Source: an uncultured Carboxylicivirga sp. (GTDB taxonomy: Bacteria; Bacteroidota; Bacteroidia; Bacteroidales; Marinilabiliaceae). From it: 64,000 bases of DNA. The stretch is taken from NCBI GenBank assembly GCA_947503525.1, contig CANNEA010000001.1, positions 806,001 to 870,000 on the forward strand. The letters are read 5' to 3'. A model generated the notes under the pieces. The model was not told the origin of the DNA, ran no database searches, and worked only from the letters and a program-made list of their open reading frames with translations. The position numbers were made by a program, and so were the translations under genes. Positions 1-64,000 of the stretch are shown piece after piece (positions within the stretch are counted from its first letter, which is position 1; every line of letters starts with the position of its first letter).

Positions 1-1
1 T

Positions 2-349
2 CCAACTTTAAGCACTACAAACGTGGAGCAAGCCTATCAGATCCAAACCATAGTTGACCTTTGGGGCTCGAAAGTAGCTTTGGATGCACTAGAACAGATC
101 TATGGTCACCAGCGCTTTGATAGAAATGATCCATCCTTATTTATTGCTCATGGCACTGAAGATCCTACTGTGCGCTTTAGTAATGCAGAGGATTTAAAAG
201 CTATTTATTATGCCAATGACAGGCCGCTTGCCTATTATCCATTGGAAGGAAAAAGGCATGGAGCTTGGAGTGCTACTGTAAATAATAAACACTTGGAAGA
301 GCTGGCTTTTGATTTTATAGTGGAGCAGCAAGGTTTAATTGTAGAATAA
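2..349 (+). CDS. alpha/beta hydrolase (esterase-like), C-terminal part
   Basis: The reading frame is open from the window edge, so the true start lies upstream and only about 115 C-terminal residues are visible. The fragment has the late half of an alpha/beta hydrolase: a strand ending LFIAHGTEDPTV, where the Asp after GTE fits the acid of the triad, and KRHGAW near the end, where the His fits the catalytic base. The nucleophile Ser is outside the window. Family members include lipases, peptidases and acetyl or feruloyl esterases. The gene sits 14 bp upstream of a sulfatase in a carbohydrate locus, so an esterase removing acyl groups from a polysaccharide is the most likely role, by inference. 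It probably shares an operon with the genes that follow. Confidence 0.7.
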   Translation, partial: PTLSTTNVEQAYQIQTIVDLWGSKVALDALEQIYGHQRFDRNDPSLFIAHGTEDPTVRFSNAEDLKAIYYANDRPLAYYPLEGKRHGAWSATVNNKHLEELAFDFIVEQQGLIVE

Positions 350-363
350 AAATTACCATTTAT

Positions 364-1902
364 ATGAAGAAGATACATCGTGTTTTATTTGCCTATGCTC
401 TATTGCTAATTGCAGTTGTTTTGCCTCTTACGGCTTGTGCACAGGGCAAAACTCAGAAGCCTAATATATTATTTATTGCTATTGATGACTTAAAACCTAT
501 GTTAGGGAGTTATGGTGATAAGGACATTATTTCACCTAATATTGATGCTTTGGCGGCGCAAAGTGTACAGTTTAACAATGCCTATTGTCAGCAAGCCGTT
601 TGCGCAGTTTCTCGTGTGAGTTTATTTAGTGGTTTACGCCCCGATCAAACCAAGGTGTGGGATTTAAAAACTAACATGCGCGATGTCAATCCAGATGTGG
701 TGACTTTACCGCAATATTTCAAGCAACAAGGCTACGAAACAGTTGGATTAGGTAAGTTGATGCATGGTGCTAAAAACAATGATCCACTTTCGTGGACTAT
801 TCCTTACAAAGAAGATAAACATTTAAATTATTCGGAGGATTACAAGTATCCTGCTAATGGGAAGTATCAAGCCAAGGAAATTCACAAAGCCTATCGACAG
901 AGTCGGAACCAAAAGATGGGATGGAAGGAAACCAATCGGTATTTGAAGAAGTTAGGCTTATCACCTTCCGTTGAATGTTTGGATATTCCTGACGGTGCTT
1001 ACGAAGATGGTGCTGTTGCTAATGCAGGTATTGAATTATTGGATGAGCTTAGTAATAAGGATAAACCATTTTTTCTAGCCTTAGGTTTTCATAAGCCACA
1101 TTTGCCTTTTGCAGCACCTAAGAAGTATTGGGACATGTATGAGCGCCATGATATACAATTAGCTCCGTATCAAGAAAAGGTAACTGGCGCTCCCGATTAT
1201 GCTTACCATAGTTGGGGCGAATTACGTAACTACTCTGATGTACCACAAGAAGGACCTGTTTTAACCGAGCAGCAAAAAGAACTAATTCATGGCTATCGTG
1301 CTTGTGTATCATATGTGGATGCACAAATTGGTTTGGTAATGGATAAGTTGGAAGAACTGGGTATACGAGAAAACACCATTGTTGTTCTTTGGGGCGATCA
1401 TGGCTGGCATTTGGGCGATCACGGCTTGTGGTGCAAGCATTCAAACTTTGAACAAGCCACAAGAGTGCCTATGATGATTTCTGCACCGAATATGAAACAA
1501 GGACTGCAAGCAAATACCATGGCAGAGTTTGTTGATATTTATCCAACCTTATGCGAATTAAGTGGCCTACCGCTAGGTCAGCATCTGGATGGACAAAGCT
1601 TAGTGCCGGTTTTAAAAGATACTAAAGTTCAGATTAAGGATTATGCAATCAGTCAATACCCTCGAGGTAATAAGGTGATGGGTTATTCATTACGAAGCGA
1701 AAGATACCGCTTAACGGTTTGGGTGAAGGGTGAGTTTCGGAAATCAAAAGTATATGTTGATCCGGTAATTGATGGTGTGGAGTTGTACGATTATCAGAAC
1801 GATCCTTTGGAAAAGGAGTCCTTGGCTAACTCTCCAGAATATGCTGAACTGAGAAATAGCTTACAAGTCAAATTATTTGAAATCCTTAATACACAACCTT
1901 AA
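364..1902 (+). CDS. Sulfatase, S1 family (iduronate-2-sulfatase-like), lipoprotein
   Basis: A 512-residue sulfatase that should hydrolyse sulfate esters on a sugar polymer. The N-terminus is a lipoprotein signal ending LTAC (Cys25), so the enzyme is probably membrane-anchored. Metal ligands Asp41-Asp42 follow NILFIAI. The residue that should mature to formylglycine is Cys80 in the motif CAVSR; the usual form is C-x-P/A-x-R, so Val replaces Pro here. A second metal and substrate block reads WGDHGWHLGDHG, followed by KHSNFEQATRVPM, the arrangement found in iduronate-2-sulfatase-like enzymes. It is closest in layout to the sulfatase at 23801-25795 of this window. The next gene starts 1 nt after its stop, so the two are translated from one message. 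Sulfatase identity is certain; substrate is not. Confidence 0.93.
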   Translation: MKKIHRVLFAYALLLIAVVLPLTACAQGKTQKPNILFIAIDDLKPMLGSYGDKDIISPNIDALAAQSVQFNNAYCQQAVCAVSRVSLFSGLRPDQTKVWDLKTNMRDVNPDVVTLPQYFKQQGYETVGLGKLMHGAKNNDPLSWTIPYKEDKHLNYSEDYKYPANGKYQAKEIHKAYRQSRNQKMGWKETNRYLKKLGLSPSVECLDIPDGAYEDGAVANAGIELLDELSNKDKPFFLALGFHKPHLPFAAPKKYWDMYERHDIQLAPYQEKVTGAPDYAYHSWGELRNYSDVPQEGPVLTEQQKELIHGYRACVSYVDAQIGLVMDKLEELGIRENTIVVLWGDHGWHLGDHGLWCKHSNFEQATRVPMMISAPNMKQGLQANTMAEFVDIYPTLCELSGLPLGQHLDGQSLVPVLKDTKVQIKDYAISQYPRGNKVMGYSLRSERYRLTVWVKGEFRKSKVYVDPVIDGVELYDYQNDPLEKESLANSPEYAELRNSLQVKLFEILNTQP

Positions 1903-1903
1903 T

Positions 1904-3001
1904 ATGCCAATTAGAGCAATTATCCTTTTAGTATTGAGTAGTTTATTGTTGAGCTGCTCATCTGTTATTGCCCAACTGGCTTATAAGTCGATAGATGTAT
2001 CGAATGAGAACATACAGGTACTTGGAGCTAATTATGTGTTTCGTGAAGATTCAAAACTATCGTATAGTCGATTTTCGGAAGCGGCTTTAAATGCACCAAT
2101 GTCCGAAGCAATGTTCAACGCGTATAAGGCAAGAACAAATAGTGGTATACGTTTGCGATTTTTATCAGCCAGTTCTAAAATACGGCTAACATTCGTACCT
2201 GATTATGGTCAGAATAGAGGTTCTGAGTTTGCAGTGTTACAAAACGATGTACAGAAACAAACCTTTGCTTTTAAAGGTGAGAAGTCGAAGGGAGAAATGG
2301 TACTTGAATTTGAGAATAAGTCAGAAGGAAAAGCAAGTTTATTTGAGATTGTATTACCAAGTTTTGCTAATGTATCGTTGGTTAAGATGGAGCTTCGTGA
2401 TAATGCCGAAATATTAGAGCTACCTATGGATGAGCGGCCAATCTATTTAGCCATAGGCAATAGCATTACGCATGGAGTAGGGCAAGGCGCAGCAAGTTAT
2501 TTGACTTACCCATATTTATTGGCGCAAAAACTGAATTGCGACTATTATAATCTGGCTGTAGGTGGCGCCAAAATTTCACCGGCCATAGCTAAGATGTGCG
2601 CAGAGATGCCACAGGCTGATTTGATTACCATATTAATCGGATACAATGATTGGATGTCAAATGGTAAAACGGTGCTAGAATATGTAAGTGCTTATAAAGC
2701 TTATTTGAAAGAAATACGTAAGCATCAACCCAATGCTAAAATATATTGCATTACACTTACACATACCAGAGCTCCACATAGTGAAACAACTGGTATTAAA
2801 CCGAACGAATACCGCGATGCCTTAAGTCAGTTGGTAGGTGAATTCCAGCAGGATGGAGATGAATTATTGTATCTAGTTAAGGGTGATGAAATTTCAAGTG
2901 AGGCTAATTTACGAGCTGATGTATTAAAAGATAAAGTGCATTTTGGAATTGAAGGAGCTGCTTTGTTTGCGGAAGAATTATATCAAATAATTAATCCTTA
3001 G
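1904..3001 (+). CDS. SGNH/GDSL-type esterase, lipoprotein, two-domain
   Basis: A 365-residue predicted lipoprotein with lipobox LLSC (Cys18). An upstream ATG at 1877 is in frame, but the ATG at 1904 sits 1 nt after the sulfatase stop and gives a clean signal peptide, so it is preferred. Residues 20-170 look like a beta-sandwich, as in two-domain carbohydrate esterases. The catalytic domain begins at AIGNSITHG, where Ser187 in GNSI takes the place of the GDS Ser. The loop ILIGYNDW carries the block III Asn, and Asp343 and His346 in DKVHF complete a triad. The family includes deacetylases for xylan and other glycans. Given the neighbouring GH10 enzyme, acetyl removal from xylan or oligosaccharides is a reasonable inference. 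Confidence 0.82.
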   Translation: MPIRAIILLVLSSLLLSCSSVIAQLAYKSIDVSNENIQVLGANYVFREDSKLSYSRFSEAALNAPMSEAMFNAYKARTNSGIRLRFLSASSKIRLTFVPDYGQNRGSEFAVLQNDVQKQTFAFKGEKSKGEMVLEFENKSEGKASLFEIVLPSFANVSLVKMELRDNAEILELPMDERPIYLAIGNSITHGVGQGAASYLTYPYLLAQKLNCDYYNLAVGGAKISPAIAKMCAEMPQADLITILIGYNDWMSNGKTVLEYVSAYKAYLKEIRKHQPNAKIYCITLTHTRAPHSETTGIKPNEYRDALSQLVGEFQQDGDELLYLVKGDEISSEANLRADVLKDKVHFGIEGAALFAEELYQIINP

Positions 3002-3008
3002 AATAATT

Positions 3009-4157
3009 ATGATGAAGTCAGTTTTCACAAAAAAAATGAATGTATTTGTTATAATTGTTATAGGTATTTTATCAATGGCTGATGTTAATGCTCAAAAGCC
3101 AATTCGTGAAATCCTTGAAAAGAATTACCCTGCTAATACGGTCTATATTGGAGCAACCAGTATGTACAGTAAAATAGGCACTAAGGAGTCCAAAATCCTG
3201 GCTCGTGAATTTTCTTACACAACACCAGCTAATGATTTTAAGCAGGGCTATGTGCATCCTAATCTTAATACATGGAGGTGGGAGCGATCCGATGCCTGGA
3301 TTAAGTTTGCCAAAAAGCACAAGCAAGTCGTTCGAATTCATGGACCTATAAGTCCACAATGCTCACGCTGGGCTAAAGATGATAGTAGAACCATTCCTGA
3401 GCTCGAACAAAATATGACGGAATACATGAGTGCTTTATGCCGAAGGTATAACAATGAAGAGGTAGTACTCTGGATGGATGTAATTAATGAAACGGTTAGC
3501 CGCGATGGCACCTGGAAAACGGCGAGATCCGGTGATGATAGCTGGGAATTGCCTTGGGAGGCGATCGGCTATGTGAAGGTAGATGAGATTAAATATCCTT
3601 ACCTCGATGGACAAGTCCCTATTTATATTATAAAGGCTTTTGAAATAGCCACAAAAGAGGCCAGTAACAAGAAGTTAGTCATTAATCAGCATGGTAGCAT
3701 GAGTCCTTTAATCTGGAATAAAATAAAGGATTTAGTGAGATACTTACGTGATGAAGGATATAGAGTAGATGGAATAGGTTGGCAGGCACACATCAGTTAT
3801 GGACGTGATGTGGAATGGGAATCCCCTGAGGTAAGTATTCAGCCCTTAAAAGATTTGATAGCTTGGTCGCATAACAATGAATTGGAGTTTCATGTTACAG
3901 AGTGCAATATTCATGTACCTGTTATGGATCCCGGAACTGAAGAGCAACACATTGCTACATATATGAATATTTTCAATGCCGTTTTGGAAATGAGAAATAG
4001 TGGAGTAGTGACTTTTAATTTATGGAATATTAAAGATGTGCCTCACTACAAGAATAAAAGTAAGTTGGTGATTGCTCCTTGGGATGCTAAGTTGAAGCCT
4101 AAGGCCATCTATTTTGAAATGCAAAAGGCATTAAGTGAGTCGGGACAAGAAAATTAA
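3009..4157 (+). CDS. GH10 endo-beta-1,4-xylanase
   Basis: A 382-residue glycoside hydrolase of family 10, which cleaves internal beta-1,4 bonds of xylan with retention. A signal peptide ends near SMADVNAQ with no lipobox, so export to the periplasm or surface is expected. The acid/base is Glu161 in WMDVINETV and the nucleophile is Glu298 in FHVTECN. GIGWQAH matches the conserved GIGLQGH element, and the N-terminal block around YTTPAND corresponds to the family's substrate-binding segment. There is no binding module, so it is a minimal GH10 barrel. Two adjacent ATGs (3009 and 3012) could both serve. It lies 7 bp after the esterase gene and 21 bp before a GH51-like gene, in the same operon. Confidence 0.9.
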   Translation: MMKSVFTKKMNVFVIIVIGILSMADVNAQKPIREILEKNYPANTVYIGATSMYSKIGTKESKILAREFSYTTPANDFKQGYVHPNLNTWRWERSDAWIKFAKKHKQVVRIHGPISPQCSRWAKDDSRTIPELEQNMTEYMSALCRRYNNEEVVLWMDVINETVSRDGTWKTARSGDDSWELPWEAIGYVKVDEIKYPYLDGQVPIYIIKAFEIATKEASNKKLVINQHGSMSPLIWNKIKDLVRYLRDEGYRVDGIGWQAHISYGRDVEWESPEVSIQPLKDLIAWSHNNELEFHVTECNIHVPVMDPGTEEQHIATYMNIFNAVLEMRNSGVVTFNLWNIKDVPHYKNKSKLVIAPWDAKLKPKAIYFEMQKALSESGQEN

Positions 4158-4178
4158 ATGATTGACTAAATTATTCGT

Positions 4179-6224
4179 ATGCACAGGCTTTTGATACTTA
4201 CACTTTTATTGATGTTGTTAACATCAATAAGGGCGACATCAATAACGGATATCTCTTTCTCGGGACAAAATTGGACTTATACAAATGGTGTGAGCCAAAC
4301 AAATAATGAAATAGAAATTATTGGGTCTAGCACAGCTTATCGCACAGCCACATTAACGGTGCAAATTCCGGCTAATACCAAGACCTTTTTTTTGGTCGCT
4401 GATGTCTATTTTGAAGATATGGTTTGTGGAGATGCAATACATAAAGCTCCAAAGTTTAAAATGTATAAAAGTGATGGGACTAAATTTCCTGTTTTAAACT
4501 TTTATAATCCGCTTGAAAACAGATGGGTGACAACAGGAGTGAAGGTGGAGAAAAATACGGATACACTAATAACAATTGAGTTTGGTATTCAAAGTGCCAG
4601 TGGAACAATGCTTGTTAAAAATCCACAGTTACTTAGTAGACCGCCTTCAGTGCCTGCTCTTGAATTTCCGTTTGATGTGCCCACCGATAAGACTTGCTAC
4701 CTTGATATTGATCTCCAAAGTACAAGGCCATTTAACAACGATAAGCTCTCCTCTAATACACACTTCACTTGGTCGGATTATGGATGGGCAGATGATGAGG
4801 TACATCAGGTGATTAACACTCACTTCCCAATGACCAACTTGCGCTTTCCAGGTGGAACTGTTGGTAATTTCTACGATTGGCGTCGCGATGGCTATTATGA
4901 AAATCAGTATTCGTACGATAAAGGTTACAGTATGGATCATCGAGTGGGTTATGCGGGATTTGAAGCTTTTTCTTTAAGTAGTGATGCCAGTTCAACTCTT
5001 ATGTTTAATGTTATCTCCGAGACTGTTGATGTGGCCAAACAACGACTTCAGAATCGTATTGATGGAGGATTGGATATTGCCTGGATAGAGATGGGTAATG
5101 AAAATTATTTTATTGGTACACAAGGTATTGGTCAGGTTGATTCAGAGGAAAATTACATATCACATACAACAGCTTTGGCAGCTGGACTTAAAGAAATAAA
5201 ACCCGATGTTAAAGTAGCGGTAAATATTGAGCACGATGGTTGGGAAGCCGGGAGTTGGAATTATAAGCTAGCAAATCAGGATTATTACGATGCAACGGTT
5301 ATGCATGGCTATGTTCAAACGAATACTTTTTTGCTTAATCCAATTTCGGCTCATACAATGCTGAAAGCTTACAAAGTCACACAGGAGCGTTTTAAGGCTT
5401 ATAAAAGTCTATTTGGTAATAAACCTTTGTTAATGACAGAATGGAATGTGCTTTCAGATGATACGCCTATGAATTTTATTCAAACTTTATCTATCACTGA
5501 TCTATTTCTGGCAATCGAGCAGGAAGAGGTAGTGAAGCAGGCTGGCATTCATATGTTATTTAAAAACGAGCATTATCATGAATCAACATTGACGTATAAT
5601 ATTGGTTCGCAAATGGTACTGACAGCCAATGGGGCAGTTTATTCCAAGTTGTTTGATGTGTTTAAAAACAGACAGGTGTATAGTGCTTTAAGTAACAGTA
5701 CTGAGCTAGAGGCAGATCTTCCTGCTGTTAATGCTCGTGCAATTGACCATGGTGATCATATAAAAGTATTTGCTGTGAATAAGTTACCTCAGTCTTCAAT
5801 ATTAGATTTAAAGTTTGGTGGTCAAGACTATTCAGGGGATTATACCATGGAGTGTTTTCATGAGGATGTGGATAAGGTTTTGAGCGAGTCTTATGAATCA
5901 CCAGAGGATGCTTTTGTATCTCAAAAGGGATCAGGAACAATTACTCTTCCGGCTTATTCTATTTGTGTTGTGAGGATTAGTAAAGACAATATTTCAACTG
6001 GTACTGAATCGAACAAAAGAGATGCAGAGGTCCTTTATTTTTCAACAATTGATAAAACAATTCGAATAAAATCGGATAAGCCTAGTGTTAATTGGAGTTT
6101 GTATTCCATTAATGGCACCGAGGTTCAAAAGGGAGAGGAGTTGATCATTTCAGTCAATCATTTAATCAAGGGCATGTATATTATTCAGACAGAAAGATCG
6201 CGACAAAAAGTGTTAGTTTATTAG
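4179..6224 (+). CDS. GH51-like alpha-L-arabinofuranosidase with T9SS sorting domain
   Basis: A 681-residue exported enzyme. After a signal peptide (residues 1-19) comes a beta-rich domain to about residue 150, possibly carbohydrate-binding. A clan GH-A barrel follows, with LRFPGGTVGNFYDWR near residues 221-235, acid/base Glu308 in EMGNENYF, and nucleophile Glu421 in LMTEWNV. This layout resembles alpha-L-arabinofuranosidases of family 51, but another clan GH-A family is possible. Residues 610-681 form a type A C-terminal sorting domain with SLYSINGTEVQKGE and KGMYIIQT, so the protein should pass the outer membrane by type IX secretion and stay on the surface. Arabinose removal from an arabinoxylan would fit the GH10 neighbour. 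The exact family needs a profile search. Confidence 0.75.
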   Translation: MHRLLILTLLLMLLTSIRATSITDISFSGQNWTYTNGVSQTNNEIEIIGSSTAYRTATLTVQIPANTKTFFLVADVYFEDMVCGDAIHKAPKFKMYKSDGTKFPVLNFYNPLENRWVTTGVKVEKNTDTLITIEFGIQSASGTMLVKNPQLLSRPPSVPALEFPFDVPTDKTCYLDIDLQSTRPFNNDKLSSNTHFTWSDYGWADDEVHQVINTHFPMTNLRFPGGTVGNFYDWRRDGYYENQYSYDKGYSMDHRVGYAGFEAFSLSSDASSTLMFNVISETVDVAKQRLQNRIDGGLDIAWIEMGNENYFIGTQGIGQVDSEENYISHTTALAAGLKEIKPDVKVAVNIEHDGWEAGSWNYKLANQDYYDATVMHGYVQTNTFLLNPISAHTMLKAYKVTQERFKAYKSLFGNKPLLMTEWNVLSDDTPMNFIQTLSITDLFLAIEQEEVVKQAGIHMLFKNEHYHESTLTYNIGSQMVLTANGAVYSKLFDVFKNRQVYSALSNSTELEADLPAVNARAIDHGDHIKVFAVNKLPQSSILDLKFGGQDYSGDYTMECFHEDVDKVLSESYESPEDAFVSQKGSGTITLPAYSICVVRISKDNISTGTESNKRDAEVLYFSTIDKTIRIKSDKPSVNWSLYSINGTEVQKGEELIISVNHLIKGMYIIQTERSRQKVLVY

Positions 6225-6281
6225 CTAGTAACTGACTGAATTTGAATGTCTTTTTTTGTCAATCGTAAAACGTTCTAGGTA

Positions 6282-7475
6282 ATGCGCTATACTTCTATAA
6301 TATTTAGTTTTTTAACTCTGCTTTTAAGTGGTCAATCAAAAGCACAGAATGTTTGTGATGAGAATGATAAAATCATTGTTACCTCGCGAGTTACTCCCAT
6401 CAACTCCTATTCTCTAATTCCATCTTCTAATGTTGGTGGTAGTATGTTTTATTGCAGTGATTTCATGAATACTGATCATGGTGGAGGTTTTCAGCTTGAT
6501 TATATTGATATTTATGAAGGTGGAATGGATGGTTATCCCAATGTGCGTATAGGAGGGGCTAAAGTTGGCGGTTCATGGCATGTTGGAGATAAGGCTGTGG
6601 TTGGTATGCCCGTTCAAATTAAGGATATCCATCCTGATATGAGTTTTACATGGCTGAGCTCTCAAACTGAGGCTTGGGATGTTGATGATAAATGGATGTC
6701 GTCCATCAACTTTATTTTTGATATAAATGGAACAGAAACAAGTGAGCCAGACAATGCGCAGCGCGATTATGATTTGGTTGTAAAAGCTCAGAGTTTTAAT
6801 TTCTCTGATGATTTGAATGATCAAGCAGAAGTGCTTAACCAAAAAATGTTCTTTTTTGCCCGAAATACGGATGGAAGCCTAAAGCCCTATGAACTCACAC
6901 TTGATGGCCTGGTTTATACCTATGCTATACGTTACAAGTTCTTTGTGGGTGCAGGCGATAAGGATGACAAGGCACACATTAAATTAATTCCCTATGGAAG
7001 CAATGGGGCACCTCCTGTGGCAAAAATTAATGTGAAGCATTTGATTGCCACTACAAAAGATTACATTCAATATGCCGCCATACCAGAGCCGCAGTTAAGT
7101 CTCGCTTACGAGAAAATTGCTGGCGACAATACCTGGCTGAAAGCCATTGCAGCAGGATATGAAGTTTATACGGGCGAATCAACTTTGAGGGTAGATCAAT
7201 TTAAGTTGTATCCTGAGGGAAGTAATACCACTTCAATAATAGACAAGGAAGAGCGACAATTAACTGTCTACCCGAATCCTTCGAAGGGCCTGTTTTATAT
7301 TAAAGGAGCTGTAGTTGATCGAATCGAGGTTTACAATTTGCAGGGTCAATTAGTCAGTTGCCAAACAAGAACACAGGAAATTAACCTTAGTTTTCTAATT
7401 CAAGGCTATTATTTTCTTCGCATCAATATGAGCAATGGAAAGGTGGCCCATCGAAAGGTGCAACTACTTTTTTAA
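6282..7475 (+). CDS. GH12-like secreted protein with T9SS sorting domain
   Basis: A 397-residue exported protein with a signal peptide (about 1-21) and a type A sorting domain (about 325-397, PNPSKGLFYIKG and RIEVYNLQGQL), so it is probably surface-displayed. The middle part aligns by eye with the family 12 beta-jelly roll: GYPNVRIGG resembles the YPSIYFG strand, SSINFIFD resembles the AYDIW strand, and WLKAIAAGYEVYTG resembles the late YL..I.AGTE.F.G element with Glu294 as the acid/base. Where family 12 has a nucleophile Glu in ELMIW, this protein has Asp164 in DYDLVV. It may be a divergent beta-glucanase or xyloglucanase, or a binding protein. Its last 12 bp overlap the end of the convergent sensor gene. 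Confidence 0.55.
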   Translation: MRYTSIIFSFLTLLLSGQSKAQNVCDENDKIIVTSRVTPINSYSLIPSSNVGGSMFYCSDFMNTDHGGGFQLDYIDIYEGGMDGYPNVRIGGAKVGGSWHVGDKAVVGMPVQIKDIHPDMSFTWLSSQTEAWDVDDKWMSSINFIFDINGTETSEPDNAQRDYDLVVKAQSFNFSDDLNDQAEVLNQKMFFFARNTDGSLKPYELTLDGLVYTYAIRYKFFVGAGDKDDKAHIKLIPYGSNGAPPVAKINVKHLIATTKDYIQYAAIPEPQLSLAYEKIAGDNTWLKAIAAGYEVYTGESTLRVDQFKLYPEGSNTTSIIDKEERQLTVYPNPSKGLFYIKGAVVDRIEVYNLQGQLVSCQTRTQEINLSFLIQGYYFLRINMSNGKVAHRKVQLLF

Positions 7476-10400
7476 ATACTCACTTGGCGTCATTCCAAAA
7501 TACTTCTTAAAGGTCTGGCTAAAGTATTTAGGGTCGGTAAAACCTATCATGTAGGCGGTTTCGCTAATGTTTTTGTTTTCTTCTTTTAAAATACGTGCTG
7601 CTTCTTTGAGTTTGATCGTCATTAATAGTTGCTGGGGTGAAAGATCAGTGAGTGATTTGATTTTGCGGTATAACACTGGGCGACTCATGCCTAGCTCAAT
7701 GGCTGTGTTTTCTACACTCAATTCATCTTTATCGATGTTCTCAATCACATAAGTCTTTATTTTTTCAAGAAATAATTGGTCAGTATTTGTTGGAGCAACC
7801 TCTTTAAGTTCACTTTCTGGTTCCTGAAATTTTTGCTTAAGTAAAAGACGACTTTTAAGCAAGTTAGTAACTTGAGCTCTTAATAGTTTCAAATCAAAAG
7901 GCTTCTCAAGGTAGGCGTCAGCTCCATATTCCAAACCTTCACGTTTATAATCAGGTGAATCAAGTGCCGTTAATAGTATAATTGGGATATGGCAGGTTGA
8001 GAGATTGTTCTTCAAATGTTGACACAATTGATGACCATTCATTTCAGGCATCATAACATCAGAGATGATAATATCTGGCATGTACTCCTCAACTTTATCA
8101 ATGCCTTCCTTTCCATTTGAAGCGCCAAATACATTGTATTCCGTATTAAAATCTAGCTTAAGGGCTTCCAGTAGTTCAGGGTTATCTTCAACAATCAAAA
8201 GCTTGGTTCCAATGGAACTAACATTTGAATAACTTTCCTTATTCGACTGATCGACAATAAGTGTGGGCAGTTGGCTCTGATCCTCAACTTGACTAAAATC
8301 TTCATGGCTAAAATGGTGATTTCCCAGTAATAATCTGACTTTAAAAACAGAACCCTCACCCAGAGTGCTTTCAAAACTAATATCACCTTTATGTAACTCA
8401 ACCAATTCTTTGGTTAACATTAATCCTACACCACTACCTACTTCCTTTGAGTTTATGGCATTACTGGCTCGGTAATAATGCTGAAATATCATCTTTTGTT
8501 GCTTAGAAGGAATTCCTTCCCCATTATCGTCAACAGTAATATTGCAATATTTATTGTCGATTACACTGCACACTGTAATTGATCCATTATTGGCCGTGTA
8601 TTTGAATGCATTAGACAAAAGATTATACATCACTTTCTCCATTTTATTTCGATCAAACCAAACAAGTGGCGATGTTTCTGGAAGAGAAATTATTACATTA
8701 ATGTTTTTTTCTTTAGCCAGAGGTTCAAAAGCATTTACCCGCTCTTGGATGAAACTATTAATATCATAGTCTCTAACCTGAAGCTGCATCTTTTTTAAAT
8801 CCGCTTTCTGAAAGTCAAGTAATTGATTTACAAGATTACTTAATCGATCAATATTTCTTTTTATTAATGAAAGATTACTATCATCTTCTGTGGCTGATTC
8901 GATCATCTTATCAACAGGTAGTTTAATCAGCGATAGTGGCGTTCTTAAATCATGTGCTATGGATATAAAGAATTGTTGTTTTTCGTTGTTATGCCTTTCG
9001 TGTAATCGTAGTTGATTATAGTGTAAAATGACTAAGGTTAAACTCAGTATGATTAAGAAATAAAATAGGTAAGCCCAATAAGTAGTGTACCAGGGTTTAT
9101 CAATACTAATTTTTAACTCTTTTATCTTGTTTTGCCATACACCATCATCGTTTGATACCATCAGTTTAAAGGTGTAATCACCAGGAGGGATTTTTGTATA
9201 ATTCGCTTCACGTATTTGATTAGGGCCATTCCATTGTTCTTCGAATCCATCTAAAATCCATTTGAACATTATTTTATGAGGATTGGTATAGCTTATTGCA
9301 CCAAACGAAATATTAAGGGTATTTTCATTATGGCGTAACATGAGAGATTTTTGCAGGTTGATGTTTGCTTGCAAAATACCATCTTCAGAAATATCGAGTG
9401 TTTTCCCAAATAGTTTAATTTCATTAAGGATGGGAATGTTTTTTTGTTGAGAACGTGTTATAGCATCCGGAAAAAAGTACGATACCCCCCTTGGTCCACC
9501 AATGTGTAAGTTTCCATCTTGGGTTTTACAAATGGTGTTTTCCAAAAAAGCGGTATTGGCTAAGCCATCACTTAAATCGTAATTATCGTAAACTTCAAAA
9601 TCAATAATTTTAGATAAACCACCGGTTGATGACAGCCAAAGTGTACTATCATTTTGCCATTCCATACCCCGAATAAAGTTTGAAGGGAGTCCATCTCTTG
9701 TTTTTAGAAATCGAATGCTATCAGAGCTAAGCGACCATTCTGCTATACCATTGGCATCGGTACCAAATAAAAGTTTGTTGAGTTTTGGGTGCTTTGAAAT
9801 ACAAATAATACGATTGGATATCAATGTTTGATTAGAAGGGCGGGATACCTTATAGGTCTCTAGGTCAACCATAAATAAACCAAACAATGTACCAACATAC
9901 ATGTGCTTATTATATTCGCAGAATGATCTCACATTAGAAATATTAATATCAGCTAGTATTCTGTTGTAATTTAATACACTAATTCCTCCCCAAATACCTC
10001 CTGTCCAGATATTACCCTTCGAATCCGTATAAGTTTGGTATAAATGATCGGTTTGCAGGCGATGACTTTCTCTTTCCTGGTTTTCTGAAAAGATGCGTAA
10101 TAGTTTACCATTAGCATCGAAACAATAAAGGCCTCGACCGTAAGTTGCAGCCCAAACATTGCCACCTTCACCTCTGCTAAATGACATGACTTGTATGTTA
10201 TTATCTTTAGCTGTATTTAAATTTGGAATATGTTTCCATTTGTTTGATTTGGGCTTATATATGCTGATTCCACTTTTCCCACCATACCATCGACTACCAT
10301 CTGAATTTTCGAATATGGCATGGATCACATTTGATCTTAAACTTTGCTTTTTAAAAGCAATGTGTCGTTCGATCTTGAACTTTTTTAAATTTGGATCGCT

Positions 10401-11390
10401 ATAACTGACTCCACTGCCATAAGCACCCACCCAAAGTATATCGTCGTTACTAAAACAAATTTTATACACGCTATTGGTTGAAACGGAGCTCGCAATGTTA
10501 ACATTTTGTCTGTGCCATTCTTCGTTTGCCAGATTGAGATCTGTTTTGACCAAACCCAAGCCATCGATGCCAAAAAGTAATTCATGCTCAGGCGTTAATG
10601 CAATGTCTTTTATTGGATAAACTCTGTTTTTTTTAGTGAATATTACGGAAGATATAATTGTTATATTGTCATGATTAATGGTTGTTTTATATACCATACC
10701 ATCTCTACATCCTATATAATAATACTGCTCAACAAGTTTTATTGAAGTGATATCTTTATTGGCAAATGGTGAGTCTTTAAACTGAAGGAGCTGCTTGCTG
10801 GTAATGTTAATGCGATATAGCCCACTTGCATTACCCATTAATAAATTGTCGTCATCAAACTGAATAAAACAATTTACAGTGCTATTAACTTCATTAATGC
10901 TATGGATGTTTGTGGGTTCATGATTAAAGTAAAAAAGGCCAGTTGTTGTACCAACCCAAATCTTACCTTCTGCGAGCGAATGTAGAGCGGTAATATTGTA
11001 AAGGCCATCGTTAGTAGAATTAAAAAAGAGACGTTCGAATTTATCTTTTTCGCGATTATACCTGAAAACACTTCCACTTTTCGTGCCACATAGCACATCA
11101 TTGTACTCTGAATATTCCAGACAGTTAATAATATCATCGTTGGGTAATCCTTTGTGCTCATAAAAACTGTAATGGATTAGATCGGTACCATTAAACTTGT
11201 CAATTCCATTATGGGTGGCAAACCACATATAACCATCTGCATCTTGTGCTAACGATACTACTCGGTTATTGGCTAAGCCTTCATCAACAGAAAGGTGTTG
11301 GAAGCGATAGTCAATGGCAAAACTTAGCGATCCAATAAAAATGGCAAAACTTGTGATAATCAGCTTTAAATAAGGATGATTGTTTGTCAT
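7464..11390 (-). CDS. Hybrid two-component system sensor/regulator (HTCS)
   Basis: About 1308 residues containing a whole signalling chain in one chain. A signal peptide is followed by a periplasmic sensor made of beta-propeller repeats (GYMWFATHNGIDKFNG and many like it) and a Y_Y_Y domain near WILDGFEEQWNG. One membrane helix follows, then a histidine kinase with phospho-acceptor His813 in SIAHDLRTPL and an ATPase domain (GEGIP, GVGLML). A receiver domain has Asp1111 in IISDVMMP, and an AraC-type DNA-binding domain forms the C-terminus. The ATG at 11390 is preferred over an in-frame one at 11432 because it gives a normal signal peptide. Regulators of this class bind oligosaccharides of the PUL substrate and activate the locus. 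It is divergent from susC, so the 371-bp gap between them probably holds both promoters and its binding sites. Confidence 0.95.
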   Translation of the reverse strand: MTNNHPYLKLIITSFAIFIGSLSFAIDYRFQHLSVDEGLANNRVVSLAQDADGYMWFATHNGIDKFNGTDLIHYSFYEHKGLPNDDIINCLEYSEYNDVLCGTKSGSVFRYNREKDKFERLFFNSTNDGLYNITALHSLAEGKIWVGTTTGLFYFNHEPTNIHSINEVNSTVNCFIQFDDDNLLMGNASGLYRINITSKQLLQFKDSPFANKDITSIKLVEQYYYIGCRDGMVYKTTINHDNITIISSVIFTKKNRVYPIKDIALTPEHELLFGIDGLGLVKTDLNLANEEWHRQNVNIASSVSTNSVYKICFSNDDILWVGAYGSGVSYSDPNLKKFKIERHIAFKKQSLRSNVIHAIFENSDGSRWYGGKSGISIYKPKSNKWKHIPNLNTAKDNNIQVMSFSRGEGGNVWAATYGRGLYCFDANGKLLRIFSENQERESHRLQTDHLYQTYTDSKGNIWTGGIWGGISVLNYNRILADINISNVRSFCEYNKHMYVGTLFGLFMVDLETYKVSRPSNQTLISNRIICISKHPKLNKLLFGTDANGIAEWSLSSDSIRFLKTRDGLPSNFIRGMEWQNDSTLWLSSTGGLSKIIDFEVYDNYDLSDGLANTAFLENTICKTQDGNLHIGGPRGVSYFFPDAITRSQQKNIPILNEIKLFGKTLDISEDGILQANINLQKSLMLRHNENTLNISFGAISYTNPHKIMFKWILDGFEEQWNGPNQIREANYTKIPPGDYTFKLMVSNDDGVWQNKIKELKISIDKPWYTTYWAYLFYFLIILSLTLVILHYNQLRLHERHNNEKQQFFISIAHDLRTPLSLIKLPVDKMIESATEDDSNLSLIKRNIDRLSNLVNQLLDFQKADLKKMQLQVRDYDINSFIQERVNAFEPLAKEKNINVIISLPETSPLVWFDRNKMEKVMYNLLSNAFKYTANNGSITVCSVIDNKYCNITVDDNGEGIPSKQQKMIFQHYYRASNAINSKEVGSGVGLMLTKELVELHKGDISFESTLGEGSVFKVRLLLGNHHFSHEDFSQVEDQSQLPTLIVDQSNKESYSNVSSIGTKLLIVEDNPELLEALKLDFNTEYNVFGASNGKEGIDKVEEYMPDIIISDVMMPEMNGHQLCQHLKNNLSTCHIPIILLTALDSPDYKREGLEYGADAYLEKPFDLKLLRAQVTNLLKSRLLLKQKFQEPESELKEVAPTNTDQLFLEKIKTYVIENIDKDELSVENTAIELGMSRPVLYRKIKSLTDLSPQQLLMTIKLKEAARILKEENKNISETAYMIGFTDPKYFSQTFKKYFGMTPSEYLKK

Positions 11391-11761
11391 GTTTAGAATA
11401 AGAGGAACTGTTATAGTACCAAATATAATCAATTATTGCTCAACCACACATACTCTTGCTTGGCCCTTAAAAATTATCATAACCAGGGTGTAAAAAATGT
11501 TCCTTAAGGGTGTGTTAATCGTTCTGTTTGCTCTAAGGTGTCAGTATAAATGCTATTTCCTACATCTATTTTATAGCAGTCTGCAATGGCTAATAGAACG
11601 ATGTAAATTACTCTAACTTAATGTTGAAATGTCATTTTTTGTTAATTTGAATGGTTTACCTACCCCCACGGAACGATTCTTACATAGCTCGTGGTCGCTG
11701 ATGGTAGTAATATTGCATTACACACAAATGAGAAATTTATAAAATATAAATCCATTTTAGT
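11391..11761. promoter_or_regulatory. Divergent promoter region between HTCS and susC, with three GAACGAT motifs
   Basis: This 371-bp gap separates the start of the sensor gene from the start of susC. The heptamer GAACGAT occurs at 11596-11602 and 11671-11677, and in inverted form at 11518-11524; the first two inverted copies extend to the 8-bp pair ATCGTTCT/AGAACGAT. A palindrome CCTTAAGG lies near 11502. An element TTAATTTG near 11642, with a TTG about 18 bases upstream, weakly resembles the Bacteroidota -7/-33 promoter. The location is where the regulator is expected to act, but the motif assignment is inference. Confidence 0.4.
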
Positions 11762-14700
11762 ATGAAGAATCTATTTATGATGGGGCTAATTATAATGTTA
11801 TCCTCACTTTCTGTTTATTCCCAACAAGCAAGATCAGTCTCTGGTGTTGTATCTGATGAGAGTGGACAAGGTATACCCGGTGTATCTATTATTGAGAAAG
11901 GTACAAGTAATGGTACTATCACTGATATTAATGGTAATTATTTGATTATGGTATCTGATGATGCAGTAATTGTGTATTCTTTCATTGGTTTTAAAAACCA
12001 AGAAATTGCAGTTGTCAATCAAACTAAGATTGACGTTGTAATGACAGAAGAGTATACTGATCTAGATGAGGTAGTTGTTGTTGGTTACGGAGAAATGCGT
12101 AAACGTGATTTAACGGGATCGGTTGCTTCGGTACGTGAGTCGGATGAAGTAGCTCGCCAATATCCATCGGTTGATATGTTACTGCAGGGGCGTGCCGCCG
12201 GATTACAAGTGGTTGGTAACTCTGGAAGTCCAGGAGGAGCAGTTAGTGTTCGTATTAGAGGAACAAATAGTTTACGCGGTAACAACGAACCACTTTATGT
12301 GATTGATGGGGTTTTGATTTCTACAGCTGGAACAGATGTTAGCGATGCTTCAACTGATGCAAATGAATTACAATCGGGTCAGAATGGATTGACTGGACTT
12401 AACCCTCAAGATATTGAAAGCATAGAGGTGCTTAAAGATGCATCAGCTACTGCCATTTATGGTTCACGTGGTGCAAATGGTGTGGTAATGATTACTACCA
12501 AGAGTGGTAGCAAAGGACAAAAGGGAAATGCCAAAGTTTCGGCCTATGCCAGCACTGAATGGAATATGATTGATCGTAAAATTGATTTATTGGATGGATC
12601 AGGTTGGGCAATGTATCAAAATGAAAGCAATGAATTAAATGGCTTTCAACCAAAATACCATGTTGATGGGAATAATGTTTACCCAATTTCATACGATGCT
12701 GAGGACAACCCAACAGTTGGTGATACACCTTATAAAGAGGTGAATTGGCAAGATGAAATATATAATACTACAATGAGTTATAATGCAGGTCTTTCAATTA
12801 ATGGTGGGTCTGATAAATCTACTTATTATTTCTCAGCTGGATTTAATGATCAAAAGGGTATTGTAGAAACAACTCGCATAAAACGTGGTGACTTGCGATT
12901 TAATTTTTCCCGCGAATTAAGTGATCGTTTAAAGTTTGAGACTCGAACAAGTATGATGTTTCAAGATGGAACTTTTGCTCAAGCCGGTAGTAAATCTGGT
13001 GGGAACCGCAGTTTTACAAAGCAGATTCTAAGTTACCGTCCGTTGATTAGTGCTGATGATCAGGATGATGAAGATTTGGATTTGGAAGTGTCTAATCCTT
13101 ATGCCTGGCTGACTGATTTTGATGATAAAACAAAAGAGATTAGAATAAACCAATCGGTAGCCTTTACTTATCAGCTGGCAAAGGGATTAAAATATAAAAT
13201 AAATGCAGGTATGGATTACCGTAAAAAGGATCGTACACGCTTTTATGATGTAGGTGTATTTGTTGGTCAAAAAGAGAACGGCTTGGCAAATTACTCTTAC
13301 CTTGATCGTATGGCATATGTGCTTGATAACTTATTGATGTATAATCGTAAGTTTAATAACAAGCATCATATTAATGCTGTAGCTGGAGTAACCTATGATG
13401 GTGTCGATTCTCAAAATAAACTATACGAGGTAAAGGATTTTCCAGACAAAAGCTTAAGGGCTGACTATCCGCAAGGTGGACAAATTATATTGCGGCCATT
13501 TAGTTTATTAAGTGCAAACGAGGCTATCTTTTCTGTACTTGGGCGTATGAATTATACTTTCAATGATAAATATGTATTAACAGCGAGTTTCCGAAGTGAC
13601 AAATCCTCGAAGTTCCGACCAGGAAACCAAACAGGTTATTTTCCTGCAGTGGCAGGTGCGTGGCGTATGATGGAAGAACCGTTTATTAAAAACCTGGGTG
13701 TTTTTCATAACCTTAAGTTACGCTTAGGTTGGGGACAGACAGGGAATCAAGCTATTTCTCCATACCAAACATTGGGAACATACAATACGGTGTATTATGT
13801 GAATGCAGGTAATTCAACCATTGTTGGTAATGCTCCTGCACGCATTCCAAATCCTGCTTTAACATGGGAAAAAACAGATCAGTTGAATGCCGGTGTAGAT
13901 TTTGGATTTTTTCAAGGTCGCTTGAGTGGTACGATCGATATTTATCAAAAAATAACTAAAGACTTATTGCAGGAAATAGAAATTGGTCCATCCAATGGTT
14001 TAACAAGCATTTTTATTAACCGCGGTTCAATTGAAAATAAAGGAATAGAATTAAGCTTAAATGGTCTTGTTCTTAATAAGAAGGATTTTAGTATTGATTT
14101 AGGAGCAAACATAGCATTTAACCGTAACGAAGTTAAGACGCTTGGTTTACCATCTACCAGTGTCTGGATTGACGGACAGGAAATGGAGAAAGAATTCTAT
14201 TTCGGTAGTTCCGTTTCTACAGGTACTTATTTTAAACAACCAGCAAATGTATTTATGGTAGGCCAGCCAATGGGATTATTCTGGGGATGGAAAACAAATG
14301 GTATCTATCAAGACGATACAGCTGCTAGTGAAGGTCCAATGTTTAATGGTAACCCAAATCAGGCTGGGGATGTCATTTTTGTTGATCAAGATGGGGATGG
14401 AAATATTAATGATACCGATAAAACCATTATTGGAGATCCTAATCCTGATTTTATATATGGATTTAATTTAAATATTCAGTACAAACGTTTTTCATTAAGT
14501 GCCCTATTTGAAGGTGTACAAGGAAATGAAATCATCAATGCTTACGACATGGAATTGGCTTATGCCGAAGGTAATAGTAAGAACATATTAAATGATGCTT
14601 ATTATAAAGCCTGGCGTTCAGACGCTCCATCCAATACACATCCTCGTGTTGGTTATAGCTTAAATGAGTACTTGTCGGATAGGATTGTTGAAGATGGAAG

Positions 14701-14935
14701 TTATTTCAGGTTAAATAACCTGACCTTGGGTTATGATATTCCAACAGATTGGACAAGTAATATTGCCAATGCACGCCTCTACACATCAGCTCGTAATGTT
14801 TTTACAATTACTAATTACAGTGGTTATAATCCACAAATTACCAGTTTTTTAAATGATGGTTCAATTATGGGTGTTGACTGGGTTGGAACACCAAATACGA
14901 AGACTTTCTTAATTGGTTTAAACCTTACCTTTTAA
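11762..14935 (+). CDS. SusC-like TonB-dependent outer-membrane transporter
   Basis: A 1057-residue SusC/RagA family protein that imports oligosaccharides across the outer membrane using TonB energy. Domains in order: signal peptide (1-20), a carboxypeptidase-regulatory-like beta-sandwich (about 25-95), a TonB-box-like stretch DEVVVVGYG (102-110), a plug domain containing SVRIRGTNSLRG and DASATAIYGSRGANGVV, and a 22-strand barrel ending with the typical aromatic C-terminus (IGLNLTF). Length is normal for the family. The next gene, 18 bp downstream, is the SusD partner that forms the lid. Expression is presumably switched on by the adjacent hybrid regulator. Confidence 0.96.
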   Translation: MKNLFMMGLIIMLSSLSVYSQQARSVSGVVSDESGQGIPGVSIIEKGTSNGTITDINGNYLIMVSDDAVIVYSFIGFKNQEIAVVNQTKIDVVMTEEYTDLDEVVVVGYGEMRKRDLTGSVASVRESDEVARQYPSVDMLLQGRAAGLQVVGNSGSPGGAVSVRIRGTNSLRGNNEPLYVIDGVLISTAGTDVSDASTDANELQSGQNGLTGLNPQDIESIEVLKDASATAIYGSRGANGVVMITTKSGSKGQKGNAKVSAYASTEWNMIDRKIDLLDGSGWAMYQNESNELNGFQPKYHVDGNNVYPISYDAEDNPTVGDTPYKEVNWQDEIYNTTMSYNAGLSINGGSDKSTYYFSAGFNDQKGIVETTRIKRGDLRFNFSRELSDRLKFETRTSMMFQDGTFAQAGSKSGGNRSFTKQILSYRPLISADDQDDEDLDLEVSNPYAWLTDFDDKTKEIRINQSVAFTYQLAKGLKYKINAGMDYRKKDRTRFYDVGVFVGQKENGLANYSYLDRMAYVLDNLLMYNRKFNNKHHINAVAGVTYDGVDSQNKLYEVKDFPDKSLRADYPQGGQIILRPFSLLSANEAIFSVLGRMNYTFNDKYVLTASFRSDKSSKFRPGNQTGYFPAVAGAWRMMEEPFIKNLGVFHNLKLRLGWGQTGNQAISPYQTLGTYNTVYYVNAGNSTIVGNAPARIPNPALTWEKTDQLNAGVDFGFFQGRLSGTIDIYQKITKDLLQEIEIGPSNGLTSIFINRGSIENKGIELSLNGLVLNKKDFSIDLGANIAFNRNEVKTLGLPSTSVWIDGQEMEKEFYFGSSVSTGTYFKQPANVFMVGQPMGLFWGWKTNGIYQDDTAASEGPMFNGNPNQAGDVIFVDQDGDGNINDTDKTIIGDPNPDFIYGFNLNIQYKRFSLSALFEGVQGNEIINAYDMELAYAEGNSKNILNDAYYKAWRSDAPSNTHPRVGYSLNEYLSDRIVEDGSYFRLNNLTLGYDIPTDWTSNIANARLYTSARNVFTITNYSGYNPQITSFLNDGSIMGVDWVGTPNTKTFLIGLNLTF

Positions 14936-14953
14936 TACTTAATTCGAAAGATT

Positions 14954-16510
14954 ATGAAATTATTTAAATATATATCGTTAAGCATTGCACTAGGCTTCAT
15001 AGGCTTTAGTTGCACCTTAGAGGAAAAACCTCTTTTCCCTTCGGCAGATAATTTATACTCTTCAGTAGAAGGCAGCCATACCGTATTAAATGGTTGCTAT
15101 TCAGGTTTAGCTGATTTTAATTACTATGGTGCAGATTTTATGCACTTGACTTACTTTTCATCTGGTTTATTTACCAGTAATCGCGATGCTAGTTTGGTTG
15201 ATATTATTGCTTTACAACAAACGCCATCGTTGAATTTTGTTGAAAATGTTTGGAGAGCCAGTTACCGAGTGGTTGGCCGTACTAATGATTTATTAGAGAA
15301 TCTGGAAGCTGTTGAGTTAGGAGATGAATTAGAGCAGAATAATATAATGGGACAGGCCTATTTTATTCGAGCTTTGGCTTATTTTAATTTGGTCAGAATA
15401 TATGGTGATGTACCATTACTCACAAAGAATCCAACTTTGGAAACAATGAATCAGCCACGTTCTGAGTCTAGTCTTGTTTACGATCAAATCATTACTGATT
15501 TAGAAAATGCCAAAGTAAAGTTGCGAGCTGCAGAGACACAAATGCCTGGCCGACCAAATATGTATGCTGCAAATATGTTGTTGGCTAAAGTTTATATGAC
15601 CTTGGCAGGAAATCAATCAGCCGGACAAACTAATTATTGGCAAATGGCCTACGATGAGGCAATTGAAGTTTATGAAAAATATAATCTGGTAGCTGATTAT
15701 AGAAAGCTATTTGAAGAAGGGACAGCTAATAATACACCTGAGTCGATTTTTGAAATTCAAGGTAATGTGGAGAATACACTACGCTTGCATCAGTTGTTCA
15801 CTCCTTCAAATGGTAATGCAGGTCGTTCAGTTTGGGGACGAATTAAACCAAATATTGAATGTTACGACATGCATGTTGCAAAGTATCCTGATGATCCGCG
15901 TCATCCTGCAACATTTATGACAGAATGGACCAAGTATGCAGCTAATGGCAATACATCCACAGTAAAGACTTATCCCACCTGGACAAAACGTAATAATAAA
16001 GATAAAAGTTATCCTTGGTTAGATAAGTATTATATCCGCGAAACAACACGTAGTAGCTACGATACTAATATGAATTTTGTAGTGTTACGATATGCCGATT
16101 TATTATTGATGTTAGCCGAAATTGAGAACGAGCTTAATGGCCCTGATAATGCCTATCAGTATGTTAACTTGGTTTTAGCTCGTGCTCGAAATTCAGCAGA
16201 TATACCTTCGGTTGAACCAGCTGATTGGAGTGGATTATCGCAAGAAGAATTTAGAGCGGACATTATGTTTGAATACCGTTTTGAATTGTTAGGTGAAGGC
16301 CACGAATGGTTTAATGATCGCCGACGAGGTTATGAATATTTTAAAACTAACGTTATTGATATTCATAATAACCACCCAGGTTATGACTTCAATGTGAAAC
16401 GCGATGTGTTTTTGCCTGATAATTCAAGGAACATGTTGATGCCAATTCCACAGGCAGAAATCACAGGAAATCCAAATATTACTCAGGATGATCAAAATCC
16501 TGGTTACTAG
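14954..16510 (+). CDS. SusD/RagB-like glycan-binding lipoprotein
   Basis: A 518-residue outer-membrane lipoprotein that binds glycan and caps the SusC barrel. The lipobox is GFSC with Cys20. The helical TPR-like core begins around NVWRASYRVVGRTNDLLEN, and the family blocks AYFIRALAYFNLVRIYGDVPL and YRFELLGEGHEWFNDRR are both present. The C-terminus (LMPIPQAEI followed by NPNITQ) is also typical. Each SusD binds the specific glycan of its locus, but the ligand cannot be read from the sequence. Two hairpins lie between this gene and the GH3 gene and may keep susCD mRNA more abundant than the enzyme mRNA. Confidence 0.96.
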   Translation: MKLFKYISLSIALGFIGFSCTLEEKPLFPSADNLYSSVEGSHTVLNGCYSGLADFNYYGADFMHLTYFSSGLFTSNRDASLVDIIALQQTPSLNFVENVWRASYRVVGRTNDLLENLEAVELGDELEQNNIMGQAYFIRALAYFNLVRIYGDVPLLTKNPTLETMNQPRSESSLVYDQIITDLENAKVKLRAAETQMPGRPNMYAANMLLAKVYMTLAGNQSAGQTNYWQMAYDEAIEVYEKYNLVADYRKLFEEGTANNTPESIFEIQGNVENTLRLHQLFTPSNGNAGRSVWGRIKPNIECYDMHVAKYPDDPRHPATFMTEWTKYAANGNTSTVKTYPTWTKRNNKDKSYPWLDKYYIRETTRSSYDTNMNFVVLRYADLLLMLAEIENELNGPDNAYQYVNLVLARARNSADIPSVEPADWSGLSQEEFRADIMFEYRFELLGEGHEWFNDRRRGYEYFKTNVIDIHNNHPGYDFNVKRDVFLPDNSRNMLMPIPQAEITGNPNITQDDQNPGY

Positions 16511-16518
16511 AAATACTT

Positions 16519-16580
16519 AACTACACCCAGCAATGGGTGTAGTTATTAATCCTAACAGCTACTTGATTTCATTTAAGTAG
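16519..16580 (+). terminator. Two intercistronic hairpins after susD
   Basis: A perfect 10-bp stem (AACTACACCC at 16519-16528 with GGGTGTAGTT at 16535-16544, 6-nt loop) follows the susD stop, and a second stem CTACTT/AAGTAG lies at 16559-16564 and 16575-16580. Neither is followed by a T-run, so they look more like mRNA-stabilising or attenuating structures than a full terminator. Confidence 0.5.
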
Positions 16581-16601
16581 AGCAAAGTTAATTAGTCAAA
16601 T

Positions 16602-18926
16602 ATGATTAAGATATCTGATTACATAAGAATTGGACTAGTCACATTACTAGTGACATCCTGTTCGTTTCAGAAGAGTGACGATCAGGCCTTGTACCTTAAT
16701 TCAAATGCTTCTGTAGAGCAGCGTGTAGATAATTTGTTACAACAAATGACTCTTGAAGAGAAGGTGGCGCAGATGTGCCAATTTGTTGGCTTGGAACATA
16801 TGAAACAAGCTGAGAAGAATCTCTCGAAAGAAGATATGGAGAAGAGTGATGCACAGGGGTTTTACCCAGACCTGCATTCCACTGATGTTGAAAAGATGGT
16901 TGAGCAAGGTTTGATAGGTTCATTTTTGCATGTAACAGATGTGAAGGAGGCTAACTATCTGCAAAGTTTGGCTCAACAGAGTCGCTTAAAAATTCCATTG
17001 TTAATTGGGATTGATGCTATCCATGGAACGGCCTTAGTAAAAGGTGCTACTGTGTATCCTACGCCAATAGGTTTGGCTAGCACATGGGACACAACTTTGG
17101 TAAAGAAAATGTCGATTGAGACAGCGAAAGAAATGAGAGCATCAGGTGCAACGTGGACTTTTACTCCTAACCTCGATGTGGCACGCGATGCACGATGGGG
17201 TAGAGTTGGCGAAACTTTTGGAGAAGATCCTTTTTTAGTTGCTGATATGGGTGTTGCTATGATTGAGGGATTGCAAAATACGAATAGCAATGAGTCCTTC
17301 AATGTGATTGCCTGTGCTAAACACTTAATAGCCGGTAGTGAATCGGTGAATGGTTTAAATGGCGCACCAACAGATTTATCGGAGCGAACCATTCGTGAGA
17401 TTTATCTACCTCCTTATAAAGCTGCTGTTGATGCTGAAGTATTTTCACTCATGACTGCTCACAACGAACTTAACGGTGTGCCTTGTCATGCCGATAAATG
17501 GATGATGACTGAAGTCTTACGCGATGAATTAGGTTTTAAAGGTTTCATCGTAAGTGATTGGATGGATATAGAGCGATTGGCTACACGTCACTTTGTTGCA
17601 AAAAACCAGAAAGAGGCCTGTTATCAAACCATAGATGCAGGCATGGATATGCACATGCATGGCCCTGAGTTTTTACAACCCGTAATGGAGTTGGTGAAAG
17701 AACGTCGTTTGACGGAAAAGCGAATTAATGAGTCTATTCGTCGTTTGTTGGAAGCCAAGTTTCGACTGGGTTTATTTGAAAATCCATTTGTGGATGAGGC
17801 TGTTACTAAGACTACCTTATTTAATGCAGAGCATCAGAAAACCGCATTGGAGGCTGCTCAAAAATCAATTGTATTATTAAAAAATACGGATCAGCTTTTG
17901 CCCTTAAGTAAAACGAAGAAGCAAACCATTTTTATAACTGGCCCTAATGCCAATAATGAAAGTGTATTGGGCGATTGGTCGGCACAACAATCTGCCGATC
18001 AGGTGTCAACTGTATTAGATGGATTAAAGGAACTAGATACATCTTGCAGTTTTGACTATTTAGATGTTGGTCATAATCCACGTCATGTAAGTAAAGCCCA
18101 TGTTAAGCAAGCCGGCAAACGCGCAACTAAAGCTGATTTGGCCATTGTTGTAGTTGGGGAAAATTCCTTCCGTTGGGAATGGGATATTAAAACATGTGGT
18201 GAAAACTCAGGGCGTTCCGACATTGGCCTGGCTGGATTGCAGCAAGAATTAGTTGAAGCTGTTTACAATAGTGGAACACCTACAATTGTTGTTCTGGTTA
18301 ATGGCCGACCGCTGGCAACTGAATGGATAGCAGATAATATTCCTGTTCTTATTGAAGCTTGGGAGCCTGGAAGTATGGGAGGTAAGGCTTTGGCTCAGAT
18401 TCTTTTCGGAGACGTGAATCCATCCGCTAAATTAACCATTAGTATACCTCGTAGTTCGGGTCATTTATTAACGGTTTACAACCACAAACCAACCCACTAT
18501 TTCCATAAATATGTTACCTCAAAATCAACGCCCTTATATGAATTTGGTTATGGTAAAGGTTTTTCTGATTACAACTATCAGAACTTGCAATTATCAAAGC
18601 AAACGATTGGAAAAAATGAAAAGATCTTATTAAAAGTAGAAGTTACTAACATCGGGAAATACGATGGAGATGAAGTGGTTCAGCTCTACTTGAATGATAA
18701 AATATGTTCGGTAACGCGCCCGGTAAAAGAGTTGAAGGCTTATCGACGTATCGCCTTGAAAGCTGGCGAAACAAAACAAGTGACCTTTGAAATCACATCA
18801 GACATGCTGATGTTTTTAGATAAGCACTTGAAATCGACCATCGAAGTTGGTGAATTTACTGCCATGGTTGGAGGATCATCACGCGATAAGGATTTATTAT
18901 CTATTCCTTTTAGATATGTTGAATAA
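16602..18926 (+). CDS. GH3 beta-glucosidase/beta-xylosidase, lipoprotein
   Basis: A 774-residue family 3 glycoside hydrolase that removes single sugars from the non-reducing end of beta-linked oligosaccharides. The signal ends LVTSC with lipobox Cys20. The (beta/alpha)8 domain starts at RVDNLLQQMTLEEKVAQM, carries the KH and HGT substrate-binding elements (AKHLI, DAIHGTAL), and has the nucleophile Asp319 in FIVSDWMD. The alpha/beta sandwich and a C-terminal fibronectin III-like domain (VEVTNIGKYDGDEVVQLYL) follow, as in BglX-type enzymes. Specificity could be glucosidase or xylosidase. It sits directly downstream of susCD and probably digests imported oligosaccharides in the periplasm. Confidence 0.93.
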   Translation: MIKISDYIRIGLVTLLVTSCSFQKSDDQALYLNSNASVEQRVDNLLQQMTLEEKVAQMCQFVGLEHMKQAEKNLSKEDMEKSDAQGFYPDLHSTDVEKMVEQGLIGSFLHVTDVKEANYLQSLAQQSRLKIPLLIGIDAIHGTALVKGATVYPTPIGLASTWDTTLVKKMSIETAKEMRASGATWTFTPNLDVARDARWGRVGETFGEDPFLVADMGVAMIEGLQNTNSNESFNVIACAKHLIAGSESVNGLNGAPTDLSERTIREIYLPPYKAAVDAEVFSLMTAHNELNGVPCHADKWMMTEVLRDELGFKGFIVSDWMDIERLATRHFVAKNQKEACYQTIDAGMDMHMHGPEFLQPVMELVKERRLTEKRINESIRRLLEAKFRLGLFENPFVDEAVTKTTLFNAEHQKTALEAAQKSIVLLKNTDQLLPLSKTKKQTIFITGPNANNESVLGDWSAQQSADQVSTVLDGLKELDTSCSFDYLDVGHNPRHVSKAHVKQAGKRATKADLAIVVVGENSFRWEWDIKTCGENSGRSDIGLAGLQQELVEAVYNSGTPTIVVLVNGRPLATEWIADNIPVLIEAWEPGSMGGKALAQILFGDVNPSAKLTISIPRSSGHLLTVYNHKPTHYFHKYVTSKSTPLYEFGYGKGFSDYNYQNLQLSKQTIGKNEKILLKVEVTNIGKYDGDEVVQLYLNDKICSVTRPVKELKAYRRIALKAGETKQVTFEITSDMLMFLDKHLKSTIEVGEFTAMVGGSSRDKDLLSIPFRYVE

Positions 18927-18938
18927 AAATAGAGTTGT

Positions 18939-20645
18939 ATGTTGAAAAAGATAAAGTGTTTAATTGTTTTATTCTCAGTTTTTATTTCGTTTTCATCAGC
19001 CCAGATAGGAAACCAGTTAGGCTATCATCCTAAAGCTGAGAAACGGCTTTTTTATCCGGGTCAATTTGCAAATACAGACTTTAAGGTACTTGATATGAAA
19101 GGTGATGTAGTGTTTGAAGGCACAACTAGCTCAGACAAAGAATGGGAGTACTCAGGAACAAGTGTATGCCTTGCTGATTTTTCAACACTTTCAAAAAAAG
19201 GTCAATATGAGTTGATAATTAAGGGGCGTAATGATGCAGATCCGATATTGATTTCAACATCAATTTATGAGGATCTTTCGAAAGCTCTTGTTAAATCATT
19301 TTATCATGCCCGGGTTTCTGTTGAGATACTTAAGGAGTTTGCAGGAGAATATGCCCGCCCAGCAGGACATCCTGATGATAAGGTTATTATTCACTCAAGT
19401 GCAGCTTCTAAACAACGTGCAGCTGGTTCAACCATTTCTTCACCTGGCGGATGGTACGATGCAGGTGATTTCAACAAATACATTGTGAATTCAAGTATCA
19501 CAACTTATAGCATGTTACATGCGGTTGAGATGTATCCTGAAAGGGTAAAGCTTATGAATTTGAATATTCCGGAAAGTGGGAATGCTACACCTGACTTATT
19601 GGATGAGACAATTGTGAACATAAAATGGATGCTCACAATGCAGGATCCAAATGATGGCGGTGTATATCATAAACTAACATCAAAAAAGTTTTGCGGGATA
19701 AAAATGCCACACAAAGACTTGTCGGATCGATATGTAGTTATGAAAAGTACTGCGGCAACGCTTGATTTTGCTGCTACAATGGCTAAAGCCGCACGTGTAA
19801 TAAAAGATTATAAAACGGATTACCAGGCTTTGGAAAAAGAATGTGAAACGGCTGCTCATTATGCATGGCTTTGGGCAATGGCTAATCCTTCAGTTTTATA
19901 CAAACAAGCTGATGATATTAAAACTGGTCAATATAAGGATGATAAAATTGCTGATGAGTGGTTTTGGGCTGCCAGTGAACTGTATTTGCTTAGCTCTGAT
20001 AAAAAGTATTTAAAAAAGGTTGATTTCGATAGTACAAATTTTGGTGTGCCGCAATGGGGTAGAGTCAGTAGTTTAGGTTTGTATTCAATACTCACTCAAA
20101 ATGATGGTAAGGCTAAAGTATCTGGTGAAAAGAAAACCGCTAAGAAAAAACTATTATTCCAGGCAGATAAATTAGTGAAGGAATTCGAAAATTCTGCTTA
20201 TCGTATTTCAATTACTAAGTTTCCATGGGGTAGTAACAGTGAGGTGGCTAACCAAGGTGTTTTGTTATTGCAGGCCTACCATCTTACTAATGATTCTAAA
20301 TATTTGAAGGCCGCTGATGCTTGTGCTTCGTATATATTAGGCGCAAATCCTTTGGATTATTCGTTTGTCACAGGCTTTGGTCGCAAAAGTCCCATGCATA
20401 TTCACGAACGACGTTCAGAATCAGATGGAATTGATGCACCTGTGCCTGGTTTGCTGGCAGGAGGTCCAACACTTCAGGCACAACATGATTGTGGGAAGAA
20501 TAAATATCCATCTGAATTTCCGGCAATGTCATACTTAGATAAGGAGTGTAGTTTTTCTACTAACGAAATTGCAATTAATTGGAATGCAGCCGCTGTGTAT
20601 TTATTTATTGGCTTGGAAAGTATTTATAATGAAGGAAACTATTAA
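18939..20645 (+). CDS. GH9 endoglucanase-type glycoside hydrolase
   Basis: A 568-residue family 9 enzyme. A signal peptide ends near SFSSAQ, and an N-terminal immunoglobulin-like (CelD_N type) domain of about 90 residues precedes an (alpha/alpha)6 barrel. The catalytic base pair is Asp174 and Asp177 in GGWYDAGDFNKY, and the general acid is Glu543 in STNEIAINWNA. Inverting enzymes of this family act on beta-1,4-glucan, mixed-linkage glucan, xyloglucan or related hemicelluloses. The gene begins 12 bp after the GH3 stop and ends 4 bp before a sulfatase start, so it is operonic. With the GH12-like protein it suggests a glucan or mixed hemicellulose component in the substrate. Confidence 0.9.
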   Translation: MLKKIKCLIVLFSVFISFSSAQIGNQLGYHPKAEKRLFYPGQFANTDFKVLDMKGDVVFEGTTSSDKEWEYSGTSVCLADFSTLSKKGQYELIIKGRNDADPILISTSIYEDLSKALVKSFYHARVSVEILKEFAGEYARPAGHPDDKVIIHSSAASKQRAAGSTISSPGGWYDAGDFNKYIVNSSITTYSMLHAVEMYPERVKLMNLNIPESGNATPDLLDETIVNIKWMLTMQDPNDGGVYHKLTSKKFCGIKMPHKDLSDRYVVMKSTAATLDFAATMAKAARVIKDYKTDYQALEKECETAAHYAWLWAMANPSVLYKQADDIKTGQYKDDKIADEWFWAASELYLLSSDKKYLKKVDFDSTNFGVPQWGRVSSLGLYSILTQNDGKAKVSGEKKTAKKKLLFQADKLVKEFENSAYRISITKFPWGSNSEVANQGVLLLQAYHLTNDSKYLKAADACASYILGANPLDYSFVTGFGRKSPMHIHERRSESDGIDAPVPGLLAGGPTLQAQHDCGKNKYPSEFPAMSYLDKECSFSTNEIAINWNAAAVYLFIGLESIYNEGNY

Positions 20646-20649
20646 TAAT

Positions 20650-22266
20650 ATGAAGCATTTAAGTTTAGTTTTTAGTTTGCTTTTATTGCTATTGTCGCAA
20701 CAAATTTTGGCAAATATAAAGGGGGTTGAGGGAAATAAGAAGCCTAATATTATCTTTTTTATTGCCGATGACATGACTCGCAATATGTTTAATTGTCTGG
20801 AGGAAGGCAAGGGTAAAAACCTAACGCCAAATATCGACTTTTTGGCCGAGCACGGTACAATTATGATGCAGCAACAAGTAAGTGCTACGGTATGTACGCC
20901 CAGCCGTTTTAATGTGCTGACTGGGAAATATGCAAGTCGAGCTGAAAACCCAAGCTTTTTAAAGCAGAGTCGTAAGAATAATAATCAACGCGTAGTTGAG
21001 TGGAATACACATATTTTGCCCGGTGAACAGAATTTGGTAAATGCGCTTCAGTCTTCGGGCTATTATACTGGTGCTGTTGGTAAGAACCATGTTTTTGAAG
21101 TTGAGAAATACAAAAAGATTCCCTTATCGGCTGATGCTTCTGATATAAAGGTTATGAAACAACAGTTGCTGAACTATAAGAATACAATTGAGGCCTATCA
21201 TCAGTGCGGTTTTGATTATGCCGATGGAATTTTTTACGAGAATCCTGATTTTAACGGACCAATGGATTTGGCTGTGCATAACCTGGATTGGTCAACTGAA
21301 GCAGCACTTAAGTTTCTGGATGATACCAATGAGAAACCATTTTTTCTATACTTTGCTACAACTATTCCTCATGGTCCTCAAAAGGCTTATCGGGCCTGGA
21401 ATGCTGATAGAACCATTACTCCAATTGGAGTACTTGACGAAGCACCATCTTGTTTGCCACATAAATCAACCATACCAACTCGGCTTAAAGAAGCAGGTGT
21501 TAAAGTGATTGATCCAAAAGCCAATCTGCTTTGGATGGATGATGCCTTGGGTGCGCTCATTCAAAAATTAAAAGATATTGGTGAATTTGAGAATACCATT
21601 ATTTACTTCTTTAACGATCATGGTCAATATGCGAAAGGTACCATATATCAGGGATCAGTCAATAATCCAAGTATTATCTGGAAGAAGGATGGATTTGGTG
21701 TAGGTAATAATTGTGAAACCTTGGTTTCAAACGTTGATTTCATGCCAACTATTCTGGAACAGGCCGGAGTTAACCCTAAGAAATATGAGTACGATGGACA
21801 TAGCTTTGCCAAGGTATTAGAGGGAAAGAAAGAGGTTTCCAGAAAGTCACACTATTTTGAGATTGGTTATTCGAGGGGCGTTCGTATGGGGGACTACAAA
21901 TACATAGCTGTTCGTTATCCGCAATGGGTAAAAGATATCGATGATGAAGAACGTCAGGTTATTCTTGATGATTACAATAAAATATTAGCCGGAAGAGGAA
22001 AGTCACCAAATAACCTGGATCCAAAGGCAGGTTTTGGCCATGTTCAAATTGTGCCCGGCGGTGGTGATGCAGAATATCCAGCGACACAACGATATAAACA
22101 CTATTCCGATGCTAATCAGTTGTATAACCTGAAAGATGATCCTCAGGAACAAAACAACTTGTTTGATGATCCTGAGTACAGTGAAATGGCAGAAAAAATG
22201 CAGGCCGAATTACAGAAGCATATTAGCAACATTCCGGGTGGTTTTGGAGAATTAAAAAAGAAGTAA
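20650..22266 (+). CDS. Sulfatase, S1 family
   Basis: A 538-residue exported sulfatase with a type I signal peptide (MKHLSLVFSLLLLLLSQQILA). The frame extends upstream into the GH9 gene, but the ATG at 20650 gives the signal peptide and a 4-nt gap, so it is chosen. Metal ligands Asp40-Asp41 occur in FFIADD, and the formylglycine precursor is Cys82 in the canonical CTPSR. The later metal site is FNDHGQY. Its sequence is clearly different from the iduronate-type sulfatases nearby, so it probably removes a different sulfate group. Start of a run of five sulfatase genes on one strand. Confidence 0.93.
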   Translation: MKHLSLVFSLLLLLLSQQILANIKGVEGNKKPNIIFFIADDMTRNMFNCLEEGKGKNLTPNIDFLAEHGTIMMQQQVSATVCTPSRFNVLTGKYASRAENPSFLKQSRKNNNQRVVEWNTHILPGEQNLVNALQSSGYYTGAVGKNHVFEVEKYKKIPLSADASDIKVMKQQLLNYKNTIEAYHQCGFDYADGIFYENPDFNGPMDLAVHNLDWSTEAALKFLDDTNEKPFFLYFATTIPHGPQKAYRAWNADRTITPIGVLDEAPSCLPHKSTIPTRLKEAGVKVIDPKANLLWMDDALGALIQKLKDIGEFENTIIYFFNDHGQYAKGTIYQGSVNNPSIIWKKDGFGVGNNCETLVSNVDFMPTILEQAGVNPKKYEYDGHSFAKVLEGKKEVSRKSHYFEIGYSRGVRMGDYKYIAVRYPQWVKDIDDEERQVILDDYNKILAGRGKSPNNLDPKAGFGHVQIVPGGGDAEYPATQRYKHYSDANQLYNLKDDPQEQNNLFDDPEYSEMAEKMQAELQKHISNIPGGFGELKKK

Positions 22267-22278
22267 TATTGACTTTAG

Positions 22279-23769
22279 ATGATGTCTGATATGGCTAGAG
22301 CATTGTGTTATATGGGAGTTTTAAGTTTCGTAGCATCGATATTACTATCGTGCGATACGAAGCTTGAAAAACAAAATGTTTTGCTCTTGTACATGGATGA
22401 TTTGCGTCCTGAATTAGCTTGTTACGGACAAGAACACATCCATTCACCCAATATTGATGCTTTAGCCGCCAAGGGAGTTAAGTTTACCAATGCCTATTGT
22501 AATGTGGCTGTATGTGGCGCATCGCGCGCTAGTATGCTCACCGGATTACGCCCTACTCGCCATCGTTTCAGAGATTATAAAACATTTGTGCAAGACGATA
22601 CTCCCAATGTAAAAACTTTGCCTCAGCTGTTTAAAGAGAACGGTTATATCTGTATTTCTAATGGTAAAATTTATCATCATTTGGATGACCGCATGAGTGA
22701 TTGGGATGAAGTGTGGCGTCCTTATGCCTTTGAGGAAAATTCAGAAGGGTTGAAGCCAACCGATTGGTGGCAATCCTTGTGGCGCGATTATTTGTTGCCA
22801 GAAAATAAAGCAGTCTATAAGCAAAGCGATAGAGGGCCAGCCTATGAAAAAACTGAGGTTGCCGACACCGCATATATTGATGGTTTAATGACTCAAAAAG
22901 TTATCCGTGATCTGGAGAAACTCAAACAGTCGAACCAAACCTTTTTTCTGACAGCAGGATTTATCAGCCCACATTTACCTTTTAATGCTCCCGCACGACA
23001 TTGGGATAAGTACGTGCGTGATCATATTAATCTTCCAACGAATAATAAACCAGCGCAAGACGAACCACAAGTTTTGCGATTTCCATCACATGAGATTAGA
23101 CAATACACAGATATACCTTCAATTGATGAACTAATACCTGACGAACAGGCTACTTCGCTTATTCATGGTTATTATGCTACGGTTAGTTATGTTGATGCTT
23201 TAATTGGAGAAATACTAAATAAGCTGAAAGAGCTGGATCTTGAAAAAAACACTATAGTTGTATTAGTTTCCGACCATGGTTATAACTTGCAGGAACATGG
23301 ACAATGGGCCAAATGGACTTATCATTCAACATCAACACAAGTGCCATTAATTATATCATCACCTATTTTTAATAATAGTGGTAAAACTCAAGCTTTGGTT
23401 GAATTAGTTGATCTGTATCCAACATTTGTAGAATTATGTGGGCTTGAATCAGCTCCTGAGCAGCTTGATGGACAAAGCATGGTTCCTTTGCTTAATAATC
23501 ACCAGAAGCAAGGTAAGGATCATGTTCTAATCAATAACCGGACAGCTTACACAATTAAAACCGCACGTTACAGTTATACCGAGTTACTTCATGAGGATAA
23601 TGATCAAGTAATGGCTCGAGCCTTGTATGATCACGCCAATGATGAGAGGGAAGAGAAAAATGTAGCTGAAATGCATGAGTACACAAATGTGGTAGATAGT
23701 TTGCATGATATATTACATCAAGAATATCAAGAAAATATTAACATGTCGCCTGTAAGCGATGTGCAATAG
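22279..23769 (+). CDS. Sulfatase, S1 family (iduronate-2-sulfatase-like), lipoprotein
   Basis: A 496-residue sulfatase with lipobox LLSC (Cys25). Metal ligands Asp40-Asp41 lie in YMDDLRPELACYG. The formylglycine precursor is Cys79 in CGASR, a permitted C-x-A-x-R form. The second metal region reads VSDHGYNLQEHGQWAKW, where Gln-Glu replaces the Gly-Asp found in the paralogue at 364-1902. The fold and motif order resemble iduronate-2-sulfatase. It begins 12 bp after the previous sulfatase and belongs to the same operon. Substrate unknown; the differing active-site loop suggests it is not redundant with the other iduronate-type copies. Confidence 0.92.
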   Translation: MMSDMARALCYMGVLSFVASILLSCDTKLEKQNVLLLYMDDLRPELACYGQEHIHSPNIDALAAKGVKFTNAYCNVAVCGASRASMLTGLRPTRHRFRDYKTFVQDDTPNVKTLPQLFKENGYICISNGKIYHHLDDRMSDWDEVWRPYAFEENSEGLKPTDWWQSLWRDYLLPENKAVYKQSDRGPAYEKTEVADTAYIDGLMTQKVIRDLEKLKQSNQTFFLTAGFISPHLPFNAPARHWDKYVRDHINLPTNNKPAQDEPQVLRFPSHEIRQYTDIPSIDELIPDEQATSLIHGYYATVSYVDALIGEILNKLKELDLEKNTIVVLVSDHGYNLQEHGQWAKWTYHSTSTQVPLIISSPIFNNSGKTQALVELVDLYPTFVELCGLESAPEQLDGQSMVPLLNNHQKQGKDHVLINNRTAYTIKTARYSYTELLHEDNDQVMARALYDHANDEREEKNVAEMHEYTNVVDSLHDILHQEYQENINMSPVSDVQ

Positions 23770-23800
23770 AATTTTAGGAATAACAGAAAGATAAGACGAT

Positions 23801-25795
23801 ATGAAGAAATGGTTTTCCTTATTATTACTAGTAGTTGCATTAAGTACAAATGCGCAAGATCGACCAAATATATTATTTATCGCCATTGATGATATGAAAC
23901 CCTTAACAGGGAGTTATGGTGCTGATTTTATGCATACTCCTCATATGGATGCCTTGGCTAATTCAGGTATGATTTTTACCAATGCACATTGTCAACAAGC
24001 GGTTTGTGGACCTTCACGAGCTAGCATTATGACTGGTATGCGCCCCGATTTTACTGGTGTATGGGATTTGAAAACCCGAATGCGTGATGTGAATCCAGAT
24101 ATTTTGGCTATGCCCGAATATTTTAAAAATGAGGGTTACGAAACAGTAGCTGTAGGTAAAATTTACGATCCGCGATGTGTTGATAAGGATTACGATAAAC
24201 CATCATGGAGTATTCCATATAAAGAAAGTTCGAAATATAACTATCCTGAGGAATATGGCGAGCCAGCCTTGTCGTATTATGCGCTTGAAGACCGTAAGAA
24301 GAAAGTACATGCCCTTGAAGAAGAAGCCCGCGCGAAGAATGTTAATGTGCACAAATATGTGAGTTCTCGTTTCAAACCATCCGTTGAAAAGGCTGATGTG
24401 CCGGATGAGGCTTATATAGATGGACAGATTGCTGTTAATGCCATTAACTACATTGATCAATTTGATAAGAAGAAAAATAAACCATTTTTCTTAGGTGTTG
24501 GATTTAAACGGCCTCACTTGCCTTTTGCTGCACCTACTAAATATTGGGATTTATATAATCGTGATGAAATTGAACTCGCCAAATACCCTCATCCAGTAAA
24601 AGATGGTGTTAATATTGCCTATCACAATTCGGGCGAATTACAGAGTTATACTGACATTCCACCATTAAGCTCCTTTACCGATATCAATACCATGGAATTG
24701 CCAGAGTCAAAGCAAAAAGAGCTGATACATGGCTATTATGCAGCTATTTCATACATAGATGCCCAAGTTGGTAAAGTGATGGCAAAACTAAAAGAAACAG
24801 GCCTGGATAAAAATACCATAGTGGTGCTTTGGGGCGATCATGGCTGGCATTTAGGCGATCATAACTTGTGGTGTAAACATTCAAATTTTGAACAGGCAAC
24901 ACGCGTACCGTTAATCATCACGGCTCCGGGTTTTGATGCCGGAACATATGCTCATCCAGCTGAGTTTATTGATGTTTTTCCAACCCTATGTGATTTGACA
25001 GGCCTTGATACACCATCGCAATTGCAAGGTGTAAGTTTGGTGCCAACATTTAAGGATAATGACGAAATGGTGAAACCCGTTGCTGTAAGTCAATTCAATC
25101 GTGGTAAGAAAAAGGGCTACTCTATACGAAGTGACCGTTTCAGATTAACCTTATGGATGGAGGATGCCTGGAATACGACTATGCCAATTGAAGCTAATAC
25201 GATTGTTGCTGGTGAATTGTATGATTACAAAGGTGATCCATACGAAACAACCAATTTGTACGAACAAGAGAAATACTTAAAGGTGAAAAAGCAGATGCTT
25301 CAAATTTTCCTTGATTTTGTGATTGATCAAAACGCCCAATGTAAAGGTTCTGCCACTAATAAATCTGCTTCTAAGCCTGGCCAAAGTCAGGAAGATCTGC
25401 TTGTTACTATAGGGAAAAGCATAAATGAGAATTGGAAGCCTATTATGCGTAATGGAGCCAATTGTGATTTTAAGATTGATGGACAAACCTTAAGTGCCGA
25501 TGTGAGCTCTTTGGGAAAGAAACCATGGGATCTTCAATTGGAATACAAAGAAAAAATAGCCATACAGAAAGGTCAATCCTTAGTGATTACTATGAAATAT
25601 AGCGGTCCGGAGATGAAAATTAATATGAGTACTGCTGATAATAAACGACAAGCTCGAATTATTAAGGCTAGCAAAGAAAAAAGTACTCAAACTATTTCCA
25701 TGCCTGTCAGTGACAATGGAAACTGGACTCTGAAATTTAGTTTTATAAATAAGGGAGAGTACACCATATCTGATTTTAAAGTGACTATTAAATAA
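23801..25795 (+). CDS. Sulfatase, S1 family, with C-terminal beta-rich extension
   Basis: A 664-residue exported sulfatase, about 150 residues longer than its neighbours. The signal peptide ends STNAQ. Metal ligands are Asp30-Asp31, the formylglycine precursor is Cys69 in CGPSR, and the metal site WGDHGWHLGDHNLW is followed by KHSNFEQATRVPL. The catalytic part closely resembles the sulfatase at 364-1902. After about residue 515 a linker rich in Lys/Ser leads to a domain of roughly 130 residues with alternating strands (SLVITMKYSG, GNWTLKFSFI), which may be a beta-sandwich binding module; I do not recognise its family. An extra module could keep the enzyme on the polymer. Confidence 0.92.
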   Translation: MKKWFSLLLLVVALSTNAQDRPNILFIAIDDMKPLTGSYGADFMHTPHMDALANSGMIFTNAHCQQAVCGPSRASIMTGMRPDFTGVWDLKTRMRDVNPDILAMPEYFKNEGYETVAVGKIYDPRCVDKDYDKPSWSIPYKESSKYNYPEEYGEPALSYYALEDRKKKVHALEEEARAKNVNVHKYVSSRFKPSVEKADVPDEAYIDGQIAVNAINYIDQFDKKKNKPFFLGVGFKRPHLPFAAPTKYWDLYNRDEIELAKYPHPVKDGVNIAYHNSGELQSYTDIPPLSSFTDINTMELPESKQKELIHGYYAAISYIDAQVGKVMAKLKETGLDKNTIVVLWGDHGWHLGDHNLWCKHSNFEQATRVPLIITAPGFDAGTYAHPAEFIDVFPTLCDLTGLDTPSQLQGVSLVPTFKDNDEMVKPVAVSQFNRGKKKGYSIRSDRFRLTLWMEDAWNTTMPIEANTIVAGELYDYKGDPYETTNLYEQEKYLKVKKQMLQIFLDFVIDQNAQCKGSATNKSASKPGQSQEDLLVTIGKSINENWKPIMRNGANCDFKIDGQTLSADVSSLGKKPWDLQLEYKEKIAIQKGQSLVITMKYSGPEMKINMSTADNKRQARIIKASKEKSTQTISMPVSDNGNWTLKFSFINKGEYTISDFKVTIK

Positions 25796-25822
25796 TTGAA
25801 GACTATTTAGAAGTATATTGTT

Positions 25823-27331
25823 ATGAAGCAAGTATTTAATCTTTTTATATTTATTGCCTTCCTTACGAGCTGTACAAGTTCAAATAAAGGAAAACACGAC
25901 ACGACACCTGACCTAGTACTCACTGAAATTGATGGCGCGAAGAAGCGTAATGTCATCTTTATTTTAACCGATGACCATCGCTACGATTATATGGGTTTTA
26001 CTGGAAAAGTACCTTGGCTGGAAACGCCACAGATGGATAAGTTAGCCAAGGAAGGTGCTTACATGAAAAATGCCTTTGTAACCACATCTCTTTGTTCGCC
26101 AAGTAGAGCTAGTATACTTACTGGGCAATATTCACATGTGCATACCATTGTTGATAATAATGCACCTGATCCTGGTGATTTAATTTACTTTCCACAATAT
26201 CTTCAACAAGCAGGTTATCAAACAGGCTTTTTTGGGAAGTGGCATATGGGAGCGGAGCATGATGATCCGCGTCCTGGATTTGATCATTGGGAAAGTTTTA
26301 AAGGGCAAGGCGATTATTATGCGCCAAATCTGAATATCAATGGTGAACGCATTCAGTATGATGAAGAGACGTATGTGACTGATTTATTAACGGAACATGC
26401 ACTTGAATGGTTAGATAATCGCGATCAAGAAAAACCGTTTTTCATGTATCTATCGCACAAAGCCGTGCATGCTTTGTTTAAGCCGGCAAAGCGTCATGAT
26501 GGCATATATAATGGAAAAACCATTGAACTACCTGCTACCTATACTCAAACCATTGGTGATGACTATAAAAATTTAAAATGGCCCGAATGGGTAAAGCAGC
26601 AACGTCATAGTTGGCATGGTGTTGATTACATGTATCATGGTCAGAATGGAAATTTTAATGAGAACCTTCAGAAATATTGCGAAACACTTTTGGGTGTGGA
26701 TGAGAGTATTGGCTCCGTAATGGAATGGTTAAAATCCAATGGATTAGATGAGTCAACCATGGTTATTTACATGGGTGATAATGGTTTTAGTTGGGGAGAA
26801 CACGGCTTGATTGATAAACGCCATTTTTATGAAGAATCGGTTAAAGTGCCAATGTTAATTCGTTGTCCTGAAATTTTTGAAGGAGGCAAGAACATAGAGC
26901 GCATGGTTCAGAATGTTGATATTGCACCAACAGTGTTTGAATGTGCCGGAGTCGAGAAGCCTGAATATATGCCAGGTAAATCTATGATTCAACTGTTGAA
27001 AGGCAATGAAGAGGGATGGAGAGAACGCGTTTATTACGAATATTTCTGGGAGTACGATTTCCCGATGACGCCTACTGTTTTTGGGGTTCGCACCGATCAG
27101 TATAAGTACATGCGTTACCAAGGAATTTGGGATCAGAATGAATTATACGACATCATAAACGATCCGGATGAAATGTACAACTTAATGGGCGATCCTGAAT
27201 ATGCAGATGTAGCCAAGCAGTTGGCTTCCGACTTATATGATTGGTTGGAGGAAACACATGGAATGAATATTCCATTAAAGCGTACGGTTAAAAATCCGTA
27301 TGGAGATTATCGTCATCCACAACAATATTAA
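25823..27331 (+). CDS. Sulfatase, S1 family, lipoprotein
   Basis: A 502-residue sulfatase with lipobox LTSC (Cys17), so probably membrane-anchored. Metal ligands Asp50-Asp51 are followed by HRYDYMG, the formylglycine precursor is Cys91 in the canonical CSPSR, and the second metal site is MGDNGFSWGEHGL. The C-terminal part (YYEYFWEYDFPMTPTVFGVRTDQYKYM) is typical of S1 sulfatases related to heparan and chondroitin-type or algal-glycan enzymes. It follows the previous sulfatase by 27 bp. A terminator-like hairpin just downstream may end or attenuate the operon here. Substrate not determinable by eye. Confidence 0.93.
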   Translation: MKQVFNLFIFIAFLTSCTSSNKGKHDTTPDLVLTEIDGAKKRNVIFILTDDHRYDYMGFTGKVPWLETPQMDKLAKEGAYMKNAFVTTSLCSPSRASILTGQYSHVHTIVDNNAPDPGDLIYFPQYLQQAGYQTGFFGKWHMGAEHDDPRPGFDHWESFKGQGDYYAPNLNINGERIQYDEETYVTDLLTEHALEWLDNRDQEKPFFMYLSHKAVHALFKPAKRHDGIYNGKTIELPATYTQTIGDDYKNLKWPEWVKQQRHSWHGVDYMYHGQNGNFNENLQKYCETLLGVDESIGSVMEWLKSNGLDESTMVIYMGDNGFSWGEHGLIDKRHFYEESVKVPMLIRCPEIFEGGKNIERMVQNVDIAPTVFECAGVEKPEYMPGKSMIQLLKGNEEGWRERVYYEYFWEYDFPMTPTVFGVRTDQYKYMRYQGIWDQNELYDIINDPDEMYNLMGDPEYADVAKQLASDLYDWLEETHGMNIPLKRTVKNPYGDYRHPQQY

Positions 27332-27337
27332 TAATTT

Positions 27338-27368
27338 ATCCTGTTTCGTTTTACGGAACAGGATTTTT
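27338..27368 (+). terminator. Rho-independent terminator between two sulfatases
   Basis: An 11-bp stem with one G-T wobble (27338-27348 with 27354-27364), a 5-nt loop, and a T-run at 27364-27368. It starts 6 bp after the stop of the upstream sulfatase, so the last sulfatase may be expressed at a lower level or from its own promoter. Confidence 0.65.
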
Positions 27369-27379
27369 ATATAGACATA

Positions 27380-28849
27380 ATGAAAACATTCTTTCGCGTA
27401 GGTATTCGTTTATTGCTTTTATTGTTATTTGTAGCTTGTACTTCTGTTAAAAAAGAAGAGAAGAAACCAATGAATGTACTTTTCTTTCTGGTTGATGACC
27501 TTGGTTGGGCTGATGTTGGATATAACGGTTCTAAGTTTTACGAAACTCCCAATATTGACCTCTTGGCTAAGAACGGTATGGTTTTTAATAATGCCTACGC
27601 AACACATCCGCGATGTGTGCCATCGCGTTATTCCTTAATCACCGGGAAATATCCTGCACGAGCTCAAATGCCCGGGCCAGGCGAAGGTAAGTTGCAAGGG
27701 CATGCAAATGTACGACCTGGTGATGAGGGTAAGTTGAAAGCTGATGAACATACCATAGCATCAGCATTGAAAGAAGTTAATTATGCTACTTTTTTCGCTG
27801 GCAAATGGCATTTGGCCACTTCTGGTACTATGCCTGAACATGTTGGATTTGATGTGAATGTTGCAGGTGGTCATGCCGGATCACCCATCTCATTCTTTCA
27901 GCCTTATAATGAAGGTAAGCAGGCCGGTAAAAAGAAGCCAATTGAAGGCTTAGATGATGGGCCGGAAGGTGAGTATTTAACCGATCGTATCACCGATGAG
28001 ACCATAGCCTGGTTAAAGCAACATCATGCTACAAATCCATCGCAAGCATTTTTAGCCTATGTGTCGCATTATGCTGTACATGAACCTTTACAAGCTAAAC
28101 AAGAACACATTGATAAGTTCGAAGAAAAGAAAGTTCAAATGAAGTATAAAGGTGCTGCCTTTGTTGATGAAGGGACAGGTACTACCAAAATGCATCAGGA
28201 CGATCCTGCTTACGCGGGTATGGTTTATAGTATGGATGAAAGTCTGGGTAAAATCCAAGCCACATTAAAGGAATTAGGTATGCTTGATAATACCATCATT
28301 ATTTTCTTTTCTGATAATGGAGGACTCTCCAACAAAGGATTTAACCCACGACGTGTAGCAACGTCTAATTATCCATTACGTGCAGGTAAAGGACATTTGT
28401 ATGAAGGAGGAGTTCGTGAACCTATGATTGTGCAATGGCCAGGAGTAACACAATCGGGAAGTAAATCAGATATTATTATTACTGGTTGCGATTTCTTTCC
28501 TACCATATTAGATATGCTTAATGTTCCTCTAAAACCCAATGCTCATTTGGATGGAATCAGCTTTGTTGAGGTTTTGAAGGGTAAGCAAAGCAAGGATGAC
28601 GACAGGGCTGTCTTCTGGCATTCCCCCGTTGATCGCCCTCATGCTACTGGCGACTCTAACAGTACAGCCATTCGTAAGGGAAAATATAAACTAATAGAGT
28701 TTTACGATAATGACATAGTTGAGTTGTATGATTTAGAAAGCGATTTATCAGAGCGAAATAATCTCGCAGGAAGTTTACCTGCTGTACGTGATTCTTTATT
28801 GAGCGAATTACACAATTGGCGTTTAGATGTAAAAGCCTATGTGAAATAA
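27380..28849 (+). CDS. Sulfatase, S1 family (arylsulfatase-like), lipoprotein
   Basis: A 489-residue sulfatase with lipobox FVAC (Cys20). Metal ligands Asp39-Asp40 precede LGWADVGYNG, the classical arylsulfatase A start. The formylglycine precursor is Cys79 in CVPSR and the second metal site is FFSDNGGLS. The block YPLRAGKGHLYEGGVREPM is strongly conserved in arylsulfatases acting on sulfated glycans. It is the sixth and last sulfatase of the locus, separated from the fifth by a terminator-like hairpin. Downstream begins decayed mobile DNA, so this gene marks the edge of the PUL. Confidence 0.94.
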   Translation: MKTFFRVGIRLLLLLLFVACTSVKKEEKKPMNVLFFLVDDLGWADVGYNGSKFYETPNIDLLAKNGMVFNNAYATHPRCVPSRYSLITGKYPARAQMPGPGEGKLQGHANVRPGDEGKLKADEHTIASALKEVNYATFFAGKWHLATSGTMPEHVGFDVNVAGGHAGSPISFFQPYNEGKQAGKKKPIEGLDDGPEGEYLTDRITDETIAWLKQHHATNPSQAFLAYVSHYAVHEPLQAKQEHIDKFEEKKVQMKYKGAAFVDEGTGTTKMHQDDPAYAGMVYSMDESLGKIQATLKELGMLDNTIIIFFSDNGGLSNKGFNPRRVATSNYPLRAGKGHLYEGGVREPMIVQWPGVTQSGSKSDIIITGCDFFPTILDMLNVPLKPNAHLDGISFVEVLKGKQSKDDDRAVFWHSPVDRPHATGDSNSTAIRKGKYKLIEFYDNDIVELYDLESDLSERNNLAGSLPAVRDSLLSELHNWRLDVKAYVK

Positions 28850-29017
28850 ATAAGAATTGAAATTAAGGATTTTTATGGATATTTGCTTTATTATTGTGGA
28901 GAATATTTTGGTGCTTAAGTCTGAAAATTGGTGCATAAACAAATCATCAAACCTAATCTATAAGTGTTAGTGTAATACTTGGAACTTAAATAGTTCCTTC
29001 AATTTCTTTTTTGATAA
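28850..29017. other. Intergenic region at the PUL edge
   Basis: No gene, tRNA or clear repeat is visible. The sequence is AT-rich and lies between the last sulfatase and the first decayed mobile-element gene, so it contains the boundary between PUL and accessory DNA. Confidence 0.5.
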
Positions 29018-29354
29018 TGCTGTTTTGCACTTGATGAAAGAATTATGCCCAGGCAAATCAGCATGTATCTAGCCCTTTTTTTACCTGTGGAATAAACTAA
29101 AATTCATCAATCCGATCCATTTCGCACGAAATGAATTGATACAACAGGGTAAGATTGACTCAGTCAATACTTTCATCAAAACCATGAAAGAACTAGATAC
29201 CATGGGCTATCTGTACTATCAACCTTCACAGAGTGCCTATTGATTATCAAGTGTCACTCTTATCACTTTTGATACAAGCACTGATAAAAGCCTTGCTATA
29301 ACCAGTGGTAATAGCAATGATACAAGTACTTCTACAAGCGAACTATTTCCTTAA
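29018..29354 (+). pseudogene. Decayed mobile-element gene (winged-helix-like family), frameshift plus internal stop
   Basis: Read across two frames, the region encodes LDERIMPRQISMYLALF, then after a shift FYLWNKLKFINPIHFARNEL, QQGKIDSVNTFIKTMKELD and MGYLYYQPSQSAY, then a TGA at 29241-29243, and continues in frame to a TAA at 29352. The shift lies in a run of seven T at about 29074-29080; six T would restore the frame. The pattern of a P-x-x-I-S-x-Y-L-A-L-F start, RNEL, a K-I-x-S-x-N-T helix and G-Y-x-x-Y-x-P-S matches from memory a family of small DNA-binding-like proteins carried by Bacteroidota integrative elements, whose C-termini are also Thr/Asp/Lys-rich as here. Low doubt that it is broken; moderate doubt about the family. 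Confidence 0.6.
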
Positions 29355-30358
29355 ATAATAACTATAGAACTATTCGGAGCCAAGCAAGCCTTGCTTGTCC
29401 TCGCCTCTTCACCAAAGATGCCCATTGTTAGCCACTAAACATGTTTCTAAGCGATGCATTTCTTATACGCTAATGCAAAGCTATTGTCGGTCGACGATGT
29501 GCAAAAGAGTTCGGCATAAACCCGCCATTGATGCGCATTGCGATTAAATGATGACCAAAACACATGTGCTTTTGTATTTATATTAATCGACACTTTAAAG
29601 CCATTTAAGTCCTTAAAAGCAGATCAGTTTTGATGTCAAAGGGGTAATGCCCATCAATCCTTGCCCAAGCACAGGCCATTTAAATCCACTTCCTTTTGCA
29701 GCCTACGCCTACCTTTTAATAAAAGTGGCTTAAGCGATAAAGAAATGCCGCAATATGTTTCATTATGCGATATAGATGAGTCAAAACACTTCAAAGTCTC
29801 TGCTTTTTATATCAAAAAGCCCGACTTGGGAAAAACCAAAACCATAATAGATGACTGTATTATCTCCAAATAAGATTAATGCTAACCATGTTTAATCCCA
29901 ATCGAGTCGTTTGATAAAGTCAAATCAAATCTAAACACTGCAATAATAATAATTTCACCCAAGTTGGTATGAACTTGGGAAAAATCGGTGGCTTAAAAGA
30001 ATAATTTTGCCTGAACAATAGTGAAATCTAAACTTCTACGAAGTGAATGCAAGATGTGTTTTTTAGTACCTAAAAACGTTGGTTCTTGCCCTCCGGGGGT
30101 AAACAGAAAAACATGAGTGAATGCAAAAATATAAATAGATGTGTGGCCCAAATTAAAAGTGAAAGACAAATGAACTATTCAAATGAAGGTCTATATTACC
30201 GCTGAAGAGACGCGTAAATATTAGTGCTAATCTTTTATTGTTTATAATAGAAATACGGAATAGTACTATCCGTTTTGAAACTTCAGAGGGTATGCTATTT
30301 TAAGCTAGTTGATGCCTAGTGACATAGGTATAACTACTGAACCAAATAGCTCAAAAAA
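29355..30358. other. Decayed accessory DNA without an intact gene
   Basis: About 1 kb with no convincing gene. A 70-codon open frame at 29661-29873 has no recognisable motif and may be a remnant. A perfect 8-bp hairpin CCCAAGTT/AACTTGGG (29958-29965 and 29972-29979, loop 6 nt) has no T-run. Translating over it gives NNNFTQVGMNLGKIGG, vaguely like a MobC-type motif, but with stops close by. The stretch is best read as remains of an integrated element. Confidence 0.45.
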
Positions 30359-30633
30359 TTAACTTAGTTTCCTTTTTAGTTTTTTCATGTCCTCGCTCAC
30401 TTTTTTACTAATTACTTTGGAATAAAATTGTGTGGTGCGAATACTTTTGTGTCCTAACATTGAACTGGTGGTTTCGATCGGAACCCCAATGGCTAAAGTG
30501 ACTGTAGTGGCAAAAGTATATCGTGCAATATCAAAAGTCAAATTCTCATGTATCTTGCTAAATCCGCTATTTCTTTAAGGTAAGCATTAATTTTTTGGTT
30601 GCTAAGTCTAGAGAAAATATGATCATCGGTTAA
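30359..30633 (-). pseudogene. Tyrosine recombinase (integrase) C-terminal remnant, frameshifted
   Basis: The readable 60-codon piece (30359-30541) is the end of a Bacteroidota phage/transposon-type tyrosine integrase: IARYTFATTVTL, GVPIETTSSMLGHKSIRTTQFYSKV and the family's basic tail. The catalytic Tyr in TQFYSK is kept. The box II His residues are not: where relatives have TFHLARHTFATT this has TFDIARYTFATT, so two of the conserved residues are changed while the Arg remains. Upstream in another frame the sequence continues DHIFSRLSNQKINAYLKEIAD, the normal preceding segment, ending in a stop after a frameshift near 30545. The N-terminal half is missing. It lies about 230 bp from an ssrA-like attachment scar, as expected for an integrase gene. 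Confidence 0.8.
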
Positions 30634-30813
30634 TTGTTAGTCTAAGATAGATTGGATGCGAGCCATCCTGCCTTGAATACGATTCTCTTAATACTCATTT
30701 TGTTCTTGAGTTCATATTATTTCCATTTTGTGTACAAACAATTGTCAAACAAATCTGGAAATAAGTTGAGATTTAGATGGTTAAGAAATTGAATAGAATA
30801 TGTCTAAATGACT

Positions 30814-30860
30814 GAAAGTGAAAACTTTTGAAATTTTTGATTTCAAATATTTTCACTTTC
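30814..30860. repeat. Long imperfect inverted repeat beside the ssrA-like core
   Basis: GAAAGTGAAAA at 30814-30824 pairs with TTTTCACTTTC at 30850-30860, and after a short mismatch the arms continue with TTTGAAAT, giving a stem of about 20 bp. It touches the ssrA-like 3' end with no gap. It could be the former ssrA terminator carried with the fragment, or a recombinase site; there is no strong T-run. Confidence 0.55.
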
Positions 30861-30898
30861 TAGTGGAGCTGCAGGGAATCGAACCCTGGTCCAGTACC
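30861..30898 (-). other. Partial ssrA (tmRNA) 3' end, probable attachment scar
   Basis: On the minus strand the sequence reads as a T-arm and acceptor end: stem CAGGG/CCCTG around loop TTCGATT, then CAGCTCC, a discriminator A, and CTA. CAGCTCCA is the 3' acceptor strand of bacterial tmRNA, which pairs with the 5' GGGGCTG. No 5' end, tag reading frame or pseudoknots follow at higher coordinates, so the gene is not complete here. Integrative elements often enter the 3' end of ssrA and leave such a copy. A tRNA with an unusual acceptor is a less likely source. Confidence 0.65.
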
Positions 30899-31103
30899 TT
30901 TTTTATTTCCAGAACTTTATAATCAAATTAAAGAGCTTTTGTAAAAGCAATTGTCAAACAATTTTTTAATTAACTTTTACCAATACACTACCTTACAAAT
31001 TTAAGTAAAAGATTGTACTTTAGTACTTAGTTGTCGTAAGTTACAGATTGACAGATTGATAAGATAGCACAAAAAAAGCACTATCAGTTCAAGAGTACTA
31101 TTT

Positions 31104-32075
31104 TTAGTTTAAAAATTCTTTTACCTTTTTCGGTTCAATTTTAATGTTTCTATCGTAATAGCCTTTAATGGTTAGCCATTGTGGGTTCGTAAATTCAGTG
31201 TTGGATTCTGATTTTACAAGGTTTATATTTATACTATCCTTAGATGAGTATGTAAGTTCAATCCATATAATATCACCTATTTCAATACCGCGACTAGTAA
31301 AAAACTTGTCGTATATATTTTGTGTTAAAATTTCTATGTTTGGTTGTGTTGAAAGTATGTGGTTTGGGTTATTTGAAATTAATACTGCTGGTTTATTGCA
31401 GTTTTCTGCAAATATTGAAACTAAGAAGCTTGAATATTCATTGTTGGAATAAATCAATTCTTGATAATCAAAATCCTGATTAATGATGTTGTGATCCTTT
31501 TTAAACGCTGAATTAACAAGGTCTATAATTTCCGTTTTTACTTTATCTAAATAGGATAAATACTGCAAATATTTATTAGAATTCTCAATTCTTCTTTGAT
31601 GCTTAAGGTATCCTGTAGGTTTGATGCCTTTAAATTCTGTTTTGTATTGTTCCTTATAGAACAACTGAAATGGGAAATTGTAAATAGCACAAGTCTTGAA
31701 GATGTCTGCGGGTTCTAATTCACAATTGTTAATGCTATTTTTAAATTTTATTTGATCATAACCCAATAAAGTAGCAGCTTCATTAAGATTAATTCCTTTA
31801 GCCTCCAAAACCTTATCAAGTTGTTTAATTTGATTGCGATCTATTATATGATCTGCAGTCCAAACTGACTCTTCGTTTCCTAGGTATTCAAGTGGTTCAA
31901 TTTTAAGTAACTGACATATTTTGAGGAATGAGTCAAGTTTAATGCTGTTAATGTTATCCAGCATCTTTTGAAGCCCAGGTCGGCTAATATTCATTCTTCT
32001 GGCAAATTCATTTAGCGAAATATTCTTCTCTGATAACTTATTAAGTACTGTTTTTGAGAAATGCTTTAGTTCCAA
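31104..32075 (-). CDS. Two-HTH (XRE-type) element regulator
   Basis: A 323-residue protein with an N-terminal XRE-like helix-turn-helix (about 10-55, SLNEFARRMNISRPGLQKML) and a second, weaker one (about 90-135, NLNEAATLLGYDQIKFKNSI). The remaining 180 residues have no domain I recognise; the end of the protein is beta-rich. It is transcribed away from the small HTH gene and primase-helicase, so it is placed like a repressor of the mobile module and may control the shared 127-bp gap. The two tandem HTH units suggest binding to a long or repeated operator. Function is inference from position and HTH content. Confidence 0.7.
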   Translation of the reverse strand: MELKHFSKTVLNKLSEKNISLNEFARRMNISRPGLQKMLDNINSIKLDSFLKICQLLKIEPLEYLGNEESVWTADHIIDRNQIKQLDKVLEAKGINLNEAATLLGYDQIKFKNSINNCELEPADIFKTCAIYNFPFQLFYKEQYKTEFKGIKPTGYLKHQRRIENSNKYLQYLSYLDKVKTEIIDLVNSAFKKDHNIINQDFDYQELIYSNNEYSSFLVSIFAENCNKPAVLISNNPNHILSTQPNIEILTQNIYDKFFTSRGIEIGDIIWIELTYSSKDSININLVKSESNTEFTNPQWLTIKGYYDRNIKIEPKKVKEFLN

Positions 32076-32202
32076 AATATGATGATTTGATGAAAAAATT
32101 TGGTCAAGATTAAATTCTTTTCAATATTTGCAACAAAAGATGCCAATGGCATAAATAGTTTCAAGTATTGAATTATATTTATTTCATAAATCTAATATAC
32201 GA

Positions 32203-32484
32203 ATGGAAAACGAAAAAATAGAGTTTGTTCAAGTACCGTTGAAGACATTTGAGTATAAAATGGAAAGTATTGTACTTAGAACCTTACGAAAGTATGAGCG
32301 GATTAGAGCGGTAGAAAAGAAGTCAGAAGAGACTTTATTAACTAAGAGTAAAGCGGCAAAGACATTGGGTGTATGTTATAATACCTTGAGCAATATGATT
32401 GATAAGGGGCTTATTAAGACCACATTAGACCATAAGAAAATACTTCAATCATCAATAGACGAATATTACAAGAATAATAGATAG
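32203..32484 (+). CDS. Small helix-turn-helix protein (excisionase/MerR-like)
   Basis: A 93-residue protein whose C-terminal half is a winged HTH of the HTH_17 type: LTKSKAAKTLGVCYNTLSNMIDKGLIKTT. Such proteins commonly occur in Bacteroidota mobile elements as excision or replication accessory factors. It ends 5 bp before the primase-helicase gene and is very likely cotranscribed. Whether it directs excision cannot be told, since no intact integrase is nearby. Confidence 0.75.
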   Translation: MENEKIEFVQVPLKTFEYKMESIVLRTLRKYERIRAVEKKSEETLLTKSKAAKTLGVCYNTLSNMIDKGLIKTTLDHKKILQSSIDEYYKNNR

Positions 32485-32489
32485 CAGCT

Positions 32490-35027
32490 ATGAGAGATCT
32501 TAAATCAGAAATCTTGACTGCTACAGATGGTGGATTGGATATTTTAAAAAATCTATACCCTCAAATCCCTCAAAACCTAAAAAAGAATTTTAGGATACGC
32601 CCTCCGGAGAAAGATACAAATATGAGTGCATCTCTTTGGTTAAATAATGATGGAGTATATTATTTAAATGATTTTGGGGATCGAAGTTTGAATGGAAATG
32701 CAATTGATCATTTTATGCGCTTGAAAAATGTTGATTTTTCAAGCGCTATTAAGATGCTTGCTGAAGATTTATCAATTATTAATCCATCTTCTACTCAAAG
32801 ACAAAGATCAGAAGAGAATATTATTCAAATTACAGATAAGGAATTAGTATTAAAAAAGTTCACTAAACGAGAACTTGAATATTTTGGGGATAAGATTACC
32901 TCTCAGTTACTAAGTCAATACGATATTCATTCAGTCAGGAAATATGGGAAATTAAAATCTTCACCTGATTATTTCTTGTTTTTTTACGGTCCTTTCAAAA
33001 ACGGACAAAAAAAATGGGGTAAAATTAATAAACCTCAAGATAAAGAGGATCGATTTTTTCAGATAGGTGAAAGATCTAAAGATTTTATTTTTGGCTTTAA
33101 ACAATTGCCTGATTTTACCTCTGAAATTTTTATTGCAGCTGGAGAAAAGGATGTTGTATCCCTTGCATCAAAAGGTTATTATGCCGTAGCTTTTAACAGT
33201 GAAACAGCTAGAATATCAGATAAACAGATTAGTTTATTAAGATCAAAGTGTAAAACATTGTATGTTCTGTTTGATATTGATGAAGGCGGAGTAAAATCTG
33301 CAAATGAACTTATTGATAAATATCCATTTATTCTGAAAGTTACATTACCTCAAGAGTTGAAGAATTATATAGATTGGAGGGGTAATCCAAGCAATGATAT
33401 TTCGGATTTATTTAGATTTTATTCAAAGGAGCAGTTTGAGGAATTAATTGATATAGCAAGCTCCTCCGACAATATTTGTCTCAACATAGATAATTTAATT
33501 TGCAAAGTAGGAAAGGAATCCAAAAAAAAGCTAATTGTTAATCAAACCAACTTGCTAAAGGCACTTCAAGATGCATCAATATTTCGATATAAAAGAGATG
33601 GAAAAAATATTTTTATCCGAATTAAGGGTACTGTTTTACATGAAGTAACTATATCTCAAATTAGAGACTTTATAATTAATGAGTTGAAAATAAGAAATAA
33701 AAAATTTGAGCTGGAAAGAATTCTAAAAGGTGCTAAGCATTACTTGAATGAAGGTAATCTTAGTACTCTACGATTAAAAAGAAAAGTTGAAGAGTTTAAA
33801 GGGCGTCATGGTAAAGAGTTGTTTTTTTTTCAAGGTAAAATCTGGAATATTTCATCAGATAAGATTGATGAAGTATCATATAATACAATGAAAGAATACT
33901 TATGGGATTATCAATTGATTAACTGGTTTCCAGTTTTAGAAAAAGACTACTTTACAATCAAGAGAGATGATAGAGGAGATTTTTCATTTTCATATAAGAA
34001 AGGATATTGTGATTTTCTTGATTTTATAATAAATACATCAAATATTTATTGGGAAAAGGATACTGAAACTAAGACAACTCAAGAATTAAGAGAGGGTACA
34101 TATCAAATTCTTAGCAAAATAACTGGTATAGGTTACTTGTTGCATACCAACAAAGAAGAGAGTATGCGCAAGGCAGTTATTGCAACAGATTTTGTCGAAA
34201 GAAATATTGGCGAGGAACAGGGAGGTACAGGAAAGTCTTTGGTTGGAATGGCATTGATGGAATTATTACCTACTCATTATCGAGGGGCTGGTCAAAAAGA
34301 TTTTTTTAAAGATAAACACATACTTAGTGGTATTGCTCCACAAACTAAATTGATCTTTTTCGATGATGCTAGTAAAGATTTTAAACCTAAAGATGTTTAT
34401 ACTTTGATAACAGGAATTCCTGATGTAAATAATAAGCATGAAAACGTTTTTCATTTGGATCGAGAACAGTCTCTTAAGCTTTTTATTACGACAAATCATA
34501 CTCCCCAATCAACAGGCAGTGCTACAGACAGAAGGTTCTTCTTCATGACTTTTTCTAATTATTATAACCTAAAACATCAACCAATTCATGATTTTGATAG
34601 AGAAATGTTCAAGAAGGATTGGGGATATGAGCAGTGGAATCGATTTTACAATTTTATGGCGCAATGTGTAAAGGCTTATTTAAAATTCGGTTTGGTTTAT
34701 GCACCATTTGAGAGTGTTCAGGCGAATAGGTTGCGTAGTTCAATTAATCAACCCTTTCTAGAATGGGCTGAAGAGAATGAAGATTTGTTTGTTGATAAAA
34801 CACTAAAAAAGGCTGAGTTTGATAATCTCTTTATGGCAGCATTGTCAGAGAATGAGAGACGGTATATGAATACAAGACTTATTAAAAAATCTCTCAAACA
34901 ATACTGTGAATTGAAAGGCCTTCTTTACAATCCTAGTAAGGAGGGTGATCACATCAAACGCAATGGTAAAGAATACTATGAAATACAATTACCAGAGGAA
35001 GGGAGTAATGGCAAGCGGGAACAGTAA
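32490..35027 (+). CDS. Primase-helicase (TOPRIM plus P-loop helicase)
   Basis: An 845-residue replication protein. The first 100 residues resemble a primase N-terminal segment (LNDFGDRSLNGNAIDHFM) without the zinc cysteines. A TOPRIM-like domain follows at about 210-275, with Glu in AAGEKDVVSL and the acidic pair in LFDIDEGG. The C-terminal part has a helicase ATPase: Walker A GGTGKS at 578-583, Walker B LIFFDDA, and LFITTNHTP as the sensor region, as in virulence-associated E/D5-like helicases. It would start and unwind the element's DNA for replication after transfer. Placement between an HTH gene and mobilization genes is the usual order in Bacteroidota mobilizable elements. Confidence 0.82.
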   Translation: MRDLKSEILTATDGGLDILKNLYPQIPQNLKKNFRIRPPEKDTNMSASLWLNNDGVYYLNDFGDRSLNGNAIDHFMRLKNVDFSSAIKMLAEDLSIINPSSTQRQRSEENIIQITDKELVLKKFTKRELEYFGDKITSQLLSQYDIHSVRKYGKLKSSPDYFLFFYGPFKNGQKKWGKINKPQDKEDRFFQIGERSKDFIFGFKQLPDFTSEIFIAAGEKDVVSLASKGYYAVAFNSETARISDKQISLLRSKCKTLYVLFDIDEGGVKSANELIDKYPFILKVTLPQELKNYIDWRGNPSNDISDLFRFYSKEQFEELIDIASSSDNICLNIDNLICKVGKESKKKLIVNQTNLLKALQDASIFRYKRDGKNIFIRIKGTVLHEVTISQIRDFIINELKIRNKKFELERILKGAKHYLNEGNLSTLRLKRKVEEFKGRHGKELFFFQGKIWNISSDKIDEVSYNTMKEYLWDYQLINWFPVLEKDYFTIKRDDRGDFSFSYKKGYCDFLDFIINTSNIYWEKDTETKTTQELREGTYQILSKITGIGYLLHTNKEESMRKAVIATDFVERNIGEEQGGTGKSLVGMALMELLPTHYRGAGQKDFFKDKHILSGIAPQTKLIFFDDASKDFKPKDVYTLITGIPDVNNKHENVFHLDREQSLKLFITTNHTPQSTGSATDRRFFFMTFSNYYNLKHQPIHDFDREMFKKDWGYEQWNRFYNFMAQCVKAYLKFGLVYAPFESVQANRLRSSINQPFLEWAEENEDLFVDKTLKKAEFDNLFMAALSENERRYMNTRLIKKSLKQYCELKGLLYNPSKEGDHIKRNGKEYYEIQLPEEGSNGKREQ

Positions 35028-35178
35028 ACCTGTTCATTCTAAGAAGGCTTTATTTTATAAAGATCAGAAAATCAAGTGAATGTAAATATGAATATATGTT
35101 TGCATTAAAACCATTGGCTAATAAATAGTGGCTAATGGTCAGCTAAACAGATTGTTAATTAATACTAAACTATATTAT
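35028..35178. promoter_or_regulatory. Gap before mobilization genes, possible oriT
   Basis: A 151-bp AT-rich gap directly upstream of the mobilization genes. It holds a direct repeat TGGCTAAT at 35115-35122 and 35129-35136, framed by ACCATT and ATGGT. Transfer origins often lie just upstream of relaxase operons and carry such small repeats, so this is a candidate oriT, but no known nick sequence is recognised. Confidence 0.25.
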
Positions 35179-35772
35179 ATGTCAACAACTATTACAACAA
35201 CCAATATTGGAAAAGAAGAGCTGAGATCGTTGAGGACTTTAGCTAAAAAGCACGATTTAAAGCAGGTTGATTTTATTAACCGCTGTATATCCTATTTCCG
35301 GAAAACAGGAATTAACCCTGCAGATGAAATTACTTCACCTCGGGAGGAAATCATTAAGTTGAACACTAGAGTTGATCAAATAATTCGATATATCCGAACG
35401 CAGGAAGAGAAAAAGTTGAATCCATTATTAGATGAAATGATTGCTATTAGTAAGAAATTAAATCATCAAATGGATGATCAATTAACAACAAGGCATTTCG
35501 ATGTAATAGTAAAGTATTTGAAAATACTTTTTGACTATTTGAAGAGTAGCCAGGAAATAAGTCATGAAAAGATAGAAAATATGCATTCAGCTTTAGGTTT
35601 GATTCCCGAAAAAATTAAAGATTCCAATCAGATTCTTTTTTTGATTAAGGAGTTACATGAAAGCTTGTATTATTCATTAGCAAATCGATCAGCAGTGGGA
35701 GGAATTCGAAAAGAAGATATCTATGATTTTAAAGAGATTGTGGAGCGTTTTAATCAGATACAAGAGGGTTGA
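35179..35772 (+). CDS. BfmA/BtgA family mobilization protein
   Basis: A 197-residue protein from the ATG at 35179; an in-frame GTG at 35128 would add 17 residues but the sequence conserved in the family begins after it. The signature is KKHDLKQVDFINRCISYFRKTGINPADEI, a ribbon-helix-helix-like N-terminus, followed by SPREEIIKLNTRVDQIIRYIRTQE, which matches BfmA/BtgA proteins of Bacteroides mobilizable plasmids and transposons from memory. These bind the transfer origin and assist the relaxase. The relaxase gene begins 2 bp after its stop. Confidence 0.8.
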   Translation: MSTTITTTNIGKEELRSLRTLAKKHDLKQVDFINRCISYFRKTGINPADEITSPREEIIKLNTRVDQIIRYIRTQEEKKLNPLLDEMIAISKKLNHQMDDQLTTRHFDVIVKYLKILFDYLKSSQEISHEKIENMHSALGLIPEKIKDSNQILFLIKELHESLYYSLANRSAVGGIRKEDIYDFKEIVERFNQIQEG

Positions 35773-35774
35773 TT

Positions 35775-37184
35775 ATGCCATATTTGAAATTTGATTCACC
35801 GGCAGATGCAAATAAAACTACACCCAAAGGCTTTATGTTATATATGGAGAAAGAGGATAAGGAAAAAGGTATGGATAAAGAACTTTGGTTTAATGAAAGA
35901 GAAGATTTTATTACGCCTCATAGAATTATTGAAGATATTCAACGTCAAAAAGGCCTAGGAAAAAATGATTGCAGATATTATACAGGAAGTATCAGCTTTT
36001 CAGAAGAGGAACTAATCTTTTTAAATAGGGACGATAAAAAACTCAAGCAATTTGGTAAGGCATTTATTTCTGAATATGCATCTAATTTTAACAAAAAGCT
36101 TGCTGCAAATGATGTTCGGTTTTATTTAAAGCTTGAATCCAATAGGTATTTCAAAGGAACTGATAAAGAGGTTGAGACTGGTGTGAGAAAAGCAGGCGAT
36201 AAAAAGCTTGGTCTAAACACTCATTTCCATTTTATCACAGGAAGAAAAAGTGTTGATGAAACGAAGAAGCTTTCGCCATTAAGTAATCATATCAACACTA
36301 AATCAGGGGCTGTTACTGGTGGTTTTTCACGTGATAACCTAAAAGCGCGAACTGAGATTTTGTTTGATACTCTGTTTGGCTATAACAGGCCGATTGAGCA
36401 AACTTATCAGCACTTTAAAGATGTCAGTACAACCAAAGATTTTTCAAAAAGAACTCAGGCGATAGAAAGGTCTGTGGATAAATCACAGTCATTGTTGAAA
36501 TATGATCAGATGACTATCGATGAAAAAAAGAAGAAACTAAATGTACTAATGAATTATATACAACATGGACAGGAAAGAGCTATTGGTGTTATTCAAATGG
36601 ATAGTTTAACCATATTGAAGGAAGCTCAGATTCGTAGTTATAATGGTGATGTATATAAAGCCTTACTGAATATGAATTACAGACTAAAGGATGGATTTCA
36701 ACCCAAAGGAGAAGTCACTCCATTTATTATTGATTATGCCAGATTTGTGGGGGCTCCTTATAATAAACTTCCTGATTCATTAAAAGAAGATCGATTCATG
36801 AGATTTGGACAGATAATTAATAAAAAACTACCAGATAACAAGAAGCTGGATTTAGAAAAGTTATTTAAAGTTGAACAGCAAAATCAGCTTAACGGTAAAA
36901 TTTATCGGGCTTTAAGTGAATTTAATAAGCTTATAGCAACGAGTGATGGTATGGGAGATGTTAATGAAACGGTTATTGCTCTTTCTGAGGATAAGCAATC
37001 TGAGAGGGTAGGAATACAAGAGACTAGCGCTGAAACTCAATCAACATCATCTATTAAAGCAATGTCATCGCTGATCGAGGAAGTTTTGGTGAGTGATGTT
37101 AATAGTGGCAACTCAGGCTCATCTTATAAAGAAGAGCAAAAACCTAAGAAAAAGAAGAAAAAATATAACAGACCTAAATTTTAA
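35775..37184 (+). CDS. Mobilization relaxase, DUF5712/BfmB-like
   Basis: A 469-residue relaxase-like protein. ATG at 35775 follows the BfmA-type stop by 2 bp; a TTG six bases earlier is less likely. The His-rich motif LNTHFHFITGR (His150, His152) fits the metal-binding HxH of relaxases, and a conserved opening MPYLKFDSP is typical of the DUF5712 family in Bacteroidota mobilizable elements. The C-terminal 60 residues are low-complexity, ending in a Lys-rich tail (KKKKKKY). It should nick the transfer origin and lead one strand into a recipient with the help of another element's conjugation machinery, since no mating-pair genes are in the window. Confidence 0.82.
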   Translation: MPYLKFDSPADANKTTPKGFMLYMEKEDKEKGMDKELWFNEREDFITPHRIIEDIQRQKGLGKNDCRYYTGSISFSEEELIFLNRDDKKLKQFGKAFISEYASNFNKKLAANDVRFYLKLESNRYFKGTDKEVETGVRKAGDKKLGLNTHFHFITGRKSVDETKKLSPLSNHINTKSGAVTGGFSRDNLKARTEILFDTLFGYNRPIEQTYQHFKDVSTTKDFSKRTQAIERSVDKSQSLLKYDQMTIDEKKKKLNVLMNYIQHGQERAIGVIQMDSLTILKEAQIRSYNGDVYKALLNMNYRLKDGFQPKGEVTPFIIDYARFVGAPYNKLPDSLKEDRFMRFGQIINKKLPDNKKLDLEKLFKVEQQNQLNGKIYRALSEFNKLIATSDGMGDVNETVIALSEDKQSERVGIQETSAETQSTSSIKAMSSLIEEVLVSDVNSGNSGSSYKEEQKPKKKKKKYNRPKF

Positions 37185-37188
37185 TATT

Positions 37189-37935
37189 ATGAAAAATATC
37201 TACGCAGTGGTTAATAATAAAGGCGGAGTCGGTAAGACATCCACGGTTTTTAACCTGGCAGCAGGCATAGCAAAACGGGGAATTAAAACTTTGATGCTTG
37301 ATTTAGATCCCCAGGCAAATTTGACCCAATCATGTGGTTGTACATATCAATCAAATATTTTTGATGCACTTGTTAGTGATTCTGAACTACCGATAATCCC
37401 AGTAAAGGAAAATTTATTTATCTCACCTTCCACTATGGAATTATCCAAATTTGAGCACCTACAAGAAGTTGGTAAAGAGAATATCCTAAAATCGCTCTTA
37501 GACAAGGTAAAGGGTGAGTTCGACTATGTCTTCATCGATTGTCAACCTTCACTCTCAGCCTTGACAATGAGTGCGCTTATTGCTGCAGATCGAGTTTTAA
37601 TCCCTCTACAAAGTCACTTTTTACCTAGTCATGGTTTAAAACACTTGTTATCAATTATAGAGAAGACCAAGAAACGCTTAAATCCTGAATTAGAAGTTGG
37701 AGGTATAATACTGACCATGTACAAAAAGAACACTGTGTTATCTCGTGATATAGCCAGTTTTGTTGGTACGAACTTTCAAGACCTTGTTTTTAAGACAAAA
37801 ATAAGAGACACAACCTCAATATCTGAAGCGCCAGCATATCAATCTGATATATTTGAGTACAGCCCAGGTGGATTAGGTGCCTTAGACTATGGTAATTTAT
37901 GTACAGAGTTTCTACAGCGATTCGATAATAAATAA
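37189..37935 (+). CDS. parA: ParA-family partition ATPase
   Basis: A 248-residue ParA/Soj-type ATPase. The ATG at 37189 puts the deviant Walker A motif KGGVGKT at residues 11-17; the open frame extends back into the relaxase gene, but that part is not ParA-like. Other motifs are the Walker A' region LMLDLDPQANLTQS and Walker B YVFIDCQPSLSAL. It lacks the N-terminal HTH of plasmid P1-type ParA, so it is a small type Ib-like ParA that works with a small DNA-binding partner. That fits the 94-residue protein that follows 11 bp downstream and the repeat array beyond it. Confidence 0.92.
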   Translation: MKNIYAVVNNKGGVGKTSTVFNLAAGIAKRGIKTLMLDLDPQANLTQSCGCTYQSNIFDALVSDSELPIIPVKENLFISPSTMELSKFEHLQEVGKENILKSLLDKVKGEFDYVFIDCQPSLSALTMSALIAADRVLIPLQSHFLPSHGLKHLLSIIEKTKKRLNPELEVGGIILTMYKKNTVLSRDIASFVGTNFQDLVFKTKIRDTTSISEAPAYQSDIFEYSPGGLGALDYGNLCTEFLQRFDNK

Positions 37936-37946
37936 AACTACGTATC

Positions 37947-38231
37947 ATGGCAAAAAAGCGATTTACTAATAGTTTTGAAGATATATTTACCTCTCAGCCT
38001 GAGAGTACAAAAGCCAATCGTGGGAAAACCAAGGAGGCTAATCTTAATCGTAAGGTGAGATATACTTACATGTTTGATGAACAAACCATTGATACTATCA
38101 GGGCGATCAGTTACTATCGTAGATTGCCGATTAGCGATGTGTTAAATGAGGCTTGTAAAGCATTTATATCATCCTATAAAGATTTGGATAAAGCGGTTGA
38201 ACTATACACAAATCATCAGCCAGGCAAATAG
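37947..38231 (+). CDS. Small partition partner, probable ribbon-helix-helix DNA-binding protein
   Basis: A 94-residue basic protein directly downstream of parA. The N-terminal half is polar and Lys/Arg-rich, as in flexible ParA-stimulating tails. The C-terminal half, RYTYMFDEQTIDTIRAISYYRRLPISDVLNEACKAF, has one strand and two helices in the order of a ribbon-helix-helix fold. Type Ib partition systems pair ParA with such a protein, which binds repeated sites. The repeats at 38269-38406 begin just 38 bp after its stop. No database match was possible, so the assignment rests on size, fold pattern and context. Confidence 0.65.
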   Translation: MAKKRFTNSFEDIFTSQPESTKANRGKTKEANLNRKVRYTYMFDEQTIDTIRAISYYRRLPISDVLNEACKAFISSYKDLDKAVELYTNHQPGK

Positions 38232-38267
38232 TGAGATGATCGTATTGTTTATGGTTGTGCCATATGA

Positions 38268-38306
38268 GCCATACTGTCAATACAAGCAAGACAGTATGGC
38301 TTTTTT
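38268..38306 (+). terminator. Terminator after the partition genes
   Basis: A perfect 11-bp stem, GCCATACTGTC (38268-38278) with GACAGTATGGC (38290-38300), an 11-nt loop, and a run of six T (38301-38306). It is a strong rho-independent terminator, and both arms also carry the repeat motif of the neighbouring array. Confidence 0.85.
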
Positions 38307-38406
38307 GTACTCTAAATATGATGCATACAGTATTGTGCGTGCATATAGTATTACTCATGCATAAAGTATGTTCTCACCATACAGTATGTATTGTGAATAC
38401 TGTATG
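38269..38406. repeat. 18-bp phased repeat array, candidate partition centromere
   Basis: Five 12-bp units begin at 38323, 38341, 38359, 38377 and 38395, each exactly 18 bp apart. Units read GCATACAGTATT, GCATATAGTATT, GCATAAAGTATG, CCATACAGTATG and GAATACTGTATG; the core ATAC-N-GTAT is a near palindrome. Counting back by 18, the two arms of the terminator (38269 and 38287) fall in the same phase, while 38305 is degenerate. The regular phase, the palindromic core, and the position directly behind parA and its small partner make it a likely centromere (parS) or iteron site. Confidence 0.75.
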
Positions 38407-38464
38407 GTATATACCGAATTAATAATTATATTTAACATTCGAATATTTTATTAAGTATAGATTC

Positions 38465-39373
38465 ATGCCTCGATTTTTTGTTTTTCTTATTTTGTTGTCC
38501 TCATTAAGCACAAGCGCACAGCAGAATTCTAGTTATCATTTTAAATATAAAAAAGGTAAATACTATTTGATTAATCCTAAAGGCAAAAAAGTAAAATGTA
38601 AACCTTTTAGTTCTGTCGTTAATTACAGTGAAGGAATGGCAGTTGTAAGTAATAGTTTGGAGTTTACTTATATTGACTCAACAGGTCAGCAGGTTATTGA
38701 TCAGGAATATTATGATGCTGGTCCCTTCATTGAAGGAATGGCGTATGCAGCCATTGATGAAAAGTATGGTTTTATCAATAGAGAAGGTGATTTTGTAATC
38801 GAACCACAATATCTTTTAGCAAGTAATTTCAGTGATGGCTTAGCATATGTTCAGGTTAACAATTATGACGCTTTTACTTATGGCGAAACCCCTTATTTAA
38901 ACGGACTAATTTCAAAAGATGGTAATTTGTTGGGAGATGAGTATTATACCAATTTGTTTAAATCTATTGATGGAGAGTATTATAATGCGGTTAAAAAGGA
39001 TTCTCTTTTTCATTTGTCGATAGATGGACAAAGGCAATTTATTAGTCTGGTGGGAGATTCGATATTTCATAATGTTGATAATATGCCAGAGTTCCCTGGT
39101 GGAGAAATAGGCTTAAGAAAGTTTATTGCAAGAACTGTAAGGTATCCTGTTAGAGCTCAGGAGAACAGTATTCAAGGAAGGTGCTACATTACCTTTATTG
39201 TTAATGAAGAAGGCAATGTGGTTGATTATCGACCAGCCATTCCAGTCTCGCCTGTTCTCATAAAAGAAAGTCTTAGGGTAGTTTCTCGTATGCCAAAGTG
39301 GAAGCCAGGCGGACACAAAGGCAAACCAATTAGATTATCATACACTGTACCCGTAACCTTTGTGTTGCAATAA
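38465..39373 (+). CDS. WG-repeat protein with TonB C-terminal domain
   Basis: A 302-residue exported protein with a signal peptide ending STSAQQ. Residues 25-150 hold WG-like repeats, for example GKYYLINPKGKKV and YGFINREGDFVIEPQY. The last 100 residues, from MPEFPGGEIGLRKFIARTVRYP to the end, form a TonB C-terminal (TonB_C) domain, common in Bacteroidota envelope proteins. It lies downstream of the repeat array and ends only 10 bp before hsdR, so it could be cotranscribed with the restriction operon, though no link to restriction is known. Role uncertain: perhaps an envelope or ligand-binding protein. Confidence 0.8.
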   Translation: MPRFFVFLILLSSLSTSAQQNSSYHFKYKKGKYYLINPKGKKVKCKPFSSVVNYSEGMAVVSNSLEFTYIDSTGQQVIDQEYYDAGPFIEGMAYAAIDEKYGFINREGDFVIEPQYLLASNFSDGLAYVQVNNYDAFTYGETPYLNGLISKDGNLLGDEYYTNLFKSIDGEYYNAVKKDSLFHLSIDGQRQFISLVGDSIFHNVDNMPEFPGGEIGLRKFIARTVRYPVRAQENSIQGRCYITFIVNEEGNVVDYRPAIPVSPVLIKESLRVVSRMPKWKPGGHKGKPIRLSYTVPVTFVLQ

Positions 39374-39383
39374 GAGAATAGTT

Positions 39384-42300
39384 ATGCCTTCAAATTTCAC
39401 TTTCCTTTCCGACGAATTTCCCATTCTGGCCAACCTGGCTGAATCGGCTGAATACAACGTGTATGCCGATCCGGTAACCGCACTATTTAAGTTAAGGCAG
39501 TTTGGTGAGACCTTTGTGCATATCCTATTTGATGAGCATGGCATGGAATTGCCAAGAGAGGCGACTTTCCATAATTGCCTGAAGGAACTGGAATATGATG
39601 GAATGTTACCGGGTAGAGTTAAGGACTTGTTATTTGCCATCAAGAGCAAAGGTAATGATGCTGTGCATGGCAGCAAAGGAACAATAGAGGATGCGAAAAC
39701 CATTTTGTTCTCAGCTTTTAAGATTGCCAAATGGTTATGTGAATGTTATTCTGTAAAAGCGATAGATCTATCGGATGTAAAGTTTAAGCCTCCGCTTGAG
39801 TTTGATGCTAAAAAGGCATTGGCCGAGTTAGAAAGCAGTTATAAAGAGCTGGAAGAGAAGTTTAAAAAACTTCAATCAGAACGAACAGCTGAAGGCATAT
39901 CTGAAGAACGTGCCAAAGTTATTGATGAACGCAAGAAGAAAGCCACAGCAAAAATTGAAATGTCGGAGGCTGAAACACGAGAGTTGATTGATGCTCAATT
40001 GCAACAAGCCGGCTGGGAAGTAAATACCAATGAACTCAATTTTAAAACGCATAAAACACTTCCTCAAAGGGGGAAAAATATGGCCATTGCCGAATGGCGG
40101 GTAGGAAATAAATGGGCTGACTATGCCCTGTTTATCGGAGCCGAGTTATACGGTATTGTTGAAGCAAAGAAGTACTCTCAGGATATTTCAACCAACCTTC
40201 GACAGTCAAAAATATATGCAGAACTGGCTGATGCAAAAAGTGGAGCAACGCTTTTAGGAAGTTGGGGTAATTATAAAGTACCATTCCTGTTTTCAACCAA
40301 TGGGCGTCCATTTTTAGAGCAGATTAAAACCAAGAGTGGCATCTGGTTCCTTGATGTTCGCCAGGAGCTGAATAGGGCCAAATCGTTAAAGGCCTGGTAT
40401 TCACCTGAGGGACTGATAAAACTGATGGAGCAGGACACTCAAACGGCCAATAATAAATTAAAAAATACAGAGCTCGACTTCCTGCAAAGCAAAAGTGGTT
40501 TGGGTTTACGCGATTACCAAATCAAAGCCATCAAGGCGGTTGAAAATACTTTGGTAAATAATCCTGAACAACATAGGGCACTATTAGCAATGGCTACCGG
40601 TACCGGTAAAACGCGTACCATAATGGGTTTGTGTTACCGCTTAATTCAAACCAACCGATTTAAGCGCATTCTGTTCCTGGTCGATCGAAGTCTATTGGGT
40701 ACACAGGCCTTCGATACCTTTAACGATACCAAAGTGGTTGACTTGAATACTTTTGCCGAAATATATGAAGTAAAAGGGCTGAAAGACATTCAGCCGGATA
40801 AAGATACACGCATCCATTTTGCCACTGTGCAAGGCATGGTCAAGCGTTTATTTTACTCTGATGAGGATAAATCGGTACCAACGGTTGATGCTTACGACTG
40901 CATCATCATTGACGAAGCACACAGGGGTTATTTATTGGATAAAGAAATTAATGAAGATGATCTGAGCTTTAAAGATCAACGTGACTATGTGAGTAAGTAC
41001 CGCATGGTATTGGATTATTTCGATGCCTTTGCAGTTGGGTTAACCGCAACACCGGCCTTGCATACCACTGAAATATTTGGTAAACCGGTATTTACATACT
41101 CCTATCGCGAGGCCGTGATAGATGGCTACTTAATTGATCATGATCCGCCTTTTATTATCAAGACCGAACTTAGCGAAGAGGGCATTGTTTGGAAAAAGGG
41201 TGAAAAGCCCAAAGCCTACGACAAGGAGAATAATCAGATTGTAGAGCTCTCAGAACTGGATGATGAACTGGCCATTGAAGTGGCTAACTTCAACAAACTG
41301 GTGATTACTGAAAACTTCAACCGTACAGTTATTGCAGAGCTGGTGAATCATCTGGATCCTGAAAGTGACGAGAAGACACTGATATTCGCTGCTACTGATG
41401 AGCATGCCGATAGGGTGGTGGAATACCTGAAAGATGCGTTTTCAGAGATTGGTTTAGAACTAACGGATAATGCCATCCAAAAGATTACCGGACAATCCTA
41501 CGATCCAGAAGAACAGGTAAAGCATTATAAAAACGAAAGACAACCCAATATAGCCGTAACTGTTGATTTGCTAACCACCGGGATTGATGTGCCGCAAATA
41601 TGTAACCTGGTATTTTTGCGTCGTGTGAAGTCACGTATTCTGTATGAACAGATGCTTGGGCGTGCTACCCGTCGTTGTGATGATATTGACAAGGAGCAGT
41701 TCCGTATATATGATGCGGTTCGTTTATATGAAGGCTTACAGGATTATACGCAGATGAAACCTGTTGTGCCAAACCCGAAAACAAGTTTCAAACAACTGGT
41801 GGATGAATTTGAGCATATTGATAATGATGAACGCGCCAAGGTGCAGGTTGAACAGCTGTTAGCTAAGTTTCAACGTAAGCGCAAACGGCTTACCGATGAT
41901 AAAAAAGAACAATTCGAATATCATACACAAGGAAAAACACCAGAAGAGTTTAGCGAATATTTAAAAGGTATAAACAATAAGGCTGGTAGTAAGGAACTAG
42001 AAAAGCTGGATGGGTTATGGCGCTTTCTGGATGAATTAAAACCCACTCCTCGCATGCAAATGGTGTCGGATCATAAAGACACATTTAGAGGTATTGAGCG
42101 AGGTTATGGAAAAGCTCATAAACCGGAAGATTACCTCCAGAGTTTTAAAGTTTTTATAGAAGAAAACATTAATAAGATAGCTGCACTTAAGATAGTATGT
42201 ACACGACCCAAAGAGCTTGATCGTGAGAGTTTGAAAAGCTTGAAGATAGAGTTGGATGCTGCAGGTTTTAATGCCATTACATTAAACACGGCCTGGCGTG

Positions 42301-42620
42301 ATGCTAAAAATGAAGATATTGCTGCAGACATTATCTCATATATTCGCACGCTGGCTGTAGGAAGTGCATTGGTAAGTCATAAAGAACGTATCAAACGTGC
42401 GGTTGATAAAGTACGTGCGATGCAACAATGGAATACTATGCAGAACAAATGGATAGATCGCTTTGAGAAACAATTGATGCAAGAGACCATATTGCAAAAG
42501 AAAGATTTAAATGCGGATCCATTTAGCAGTAAGGGTGGTTTTGAAAAAATCAATAAGCTCTTCAGTAATCAATTGGAGACAATAATTGAGGTCATTAATG
42601 ATGAACTATATACAGCGTAA
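39384..42620 (+). CDS. hsdR: Type I restriction enzyme R subunit
   Basis: A 1078-residue restriction and translocation subunit, from the ATG at 39384 (a TTG at 39360 overlaps the upstream gene and is not needed). It starts with a DUF4145-like helical region (MPSNFTFLSDEFPILANLAESAE), then the nuclease domain with the Asp and Glu-x-Lys pair in KWADYALFIGAELYGIVEAKKY. A DEAD-box translocase follows: Walker A ATGTGKT at 404-410, DEAH at 510-513, GLTATPA, and a C-terminal helicase part with TTGIDVPQICNLVFLRR. The C-terminus resembles the EcoEI R type. It cuts unmodified DNA once HsdS recognises a site. Unusually, two genes sit between it and hsdM. Confidence 0.93.
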   Translation: MPSNFTFLSDEFPILANLAESAEYNVYADPVTALFKLRQFGETFVHILFDEHGMELPREATFHNCLKELEYDGMLPGRVKDLLFAIKSKGNDAVHGSKGTIEDAKTILFSAFKIAKWLCECYSVKAIDLSDVKFKPPLEFDAKKALAELESSYKELEEKFKKLQSERTAEGISEERAKVIDERKKKATAKIEMSEAETRELIDAQLQQAGWEVNTNELNFKTHKTLPQRGKNMAIAEWRVGNKWADYALFIGAELYGIVEAKKYSQDISTNLRQSKIYAELADAKSGATLLGSWGNYKVPFLFSTNGRPFLEQIKTKSGIWFLDVRQELNRAKSLKAWYSPEGLIKLMEQDTQTANNKLKNTELDFLQSKSGLGLRDYQIKAIKAVENTLVNNPEQHRALLAMATGTGKTRTIMGLCYRLIQTNRFKRILFLVDRSLLGTQAFDTFNDTKVVDLNTFAEIYEVKGLKDIQPDKDTRIHFATVQGMVKRLFYSDEDKSVPTVDAYDCIIIDEAHRGYLLDKEINEDDLSFKDQRDYVSKYRMVLDYFDAFAVGLTATPALHTTEIFGKPVFTYSYREAVIDGYLIDHDPPFIIKTELSEEGIVWKKGEKPKAYDKENNQIVELSELDDELAIEVANFNKLVITENFNRTVIAELVNHLDPESDEKTLIFAATDEHADRVVEYLKDAFSEIGLELTDNAIQKITGQSYDPEEQVKHYKNERQPNIAVTVDLLTTGIDVPQICNLVFLRRVKSRILYEQMLGRATRRCDDIDKEQFRIYDAVRLYEGLQDYTQMKPVVPNPKTSFKQLVDEFEHIDNDERAKVQVEQLLAKFQRKRKRLTDDKKEQFEYHTQGKTPEEFSEYLKGINNKAGSKELEKLDGLWRFLDELKPTPRMQMVSDHKDTFRGIERGYGKAHKPEDYLQSFKVFIEENINKIAALKIVCTRPKELDRESLKSLKIELDAAGFNAITLNTAWRDAKNEDIAADIISYIRTLAVGSALVSHKERIKRAVDKVRAMQQWNTMQNKWIDRFEKQLMQETILQKKDLNADPFSSKGGFEKINKLFSNQLETIIEVINDELYTA

Positions 42621-42814
42621 TTAGTCAGTGGCTTGAAGATAGTAGTCAGTAGTTTAAAAATGTCTAAACCTTGATTCAAAAAAATCGTTTAGACGAACTT
42701 TTAGACATTTTTTAGACGAAGTTGGGCTGGAACTGATTGAATGATTGTGCAATATCTAATTTTTCTTTAGAAGAACTTAGATTAACTTTAGACGAAAATC
42801 GATAAAAAAGGACC
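42621..42814. repeat. Intergenic repeats TTTAGACGAA after hsdR
   Basis: The 194-bp gap after hsdR holds the 10-mer TTTAGACGAA three times, at 42688-42697, 42711-42720 and 42787-42796, plus related TTTTAGACATTTT near 42699 and an inverted TGTCTAAAC near 42661. There is no gene. Purpose unknown; possible binding sites or a small repeat family. Confidence 0.5.
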
Positions 42815-43372
42815 ATGTTTTTACAATTAAAAATAACCATTGTGGCTTCAAAGCCTCCTATCTGGAGGCGCATTGTAGTGAGTGATGAACTCACATTAAA
42901 ACAGTTTCATAATGTGTTGCAATGTGCCTTTAATTGGACTAACACACACTTATACGAGTTTAATATTTCAGGCTACTCAGTTGATACCGATGGTGGCCTG
43001 GGACCGGATGAACAGGTGGAAGAATTGCATGTGGATCAGGTAAAGCTGAAGGAATTTCCTCTTGAAGAAAAAGAGACCTTTACCTACACCTACGACTATG
43101 GTGATAACTGGAAACACACGATTGTTGTAGAGAAAATATTGGAAAAAGGGCCTAAAAACCCAAGCTGTTTGGACGGCAAGCGAAATGCACCACCCGAGGA
43201 CTGTGGAGGAATATGGGGCTATGAGGATTTAACGAATCGGCTGAAAGTCAAAAAGCTCAATAAAGACGAGAAACAATGGTTCGATGGCTATGACCCTGAA
43301 TTGTTTGATAAAGTTGCAATCAATGAAGACTTGAGCGATCCGGATGTGATTAACGAAGAGGGCTTCTTCTAA
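42815..43372 (+). CDS. pRiA4b ORF-3-like protein
   Basis: A 185-residue protein of the plasmid pRiA4b ORF-3-like family. The family features are clear: LKITIVASKPPIWRRI at the start, TLKQFHNVLQCAFNW, YTYDYGDNWKHTI in the middle, and the CGGIWGYEDL block near the end. Its molecular job is not known to me; the family is common on plasmids and near mobile and restriction genes. Here it lies between hsdR and a nuclease gene in the same direction, so it may be expressed with the restriction operon. Confidence 0.85.
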   Translation: MFLQLKITIVASKPPIWRRIVVSDELTLKQFHNVLQCAFNWTNTHLYEFNISGYSVDTDGGLGPDEQVEELHVDQVKLKEFPLEEKETFTYTYDYGDNWKHTIVVEKILEKGPKNPSCLDGKRNAPPEDCGGIWGYEDLTNRLKVKKLNKDEKQWFDGYDPELFDKVAINEDLSDPDVINEEGFF

Positions 43373-43417
43373 AAAATGTCGCAGCAACAATAGTATTAAT
43401 TCACTAACCAGGCAAGT

Positions 43418-44377
43418 ATGAGTATAAAACAACAACTGCATGCATTACTCGGCAAACAAAGTTCCTCTGACCGTAACGAGTTGGTGAAGCGGATGCGATT
43501 TCACCAAAGCTGGTGGCGGGCTTTTGTTTTGGCCGAAGATGAAGGCTCACACCCTATGCCACAAAAGAAAGGCGAAAGCATTGGGTCATCTATAAATAAG
43601 GGAGATTTGAGTCATTCAAATTTCCTGAGTGAAAATGCCATTAAGGCAGCTGAAGAAACGCTTAACGATAGAGACAGAAGCTCGGATAAGGGCCTGATTA
43701 AGGAAGACCGTCTCTTTAATAACCTCTTATCGAGTCAACCTTTGTGCTTCAATTTTTTTGGAGAACTGAAATATAATTTACCATTGGCCACCCTATTGCT
43801 AAAGCAGTTTTATCCTGATATAGTTGAAGTAACAAGTGTTCTTTTTGAATATGCCCCTAATGCTGCCCAAAACAATGACAATTCGGCTCATGATATTGCC
43901 ATAGAGTTTACCGGACCAGATAATAAAAAAGGCTTGATTGGTTTGGAATGTAAATACACCGAACCCTTTTCGCCACGAGAGTACGATAAACCTGAATATG
44001 GGGAGATATACGAGCAATCTAAAGCTTTTACTGCACCATACAAGGAATGTATTAAAAGTCATTACAATCAGCTTTTCAGAAACCAGCTTATCGTAGAGTC
44101 TGCGTTAATCAATAAGCGTTACGATATGGTTTATGCCGGGCTGTTTTGTTACGAAGACGATAAGAATGCTCTGACTAAGGGACTTGCTTTTCAATCCATG
44201 CTAAAAGATGGTGAAAAGCGTTTTCAGATCATCACATTTAAAGATTTTATTGAATCTTTGCAGCGCCTGAACCTAAGCTGGGAACAACGAGAATGGACCA
44301 TGTTATTGTGGGCACGTTATTGTGCAACACAACTAAGCGATGAGGTTAAGTCAAAGATTAATATTGAAGAAAAATAA
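43418..44377 (+). CDS. PD-(D/E)XK nuclease, PGN_0703-like
   Basis: A 319-residue protein with a nuclease core: Asp159 in AHDIAIEF and Glu177-x-Lys179 in LIGLECKYTE. The sequence resembles the PGN_0703 family of putative restriction endonucleases from memory. There is no signal peptide or membrane segment. It sits between hsdR and hsdM in the same direction, so it could be an added nuclease using the same methylation protection, or a passenger. No methylase of its own is next to it. Whether it cuts DNA is inference from the motif. Confidence 0.7.
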   Translation: MSIKQQLHALLGKQSSSDRNELVKRMRFHQSWWRAFVLAEDEGSHPMPQKKGESIGSSINKGDLSHSNFLSENAIKAAEETLNDRDRSSDKGLIKEDRLFNNLLSSQPLCFNFFGELKYNLPLATLLLKQFYPDIVEVTSVLFEYAPNAAQNNDNSAHDIAIEFTGPDNKKGLIGLECKYTEPFSPREYDKPEYGEIYEQSKAFTAPYKECIKSHYNQLFRNQLIVESALINKRYDMVYAGLFCYEDDKNALTKGLAFQSMLKDGEKRFQIITFKDFIESLQRLNLSWEQREWTMLLWARYCATQLSDEVKSKINIEEK

Positions 44378-44383
44378 ATACAG

Positions 44384-44439
44384 GTATCAAGTTTAAAGAC
44401 CTGAAAAAGTCTTGCTACTTGATACTCGTTACTTGATAC
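44384..44439. repeat. ACTTGATAC repeats before hsdM
   Basis: The 69-bp gap before hsdM has ACTTGATAC twice in direct order (44417-44425 and 44431-44439, 14 bp apart) and once inverted (GTATCAAGT roughly, at 44384-44392). The last copy ends 7 bp before the hsdM start. This would suit an operator controlling methylase and specificity expression, but no controller gene is evident. Confidence 0.45.
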
Positions 44440-44446
44440 TAAAAAA

Positions 44447-45907
44447 ATGAGTGCAGAAGAAATTGCCAATAAACTGTGGGGACTGTGTAACGTGTTGCGT
44501 GACGATGGCGTGACTTACCACCAATACTTAAACGAATTAACCTATATTCTTTTCCTTCGTTTGAGTGAGGTAAAAGATTTTGAAGACGAAATACCTGAAG
44601 AATACCGCTGGAGCAAATTAAAGGCGCATACCGATAATGTGGATTTATTTGATACCTATCGTAAGTTGTTGGCTACCCTGGCAACAAAGAGTACCAATGT
44701 TAATATTAAGGAGATATACACCAATGCTTCTACCACATTACGTAAGCCGGTAAACCTGCGCACATTGATTACCAGCATTGATGACATTGATTGGTATGAG
44801 GAAGTGGAACAGGATAAGATTGCCACCATTTATGAGGAGCTTCTGGAGAAAAATGCGGGTGAAAAAAAGAGTGGTGCCGGACAATATTTTACCCCACGAC
44901 CATTGATTAATGTAATGGTGGATTTAATGGTGCCGAAGCTGGGCGAACGCTGGAACGATCCGGCTGCAGGAACCTTTGGCTTTATGATTGCGGCTGATAG
45001 TTACCTGCGCCAAAAGCACGATGACTATTTCGACTTGAATACGCAGGAACGCAAGTTTCAGGAGGAAGAAGCCTTTACCGGTTGTGAGCTGGTACAGGAT
45101 GCCCACCGCCTGGCTTTGATGAATGCCAAGTTACATGGTATTGAAAGCCGCATTGAAATGGGCGATACGCTAAGTGAACTGGGTAAAAGTTTTAAAGGCT
45201 ACGATGGTGTATTGGCCAATCCGCCTTTCGGTACCAAAAAAGGAGGCGAAAAACCTTCGCGCGACGACCTCACCTACCTAAGTAGTAATAAACAGTTGAA
45301 CTTTTTACAGCATATTTACCGCTCATTGCATACCAAAGGTGGTGCACGTGCCGCAGTGGTGCTGCCCGATAATGTATTATTTGAAGATGGCGACGGCCAA
45401 AAGATACGTAAGGACTTACTGAACAAGTGTAAGTTGCATACCATCCTGCGCCTGCCTACAGGCATCTTTTATGCGGCAGGAGTTAAAACTAACGTATTGT
45501 TTTTTGAGCGAGGCAAAAAAGATACAGACAACACCAAGGAAGTATGGTTCTACGATATGCGTACCAATGCCCCAAGCTATGGTAAGCGCAAGCCATTTAC
45601 CCGTGCTGCCTTTGCCGATTTTATTATTGCCTACACAGGTGGAACAAGCATTGACCAGGTTAAGGCTGATTACAATGGAACAATTGATACGGCCAAACGC
45701 CAAGCTATTAAAGACGAACGTTGGAGCTGCCTTTCTATTGATGAAATAGCTAAGAAGAACTATTCACTTGATTTAGGTTTGATAGCCGATGAAAACCTCA
45801 ATAACGGTGAAGAACTGGGTGAACCCATTGATATTGCTAAAGAAGCACTTGTAGAGTTGGATGCCATTACTACTGAGTTGAATGCTATAATTAATGAGTT
45901 GAAGTGA
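44447..45907 (+). CDS. hsdM: Type I restriction-modification methyltransferase M subunit
   Basis: A 486-residue N6-adenine methyltransferase. The helical N-terminus (about 1-140) is followed by AdoMet motif I DPAAGTFG (from Asp171) and catalytic motif IV NPPFG (from Asn258). PDNVLFEDG and the conserved C-terminal parts are also normal. With HsdS it methylates adenine in the recognition sequence and, with HsdR, forms the restriction complex. The hsdS start overlaps its stop by one nucleotide, so the two are translationally coupled. Confidence 0.95.
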   Translation: MSAEEIANKLWGLCNVLRDDGVTYHQYLNELTYILFLRLSEVKDFEDEIPEEYRWSKLKAHTDNVDLFDTYRKLLATLATKSTNVNIKEIYTNASTTLRKPVNLRTLITSIDDIDWYEEVEQDKIATIYEELLEKNAGEKKSGAGQYFTPRPLINVMVDLMVPKLGERWNDPAAGTFGFMIAADSYLRQKHDDYFDLNTQERKFQEEEAFTGCELVQDAHRLALMNAKLHGIESRIEMGDTLSELGKSFKGYDGVLANPPFGTKKGGEKPSRDDLTYLSSNKQLNFLQHIYRSLHTKGGARAAVVLPDNVLFEDGDGQKIRKDLLNKCKLHTILRLPTGIFYAAGVKTNVLFFERGKKDTDNTKEVWFYDMRTNAPSYGKRKPFTRAAFADFIIAYTGGTSIDQVKADYNGTIDTAKRQAIKDERWSCLSIDEIAKKNYSLDLGLIADENLNNGEELGEPIDIAKEALVELDAITTELNAIINELK

Positions 45908-47445
45908 TGGAACTAATTTCAATATTGGATATAGCTCAAGTCGTGAGTGGTAAAACACCTAAAGGAATAGAAGAGTTATCTTCTTTAGAAGGTAAATATC
46001 CATTCTACAAGGTTGGAGATATGAATTTAGAGGGAAATGAAATTTCAATGAAAAACTCAAACCGTTTCCTATCAAGAGAAAGTGTTGAGAAGTTGAAATT
46101 AAAACTTCATCCTGCTGATACAATTATTTTTCCTAAAAGAGGAGGTGCGATTTTCACAAATAAAAAAAGAAAATTAACTATCCCATCTGCCTTTGACCTA
46201 AATGTGATGGGATTAATTCCAAATAAAGAAATTGTCAACTCTCAATACTTCTATTATTGGTTTAGCTCATTGGACCTTGGGTTGTTAGCTGATGGTTCAA
46301 GTATTCCACAATTAAACAATAAGCAAATTGCTCCACTAAAAGTTCCTCTCCCCCCACTTACCGAACAACAGCGCATAGTTGCCAAGTTAGATACCTTGTT
46401 TGCCAGTTTGGAGAACACCTTAAGCCGTTTAGAAAAAATACCTGTTTTATTAAAGAACTTTAGGCAAGCGGTATTAACCCAGGCGGTAACAGGTAAGTTA
46501 ACTGAGGAGTGGCGTCAGGGTAAGGAGTTGGAGGATATTGATTCTTATATTGAAAAAATCAGCGAAGCAAAAAAAGATTACATTGAACAGCAGAAACAAT
46601 TGTATATTGGAAAAGGGCTTAAAGCGCCAAGAAGTATTGATACATCTATATTGCCTGATTCAGAAAAGAATACCTTTATTCCATCTAGTTGGTGTTTATC
46701 ACGTGTTTCTGACTTGATAGTAGATCTAACAGATTATCATGCAAATGGAAGTTACAAGCTTCTTAAAGCAAATGTTGAGCTTAAAGAAGATATTGATTAT
46801 GCTTGTATGATAAGATCTACAAATTTTGAAAAAAATAACTTTGATGATCTTTTAATTTACATTGACAAAAAAGCTTACAATTTCCTACATCGAAGTAAAT
46901 TATTTGGTGGAGAAATTTTAATTAGCAAAATAGGCAATGCTGGTTCAGTTTACTATATGCCTTTTCTTGATAGACCAGCTTCTTTAGCAATGAATCTTTT
47001 TGCTTTACGAGTCAATCCAAAAGTTTCTAACAAGTATTTGTATTTTCATTTAATTTCAGAAATATCGAGCAAAAACATTAATGAATATGTAAGAGGTATT
47101 GCAACAAAATCAATAGATAAAATATCGGTTAGAAGTTTATGCATAGGATTACCTGCTATGGAAGAACAACAAGAAATCGTCCATAGAGTTGAAAGCCTTT
47201 TTGCCAAAGCCGATGCCATAGAAATGCAGTATGAGGTACTCAAACAAAGAATAGATGCTCTGCCACAGGCATTGTTGGCCAAGGCTTTTAAAGGGGAGTT
47301 GGTGGAGCAGTTGCCTACGGATGGGGATGCAGCTATGTTATTAAAAGAAATTGAGAAGGTAAAGGCAAGCACTGCAACAAAGAAGAAAACTGGTAAAAAA
47401 TATAAATTGAAGGATAAGGGATTGGATATGGTGGCAGAAGGGTAA
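45907..47445 (+). CDS. hsdS: Type I restriction specificity S subunit
   Basis: A 512-residue specificity subunit from the ATG at 45907, which overlaps the hsdM stop (an in-frame GTG at 45904 is also possible). It has two target-recognition domains (about 1-145 and 250-400), each followed by a coiled-coil conserved region with the family's hallmark: LPPLTEQQRIVAKLDTLFASLE near 150 and LPAMEEQQEIVHRVESLFAKAD near 415. The two halves define a bipartite DNA target that cannot be predicted here. The C-terminus ends in a Lys-rich tail. Confidence 0.93.
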   Translation: MELISILDIAQVVSGKTPKGIEELSSLEGKYPFYKVGDMNLEGNEISMKNSNRFLSRESVEKLKLKLHPADTIIFPKRGGAIFTNKKRKLTIPSAFDLNVMGLIPNKEIVNSQYFYYWFSSLDLGLLADGSSIPQLNNKQIAPLKVPLPPLTEQQRIVAKLDTLFASLENTLSRLEKIPVLLKNFRQAVLTQAVTGKLTEEWRQGKELEDIDSYIEKISEAKKDYIEQQKQLYIGKGLKAPRSIDTSILPDSEKNTFIPSSWCLSRVSDLIVDLTDYHANGSYKLLKANVELKEDIDYACMIRSTNFEKNNFDDLLIYIDKKAYNFLHRSKLFGGEILISKIGNAGSVYYMPFLDRPASLAMNLFALRVNPKVSNKYLYFHLISEISSKNINEYVRGIATKSIDKISVRSLCIGLPAMEEQQEIVHRVESLFAKADAIEMQYEVLKQRIDALPQALLAKAFKGELVEQLPTDGDAAMLLKEIEKVKASTATKKKTGKKYKLKDKGLDMVAEG

Positions 47446-47458
47446 AAATAATAATAGT

Positions 47459-49237
47459 ATGAAATCAAACCAAAGTGCAGTTCGCTTAATTGGCTTTTCC
47501 GATATTTTTAAAGCTGATACCAAGAAGTCTTTAGGAGAATATTTAGATGGAATGGGCAAGATTACCCTTGTAAATTTATGTGCTCACTTTTTAAGTTTGA
47601 AGGCTAATGATCCTATTCATTCTTATATACCGAGGTTAGTTAGAGAGTTTTTTGGGACTTCAAATAAGACCCTATTAAAGGAAGTTGCTTCAAAACTAAT
47701 TTCGTTATCAAAAAAGAGGGAAGTTAGGGTACTAAATAATATAGCTCTTCTTGAAATATTGGAGTATGCAATTGAACATGTTGATGAATCTGAATCTTTT
47801 AATGAAGTTCAAATTAAAGAAAACTTCTTAAAAGCAATACTAAAAGTTAATGAGGATACTATATCTAAACAAGGTTTGGTAGGAGAAACAATTGGTAATG
47901 TGGATGGATTCCCAAAGGTTGCATATTTATATCTTACTAATCTAATACCCTATGCTGATCTTGAAAATCTTAACAAAAAAGAGTTACTCACTTCACAAGT
48001 GATTAGAGTAATTAAGTTATTAAAATACATTTCTGCTAACCCAAAACTTACTATAATTTATAAAGAGTTTCTGCTGAGGTACCAGGTTGATAATTGGAAA
48101 GATTATATAAAAAACTTTATCTCAATACCATTCCAATTGGTAATTGATACCCGGAAAGGTAAGTCAGAAATTAATATTACAGAACAAGATAAAAAGGAAC
48201 AAGCTAGTTACTTTTTAGACCAATTTTCAATAGATGGATCTGAAGATTTTCCGAAGGATTTTTTGACGATTCGTAATAGTCCATTGTATAAAACTGCCGA
48301 ATATAAATACCTAGTGTTATTTGATGTTTTTACGATTGAAAAGATTTTTAAGTCGGTTTATTTTCAATTAAATCAAATTAATAGTGATTTACCAAATGAA
48401 GTCAAAATAGCTAATTTCAAAAGTGAATATTGTGATAAATTTTCTGAACAGGTGAGCTTTTATGATGTTTTAAGATATATCTTCAGGAAGGTGCCTTGTA
48501 AATATTCTGGAAAGCAGATTTTGGAAAAAGTGCCAAATTTAGAAGGTGAACCTGATTATTTTGTGAAGCGAGAATTAAAAAGAGGTAAAACGAAAATCTT
48601 CATTTTTGAATCTAAAGATGTATTCATAAATACCGATGTAAAAACTTCATACAACTTTAATTTGTATCGTGAGGAATTAAAAAAGAAGTTTTATTACGAT
48701 ACGAAAGTAAGAGCAGACGGTTCAATTAAAATCAAGCCAAAAGCAATCCTGCAAATTATTGAAAACATTAAGCGTACTTGCCTTAAGGAGTTAAAGTTTG
48801 AAGGAAAATATCATAGAAAAAGAATGAATATTTATCCAGTTTTGGTTATTCACAATAATCAAATAGATGTCCCAGGCGTCAATTTTCTACTAAATGAATG
48901 GTTTAATGAGGAATTAGTTAAACTAAAAAGTGAACTTGGAAGCCTTTCTTATTTAATAAATAAGGTTGAGCAGCTGGTGTTAATTAATATCGATACACTA
49001 ATTCACTATCAGGATGTTTTTGTCAAAATGAAGCTGGAAAAGGTACTTGAGGCTTATTATGATTTTATAAATTATCCAATATTATTAAAAAACATAGGGG
49101 TTCAAATTTCAGAAGAAATAACCACACAGGCGATTGAACCTTTTTGTTCATTTTGTAATAATTATATGGCAGAAAAAGGTATAAGTAAAGCGCCATTGGA
49201 GTTGCTGGCTTTAGGTAAAGAATTATTTAAAGTTTAA
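47459..49237 (+). CDS. Uncharacterized protein with PD-(D/E)XK-like nuclease motif
   Basis: A 592-residue protein that I do not recognise. It has no signal peptide or membrane segment. Residues 366-386 read PDYFVKRELKRGKTKIFIFE followed by SKD: Asp366 after Pro, then Glu384-x-Lys386 at the end of a hydrophobic strand, the pattern of a PD-(D/E)XK nuclease core. The rest is mostly helical. It begins 13 bp after hsdS, so it could be part of the type I operon. A 142-bp gap then separates it from the toxin-antitoxin genes. Possible roles are an accessory nuclease of the restriction operon or an independent defence effector. The motif alone is only moderate evidence. Confidence 0.55.
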   Translation: MKSNQSAVRLIGFSDIFKADTKKSLGEYLDGMGKITLVNLCAHFLSLKANDPIHSYIPRLVREFFGTSNKTLLKEVASKLISLSKKREVRVLNNIALLEILEYAIEHVDESESFNEVQIKENFLKAILKVNEDTISKQGLVGETIGNVDGFPKVAYLYLTNLIPYADLENLNKKELLTSQVIRVIKLLKYISANPKLTIIYKEFLLRYQVDNWKDYIKNFISIPFQLVIDTRKGKSEINITEQDKKEQASYFLDQFSIDGSEDFPKDFLTIRNSPLYKTAEYKYLVLFDVFTIEKIFKSVYFQLNQINSDLPNEVKIANFKSEYCDKFSEQVSFYDVLRYIFRKVPCKYSGKQILEKVPNLEGEPDYFVKRELKRGKTKIFIFESKDVFINTDVKTSYNFNLYREELKKKFYYDTKVRADGSIKIKPKAILQIIENIKRTCLKELKFEGKYHRKRMNIYPVLVIHNNQIDVPGVNFLLNEWFNEELVKLKSELGSLSYLINKVEQLVLINIDTLIHYQDVFVKMKLEKVLEAYYDFINYPILLKNIGVQISEEITTQAIEPFCSFCNNYMAEKGISKAPLELLALGKELFKV

Positions 49238-49378
49238 AATTAATAACAGGAATAGTTACTTAATGTTGTTAGGAGAGAAATGTAAGAATTTGGAAAAAGT
49301 TATTGAAATAAATGTTAATAACTTTCCAAAAATGGATGGAAATTAAATAAAATGCTTTAATTTGCAATTAACTTATAA

Positions 49379-49879
49379 GTGAAGTCAATTATAAACATAG
49401 AACTTTTTGAAGAAGACGAGAAAGTGAACTTCTATACACTTCGCTTCGAAGGTGATGAAACTGAGGTTGATAAATTCTTTGATCAGTTCCCAGAAGGTTG
49501 TCCGTATGATGAAGACATTGATATTATTATTAAATGGTTGGATGAAATTGGTGAACGAGGGGCGCTTGAAAGGTATTTTCGACCAGAAGCAAAAAGACAT
49601 GATAATGTTTGGGCAATTCCGATTGAAACAGCTAACTTAAGGTTATATGTTATACGCCTCTCTGATCAAATAGTACTTCTTGGTAATGGAGGTATTAAAA
49701 CAACAAGAACTTATAATGAAGACCCTATACTCAACTCACATGTAGAACTTTTACAAACTATAGATGGTTTTATAAGAAACAGAGTTGCTAAACAAGAAAT
49801 AACTGTCTATCAAAAACAGTTGTTTGGAGATTTAAAATTCTATCTGTCACAACAGAACGATAAGAATGAAGAAAAATAA
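49379..49879 (+). CDS. HigB/RelE-like toxin
   Basis: A 166-residue protein starting at GTG 49379; no ATG near the start is in frame. The core, GERGALERYFRPEAKRHDNVWAIPIE, LRLYVIRLSDQIVLLGNGGIKT and a final helical tail, matches RelE/HigB-like toxins of the phage-derived Gp49-like kind. Such toxins cut mRNA on ribosomes. The following gene encodes an XRE-type protein and overlaps it by 14 nt, the typical toxin-first HigBA order. It is longer than ordinary HigB (about 100 residues), owing to extra N- and C-terminal segments. Confidence 0.72.
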   Translation: MKSIINIELFEEDEKVNFYTLRFEGDETEVDKFFDQFPEGCPYDEDIDIIIKWLDEIGERGALERYFRPEAKRHDNVWAIPIETANLRLYVIRLSDQIVLLGNGGIKTTRTYNEDPILNSHVELLQTIDGFIRNRVAKQEITVYQKQLFGDLKFYLSQQNDKNEEK

Positions 49880-50273
49880 TAGATTACAAGAAAGAAGGAA
49901 GAAGATATCAAAAGATCTAGAGCGGTTTGTGGAACAATCTTTCGATATTGTTGATCGCATCCATTTTATTTTGAAAGAAAAAGGGATGGAGCAAAAGGAC
50001 CTTGCAAAAGCTTTGGGTAAAACTGAAAGTGAAATAAGCAAGTGGATGACTGGAACACACAATTTTACTATAAAGACAGTTTCTAGAATTGAAGCGGTAC
50101 TTGAAGAATCTGTTTTGCAAACAGTAAAGGAATGTAGTGGAGAGTCAGAAACTAGAAAGTACGAAATATCTTCAGATGGATTTGAATTCCAGCTTTCTAA
50201 GTCAAAGTCTCTTATTCCTAAACATTTTCAGTTTCAAATTTCTAGTGATTGCGAGCCTCAATACTATGCATAA
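49866..50273 (+). CDS. HigA-like antitoxin (XRE family)
   Basis: A 135-residue protein with an XRE helix-turn-helix at about 30-85: IHFILKEKGMEQKDLAKALGKTESEISKWM followed by NFTIKTVSRIEAVL. It overlaps the toxin gene by 14 nt and would bind the operon promoter and neutralise the toxin. The C-terminal 50 residues (GESETRKYEISSD onward) are not typical of minimal HigA and may be the part recognised by the downstream chaperone-like protein, as in toxin-antitoxin-chaperone systems. That last point is inference. Confidence 0.75.
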   Translation: MKKNNRLQERRKKISKDLERFVEQSFDIVDRIHFILKEKGMEQKDLAKALGKTESEISKWMTGTHNFTIKTVSRIEAVLEESVLQTVKECSGESETRKYEISSDGFEFQLSKSKSLIPKHFQFQISSDCEPQYYA

Positions 50274-50277
50274 GTAA

Positions 50278-50733
50278 ATGGAGAAAACAAAAAAAATATC
50301 TGCCGCGATTCAGCTTATCAAAGAGACAGGTTTTTCTTATAAACCATTGCCTCAAATCGAGGATTCTAGTAAATTAAATTCTTTACTTAGGTTCGGAATT
50401 GGATTTGAATTTGATATTGAGTCAGAAAATGAAAAATTTGTTTTAAATACTAATATTGAGTATAAGATTGAGGGGTACGAAGAAAGTTATTTAGAATTTT
50501 CAAATTCAATTGCTTTCAAAGTTATTAATTTAAAAGATGCTCTAAAGGAAGAGGATGGTAAAATTGTTGAAATTGATGATGAATTAATTATTTCACTAGT
50601 TGCTGTCTGTATTGGAACTTCAAGAGGGTTGTTAGCCGCAAATACTAAAGGGCTTGATTGGGCCAATTATCCTTTACCAATTTTGGATCCGAAACAAGTT
50701 GTGAAAGAAATGAATGTAAAGTCCAAAGAGTAA
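50278..50733 (+). CDS. SecB-like protein of a toxin-antitoxin-chaperone operon
   Basis: A 151-residue protein encoded 4 bp after the HigA-like gene. It has alternating beta strands (FGIGFEFDIESENEKFVLNTNIEYKI) followed by a helix with TSRGLLAANTKGLDWANY and the ending PLPILDPKQVV. SecB-like proteins share a beta-sheet body, a C-terminal helix with an Arg-Gly or Arg-Glu turn, and a final proline-rich strand. From memory, similar SecB-like proteins follow HigBA pairs in Bacteroidota, and a mycobacterial HigBA-SecB operon is the known precedent. So this may be a chaperone that folds the antitoxin. The assignment rests on context and weak pattern. Confidence 0.5.
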   Translation: MEKTKKISAAIQLIKETGFSYKPLPQIEDSSKLNSLLRFGIGFEFDIESENEKFVLNTNIEYKIEGYEESYLEFSNSIAFKVINLKDALKEEDGKIVEIDDELIISLVAVCIGTSRGLLAANTKGLDWANYPLPILDPKQVVKEMNVKSKE

Positions 50734-50823
50734 ATACTAATCTATTTACTACCATTCTTAAATGTTGAAGAAAAATATTAGGTTAATATGAAAAATGTTA
50801 TCTTCAAGTAACATTCTTACCTA

Positions 50824-53631
50824 ATGACAATGTACAAACTAGATCTTTTAAAGTTTAATTCACTGTTCAATGAATATCTTGACTATTGTAAACGCAGTGC
50901 TTGGCTAACATACCGTGAGGGTTATAAATTTCGTTTTGGTAGGTGGGTAAACGAGCGAGTAGATTTTGATAATCAATCCAATGATGATATTTTACAGATT
51001 TGCATTGAATCTCAGAATCAAATATATGATAGTTCTGAGGAAAAAGGAATTAATTTTATTAAAGCTAACCAGCAATATCACGATGATTTTATTACCATTA
51101 AAGATATAATAACCTTAAGAAAATTATATAATGGTGAAGGCATTGAAAATCGTGAACTGACAGAATCGCCCCTTACCTTTCCTAAGTTAAGTATCTGGTC
51201 CGGTATAATGATGCCAGGTAAATATCACATATATGCAAACGAGGAGTTGACAAAGGGATTGGCATTATTGTTTAATTTAAAGGATGATCATGCAAAGTCA
51301 GGATTTAAAGCCTTTCAATTAGCTAATCAATGCCTTTCTTCTCTTTATCAGGGTATTTCTACACATTTTGCCAAAGAGGAAGAAGTCATTGCAAGATTGG
51401 TTTTCGGAGAAGAAAGTTCTTTAAGGGAAGTAGATAAAGAATGGATAGCGCAGGATTTTATTCTATATATTAATCGTAAAGTAATATCACCGATAAATTC
51501 TTTTTATTGGGTCAATCAAGGAGCAAATTATCAAATTGAAAAAGAAAAATCCTGCATTGCTGCATCAACCAATAATATTTATCACCATTCCAAATTAAAG
51601 GACCTTCAAGAAGGTGATATTATTGTTCATTATGCTGAACGAAACATACTAGCAACATCTGTTGTGGTGAAAGAGTTTGAGATCACAAATAGGCCATATG
51701 ATAATTCTGAGGAAAGTAGTCTTGTTGTCGGAGTTAAATATACAGAATTAGAGACACCTGTCTCACGGGATACAATCAGAGAACTATTTAAAGGGAAAAA
51801 GGAAATGCTTCCTAAGAAACATAGCCCACTCAATTATAAAGCTGAAGTTGTTCAGTCATATTGTTTGGATTTTAATGTTGAATCTTATAAGCTATTATTT
51901 AAGGGCATGGAAAAAACGATAAACTATTGGGCAGGAGGGTTTGGAGTTAGCGACGGTGATAAACAGAGATTAAGTGACTTTATTAAAAATAATTATTGGG
52001 CTGCTATAGATTATTCAGAAAAAGATGAATCACCACAAGCTAAGAAAGCAAGAAGCAATTTCAATCAGATAAAGGTTGATGATTATTTTTTGATTAAGGG
52101 TTATGGTGGAAAACATGATCTAAATGTTCATTATATAGGCAAAGTAATATCAAAGGATACTGAAAGTTACACATTGAATTTTGAAAAACTTGACATGCCA
52201 CTTTATAAAGGCAAAGCACCAAGAGGTAATGGTGCAGGAGTTTGGTTTGATACATTATTACAAGTACAACGACAAGATATTATTGATATGCTCTTTAATA
52301 ACACTATACAGATAAAGGATGAATCACAAAAATCTTCACCTCTAAATAGGATACTATACGGCCCTCCGGGAACTGGCAAAACATATACATTAAGTAATAA
52401 ATATTTCAATCAATTTACATCTAGGCGATCAACTATATCTAGAGAGGAGTTTTTGAAAAATTTCTTAATAGATAAATCATGGTGGGAAGTAATTGCTTTG
52501 GTATTATTGGATATAGGTAAGGCTAAAGTCAGTGAGATTTTCAACCACGAATTATTACAATTAAAAATTGAGTTGTCTAATGCCAGTCAAGTACGGCCTA
52601 TAATATGGAGTCAGCTGCAAGGACATACAGTAGAAAGTTGTGAGTTTGTTGGAGTCAAAAAGAAAGCTAGTCCTTTAATATTTAATAAAACTTCAGATTC
52701 ATATTGGGAAATAGTTAATGAAGAAATGGAGCAGCAAGTTCCAGATTTATTAGACTATCAAAAGCAAATAAATGATTTTAGTGAACAGCCTGATTTAGAG
52801 ATTAAGCGATATGAGTTTATCACTTTTCATCAATCATTCTCTTACGAGGATTTTATTGAAGGCATTAAGCCAGTAATGTCTGAAGAAGAGGATGGTCTTA
52901 TTTACGAAATTCAAGATGGTTTATTTAAAAAGATAGCTAATAGGGCCAGAAAAGATCCAGATCAAGACTATGCCATTTTTATTGATGAAATAAATCGTGG
53001 CAACGTATCACAAATCTTTGGTGAGTTGATTACGCTTATTGAGGAAGATAAAAGAGAAGGCAAAGACAATGAGTTGTCTGTTTTATTACCCTATTCAAAA
53101 ACCGAATTTAAAGTTCCGCCTAACCTCCATATTATCGGCACAATGAACACCGCTGATCGAAGTGTGGAGGCATTGGATACTGCGCTTCGTCGTCGCTTCT
53201 CCTTTGAAGAAATAATGCCGCAACCAGAACTCATAAAAGAACATGGTGCTTCAGAAGGTAAGATTGAAGGTATTGATTTAGTTGATCTCCTGCATACCAT
53301 AAATAAGCGTATTGAAGTACTAGTAGATCGCGATCATACCATTGGGCACAGCTACTTTATGCAAGCCGAGACCATGGAAGATTTGACGCTGGTGTTTAAG
53401 GATAAAATCATTCCATTGATGCAGGAATACTTCTATGGTGACTATGGCAAGATTGGCCTGGTATTGGGCAAAGGTTTTGTGGAAAAGAAAAATGGAGACA
53501 TTGGCTTTGCAGATCTTGAGGGCTACGGTGATACGGAACACTATAAAAATGATCGTTGGGAACTGAAACCTATAGATGAGGATTTTCCATTGCAAGAAGC
53601 TATTCAGTCCTTAATGGCTATAAAAAAATAA
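50824..53631 (+). CDS. mcrB: McrB-type GTPase with EVE-like N-terminal segments
   Basis: A 935-residue AAA+ GTPase of McrBC-type restriction. Walker A is GPPGTGKT at 513-520, Walker [10 protein letters not shown] has Asp721-Glu722, and the GTP-specificity motif MNTADRS is at 774-780 with ALRRRFSFE as the sensor. The long N-terminus has two PUA/EVE-like stretches: YWVNQGANY to GDIIVHY (about 225-345) and [11 protein letters not shown] to [11 protein letters not shown] (about 355-490), which in other proteins recognise modified bases. The domain order therefore suggests sensing of modified DNA followed by GTP-driven translocation and cutting by McrC. The start may be ATG 50824 or 50830. Confidence 0.88.
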
Positions 53632-53633
53632 TA

Positions 53634-54875
53634 TTGATTGGTTATAAAACCATACAAGTTTTTGAGCACGAGCGCTTATTAATTGGCAACAAAGGTTTCA
53701 GGCAAAAGCACCTGGATGCCTTATTGAAGCTGAATGAGCTCCACGATTTTCAGTATTTCGATCCCATTTATGGTGGATTGAATTTCAAGCAATATGTGGG
53801 TGTCATTCAAGTAGATGGTTTGTGCATTGAAATTCTACCCAAAGCTGATAAGCATGGCAACAAGGCGCAGTGGCAATCTGTATTGATACAAATGTTGAAG
53901 GCTTGTAGTCGACTAAAGCCCGAAAGTGCAGGTGGCGCCAACGTAAAGCGGCAGCATTTAAACTTATTGGAAGTCTACTTTGAATTATTCCTTAATGAAG
54001 TAGATGGTTTAATTCGTCGTGGCTTAGTAAAACAATACCGTAAGCAAACCGGTCAGGTTAAAGCCTTAAAAGGTAAATTGGAGTTTGCTGGCCAGATACG
54101 TCATAACCTCGTTCACCAGGAACGCTTTTATACCTCTCATCAGGTGTATGATCAGGATCATTTATTACATCAGGTACTAAATATGGCATTAGAAATAGTT
54201 GGTCATTTCACCAAAGGAACAAGTCTGTACGATAAATGCAAGCGCGTTCAACTGGAATTTCCGGAGGTCACATCCAAGCTGGTCACTTCTGAGCTATTGG
54301 AGCGCATTAAATTGAATCGAAAAACAGCACCTTATTCATATCCTCTGGAAATTGCAAGGTTAATCATCTTGAACTATTCACCAGATATTAGCAGCGGTCA
54401 GGAACGCATGTTATCCCTATTGTTTGATATGAACCAGTTGTGGGAAGAGTATGTGCTGGTAATGCTCAAAAAAGCGCTTAAAAGCTCTCCTTTTGCAGTA
54501 ACAGGACAGGAGACTAAACCCTTCTGGAATTACAATTACCTACAACCGGATATTGTCATTCGAAATAAGGAAAGCAATGAGACTTACATCATCGATACCA
54601 AATGGAAACAACCTGGTTCATCCTCAGCTTCCGTTGCCGATCTACGACAGATGTATGCCTACAACCGCTTTTGGAATGCCAACAAGGTAATGTTGTTATA
54701 TCCCGGAGAAAACCGAAACACTGAATTCAAAGACTTTCTGAATGCGGGCGAGCAACATAGTTGTAAAATGGGTTTTGTGAGTGTGGTGGATGAGGATGGC
54801 AGCTTGAATAGTGATGTTGGGGATAGTGTGTTAAGGCAAATGGAAATAACAACAGAAACTTATCAGATAAACTGA
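53634..54875 (+). CDS. mcrC: McrC-type endonuclease subunit
   Basis: A 413-residue partner of McrB, starting 2 bp after its stop at a TTG (no ATG is available there). The N-terminal part is DUF2357/McrC-like helical and beta (AQWQSVLIQMLKACSRLKPE). The nuclease core is PD at 305-306 in LQPDIVIRNKES, then YIIDTKWK with Asp321-x-Lys323, a PD-(D/E)XK catalytic site. McrC cuts DNA when stimulated by McrB oligomers. The next gene begins 4 bp downstream, so the operon continues beyond mcrBC. Confidence 0.9.
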   Translation: MIGYKTIQVFEHERLLIGNKGFRQKHLDALLKLNELHDFQYFDPIYGGLNFKQYVGVIQVDGLCIEILPKADKHGNKAQWQSVLIQMLKACSRLKPESAGGANVKRQHLNLLEVYFELFLNEVDGLIRRGLVKQYRKQTGQVKALKGKLEFAGQIRHNLVHQERFYTSHQVYDQDHLLHQVLNMALEIVGHFTKGTSLYDKCKRVQLEFPEVTSKLVTSELLERIKLNRKTAPYSYPLEIARLIILNYSPDISSGQERMLSLLFDMNQLWEEYVLVMLKKALKSSPFAVTGQETKPFWNYNYLQPDIVIRNKESNETYIIDTKWKQPGSSSASVADLRQMYAYNRFWNANKVMLLYPGENRNTEFKDFLNAGEQHSCKMGFVSVVDEDGSLNSDVGDSVLRQMEITTETYQIN

Positions 54876-54879
54876 CATT

Positions 54880-55302
54880 ATGCAACTCTCATTCACTCTT
54901 AAATCCCTCGGAAAAAAGAAAGCCTATATCAATAGTGTTGGTATTGAAATCGATATCAATTCTAAAACCACCATAAAAGAACTTTTGCTGCAGGTTGTTT
55001 CTCAACAGGTTCATGTTTTTAACAAGCGCAAAAATGATCCAAACCTTCTAGTTTATTTGAGTGAAAATACGCTTAATCATCAAATTGATTCAGGTCAGGT
55101 AAAGTTTAACGAGCAGTACAATGACACATTGGCCAACGAAGAAAAAGCTAAAGAGAATGTACTATTAGCCTTTGAAGATGGATTGATTGCTTTATTCATT
55201 AACGATGAGCAGGCAGAGGATATCAATCAAAGCATTTTAATAAAAGAAAACGATTCAATAACCTTCATTAGATTAACCTTTTTAGCCGGTAGTATCTGGT
55301 AA
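54880..55302 (+). CDS. Small protein paired with the DUF4132 gene, possible beta-grasp fold
   Basis: A 140-residue soluble protein of unknown function. It opens with two predicted strands (MQLSFTLKSLGKKKAYINS, GIEIDINSK) and a helix (TTIKELLLQVVSQQVHVF), an order like ubiquitin-like beta-grasp proteins, and ends FIRLTFLAGSIW. The ending is similar to small proteins I recall beside DUF4132/DUF5724 giants, often finishing in LAG or LVGG. Spacing is tight on both sides (4 bp after mcrC, 13 bp before the giant), so it should be made together with both. Beta-grasp is a guess from strand order; no conjugation motif such as a terminal GG is present. Confidence 0.5.
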   Translation: MQLSFTLKSLGKKKAYINSVGIEIDINSKTTIKELLLQVVSQQVHVFNKRKNDPNLLVYLSENTLNHQIDSGQVKFNEQYNDTLANEEKAKENVLLAFEDGLIALFINDEQAEDINQSILIKENDSITFIRLTFLAGSIW

Positions 55303-55315
55303 TATCCCTAATAAC

Positions 55316-58300
55316 ATGAACAATCCAAAAGACTATTTAAAATCCAAAGAAAAAGCTGACCACATCAAAGTGTTAACAGCTCGGTTAAGAAAAGCAAAGA
55401 ATCGCATTGGTGGCCTAGTGGGTTTGGTACTTGGTAATAGGAAAGAGCTATCAAAAGATAACGCCTTTATTGGCCTTGTCTTATTGAATAAGATAACGGA
55501 ATTATCAGATAACAATTCAAATTACTATTGGGACAGAGAAATAGAGCAAAATTCAAAACGTTTCAATTGTCTGAAAGAAATATCGAATGGTCAAGAATTT
55601 TGGAATTCCAAACGTTATCCACTTTTAGAGTTCCTTTTTGGACAAAGGATGGCTGCCTATGTGAAGAAAGCTTGGGACATGATACCTACATTAATGTATC
55701 AAGAAGGATATGCACGAAGGTCCTTTCGAGGTTCTGGACTGGATGCTATCTATTTCACACGCCAGCTTAATTTTATTATTAAGCTCATTCATGAATATGA
55801 TCATGAACTAACTCTGGAGGAATATGCCATACATAGCAATACTTTGCCAACAGATAGTTTTTCAATTGTTTTTGCTTCTGCAATAGATTCGGGTGATCAA
55901 GAGATTACTCAGCTATTTTTAGATGCAATTTATGGAAGACATGAGCTAGCTAAGCCAAGTCGAGCAATAATCAAAGCCATGTTGCTTTCACATCAATCTG
56001 AATGTTGGGTAGCTGTAGAAAAGCTATTGCTAAGTGCGCAAAGGCAAGAAGGTTTACGCCAAACCATATTGGAATGTCTGGATGAAACATCGTTGGGGGC
56101 AATGAAGCATATGATTAAGGTAATAATCGAGCATAAGCTGTCTCGTTTTTCATCTGTAGTAAGAGCCATTGATACCTGGGCTGGTTTTGGTTGGGAAGCA
56201 GAAAAGGAAACAACGGTGAGACGTTTTCTTGAGTATGCAGATTTATATTTATCTGATCCAACGAAAATTAAAGAGGCAATAAAAAGTAAAGATAATGCAG
56301 AAGTATACATGGCTTTGTGGGCTCAAGGGGTATACGATATTAATGGTTGCCCACCTCTTTTAGATGAAGTACTGAAAGGTAATAAAGAAAAGGTATTACT
56401 TGCCTTGTACTTTATAAAGCAGATTGGTATTTCTTCCACATCCATAAAGTATGGTTCATTATATCTTGATTATGATGATCCTTTAATAGTTTGTCAGGCT
56501 GTCAGTTTGGTTAATGTTCAGGTTTTTATTGATATGTTATCAAATAAGGATAAGAAACGCTTGTTTGATATATTGGAAGCTCAATTGGAGAAGCTACCTA
56601 AGAAGGTTAGTGTTTCAAAACCAAAAGTGTTTTCTTGGTTAACTTTCCGATACAGTAAGGAGCAAGTACTAGACTTGATGATTAACCTTTTAAATCTGAA
56701 AAGAGATGGAGATATTGATAAGATATTACCTCACTTCGAAAGTTTATCAGTAAATCATCGCGAAAGAGTGACAGGAAAAATATTACCGGGATACACTGGC
56801 TATAGTTATAAGGCGGATGAGAACAAACCACCTTTGAATAAACGCAAAAGAGATTTTTCTTTTTCTATACTTAAGGATCGTTCCGAAACAGTTAAAAGTG
56901 CTGCCATTCGTGCGCTAATGGATGCCAGTTTGAAAGCTAGTGAGATGGAAGTGTTTGAGGGTTTGCTGACTCGCAAAGCTGCAGATTTTCGCAGGTCGGT
57001 TATCCAGTTAATAATTAAGCAGGGAGAACATACCATTAGGGAAAGCGCCAGTCGTCTTATATTGGCGAAAAATGAGGAGCAACGCTTGGCTGGTCTTGAT
57101 CTTTTACTTTGGCTTAAAAAGAATAGTTCAGTCAGCACTACCTGGTTAAAATCAGTGGTAAATGAATATGCATCAAAGTCAACTATTGGATCAAAGGAGG
57201 AGGTTGTTCTGAAAGGATTACAGGATGGATTTAATAAACGTGAAGAATTTACAGAAAAGAATGGATTCGGCCTATATGAACCTCAAAATATAAGTGATGA
57301 GATTACCTTGGAAGAGGTAAAAGATAAACGTTATGAAGAAATAAGGCAAACAAATTCGTACTGTTTGAGCAGGCCCGTTGATAGAATAAATGAGGCTTTA
57401 GCTGAGCTAGGGCGTCTGGTAGTTGAAAATAAGGATTACGAATACACGTTTGAGGATTGGGAAGACAAGAAAACGTCCTGCTTGATGGGAAATCAATTCA
57501 GTCGTCTCAAACGAAATATAGAAGGAATGACTTCTGAAGAGAAGTTCTGCAATTACCCACTCTATGAAACCTGGAGGAAATGGTATTTGGACTCAGGACT
57601 TACAAGTAGAGACATCCTGATAATTAATTTAAATGCTAAAACAGAACTAGATGGAAAGGGCGATCAAGCTTTTTCTTCATTAAATAAAAAGTGGGCGCAA
57701 TTTGTTTTTATACCGAAGGTTCCAAAGATTGGCGATTATTACTGGCAAAATCCAATTTTTGAGATATTGTCTGCAATAGAAGAAAGGTACCCATGTGATG
57801 ATAGAGTTGATTTTCTTTCAGCCTTGGTTTATGAGTGTTTTAATTCAATTAGTCGGAGTGAAATTTCCACCTATAAGGAGGTGAAAACGCATTGGCAGTC
57901 GGAACCGAGGACTTGGAGGGACCAGACGATTATACAAAACATTTGGAATAGATACCAATTGTATAAGCAAGAAATGTCAGTAAACCAATTTTCAGCCTAC
58001 TGGAATCTTGCGCACTGGTATTTTCTAACAAGTACAAAAAACATAAAAAAATCTAAATCCTATCTTCCTCAATTGTATGATTATGCAAGAGCCTATAATG
58101 ATAAACTAATTAATATTGATCAAGTATACTGGCGAATTCTGCATTCAGATGCCATTGAAGAACTGACCAAGAATCTCATTGGTGAAAAATACGATATTAA
58201 AAAAGAATTCGATTTTCTTAATGAATTAACAGAGAAATGTCGTGACAGAATTTTGGAAATAGAATTGATAAGGGGCGACTCATCTACTCCGCTTACACAT

Positions 58301-60328
58301 TTGGCTCAAAGTATAAAACGTTTGTATGGAATTGAATATTTTACTCAAATACTTAAAGCATTGGGTAAAGATACCCTCCATCGCGGATATATCTATAGTT
58401 ACGGCAATCACGAATATAACCGAAAGGAGATCTTAAGTACCCTTCTAAAAAACTGCTATCCGTCAAAAAGCTGTTCTCAAAAGCAATTTAATGAATTGAT
58501 TGGTCAGGCCAAATTTACCGATAAGCGTTTATGTGAGGCCGCAACTTATGCTCCGCAATGGTTACCATACGTGGCCGACTTCTTAGAGTGGAAGGATATG
58601 GAGTCTGCCGTTTGGTGGCTACATGCTCATACCAATGGAAGACATGATACACAGACAGAATCAGAGATTTCTAAATACTCATCTGTTGAAATAACAGCAT
58701 TCAAAGATGGAGCTGTGGATATCAATTGGTTTAAGGAAACTTATAAATCACTTAAGAAAGATAAGTGGGACAAGTTATATAAGGCAGCCAAATACATATC
58801 GGAAGGTAGTGGACATTCAAGAGGATTACTTTATGCTGATGTTATTCTGGGTAACAAGAAAATCACTGAAATAACAGAGCGAATTAAAGATAAACGTAAT
58901 CAGGATTACCTGCGTGTTTATGGTGTGATACCTTTAAGTAAAGCGAATCCGACAAAGGATGTACTTCGACGCTATCAATTTCTGCAACAGTTTAAGAAAG
59001 AGAGTAAGCAATTTGGGTCTCAGCGTCAGGCTAGTGAAGGAATTGCTGTAAAAATTGCAATGGAGAATCTGGCTCGTACAGCTGGTTACCCTGATCCGAT
59101 TCGTCTACAATGGGCTATGGAAACCAAGGAAGCTCAGGAAATAATGCAAAAAGCCGGAACCATTCAGTTGGCTGACACACAAATCAACCTTGAGATTGAT
59201 GACCAAGGAAAATCTTCAATTATTGCCATTAAGGATGGTAAGAAATTGAAATCAATTCCTGCCAAATACAAAAAAGAGCAAGCCTTGGTTAAACTCAAGG
59301 AGTATAATAAAACGCTTCGAGAACAATATAGAAGAACGCGTAAAAGCCTGGAGAATGCCATGGTTAATGGTGATGTTTTTTCCTCTGAGGAAATTGAAAC
59401 ACTGACACAGCATCCAGTTGTTGCTCCAATGATTAATAAGCTTGTTCTTGCTTCAAATGGTGATGTTGGTTTCTGGAAGGACAATCAACTTCTAAAACCT
59501 AATGGAGAATTGACGAGTATGGAGAATGAAATCAGACTGGCGCACTGTGTGGATTTATATGAATCCAAAACATGGGTTTCCTTTCAGAAATACTGCTTCG
59601 ATAGCAAGTTGGTACAACCATTTAAACAAATATTCCGAGAACTGTATGTTCCTACAAGTGATGAATTAAAAGAAAAAGCTGTGTCACGTAGGTATGCAGG
59701 TCACCAGGTACAACCTAAGAAAACGGTTGCGCTTCTTAAAGGTCAACACTGGACAGTTGATTATGAAGAAGGCCTTCAGAAAGTGAATCACAAACAAAAT
59801 ACAATTGCCAGAATGTTTGCCATGGCAGATTGGTTTTCACCAGCCGATACTGAAGCTCCAACACTGGAAACAGTAGAGTTCTTTAGCCGGAAAGATGGTA
59901 AGCGTCTGCCTTTTGAAAAGGTTGATAAGCTGGTTTTTTCTGAAACAATGCGTGACCTAGACCTAGTTGTTAGTGTTGCGCATGTTGGTGATGTTGATCC
60001 TGAAGCAAGTCAGTCTTCCATTGAACTACGTTCTGCCATAGTTAAAGAAACATGTCGTTTATTTAAGTTGAATAATGTTATTTTATCAGAGAATCATGCC
60101 AAGATTCAGGGCGATCTAGGTGAGTATTCGGTACATCTGGGAAGTGGTATTTGCCACAAGGTTGCCAGTTCTTCACTCTCCATATTGCCAGTTCAATCTC
60201 AACACAGAGGTAGAATGTTTTTACCTTTTATCGATGATGATCCCAAAACGGCGGAAATACTATCAAAAGTATTAATGCTGGCGAAAGATAAAGAGATAAA
60301 AGATCCAACAATATTACAACAGCTTTAA
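55316..60328 (+). CDS. Giant DUF4132/DUF5724 protein
   Basis: A 1670-residue cytoplasmic protein with no signal peptide. The first 250 residues are helical, and the part from about 500 to 650 resembles HEAT repeats (SETVKSAAIRALMDASLKAS, RRSVIQLIIKQGEHTI, ESASRLILAKNEEQ). The last 270 residues match the DUF4132 type: RLAHCVDLYESKTW near 1405, QPFKQIFRELYVPT, and a glycine/aspartate-rich end with VHLGSG. Proteins of this kind are widespread with unknown function, some related to the MolR group. It is placed in one tight operon with mcrBC and the 140-residue protein, which suggests a role in a defence complex, perhaps as a scaffold. No nuclease motif is visible. Confidence 0.78.
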   Translation: MNNPKDYLKSKEKADHIKVLTARLRKAKNRIGGLVGLVLGNRKELSKDNAFIGLVLLNKITELSDNNSNYYWDREIEQNSKRFNCLKEISNGQEFWNSKRYPLLEFLFGQRMAAYVKKAWDMIPTLMYQEGYARRSFRGSGLDAIYFTRQLNFIIKLIHEYDHELTLEEYAIHSNTLPTDSFSIVFASAIDSGDQEITQLFLDAIYGRHELAKPSRAIIKAMLLSHQSECWVAVEKLLLSAQRQEGLRQTILECLDETSLGAMKHMIKVIIEHKLSRFSSVVRAIDTWAGFGWEAEKETTVRRFLEYADLYLSDPTKIKEAIKSKDNAEVYMALWAQGVYDINGCPPLLDEVLKGNKEKVLLALYFIKQIGISSTSIKYGSLYLDYDDPLIVCQAVSLVNVQVFIDMLSNKDKKRLFDILEAQLEKLPKKVSVSKPKVFSWLTFRYSKEQVLDLMINLLNLKRDGDIDKILPHFESLSVNHRERVTGKILPGYTGYSYKADENKPPLNKRKRDFSFSILKDRSETVKSAAIRALMDASLKASEMEVFEGLLTRKAADFRRSVIQLIIKQGEHTIRESASRLILAKNEEQRLAGLDLLLWLKKNSSVSTTWLKSVVNEYASKSTIGSKEEVVLKGLQDGFNKREEFTEKNGFGLYEPQNISDEITLEEVKDKRYEEIRQTNSYCLSRPVDRINEALAELGRLVVENKDYEYTFEDWEDKKTSCLMGNQFSRLKRNIEGMTSEEKFCNYPLYETWRKWYLDSGLTSRDILIINLNAKTELDGKGDQAFSSLNKKWAQFVFIPKVPKIGDYYWQNPIFEILSAIEERYPCDDRVDFLSALVYECFNSISRSEISTYKEVKTHWQSEPRTWRDQTIIQNIWNRYQLYKQEMSVNQFSAYWNLAHWYFLTSTKNIKKSKSYLPQLYDYARAYNDKLINIDQVYWRILHSDAIEELTKNLIGEKYDIKKEFDFLNELTEKCRDRILEIELIRGDSSTPLTHLAQSIKRLYGIEYFTQILKALGKDTLHRGYIYSYGNHEYNRKEILSTLLKNCYPSKSCSQKQFNELIGQAKFTDKRLCEAATYAPQWLPYVADFLEWKDMESAVWWLHAHTNGRHDTQTESEISKYSSVEITAFKDGAVDINWFKETYKSLKKDKWDKLYKAAKYISEGSGHSRGLLYADVILGNKKITEITERIKDKRNQDYLRVYGVIPLSKANPTKDVLRRYQFLQQFKKESKQFGSQRQASEGIAVKIAMENLARTAGYPDPIRLQWAMETKEAQEIMQKAGTIQLADTQINLEIDDQGKSSIIAIKDGKKLKSIPAKYKKEQALVKLKEYNKTLREQYRRTRKSLENAMVNGDVFSSEEIETLTQHPVVAPMINKLVLASNGDVGFWKDNQLLKPNGELTSMENEIRLAHCVDLYESKTWVSFQKYCFDSKLVQPFKQIFRELYVPTSDELKEKAVSRRYAGHQVQPKKTVALLKGQHWTVDYEEGLQKVNHKQNTIARMFAMADWFSPADTEAPTLETVEFFSRKDGKRLPFEKVDKLVFSETMRDLDLVVSVAHVGDVDPEASQSSIELRSAIVKETCRLFKLNNVILSENHAKIQGDLGEYSVHLGSGICHKVASSSLSILPVQSQHRGRMFLPFIDDDPKTAEILSKVLMLAKDKEIKDPTILQQL

Positions 60329-60337
60329 TATCGGTAT

Positions 60338-61636
60338 ATGTCGTTACAATTATCTCGCCAACAATATGTAGAGTACTGCTCTAATTGTTCTAGGAAGTCT
60401 TTCGATGGTCACATTGGATTAGTTTGTGGCTTATCAAATAAACAACCCGATTTTCAAAGTAATTGTTCTCATTATCTGCCAATTCATGATGATATGGAGG
60501 ATGTTAATGAACAATTAAAGCAACTGAAAACAAAGAAGAAAAAACGGAAAACGATTTGGGTTTTATTGTCGGTAAGCCTTGCGGCTATTATGCTTGTTTT
60601 TACTATCAAAGCAATCAATGCGGCATTAAAGAACAATGAATTATCTGCAGGATTTGAGAGAACTGCAGGCGACTTTTTTGAAGATAAAGACTATGATGGT
60701 GCGATATACTACTATGAGATATCAATAGATTATGATGATCAGAATACTTCTGCTACATACATGCTTGGTCGATGTTACGAGGAGTTGGAGAGCTATGAAA
60801 AGGCCATTAAGTATTATAGCGATGCCATATCCTTGGATTCAAAGTATGCCAAAGCTTTACTTTCAAGAGGTTATGCAAGGTATAAAATTGATGAATTCGA
60901 TAAAGCTATTGAAGATTATCTGAGATCATTAGAGCTAGAACCTAAAAATACTGCTGCATTAGGAAATGTTGGGAGTATTTATGAAGAGAAATGTGATTTT
61001 GAGCAGGCCAGAAAGTATTATTACGAAACACTAAAATATAATCCTGAACACTATGGAATTATGTCATCATTGGCTAGTTTGGAGTTTGATTTGGGAAATT
61101 ATGATGTAAGTATCGATCTTTGTTATAAAGTAATTGGTAATCTTGATTTTGGGAAGGATGCTCCTCATGGTACAATTGCATTAGCTTACCAGGCAACAAA
61201 TAAATACGATAGTGCATTAGTGCATTTGAATAAAGCATTAGAGTACGCCCCTGACAACGATCATTATTACAATAACAAAGGCTATTCCTTGTCTGTGCTA
61301 GGGAACGATATCGAGGCCATTCAGAATTATAATAGAGCTATTTCAATAGATTCATTAAATCCGAGTTACTTCTTAAATAGAGGTGATGCAAGGAATCACC
61401 TTCATCTCTATCATGAAGCCATTGAGGATTACAATCAAGCTATTTTGCTTTCAGAACTTTATGAGGGTTTTAATTGTAGCATTTGCTTTAATAATCGTGG
61501 TGCTGCCAAACATATGATAGGTGATAGTATTGGCTATAAAAGAGATCTTGCCATAGCAGATAGTTTAGGATATCCAGAATCATATAGTTCATGGTCTAAC
61601 TTAGGAGCTAAAGCAGATTTTTATAATGCAAAGTAA
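60338..61636 (+). CDS. Membrane TPR protein with N-terminal cysteine motif
   Basis: A 432-residue protein, last gene of the operon (9 bp after the giant). The N-terminus has four spaced cysteines, CSNCSRKSFDGHIGLVCG and a fourth in NCSHY, likely a zinc site of a kind common in Bacteroidota. One membrane helix follows (about 70-95, WVLLSVSLAAIMLVF). The rest is a run of TPR repeats, for example AIYYYEISIDYDDQ, SYEKAIKYYSDAISLDSKY and EFDKAIEDYLRSLELEP. It probably holds partner proteins at the membrane. Membership in the same operon makes it a candidate component or anchor of the McrBC/DUF4132 system. Confidence 0.82.
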   Translation: MSLQLSRQQYVEYCSNCSRKSFDGHIGLVCGLSNKQPDFQSNCSHYLPIHDDMEDVNEQLKQLKTKKKKRKTIWVLLSVSLAAIMLVFTIKAINAALKNNELSAGFERTAGDFFEDKDYDGAIYYYEISIDYDDQNTSATYMLGRCYEELESYEKAIKYYSDAISLDSKYAKALLSRGYARYKIDEFDKAIEDYLRSLELEPKNTAALGNVGSIYEEKCDFEQARKYYYETLKYNPEHYGIMSSLASLEFDLGNYDVSIDLCYKVIGNLDFGKDAPHGTIALAYQATNKYDSALVHLNKALEYAPDNDHYYNNKGYSLSVLGNDIEAIQNYNRAISIDSLNPSYFLNRGDARNHLHLYHEAIEDYNQAILLSELYEGFNCSICFNNRGAAKHMIGDSIGYKRDLAIADSLGYPESYSSWSNLGAKADFYNAK

Positions 61637-61713
61637 AAATTGGTATTTTGTTTCAAAACTTGATGATATAACATATTCCTATGTTGATATTGCATAGAAA
61701 TAAGGAAGTTAAT

Positions 61714-61736
61714 AAAGTGCCCCTAATAGGCACTTT
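61714..61736. terminator. Bidirectional terminator between TPR gene and rtcB
   Basis: A perfect 8-bp stem AAAGTGCC/GGCACTTT with a 7-nt loop lies between the convergent TPR and rtcB genes, 5 bp from the rtcB stop. A-rich and T-rich flanks make it able to stop transcription from both sides. Confidence 0.7.
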
Positions 61737-61741
61737 CTCAT

Positions 61742-62905
61742 TCATCCTTTCACAACAGCCAAAGGTTCCAGCTCCACTTTTATTTTCACCAAATCAGTTT
61801 GATTGGCCATCACCATATCAATATCTTTATAAGCACCGGCTGCTTCGTCTAAATCCTTTCGATGACGGATGCCATGAATAATATCTTTATCATTGAGTTT
61901 CTTAATTTCAGCTTTAAGGTCTAACTCACGCCGGGCTTGCTTTCGGCCCATTACACGACCGGCACCATGCGAACAGGACTCAAAGCTTTCCGGATTTCCT
62001 AATCCTTCTACAATGTAGGATTTGGTTCCCTGTGAACCAGGAATAATTCCCATTTCACCCAAACGGGCTCTTGTGGCACCTTTTCTGTGCACTAACACAT
62101 TTTCGTTATAATGGTTTTCCCAGGCGGCATAGTTGTGGGCAATATTAATTAGCTCATCAAACTCTATCTTGCCTTTAAACACTTCCATAAAAGCATGCTG
62201 TACACGTTCCATCATTAATCGTCGGTTGGCAAAGGCAAAGTCAACACAGTAATTCATTTCATTGATATAAGCATGTGCTTCGTCAGTTTCAATAGGCAAG
62301 AAGGCCAAATCATGAGAAGCTGGTACTGTTGAATGCCAACGTTCATTTAATTGCTTCGCCTTTTTATTATAAAAATCGGCTACCTGTTTGCCTAGGTTTC
62401 GGCTACCCGAATGAATCATTACCCAAACATTACCATCCGAACCATGCTGGATTTCAATAAAATGGTTTCCTCCTCCTAATGAGCCAATTTGTTTTGTTGC
62501 TTTTACATAGTGTCGTTCTACAATATGAGGCAGTTCGTCAACTTGTGGCATACACTTTTCATCCTGTGCCTCCTTATGCCAGTTAAATCCAACAGGAATC
62601 GTTTTTCGGATACGCGACATGATTTGCTTTAAAGTATCCGAATCTGCATCCTCCAAATTGGTTCGCATGGCACACATTCCACAGCCAATATCCACACCAA
62701 CGGCATTGGGAATAATCACACCTTTGGTGGCTAATACACCACCAATGGGCATTCCATATCCTGAATGAGCATCGGGCATTAGTGCCACATGCTTATGTAC
62801 AAAAGGTAAGTTAGCTAAGTTTTTAGCCTGTGAAAGTGCATTTCCTTCAATGTCATCCAACCACATTTTAATGGGGCGGTTTTCTGATGATATAACTTGT
62901 TTCAT
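61742..62905 (-). CDS. rtcB: RNA-splicing ligase RtcB
   Basis: A 387-residue RtcB-family RNA ligase. The ATG at 62905 is preferred; the 17 residues before it lie in a hairpin and are not like RtcB. Motifs are DIGCG with Asp72 and Cys75 as Mn ligands, SLGGGNHFIEI with the His148 ligand, HSGSRN with His165, and CSHGAGR whose His313 should carry GMP. RtcB joins 2',3'-cyclic phosphate and 5'-OH ends in tRNA or damaged RNA. No archease gene is visible nearby. It lies 58 bp downstream of the slipin gene on the same strand, with a strong hairpin between them. Confidence 0.95.
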   Translation of the reverse strand: MKQVISSENRPIKMWLDDIEGNALSQAKNLANLPFVHKHVALMPDAHSGYGMPIGGVLATKGVIIPNAVGVDIGCGMCAMRTNLEDADSDTLKQIMSRIRKTIPVGFNWHKEAQDEKCMPQVDELPHIVERHYVKATKQIGSLGGGNHFIEIQHGSDGNVWVMIHSGSRNLGKQVADFYNKKAKQLNERWHSTVPASHDLAFLPIETDEAHAYINEMNYCVDFAFANRRLMMERVQHAFMEVFKGKIEFDELINIAHNYAAWENHYNENVLVHRKGATRARLGEMGIIPGSQGTKSYIVEGLGNPESFESCSHGAGRVMGRKQARRELDLKAEIKKLNDKDIIHGIRHRKDLDEAAGAYKDIDMVMANQTDLVKIKVELEPLAVVKG

Positions 62906-62921
62906 TTTCTTCTCGTTTATT

Positions 62922-62952
62922 ATGTAGGATGCAATCAACTTGCATCCTACAT
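62922..62952 (-). promoter_or_regulatory. Strong hairpin between slipin and rtcB
   Basis: A perfect 13-bp stem (62922-62934 with 62940-62952) around a 5-nt loop lies between the slipin stop and the rtcB start. It lacks a T-run, so rather than ending transcription it may limit read-through or protect one transcript. Confidence 0.6.
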
Positions 62953-62963
62953 TCAATTATCAT

Positions 62964-64000
62964 TTAATTAGAAGGAGAAAAGATATCTTTCAACTGATCA
63001 ACAATCTGACCACCTCCTGATAAAGATATGTTGTTTATCTTATCAGCAATCTTCTCCACATATTCCATTTCTTTTAATTTGAACAACATTTTGTTGTCTT
63101 CCATCAACTTGGCAGTATTCAACAAACTTCGGGTTGAAGCCGTTTCTTCGCGCCTGGTGATGATATTGGCCTGAGCTTTCTTTTGTGCTATCAATACCTG
63201 GTTCATAATTTCGCGTACATCGCCCGGTAAAATAATGTCACGTACACCACCATCGATCATTTTCACACCAAAACCAACAGCCTTTTCCTTTACAGATGTC
63301 ATTACAAATATCGATACTTCTTCTTTCCGTTCAAGAATTTCATCTAAAGTTAAAGTACCAACATATTCTCGCAATGCTAACTGGATAGACACATACAATT
63401 GCTTGATGTAGTCTTGGTTATCAGTTAAAGCTTTGATGGCGTCAACCACCTTATAGCTTGCAAAGAAACTCATTCTTAAAGCGGCTTTATCCTTCGTTAA
63501 TAACTCCTGTCCGGATACTTCCATCTGCGCCTGTCGCATATCGGCTTTTTTAACAGCAATAGGTGTGTTGTTTTTCCAGAAGTAGTACATACCCGGACTT
63601 AACTCTTTTTCAAATTGGTCATTAATGAATAATAAACCTTTCTCGTACGATTCAACCCGGTAAACCCGTGTATAAGGATTCACTTCCTGATGAGACAATA
63701 TGGACTTATCTATTGTATCAATTCCATCAGTATTTGAAATATCAATTTTTTCAAAACTATAATTGGTTGGACCTTTCCAATAAGCATGTCTTCCAGCAGT
63801 TAGAATGCCATTGAATACGCCATTCTTATAATTCAAAACAATTTCATTAGCTGCGACCTCAATTACAGTTAGCATGTTTGCCAAAACTTCATCTTGTAAT
63901 AGGATGTTGAGTTCCATCGATAATGATAAGGGTTCAGACATATTACAGATACCTACTTTATCAGAATAGCGTACCCAGTATTTGCCTTCGCTTAATACTT
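62964..64000 (-). CDS. Slipin (SPFH/band 7 family), N-terminus outside the window
   Basis: The frame is open from 63941 to the window edge, where it reads VLSEGKYWVRYSDKVGICNMSEPL, similar to sequence found just inside other slipins, so the ATG at 63941 is probably internal and the gene is cut off. Visible features are a band 7 domain (TVIEVAANEIVLNYKNG to VREIMNQVLIAQKKAQANI) and a short C-terminal helical tail. Slipins are membrane-associated scaffolds related to stomatin and prohibitin, often near NfeD, which is not seen here. Their pairing with rtcB in other bacteria suggests a stress-response link, by inference. Confidence 0.85.
   Translation of the reverse strand, partial: VLSEGKYWVRYSDKVGICNMSEPLSLSMELNILLQDEVLANMLTVIEVAANEIVLNYKNGVFNGILTAGRHAYWKGPTNYSFEKIDISNTDGIDTIDKSILSHQEVNPYTRVYRVESYEKGLLFINDQFEKELSPGMYYFWKNNTPIAVKKADMRQAQMEVSGQELLTKDKAALRMSFFASYKVVDAIKALTDNQDYIKQLYVSIQLALREYVGTLTLDEILERKEEVSIFVMTSVKEKAVGFGVKMIDGGVRDIILPGDVREIMNQVLIAQKKAQANIITRREETASTRSLLNTAKLMEDNKMLFKLKEMEYVEKIADKINNISLSGGGQIVDQLKDIFSPSN

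Follow-up and report, generated by a model that had tools for sequence, protein, structure and literature searches.

Introduction

The closest described counterparts of the locus analysed here are a gene pair of Deinococcus radiodurans and the McrBC type IV restriction systems. In D. radiodurans, drA0165 (protein SEP068184) neighbours a gene for a DUF4132 protein, drA0166, and DRA0166 was reported to be upregulated after mitomycin C in an IrrE-dependent manner (excerpts of PMC8533742). DR_A0165 has been predicted, independently of this work, to be MoaD/SAMP1-like, and its family was described as restricted to Deinococcus; the corresponding mutant showed raised, not lowered, resistance to H2O2 and milder gamma and UV phenotypes (excerpts of PMC9650054). 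Because this mutant is more H2O2-resistant, a simple protective role is doubtful. The same excerpts deny an RDRM upstream of DR_A0165, contrary to PMC8533742, and their co-IP text for DR_A0165 does not name DR_A0166. For the restriction systems, the main text of a McrBC census, as far as excerpted, mentions neither DUF4132 nor MolR nor ubiquitin (PMC11090510). Escherichia coli YehI, encoded beside yehL/M/P/Q, also carries a DUF4132 domain.

We analysed a 64,000-nucleotide stretch (the window) from an uncultured Carboxylicivirga sp., in which an earlier note had read mcrBC and three genes downstream as a candidate anti-phage system. Our analysis makes it rather likely that the locus instead holds two functionally separate modules within one likely transcription unit: McrBC, and a captured, older stress-response pair.

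Results

The five open reading frames in question were all confirmed at their positions on the plus strand, separated by gaps of 2, 4, 13 and 9 bp (Table 1). Scanning positions 49000-62000 for terminator-like sites returned 7, as compared to 7.3 expected from shuffled sequence (no enrichment), and none of the 7 falls in the intergenic gaps of the five genes. The scan and the layout, both read from sequence, are thus compatible with one likely transcription unit, as had been proposed.

Table 1. Features of the window discussed in the text
Feature	Coordinates	Strand	Description
HsdR	39360-42620		
PD-(D/E)XK REase-ARP protein	43418-44377		
PDC-M64B, HTH and PDC-M64C small genes	49379-50733	+	PADLOC; Pfam HTH_3; end 90 bp before mcrB
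mcrB	50824-53631	+	935 aa; AAA+ GTPase subunit; Pfam AAA_5 1.3e-14
mcrC	53634-54875	+	413 aa, TTG start; nuclease subunit; PF10117 3.7e-62
Small gene	54880-55302	+	140 aa; predicted ubiquitin/beta-grasp fold; homologous to DR_A0165
Giant gene	55316-60328	+	1670 aa; Pfam DUF5724, DUF4132, DUF7737
TPR gene	60338-61636	+	432 aa; Pfam TPR repeats
RtcB RNA ligase	61742-62956	-	Convergent; PF01139 9.1e-120; edge of resident RNA-repair locus

The first two genes encode a canonical McrBC. McrB carries a Walker A motif (GPPGTGKT at 513) and an MNTxD-type motif (MNTAD at 774), and the adjoining McrC, 2 bp away, has a nuclease motif of the PD-(D/E)xK type (PD...IIDTK at 305); the window thus has, like other McrBC type IV restriction systems, both mcrB and mcrC, complete with their hallmark motifs. 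The NCBIfam McrB model matched at 9.5e-37, which is under that model's cut-off. Families and motifs alike support the assignment to type IV restriction, and by family the module would cleave modified DNA in a GTP-driven manner. The surroundings were correctly described as a defence island with type I restriction: HsdM and HsdS accompany HsdR and the REase-ARP protein. A 'HigBA' label given to the genes just upstream of mcrB did not hold, since 49379-49879 and 50278-50733 lack any Pfam match at E<=0.1 and match B (4.8e-54) and C (3.3e-12) of the PADLOC candidate system PDC-M64, with an HTH_3 protein between them; we regard these three small genes as a candidate defence module, separate from the pair.

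The small and giant genes form a pair of the drA0165-drA0166 type: a giant with all three domains, adjoined on the same strand by a small protein of the same family, in the same order as in D. radiodurans. DUF5724 spans residues 58-1268 of the giant (E=0), DUF4132 residues 1308-1479 (6.4e-46) and DUF7737 residues 1570-1670 (5.5e-34), and all three recur in D. radiodurans and Bacteroides relatives; the window and D. radiodurans giants are 31% identical. A predicted model of residues 940-1670 (pLDDT 85) comprises a helical part with weak importin-like matches, followed by alpha/beta domains. It found no clear match among the families covered by solved-structure and viral fold libraries, and no relative of the giant was found in phage records. 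Membership of the giant in the YehI family was considered and rejected: YehI has 1210 aa, shares the Pfam DUF4132 domain with the giant and lacks DUF5724 and DUF7737, BLASTP between the two is not significant, and the yeh region searched with the small-protein profile gave no match (best E 0.098).

In D. radiodurans, the pair has been reported to be induced by damage, and no McrBC is annotated within 10 kb of it. A DdrO box matching at 13-14 of 15 positions precedes the pair in 4/4 Deinococcus loci, and at the D. radiodurans locus the published drA0165 DdrO motif was found upstream of the small gene. A LexA-like box was found at only 14/30 Paenibacillus loci, all of them from one clade of close relatives. 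The shuffles used for these boxes preserve base content only, and the Paenibacillus shuffle background comes from 19 of the 30 loci.

We then surveyed the distribution of the pair, which occurs in Bacteroidota, Deinococcus, relatives of Bacillus/Paenibacillus and methanogens. Among 87 homologous giant loci (L018 and L020, which duplicate L056 and L082, were left out, as was L022, where there is no giant), 83 have the small gene within 1.5 kb on the same strand. It lies upstream of the giant at 72 of these and downstream at the other 11; L063 and L103, for which flanks are available, have a giant but no small gene. In the genus of Paenibacillus sp. BJ-4, the pair is likewise present at each of 30 additional loci, and 60 of 75 genomes have a match. 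Seventeen Chryseobacterium loci hold the pair at one common site, in a neighbourhood with nusB. These data indicate that the pair consists of resident chromosomal genes in several other lineages, unlike accessory defence genes. Neither protein of the window's pair has a PADLOC-DB profile match at E<=0.01.

In one alternative, the pair belongs to a bacterial RNA-repair or RNA-damage network (RtcB, RlaP, RNA ligase, slipin) and not to DNA damage. RtcB, RlaP, RNA-ligase or PNKP genes lie in the fetched flanks of 19/88 pair loci, including some in Flavobacterium, in Paenibacillus and in a Cytophagales genome, and a STRING analysis of the co-IP partners of DR_A0165 clusters it with Rsr (excerpts of PMC9650054). 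Several of the neighbour labels were checked with Pfam, and the count is independent of a PNK query that was dropped. However, the count covers pair loci alone, the 19 are mainly Flavobacterium loci related to one another, and the 17 Chryseobacterium loci contribute nothing to it. The RtcB locus also occurs in congeners without the cassette; since the three of these that were read lack the pair, RtcB adjacency is better taken as a property of the site. We consider the RNA-repair alternative unlikely.

A second alternative retains the earlier proposal: the pair would serve McrBC as effectors or regulators, for instance by detecting McrBC cuts and then setting off a response that protects or kills the cell. 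The tight operon gaps and the defence-island setting favour it, and so does the genus, where mcrBC and the pair are linked in 2/2 members having either and 12/14 genomes have neither McrC nor giant. Outside the genus, by contrast, the last three genes do not behave as dedicated McrBC partners. The fetched flanks of the 87 giant loci, which extend 9 kb or more to either side at 66 of them, contain no McrB or McrC relatives (BLASTP E<=1e-4, and a McrC profile built from four sequences); an McrC match is absent in 41/53 other giant-carrying genomes (in L022, a remnant only); and, in contrast to the window, none of 33 other McrC loci has the small gene downstream (~1.2-1.5 kb). On these grounds, giant loci lacking McrBC and McrC loci lacking the small gene, we rejected the idea that Bacteroidota at large conserve a five-gene defence operon. 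The downstream genes thus do occur mostly away from mcrBC, the finding named beforehand as counting against the proposal, yet a dedicated partnership is not flatly refuted, because mcrBC and the pair are linked again in one congener, G1040.

That congener has the gene order mcrB-mcrC-(227-aa gene)-small-giant. Its giant is interrupted, similarity breaking off at a repeated sequence (residue 669), and its McrC is intact. Of McrB, only residues 506-935 align between window and congener (82.8%); the N-terminal ~505 aa have no similarity to the N-terminal part of the congener protein. The TPR protein, which has a Cys-rich N-terminus and a single hydrophobic stretch at ~73-90 as read from its sequence, has an orthologue (83%) in the congener that adjoins RtcB on a contig other than that of the pair. 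The interrupted giant, the intact McrC and the separate TPR orthologue argue against strict dependence between pair and McrBC. The interruption and the intervening 227-aa gene add to the evidence from outside the genus, and we consider a dedicated anti-phage system rather improbable. The TPR protein is probably a mere bystander at this site. The flanks of the 87 giant loci gave a single match resembling it, a weak one in L030 that lies upstream of the pair, and its PADLOC-DB matches, to PDC-M71B (6e-5) and one weaker model, lie over the repeats.

The small protein matches no Pfam family, and a sequence search of solved structures with two alignments (A3, 34 hand-picked rows; A4, 40/46 rows after removal of the wrong rows L038, L077 and L087 and the near-redundant L055, L085 and L096) returned nothing credible; an order-level search found its own match plus just two weak ones. 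Its AF2 model (pLDDT 76, pTM 0.66) includes a helical insertion. Foldseek placed MoaD (5mpo) first at E 8.2e-3, with nothing at E<=0.001, and VIA gave Z scores of 8.5 for a U11 snRNP chain, 8.1 for MoaD and 6.6 for ubiquitin. The model therefore predicts a ubiquitin/beta-grasp fold, in common with MoaD, SAMP1 and ubiquitin.

This fold suggests a further alternative, in which the small protein would work as a sulfur carrier or be attached covalently in the manner of ubiquitin, with the giant as its ligase or acceptor. A Gly near the C-terminus is invariant in 34 aligned members (Cys instead in L072), Deinococcus members end exactly ...LAGG in 4/4, and Flavobacterium locus L070 has a gene for a ThiF-domain (E1-type) protein 2.1 kb from the giant. 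The window protein, however, ends ...IRLTFLAGSIW, and a G-x-x-W tail, with a conserved Trp in place of GG, closes 101/115 small proteins (a count that has two Paenibacillus loci twice, L093/L143 and L100/L150), leaving no terminal diglycine without processing; a terminal-diglycine modifier was accordingly rejected for the window protein as encoded. Moreover, L070 is the sole E1 match among the 87 loci, the window offers no credible MoeB-like E1 as partner, and Pfam scans of genes in the window showed no E1, JAB or E2 family. We regard covalent modification or sulfur transfer as very improbable. Much the same holds for a scheme in which McrBC recruited a ubiquitin-fold signalling pair, the giant reading nuclease-made breaks and the G-x-x-W tail switching its DUF4132/DUF7737 domains on; were it true, the restriction system would have gained its second arm from a general damage-response module.

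Discussion

We favour two co-riding systems over one five-part defence because the pair stands alone in most other bacteria examined. Under this two-module reading, the pair would be an old and widespread stress module that DNA damage or oxidative stress induces, in Deinococcus at least. The giant would be alpha-solenoid in part and carry the DUF4132 and DUF7737 domains, and the small protein most likely its non-covalent subunit. In this genus, the pair would have been captured behind mcrBC at a variable site, or hotspot, next to the RtcB RNA-repair locus. It may aid the cell under the stress caused by restricting invading DNA, and would not be needed to make McrBC. Our data cover the pairing, the distribution, the predicted fold of the small protein and the DdrO boxes; the physical complex, the role in damage tolerance and any benefit to McrBC are inferred.

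Linkage of the pair to McrBC is established in two species, and these are both of the congeners that have either. An accidental neighbour need not show this, and it speaks against the two-module reading.

The small and giant genes form a near-constant two-gene module, of which one partner matches no Pfam family. Treating these pairs as a single family connects two Deinococcus studies that had stood apart, and the motif found here settles their dispute over the DdrO box in favour of PMC8533742. It also provides further lineages for testing what DUF4132-type giants do. In addition, the locus cautions that operon position within a defence island gives little support to the claim of a new defence system.

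A five-gene arrangement headed by mcrBC

Re-derivation of the open reading frames confirmed the order, strand and gaps that the earlier note had described for five genes: mcrB, mcrC, a gene for a 140-aa protein (the small protein), a gene for a 1670-aa protein (the giant) and a TPR gene. Both Mcr proteins have the domains and motifs typical of their families. The giant has the complete DUF5724-DUF4132-DUF7737 architecture, and the TPR protein starts with a Cys-rich segment and also has a hydrophobic stretch. Neither Pfam (at E≤0.1) nor NCBIfam or PADLOC (at E≤0.01) has a family that the small protein matches; searching 34 members of its family gave just scattered family matches, of one or two members each. 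Seven terminator-like sites, no excess over shuffled sequences, were scored, and none lies inside an intergenic gap of the five genes.

Coordinates of features in the window and in homologous loci (L) of other genomes
Feature	Sequence	Positions	Strand
HTH, toprim-domain, DUF5712 and ParA-type genes, adjoining the island	window	31104-37935	
PD-(D/E)XK nuclease, REase-ARP family, between HsdR and HsdM of a type I system	window	43418-44377	
PDC-M64B and C flanking an HTH gene	window	49379-50733	
mcrB	window	50824-53631	+
mcrC	window	53634-54875	+
Small gene (140 aa)	window	54880-55302	+
Giant gene (1670 aa)	window	55316-60328	+
TPR gene	window	60338-61636	+
RNA-repair locus	window	61742-64000	
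RNA-repair locus	L181	2465-8305	
mcrB of the congener G1040	L174	4537-7029	
DdrO motif, D. radiodurans	L024	9035-9054	
Small gene beside a giant remnant	L022	5489-6493	
ThiF-domain (E1-type) gene, Flavobacterium oncorhynchi	L070	6244-7845	

The small-giant pair occurs mostly away from McrBC

Within the order, the window's own genome was the only one of 198 to match the giant; within the phylum, 11 of 395 genomes did (7 across most of the protein). Among other records, 8 plasmids matched, 5 of them across most of the protein, and no phage record did. A scan of genome contigs yielded at least 533 relatives, and the best 80 were retained; with other loci added, and two duplicates and one giant-less locus removed, these gave 87 giant-bearing loci. 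A small protein, recognised by profile, is encoded within 1.5 kb of the giant in 83 of these 87 loci. The two genes share a strand in every case, with the small gene upstream of the giant in 72 and downstream in 11. Of the remaining four, the giant reaches the contig edge in L075 and L078 but not in L063 (Thorsellia) or L103 (Capnocytophaga, with two giants). Hosts of the pair include Bacteroidota, Deinococcus, relatives of Bacillus and Paenibacillus, and Methanobrevibacter. In L022 the small gene is retained next to a 147-aa giant remnant, apparently left by an internal deletion.

No McrBC was found in the 87 giant loci, either by BLASTP with the two Mcr proteins or with an McrC profile made from four sequences; the flanks of these loci extend at least 9 kb on each side in 66 and at least 4.5 kb in 73. 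Whole-genome searches found McrC in the window's genome and in 12 of 53 others (13 of 54), and across the class an McrC relative is present in 34 of 395 genomes, counting the window's own. At 33 other McrC loci (29 from the class search, 4 from the whole-genome search), the small gene was absent from all of the ~1.2–1.5 kb of downstream sequence seen. The earlier note had proposed the five genes as a candidate defence system and had named, as the result that would refute it, downstream genes occurring mostly away from mcrBC; both searches returned that result.

A second McrBC-pair locus in the same genus

The exception is a congener, G1040. McrC was found in 2 of 14 genomes of the genus, and among 119 relatives the giant was matched only in the same two. 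G1040 has the order mcrB-mcrC-227-aa protein-small-giant, with identities to the window of 90% (McrC), 74% (small) and 89% (giant). The N-terminal halves of the two McrB proteins are dissimilar and just the C-terminal 430 aa align (83% identical); the N-terminal half is probably a swapped specificity part. Similarity of the G1040 giant stops at residue 669, at the start of a ~100-bp sequence found at nine places in the assembly; in eight of these it begins with base 1 of a contig. Either an inserted element or a break in the assembly thus interrupts the giant, and the matches listed include no second giant in G1040. The TPR orthologue (83%) lies on another contig, adjoining RtcB and preceded by five ORFs without relatives in the window.

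Beyond the TPR gene in the window, and also in L181, lies an RNA-repair locus with RtcB, a slipin-like Band_7 gene, and then a WYL regulator, a second RtcB and an RF-1-domain gene, which we take to be PrfH-like. Three other congeners share this gene set and differ in what lies past RtcB, which makes this a variable site adjoining a resident RNA-repair locus. On the other side of mcrB, the genes labelled HigBA in the earlier note instead match a PADLOC candidate defence module. The HTH, toprim-domain, DUF5712 and ParA-type genes adjoining the island are likely a mobile element.

The small protein is predicted to adopt a ubiquitin fold

The model of the small protein (pLDDT 76, pTM 0.66; 34-sequence alignment) predicts the beta-beta-alpha-beta-beta order of a ubiquitin fold, into which extra helices are inserted. 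No Foldseek match reached E≤0.001; the best was MoaD (8.2e-3), then SAMP1 and ubiquitins, and the 50 rows displayed were mostly ubiquitin-like, PI3K chains and staphylococcal Eap being examples of the others. VIA-align gave Z scores of 8.5 for a U11 snRNP chain, 8.1 for MoaD and 6.6 for ubiquitin, values under 8 being ones that may reflect a common arrangement. A conserved Gly followed by a three-residue tail is found in 106 of 114 small proteins with a parsable tail (Cys replaces this Gly in L072), and the C-terminus is Trp in 101 of 115 and LAGG in all four Deinococcus proteins, in a sample that includes 30 loci from related Paenibacillus and two loci counted twice. An E1-type ThiF-domain gene lies 2.1 kb from the giant in L070; the 87 loci yielded no other.

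Residues 940–1670 of the giant (pLDDT 85, 40 sequences) begin with a helical part, best matched by an importin at Z 7.9, a score under the tool's recommended threshold for helical repeats; the alpha/beta domains that follow had no clear structural match in fold searches.

Damage-linked regulation of the pair in Deinococcus

PMC8533742 gives a DdrO motif at -83 of drA0165. A perfect match lies at that distance upstream of the small gene in the D. radiodurans locus, which identifies the pair as drA0165-drA0166. The same paper describes strong up-regulation when DdrO is depleted, and after mitomycin C a rise of DRA0166 that depends on IrrE. DdrO-type boxes scoring 13–14 of 15 precede the pair in all four Deinococcus loci (a score of 14 arises in 0.1% of shuffles and 13 in 1.6%). 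In PMC9650054, DR_A0165 (SEP068184) is up-regulated under irradiation and H2O2, its mutant is more H2O2-resistant, it binds Trx1 in a pull-down and it is predicted to be MoaD/SAMP1-like. That paper also describes SEP068184 as Deinococcus-only and without a DdrO motif; the homologues elsewhere and the boxes found here contradict both statements.

In one Paenibacillus genus, 60 of 75 genomes matched the giant. A LexA-like box (13 of 14) precedes the pair in 14 of 30 Paenibacillus loci, all of one clade; the other 16 score 11 at most, a level that shuffles often reach. In place of the LexA-like box, many Paenibacillus loci among L157–L172 have a common palindrome of the type GGYACATRTGTACG, positioned between about -85 and -141. 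Seventeen Chryseobacterium loci have common neighbours, including nusB; comparing loci by eye across genera revealed no recurrent same-strand neighbour within 100 bp. RtcB, RlaP, RNA-ligase or PNKP genes flank 19 of 88 loci, mostly in Flavobacterium (Pfam-checked for some); this uncontrolled count makes RNA repair a lead rather than a result.

Taken together, the five-gene arrangement is real, but its reading as a defence system is unsupported outside one genus. Among the matches listed in the open-licence literature, we found no description of McrBC combined with the small-giant pair. Most likely, the window holds an McrBC cassette carrying a captured, older stress module, formed by the ubiquitin-fold protein and its giant partner.
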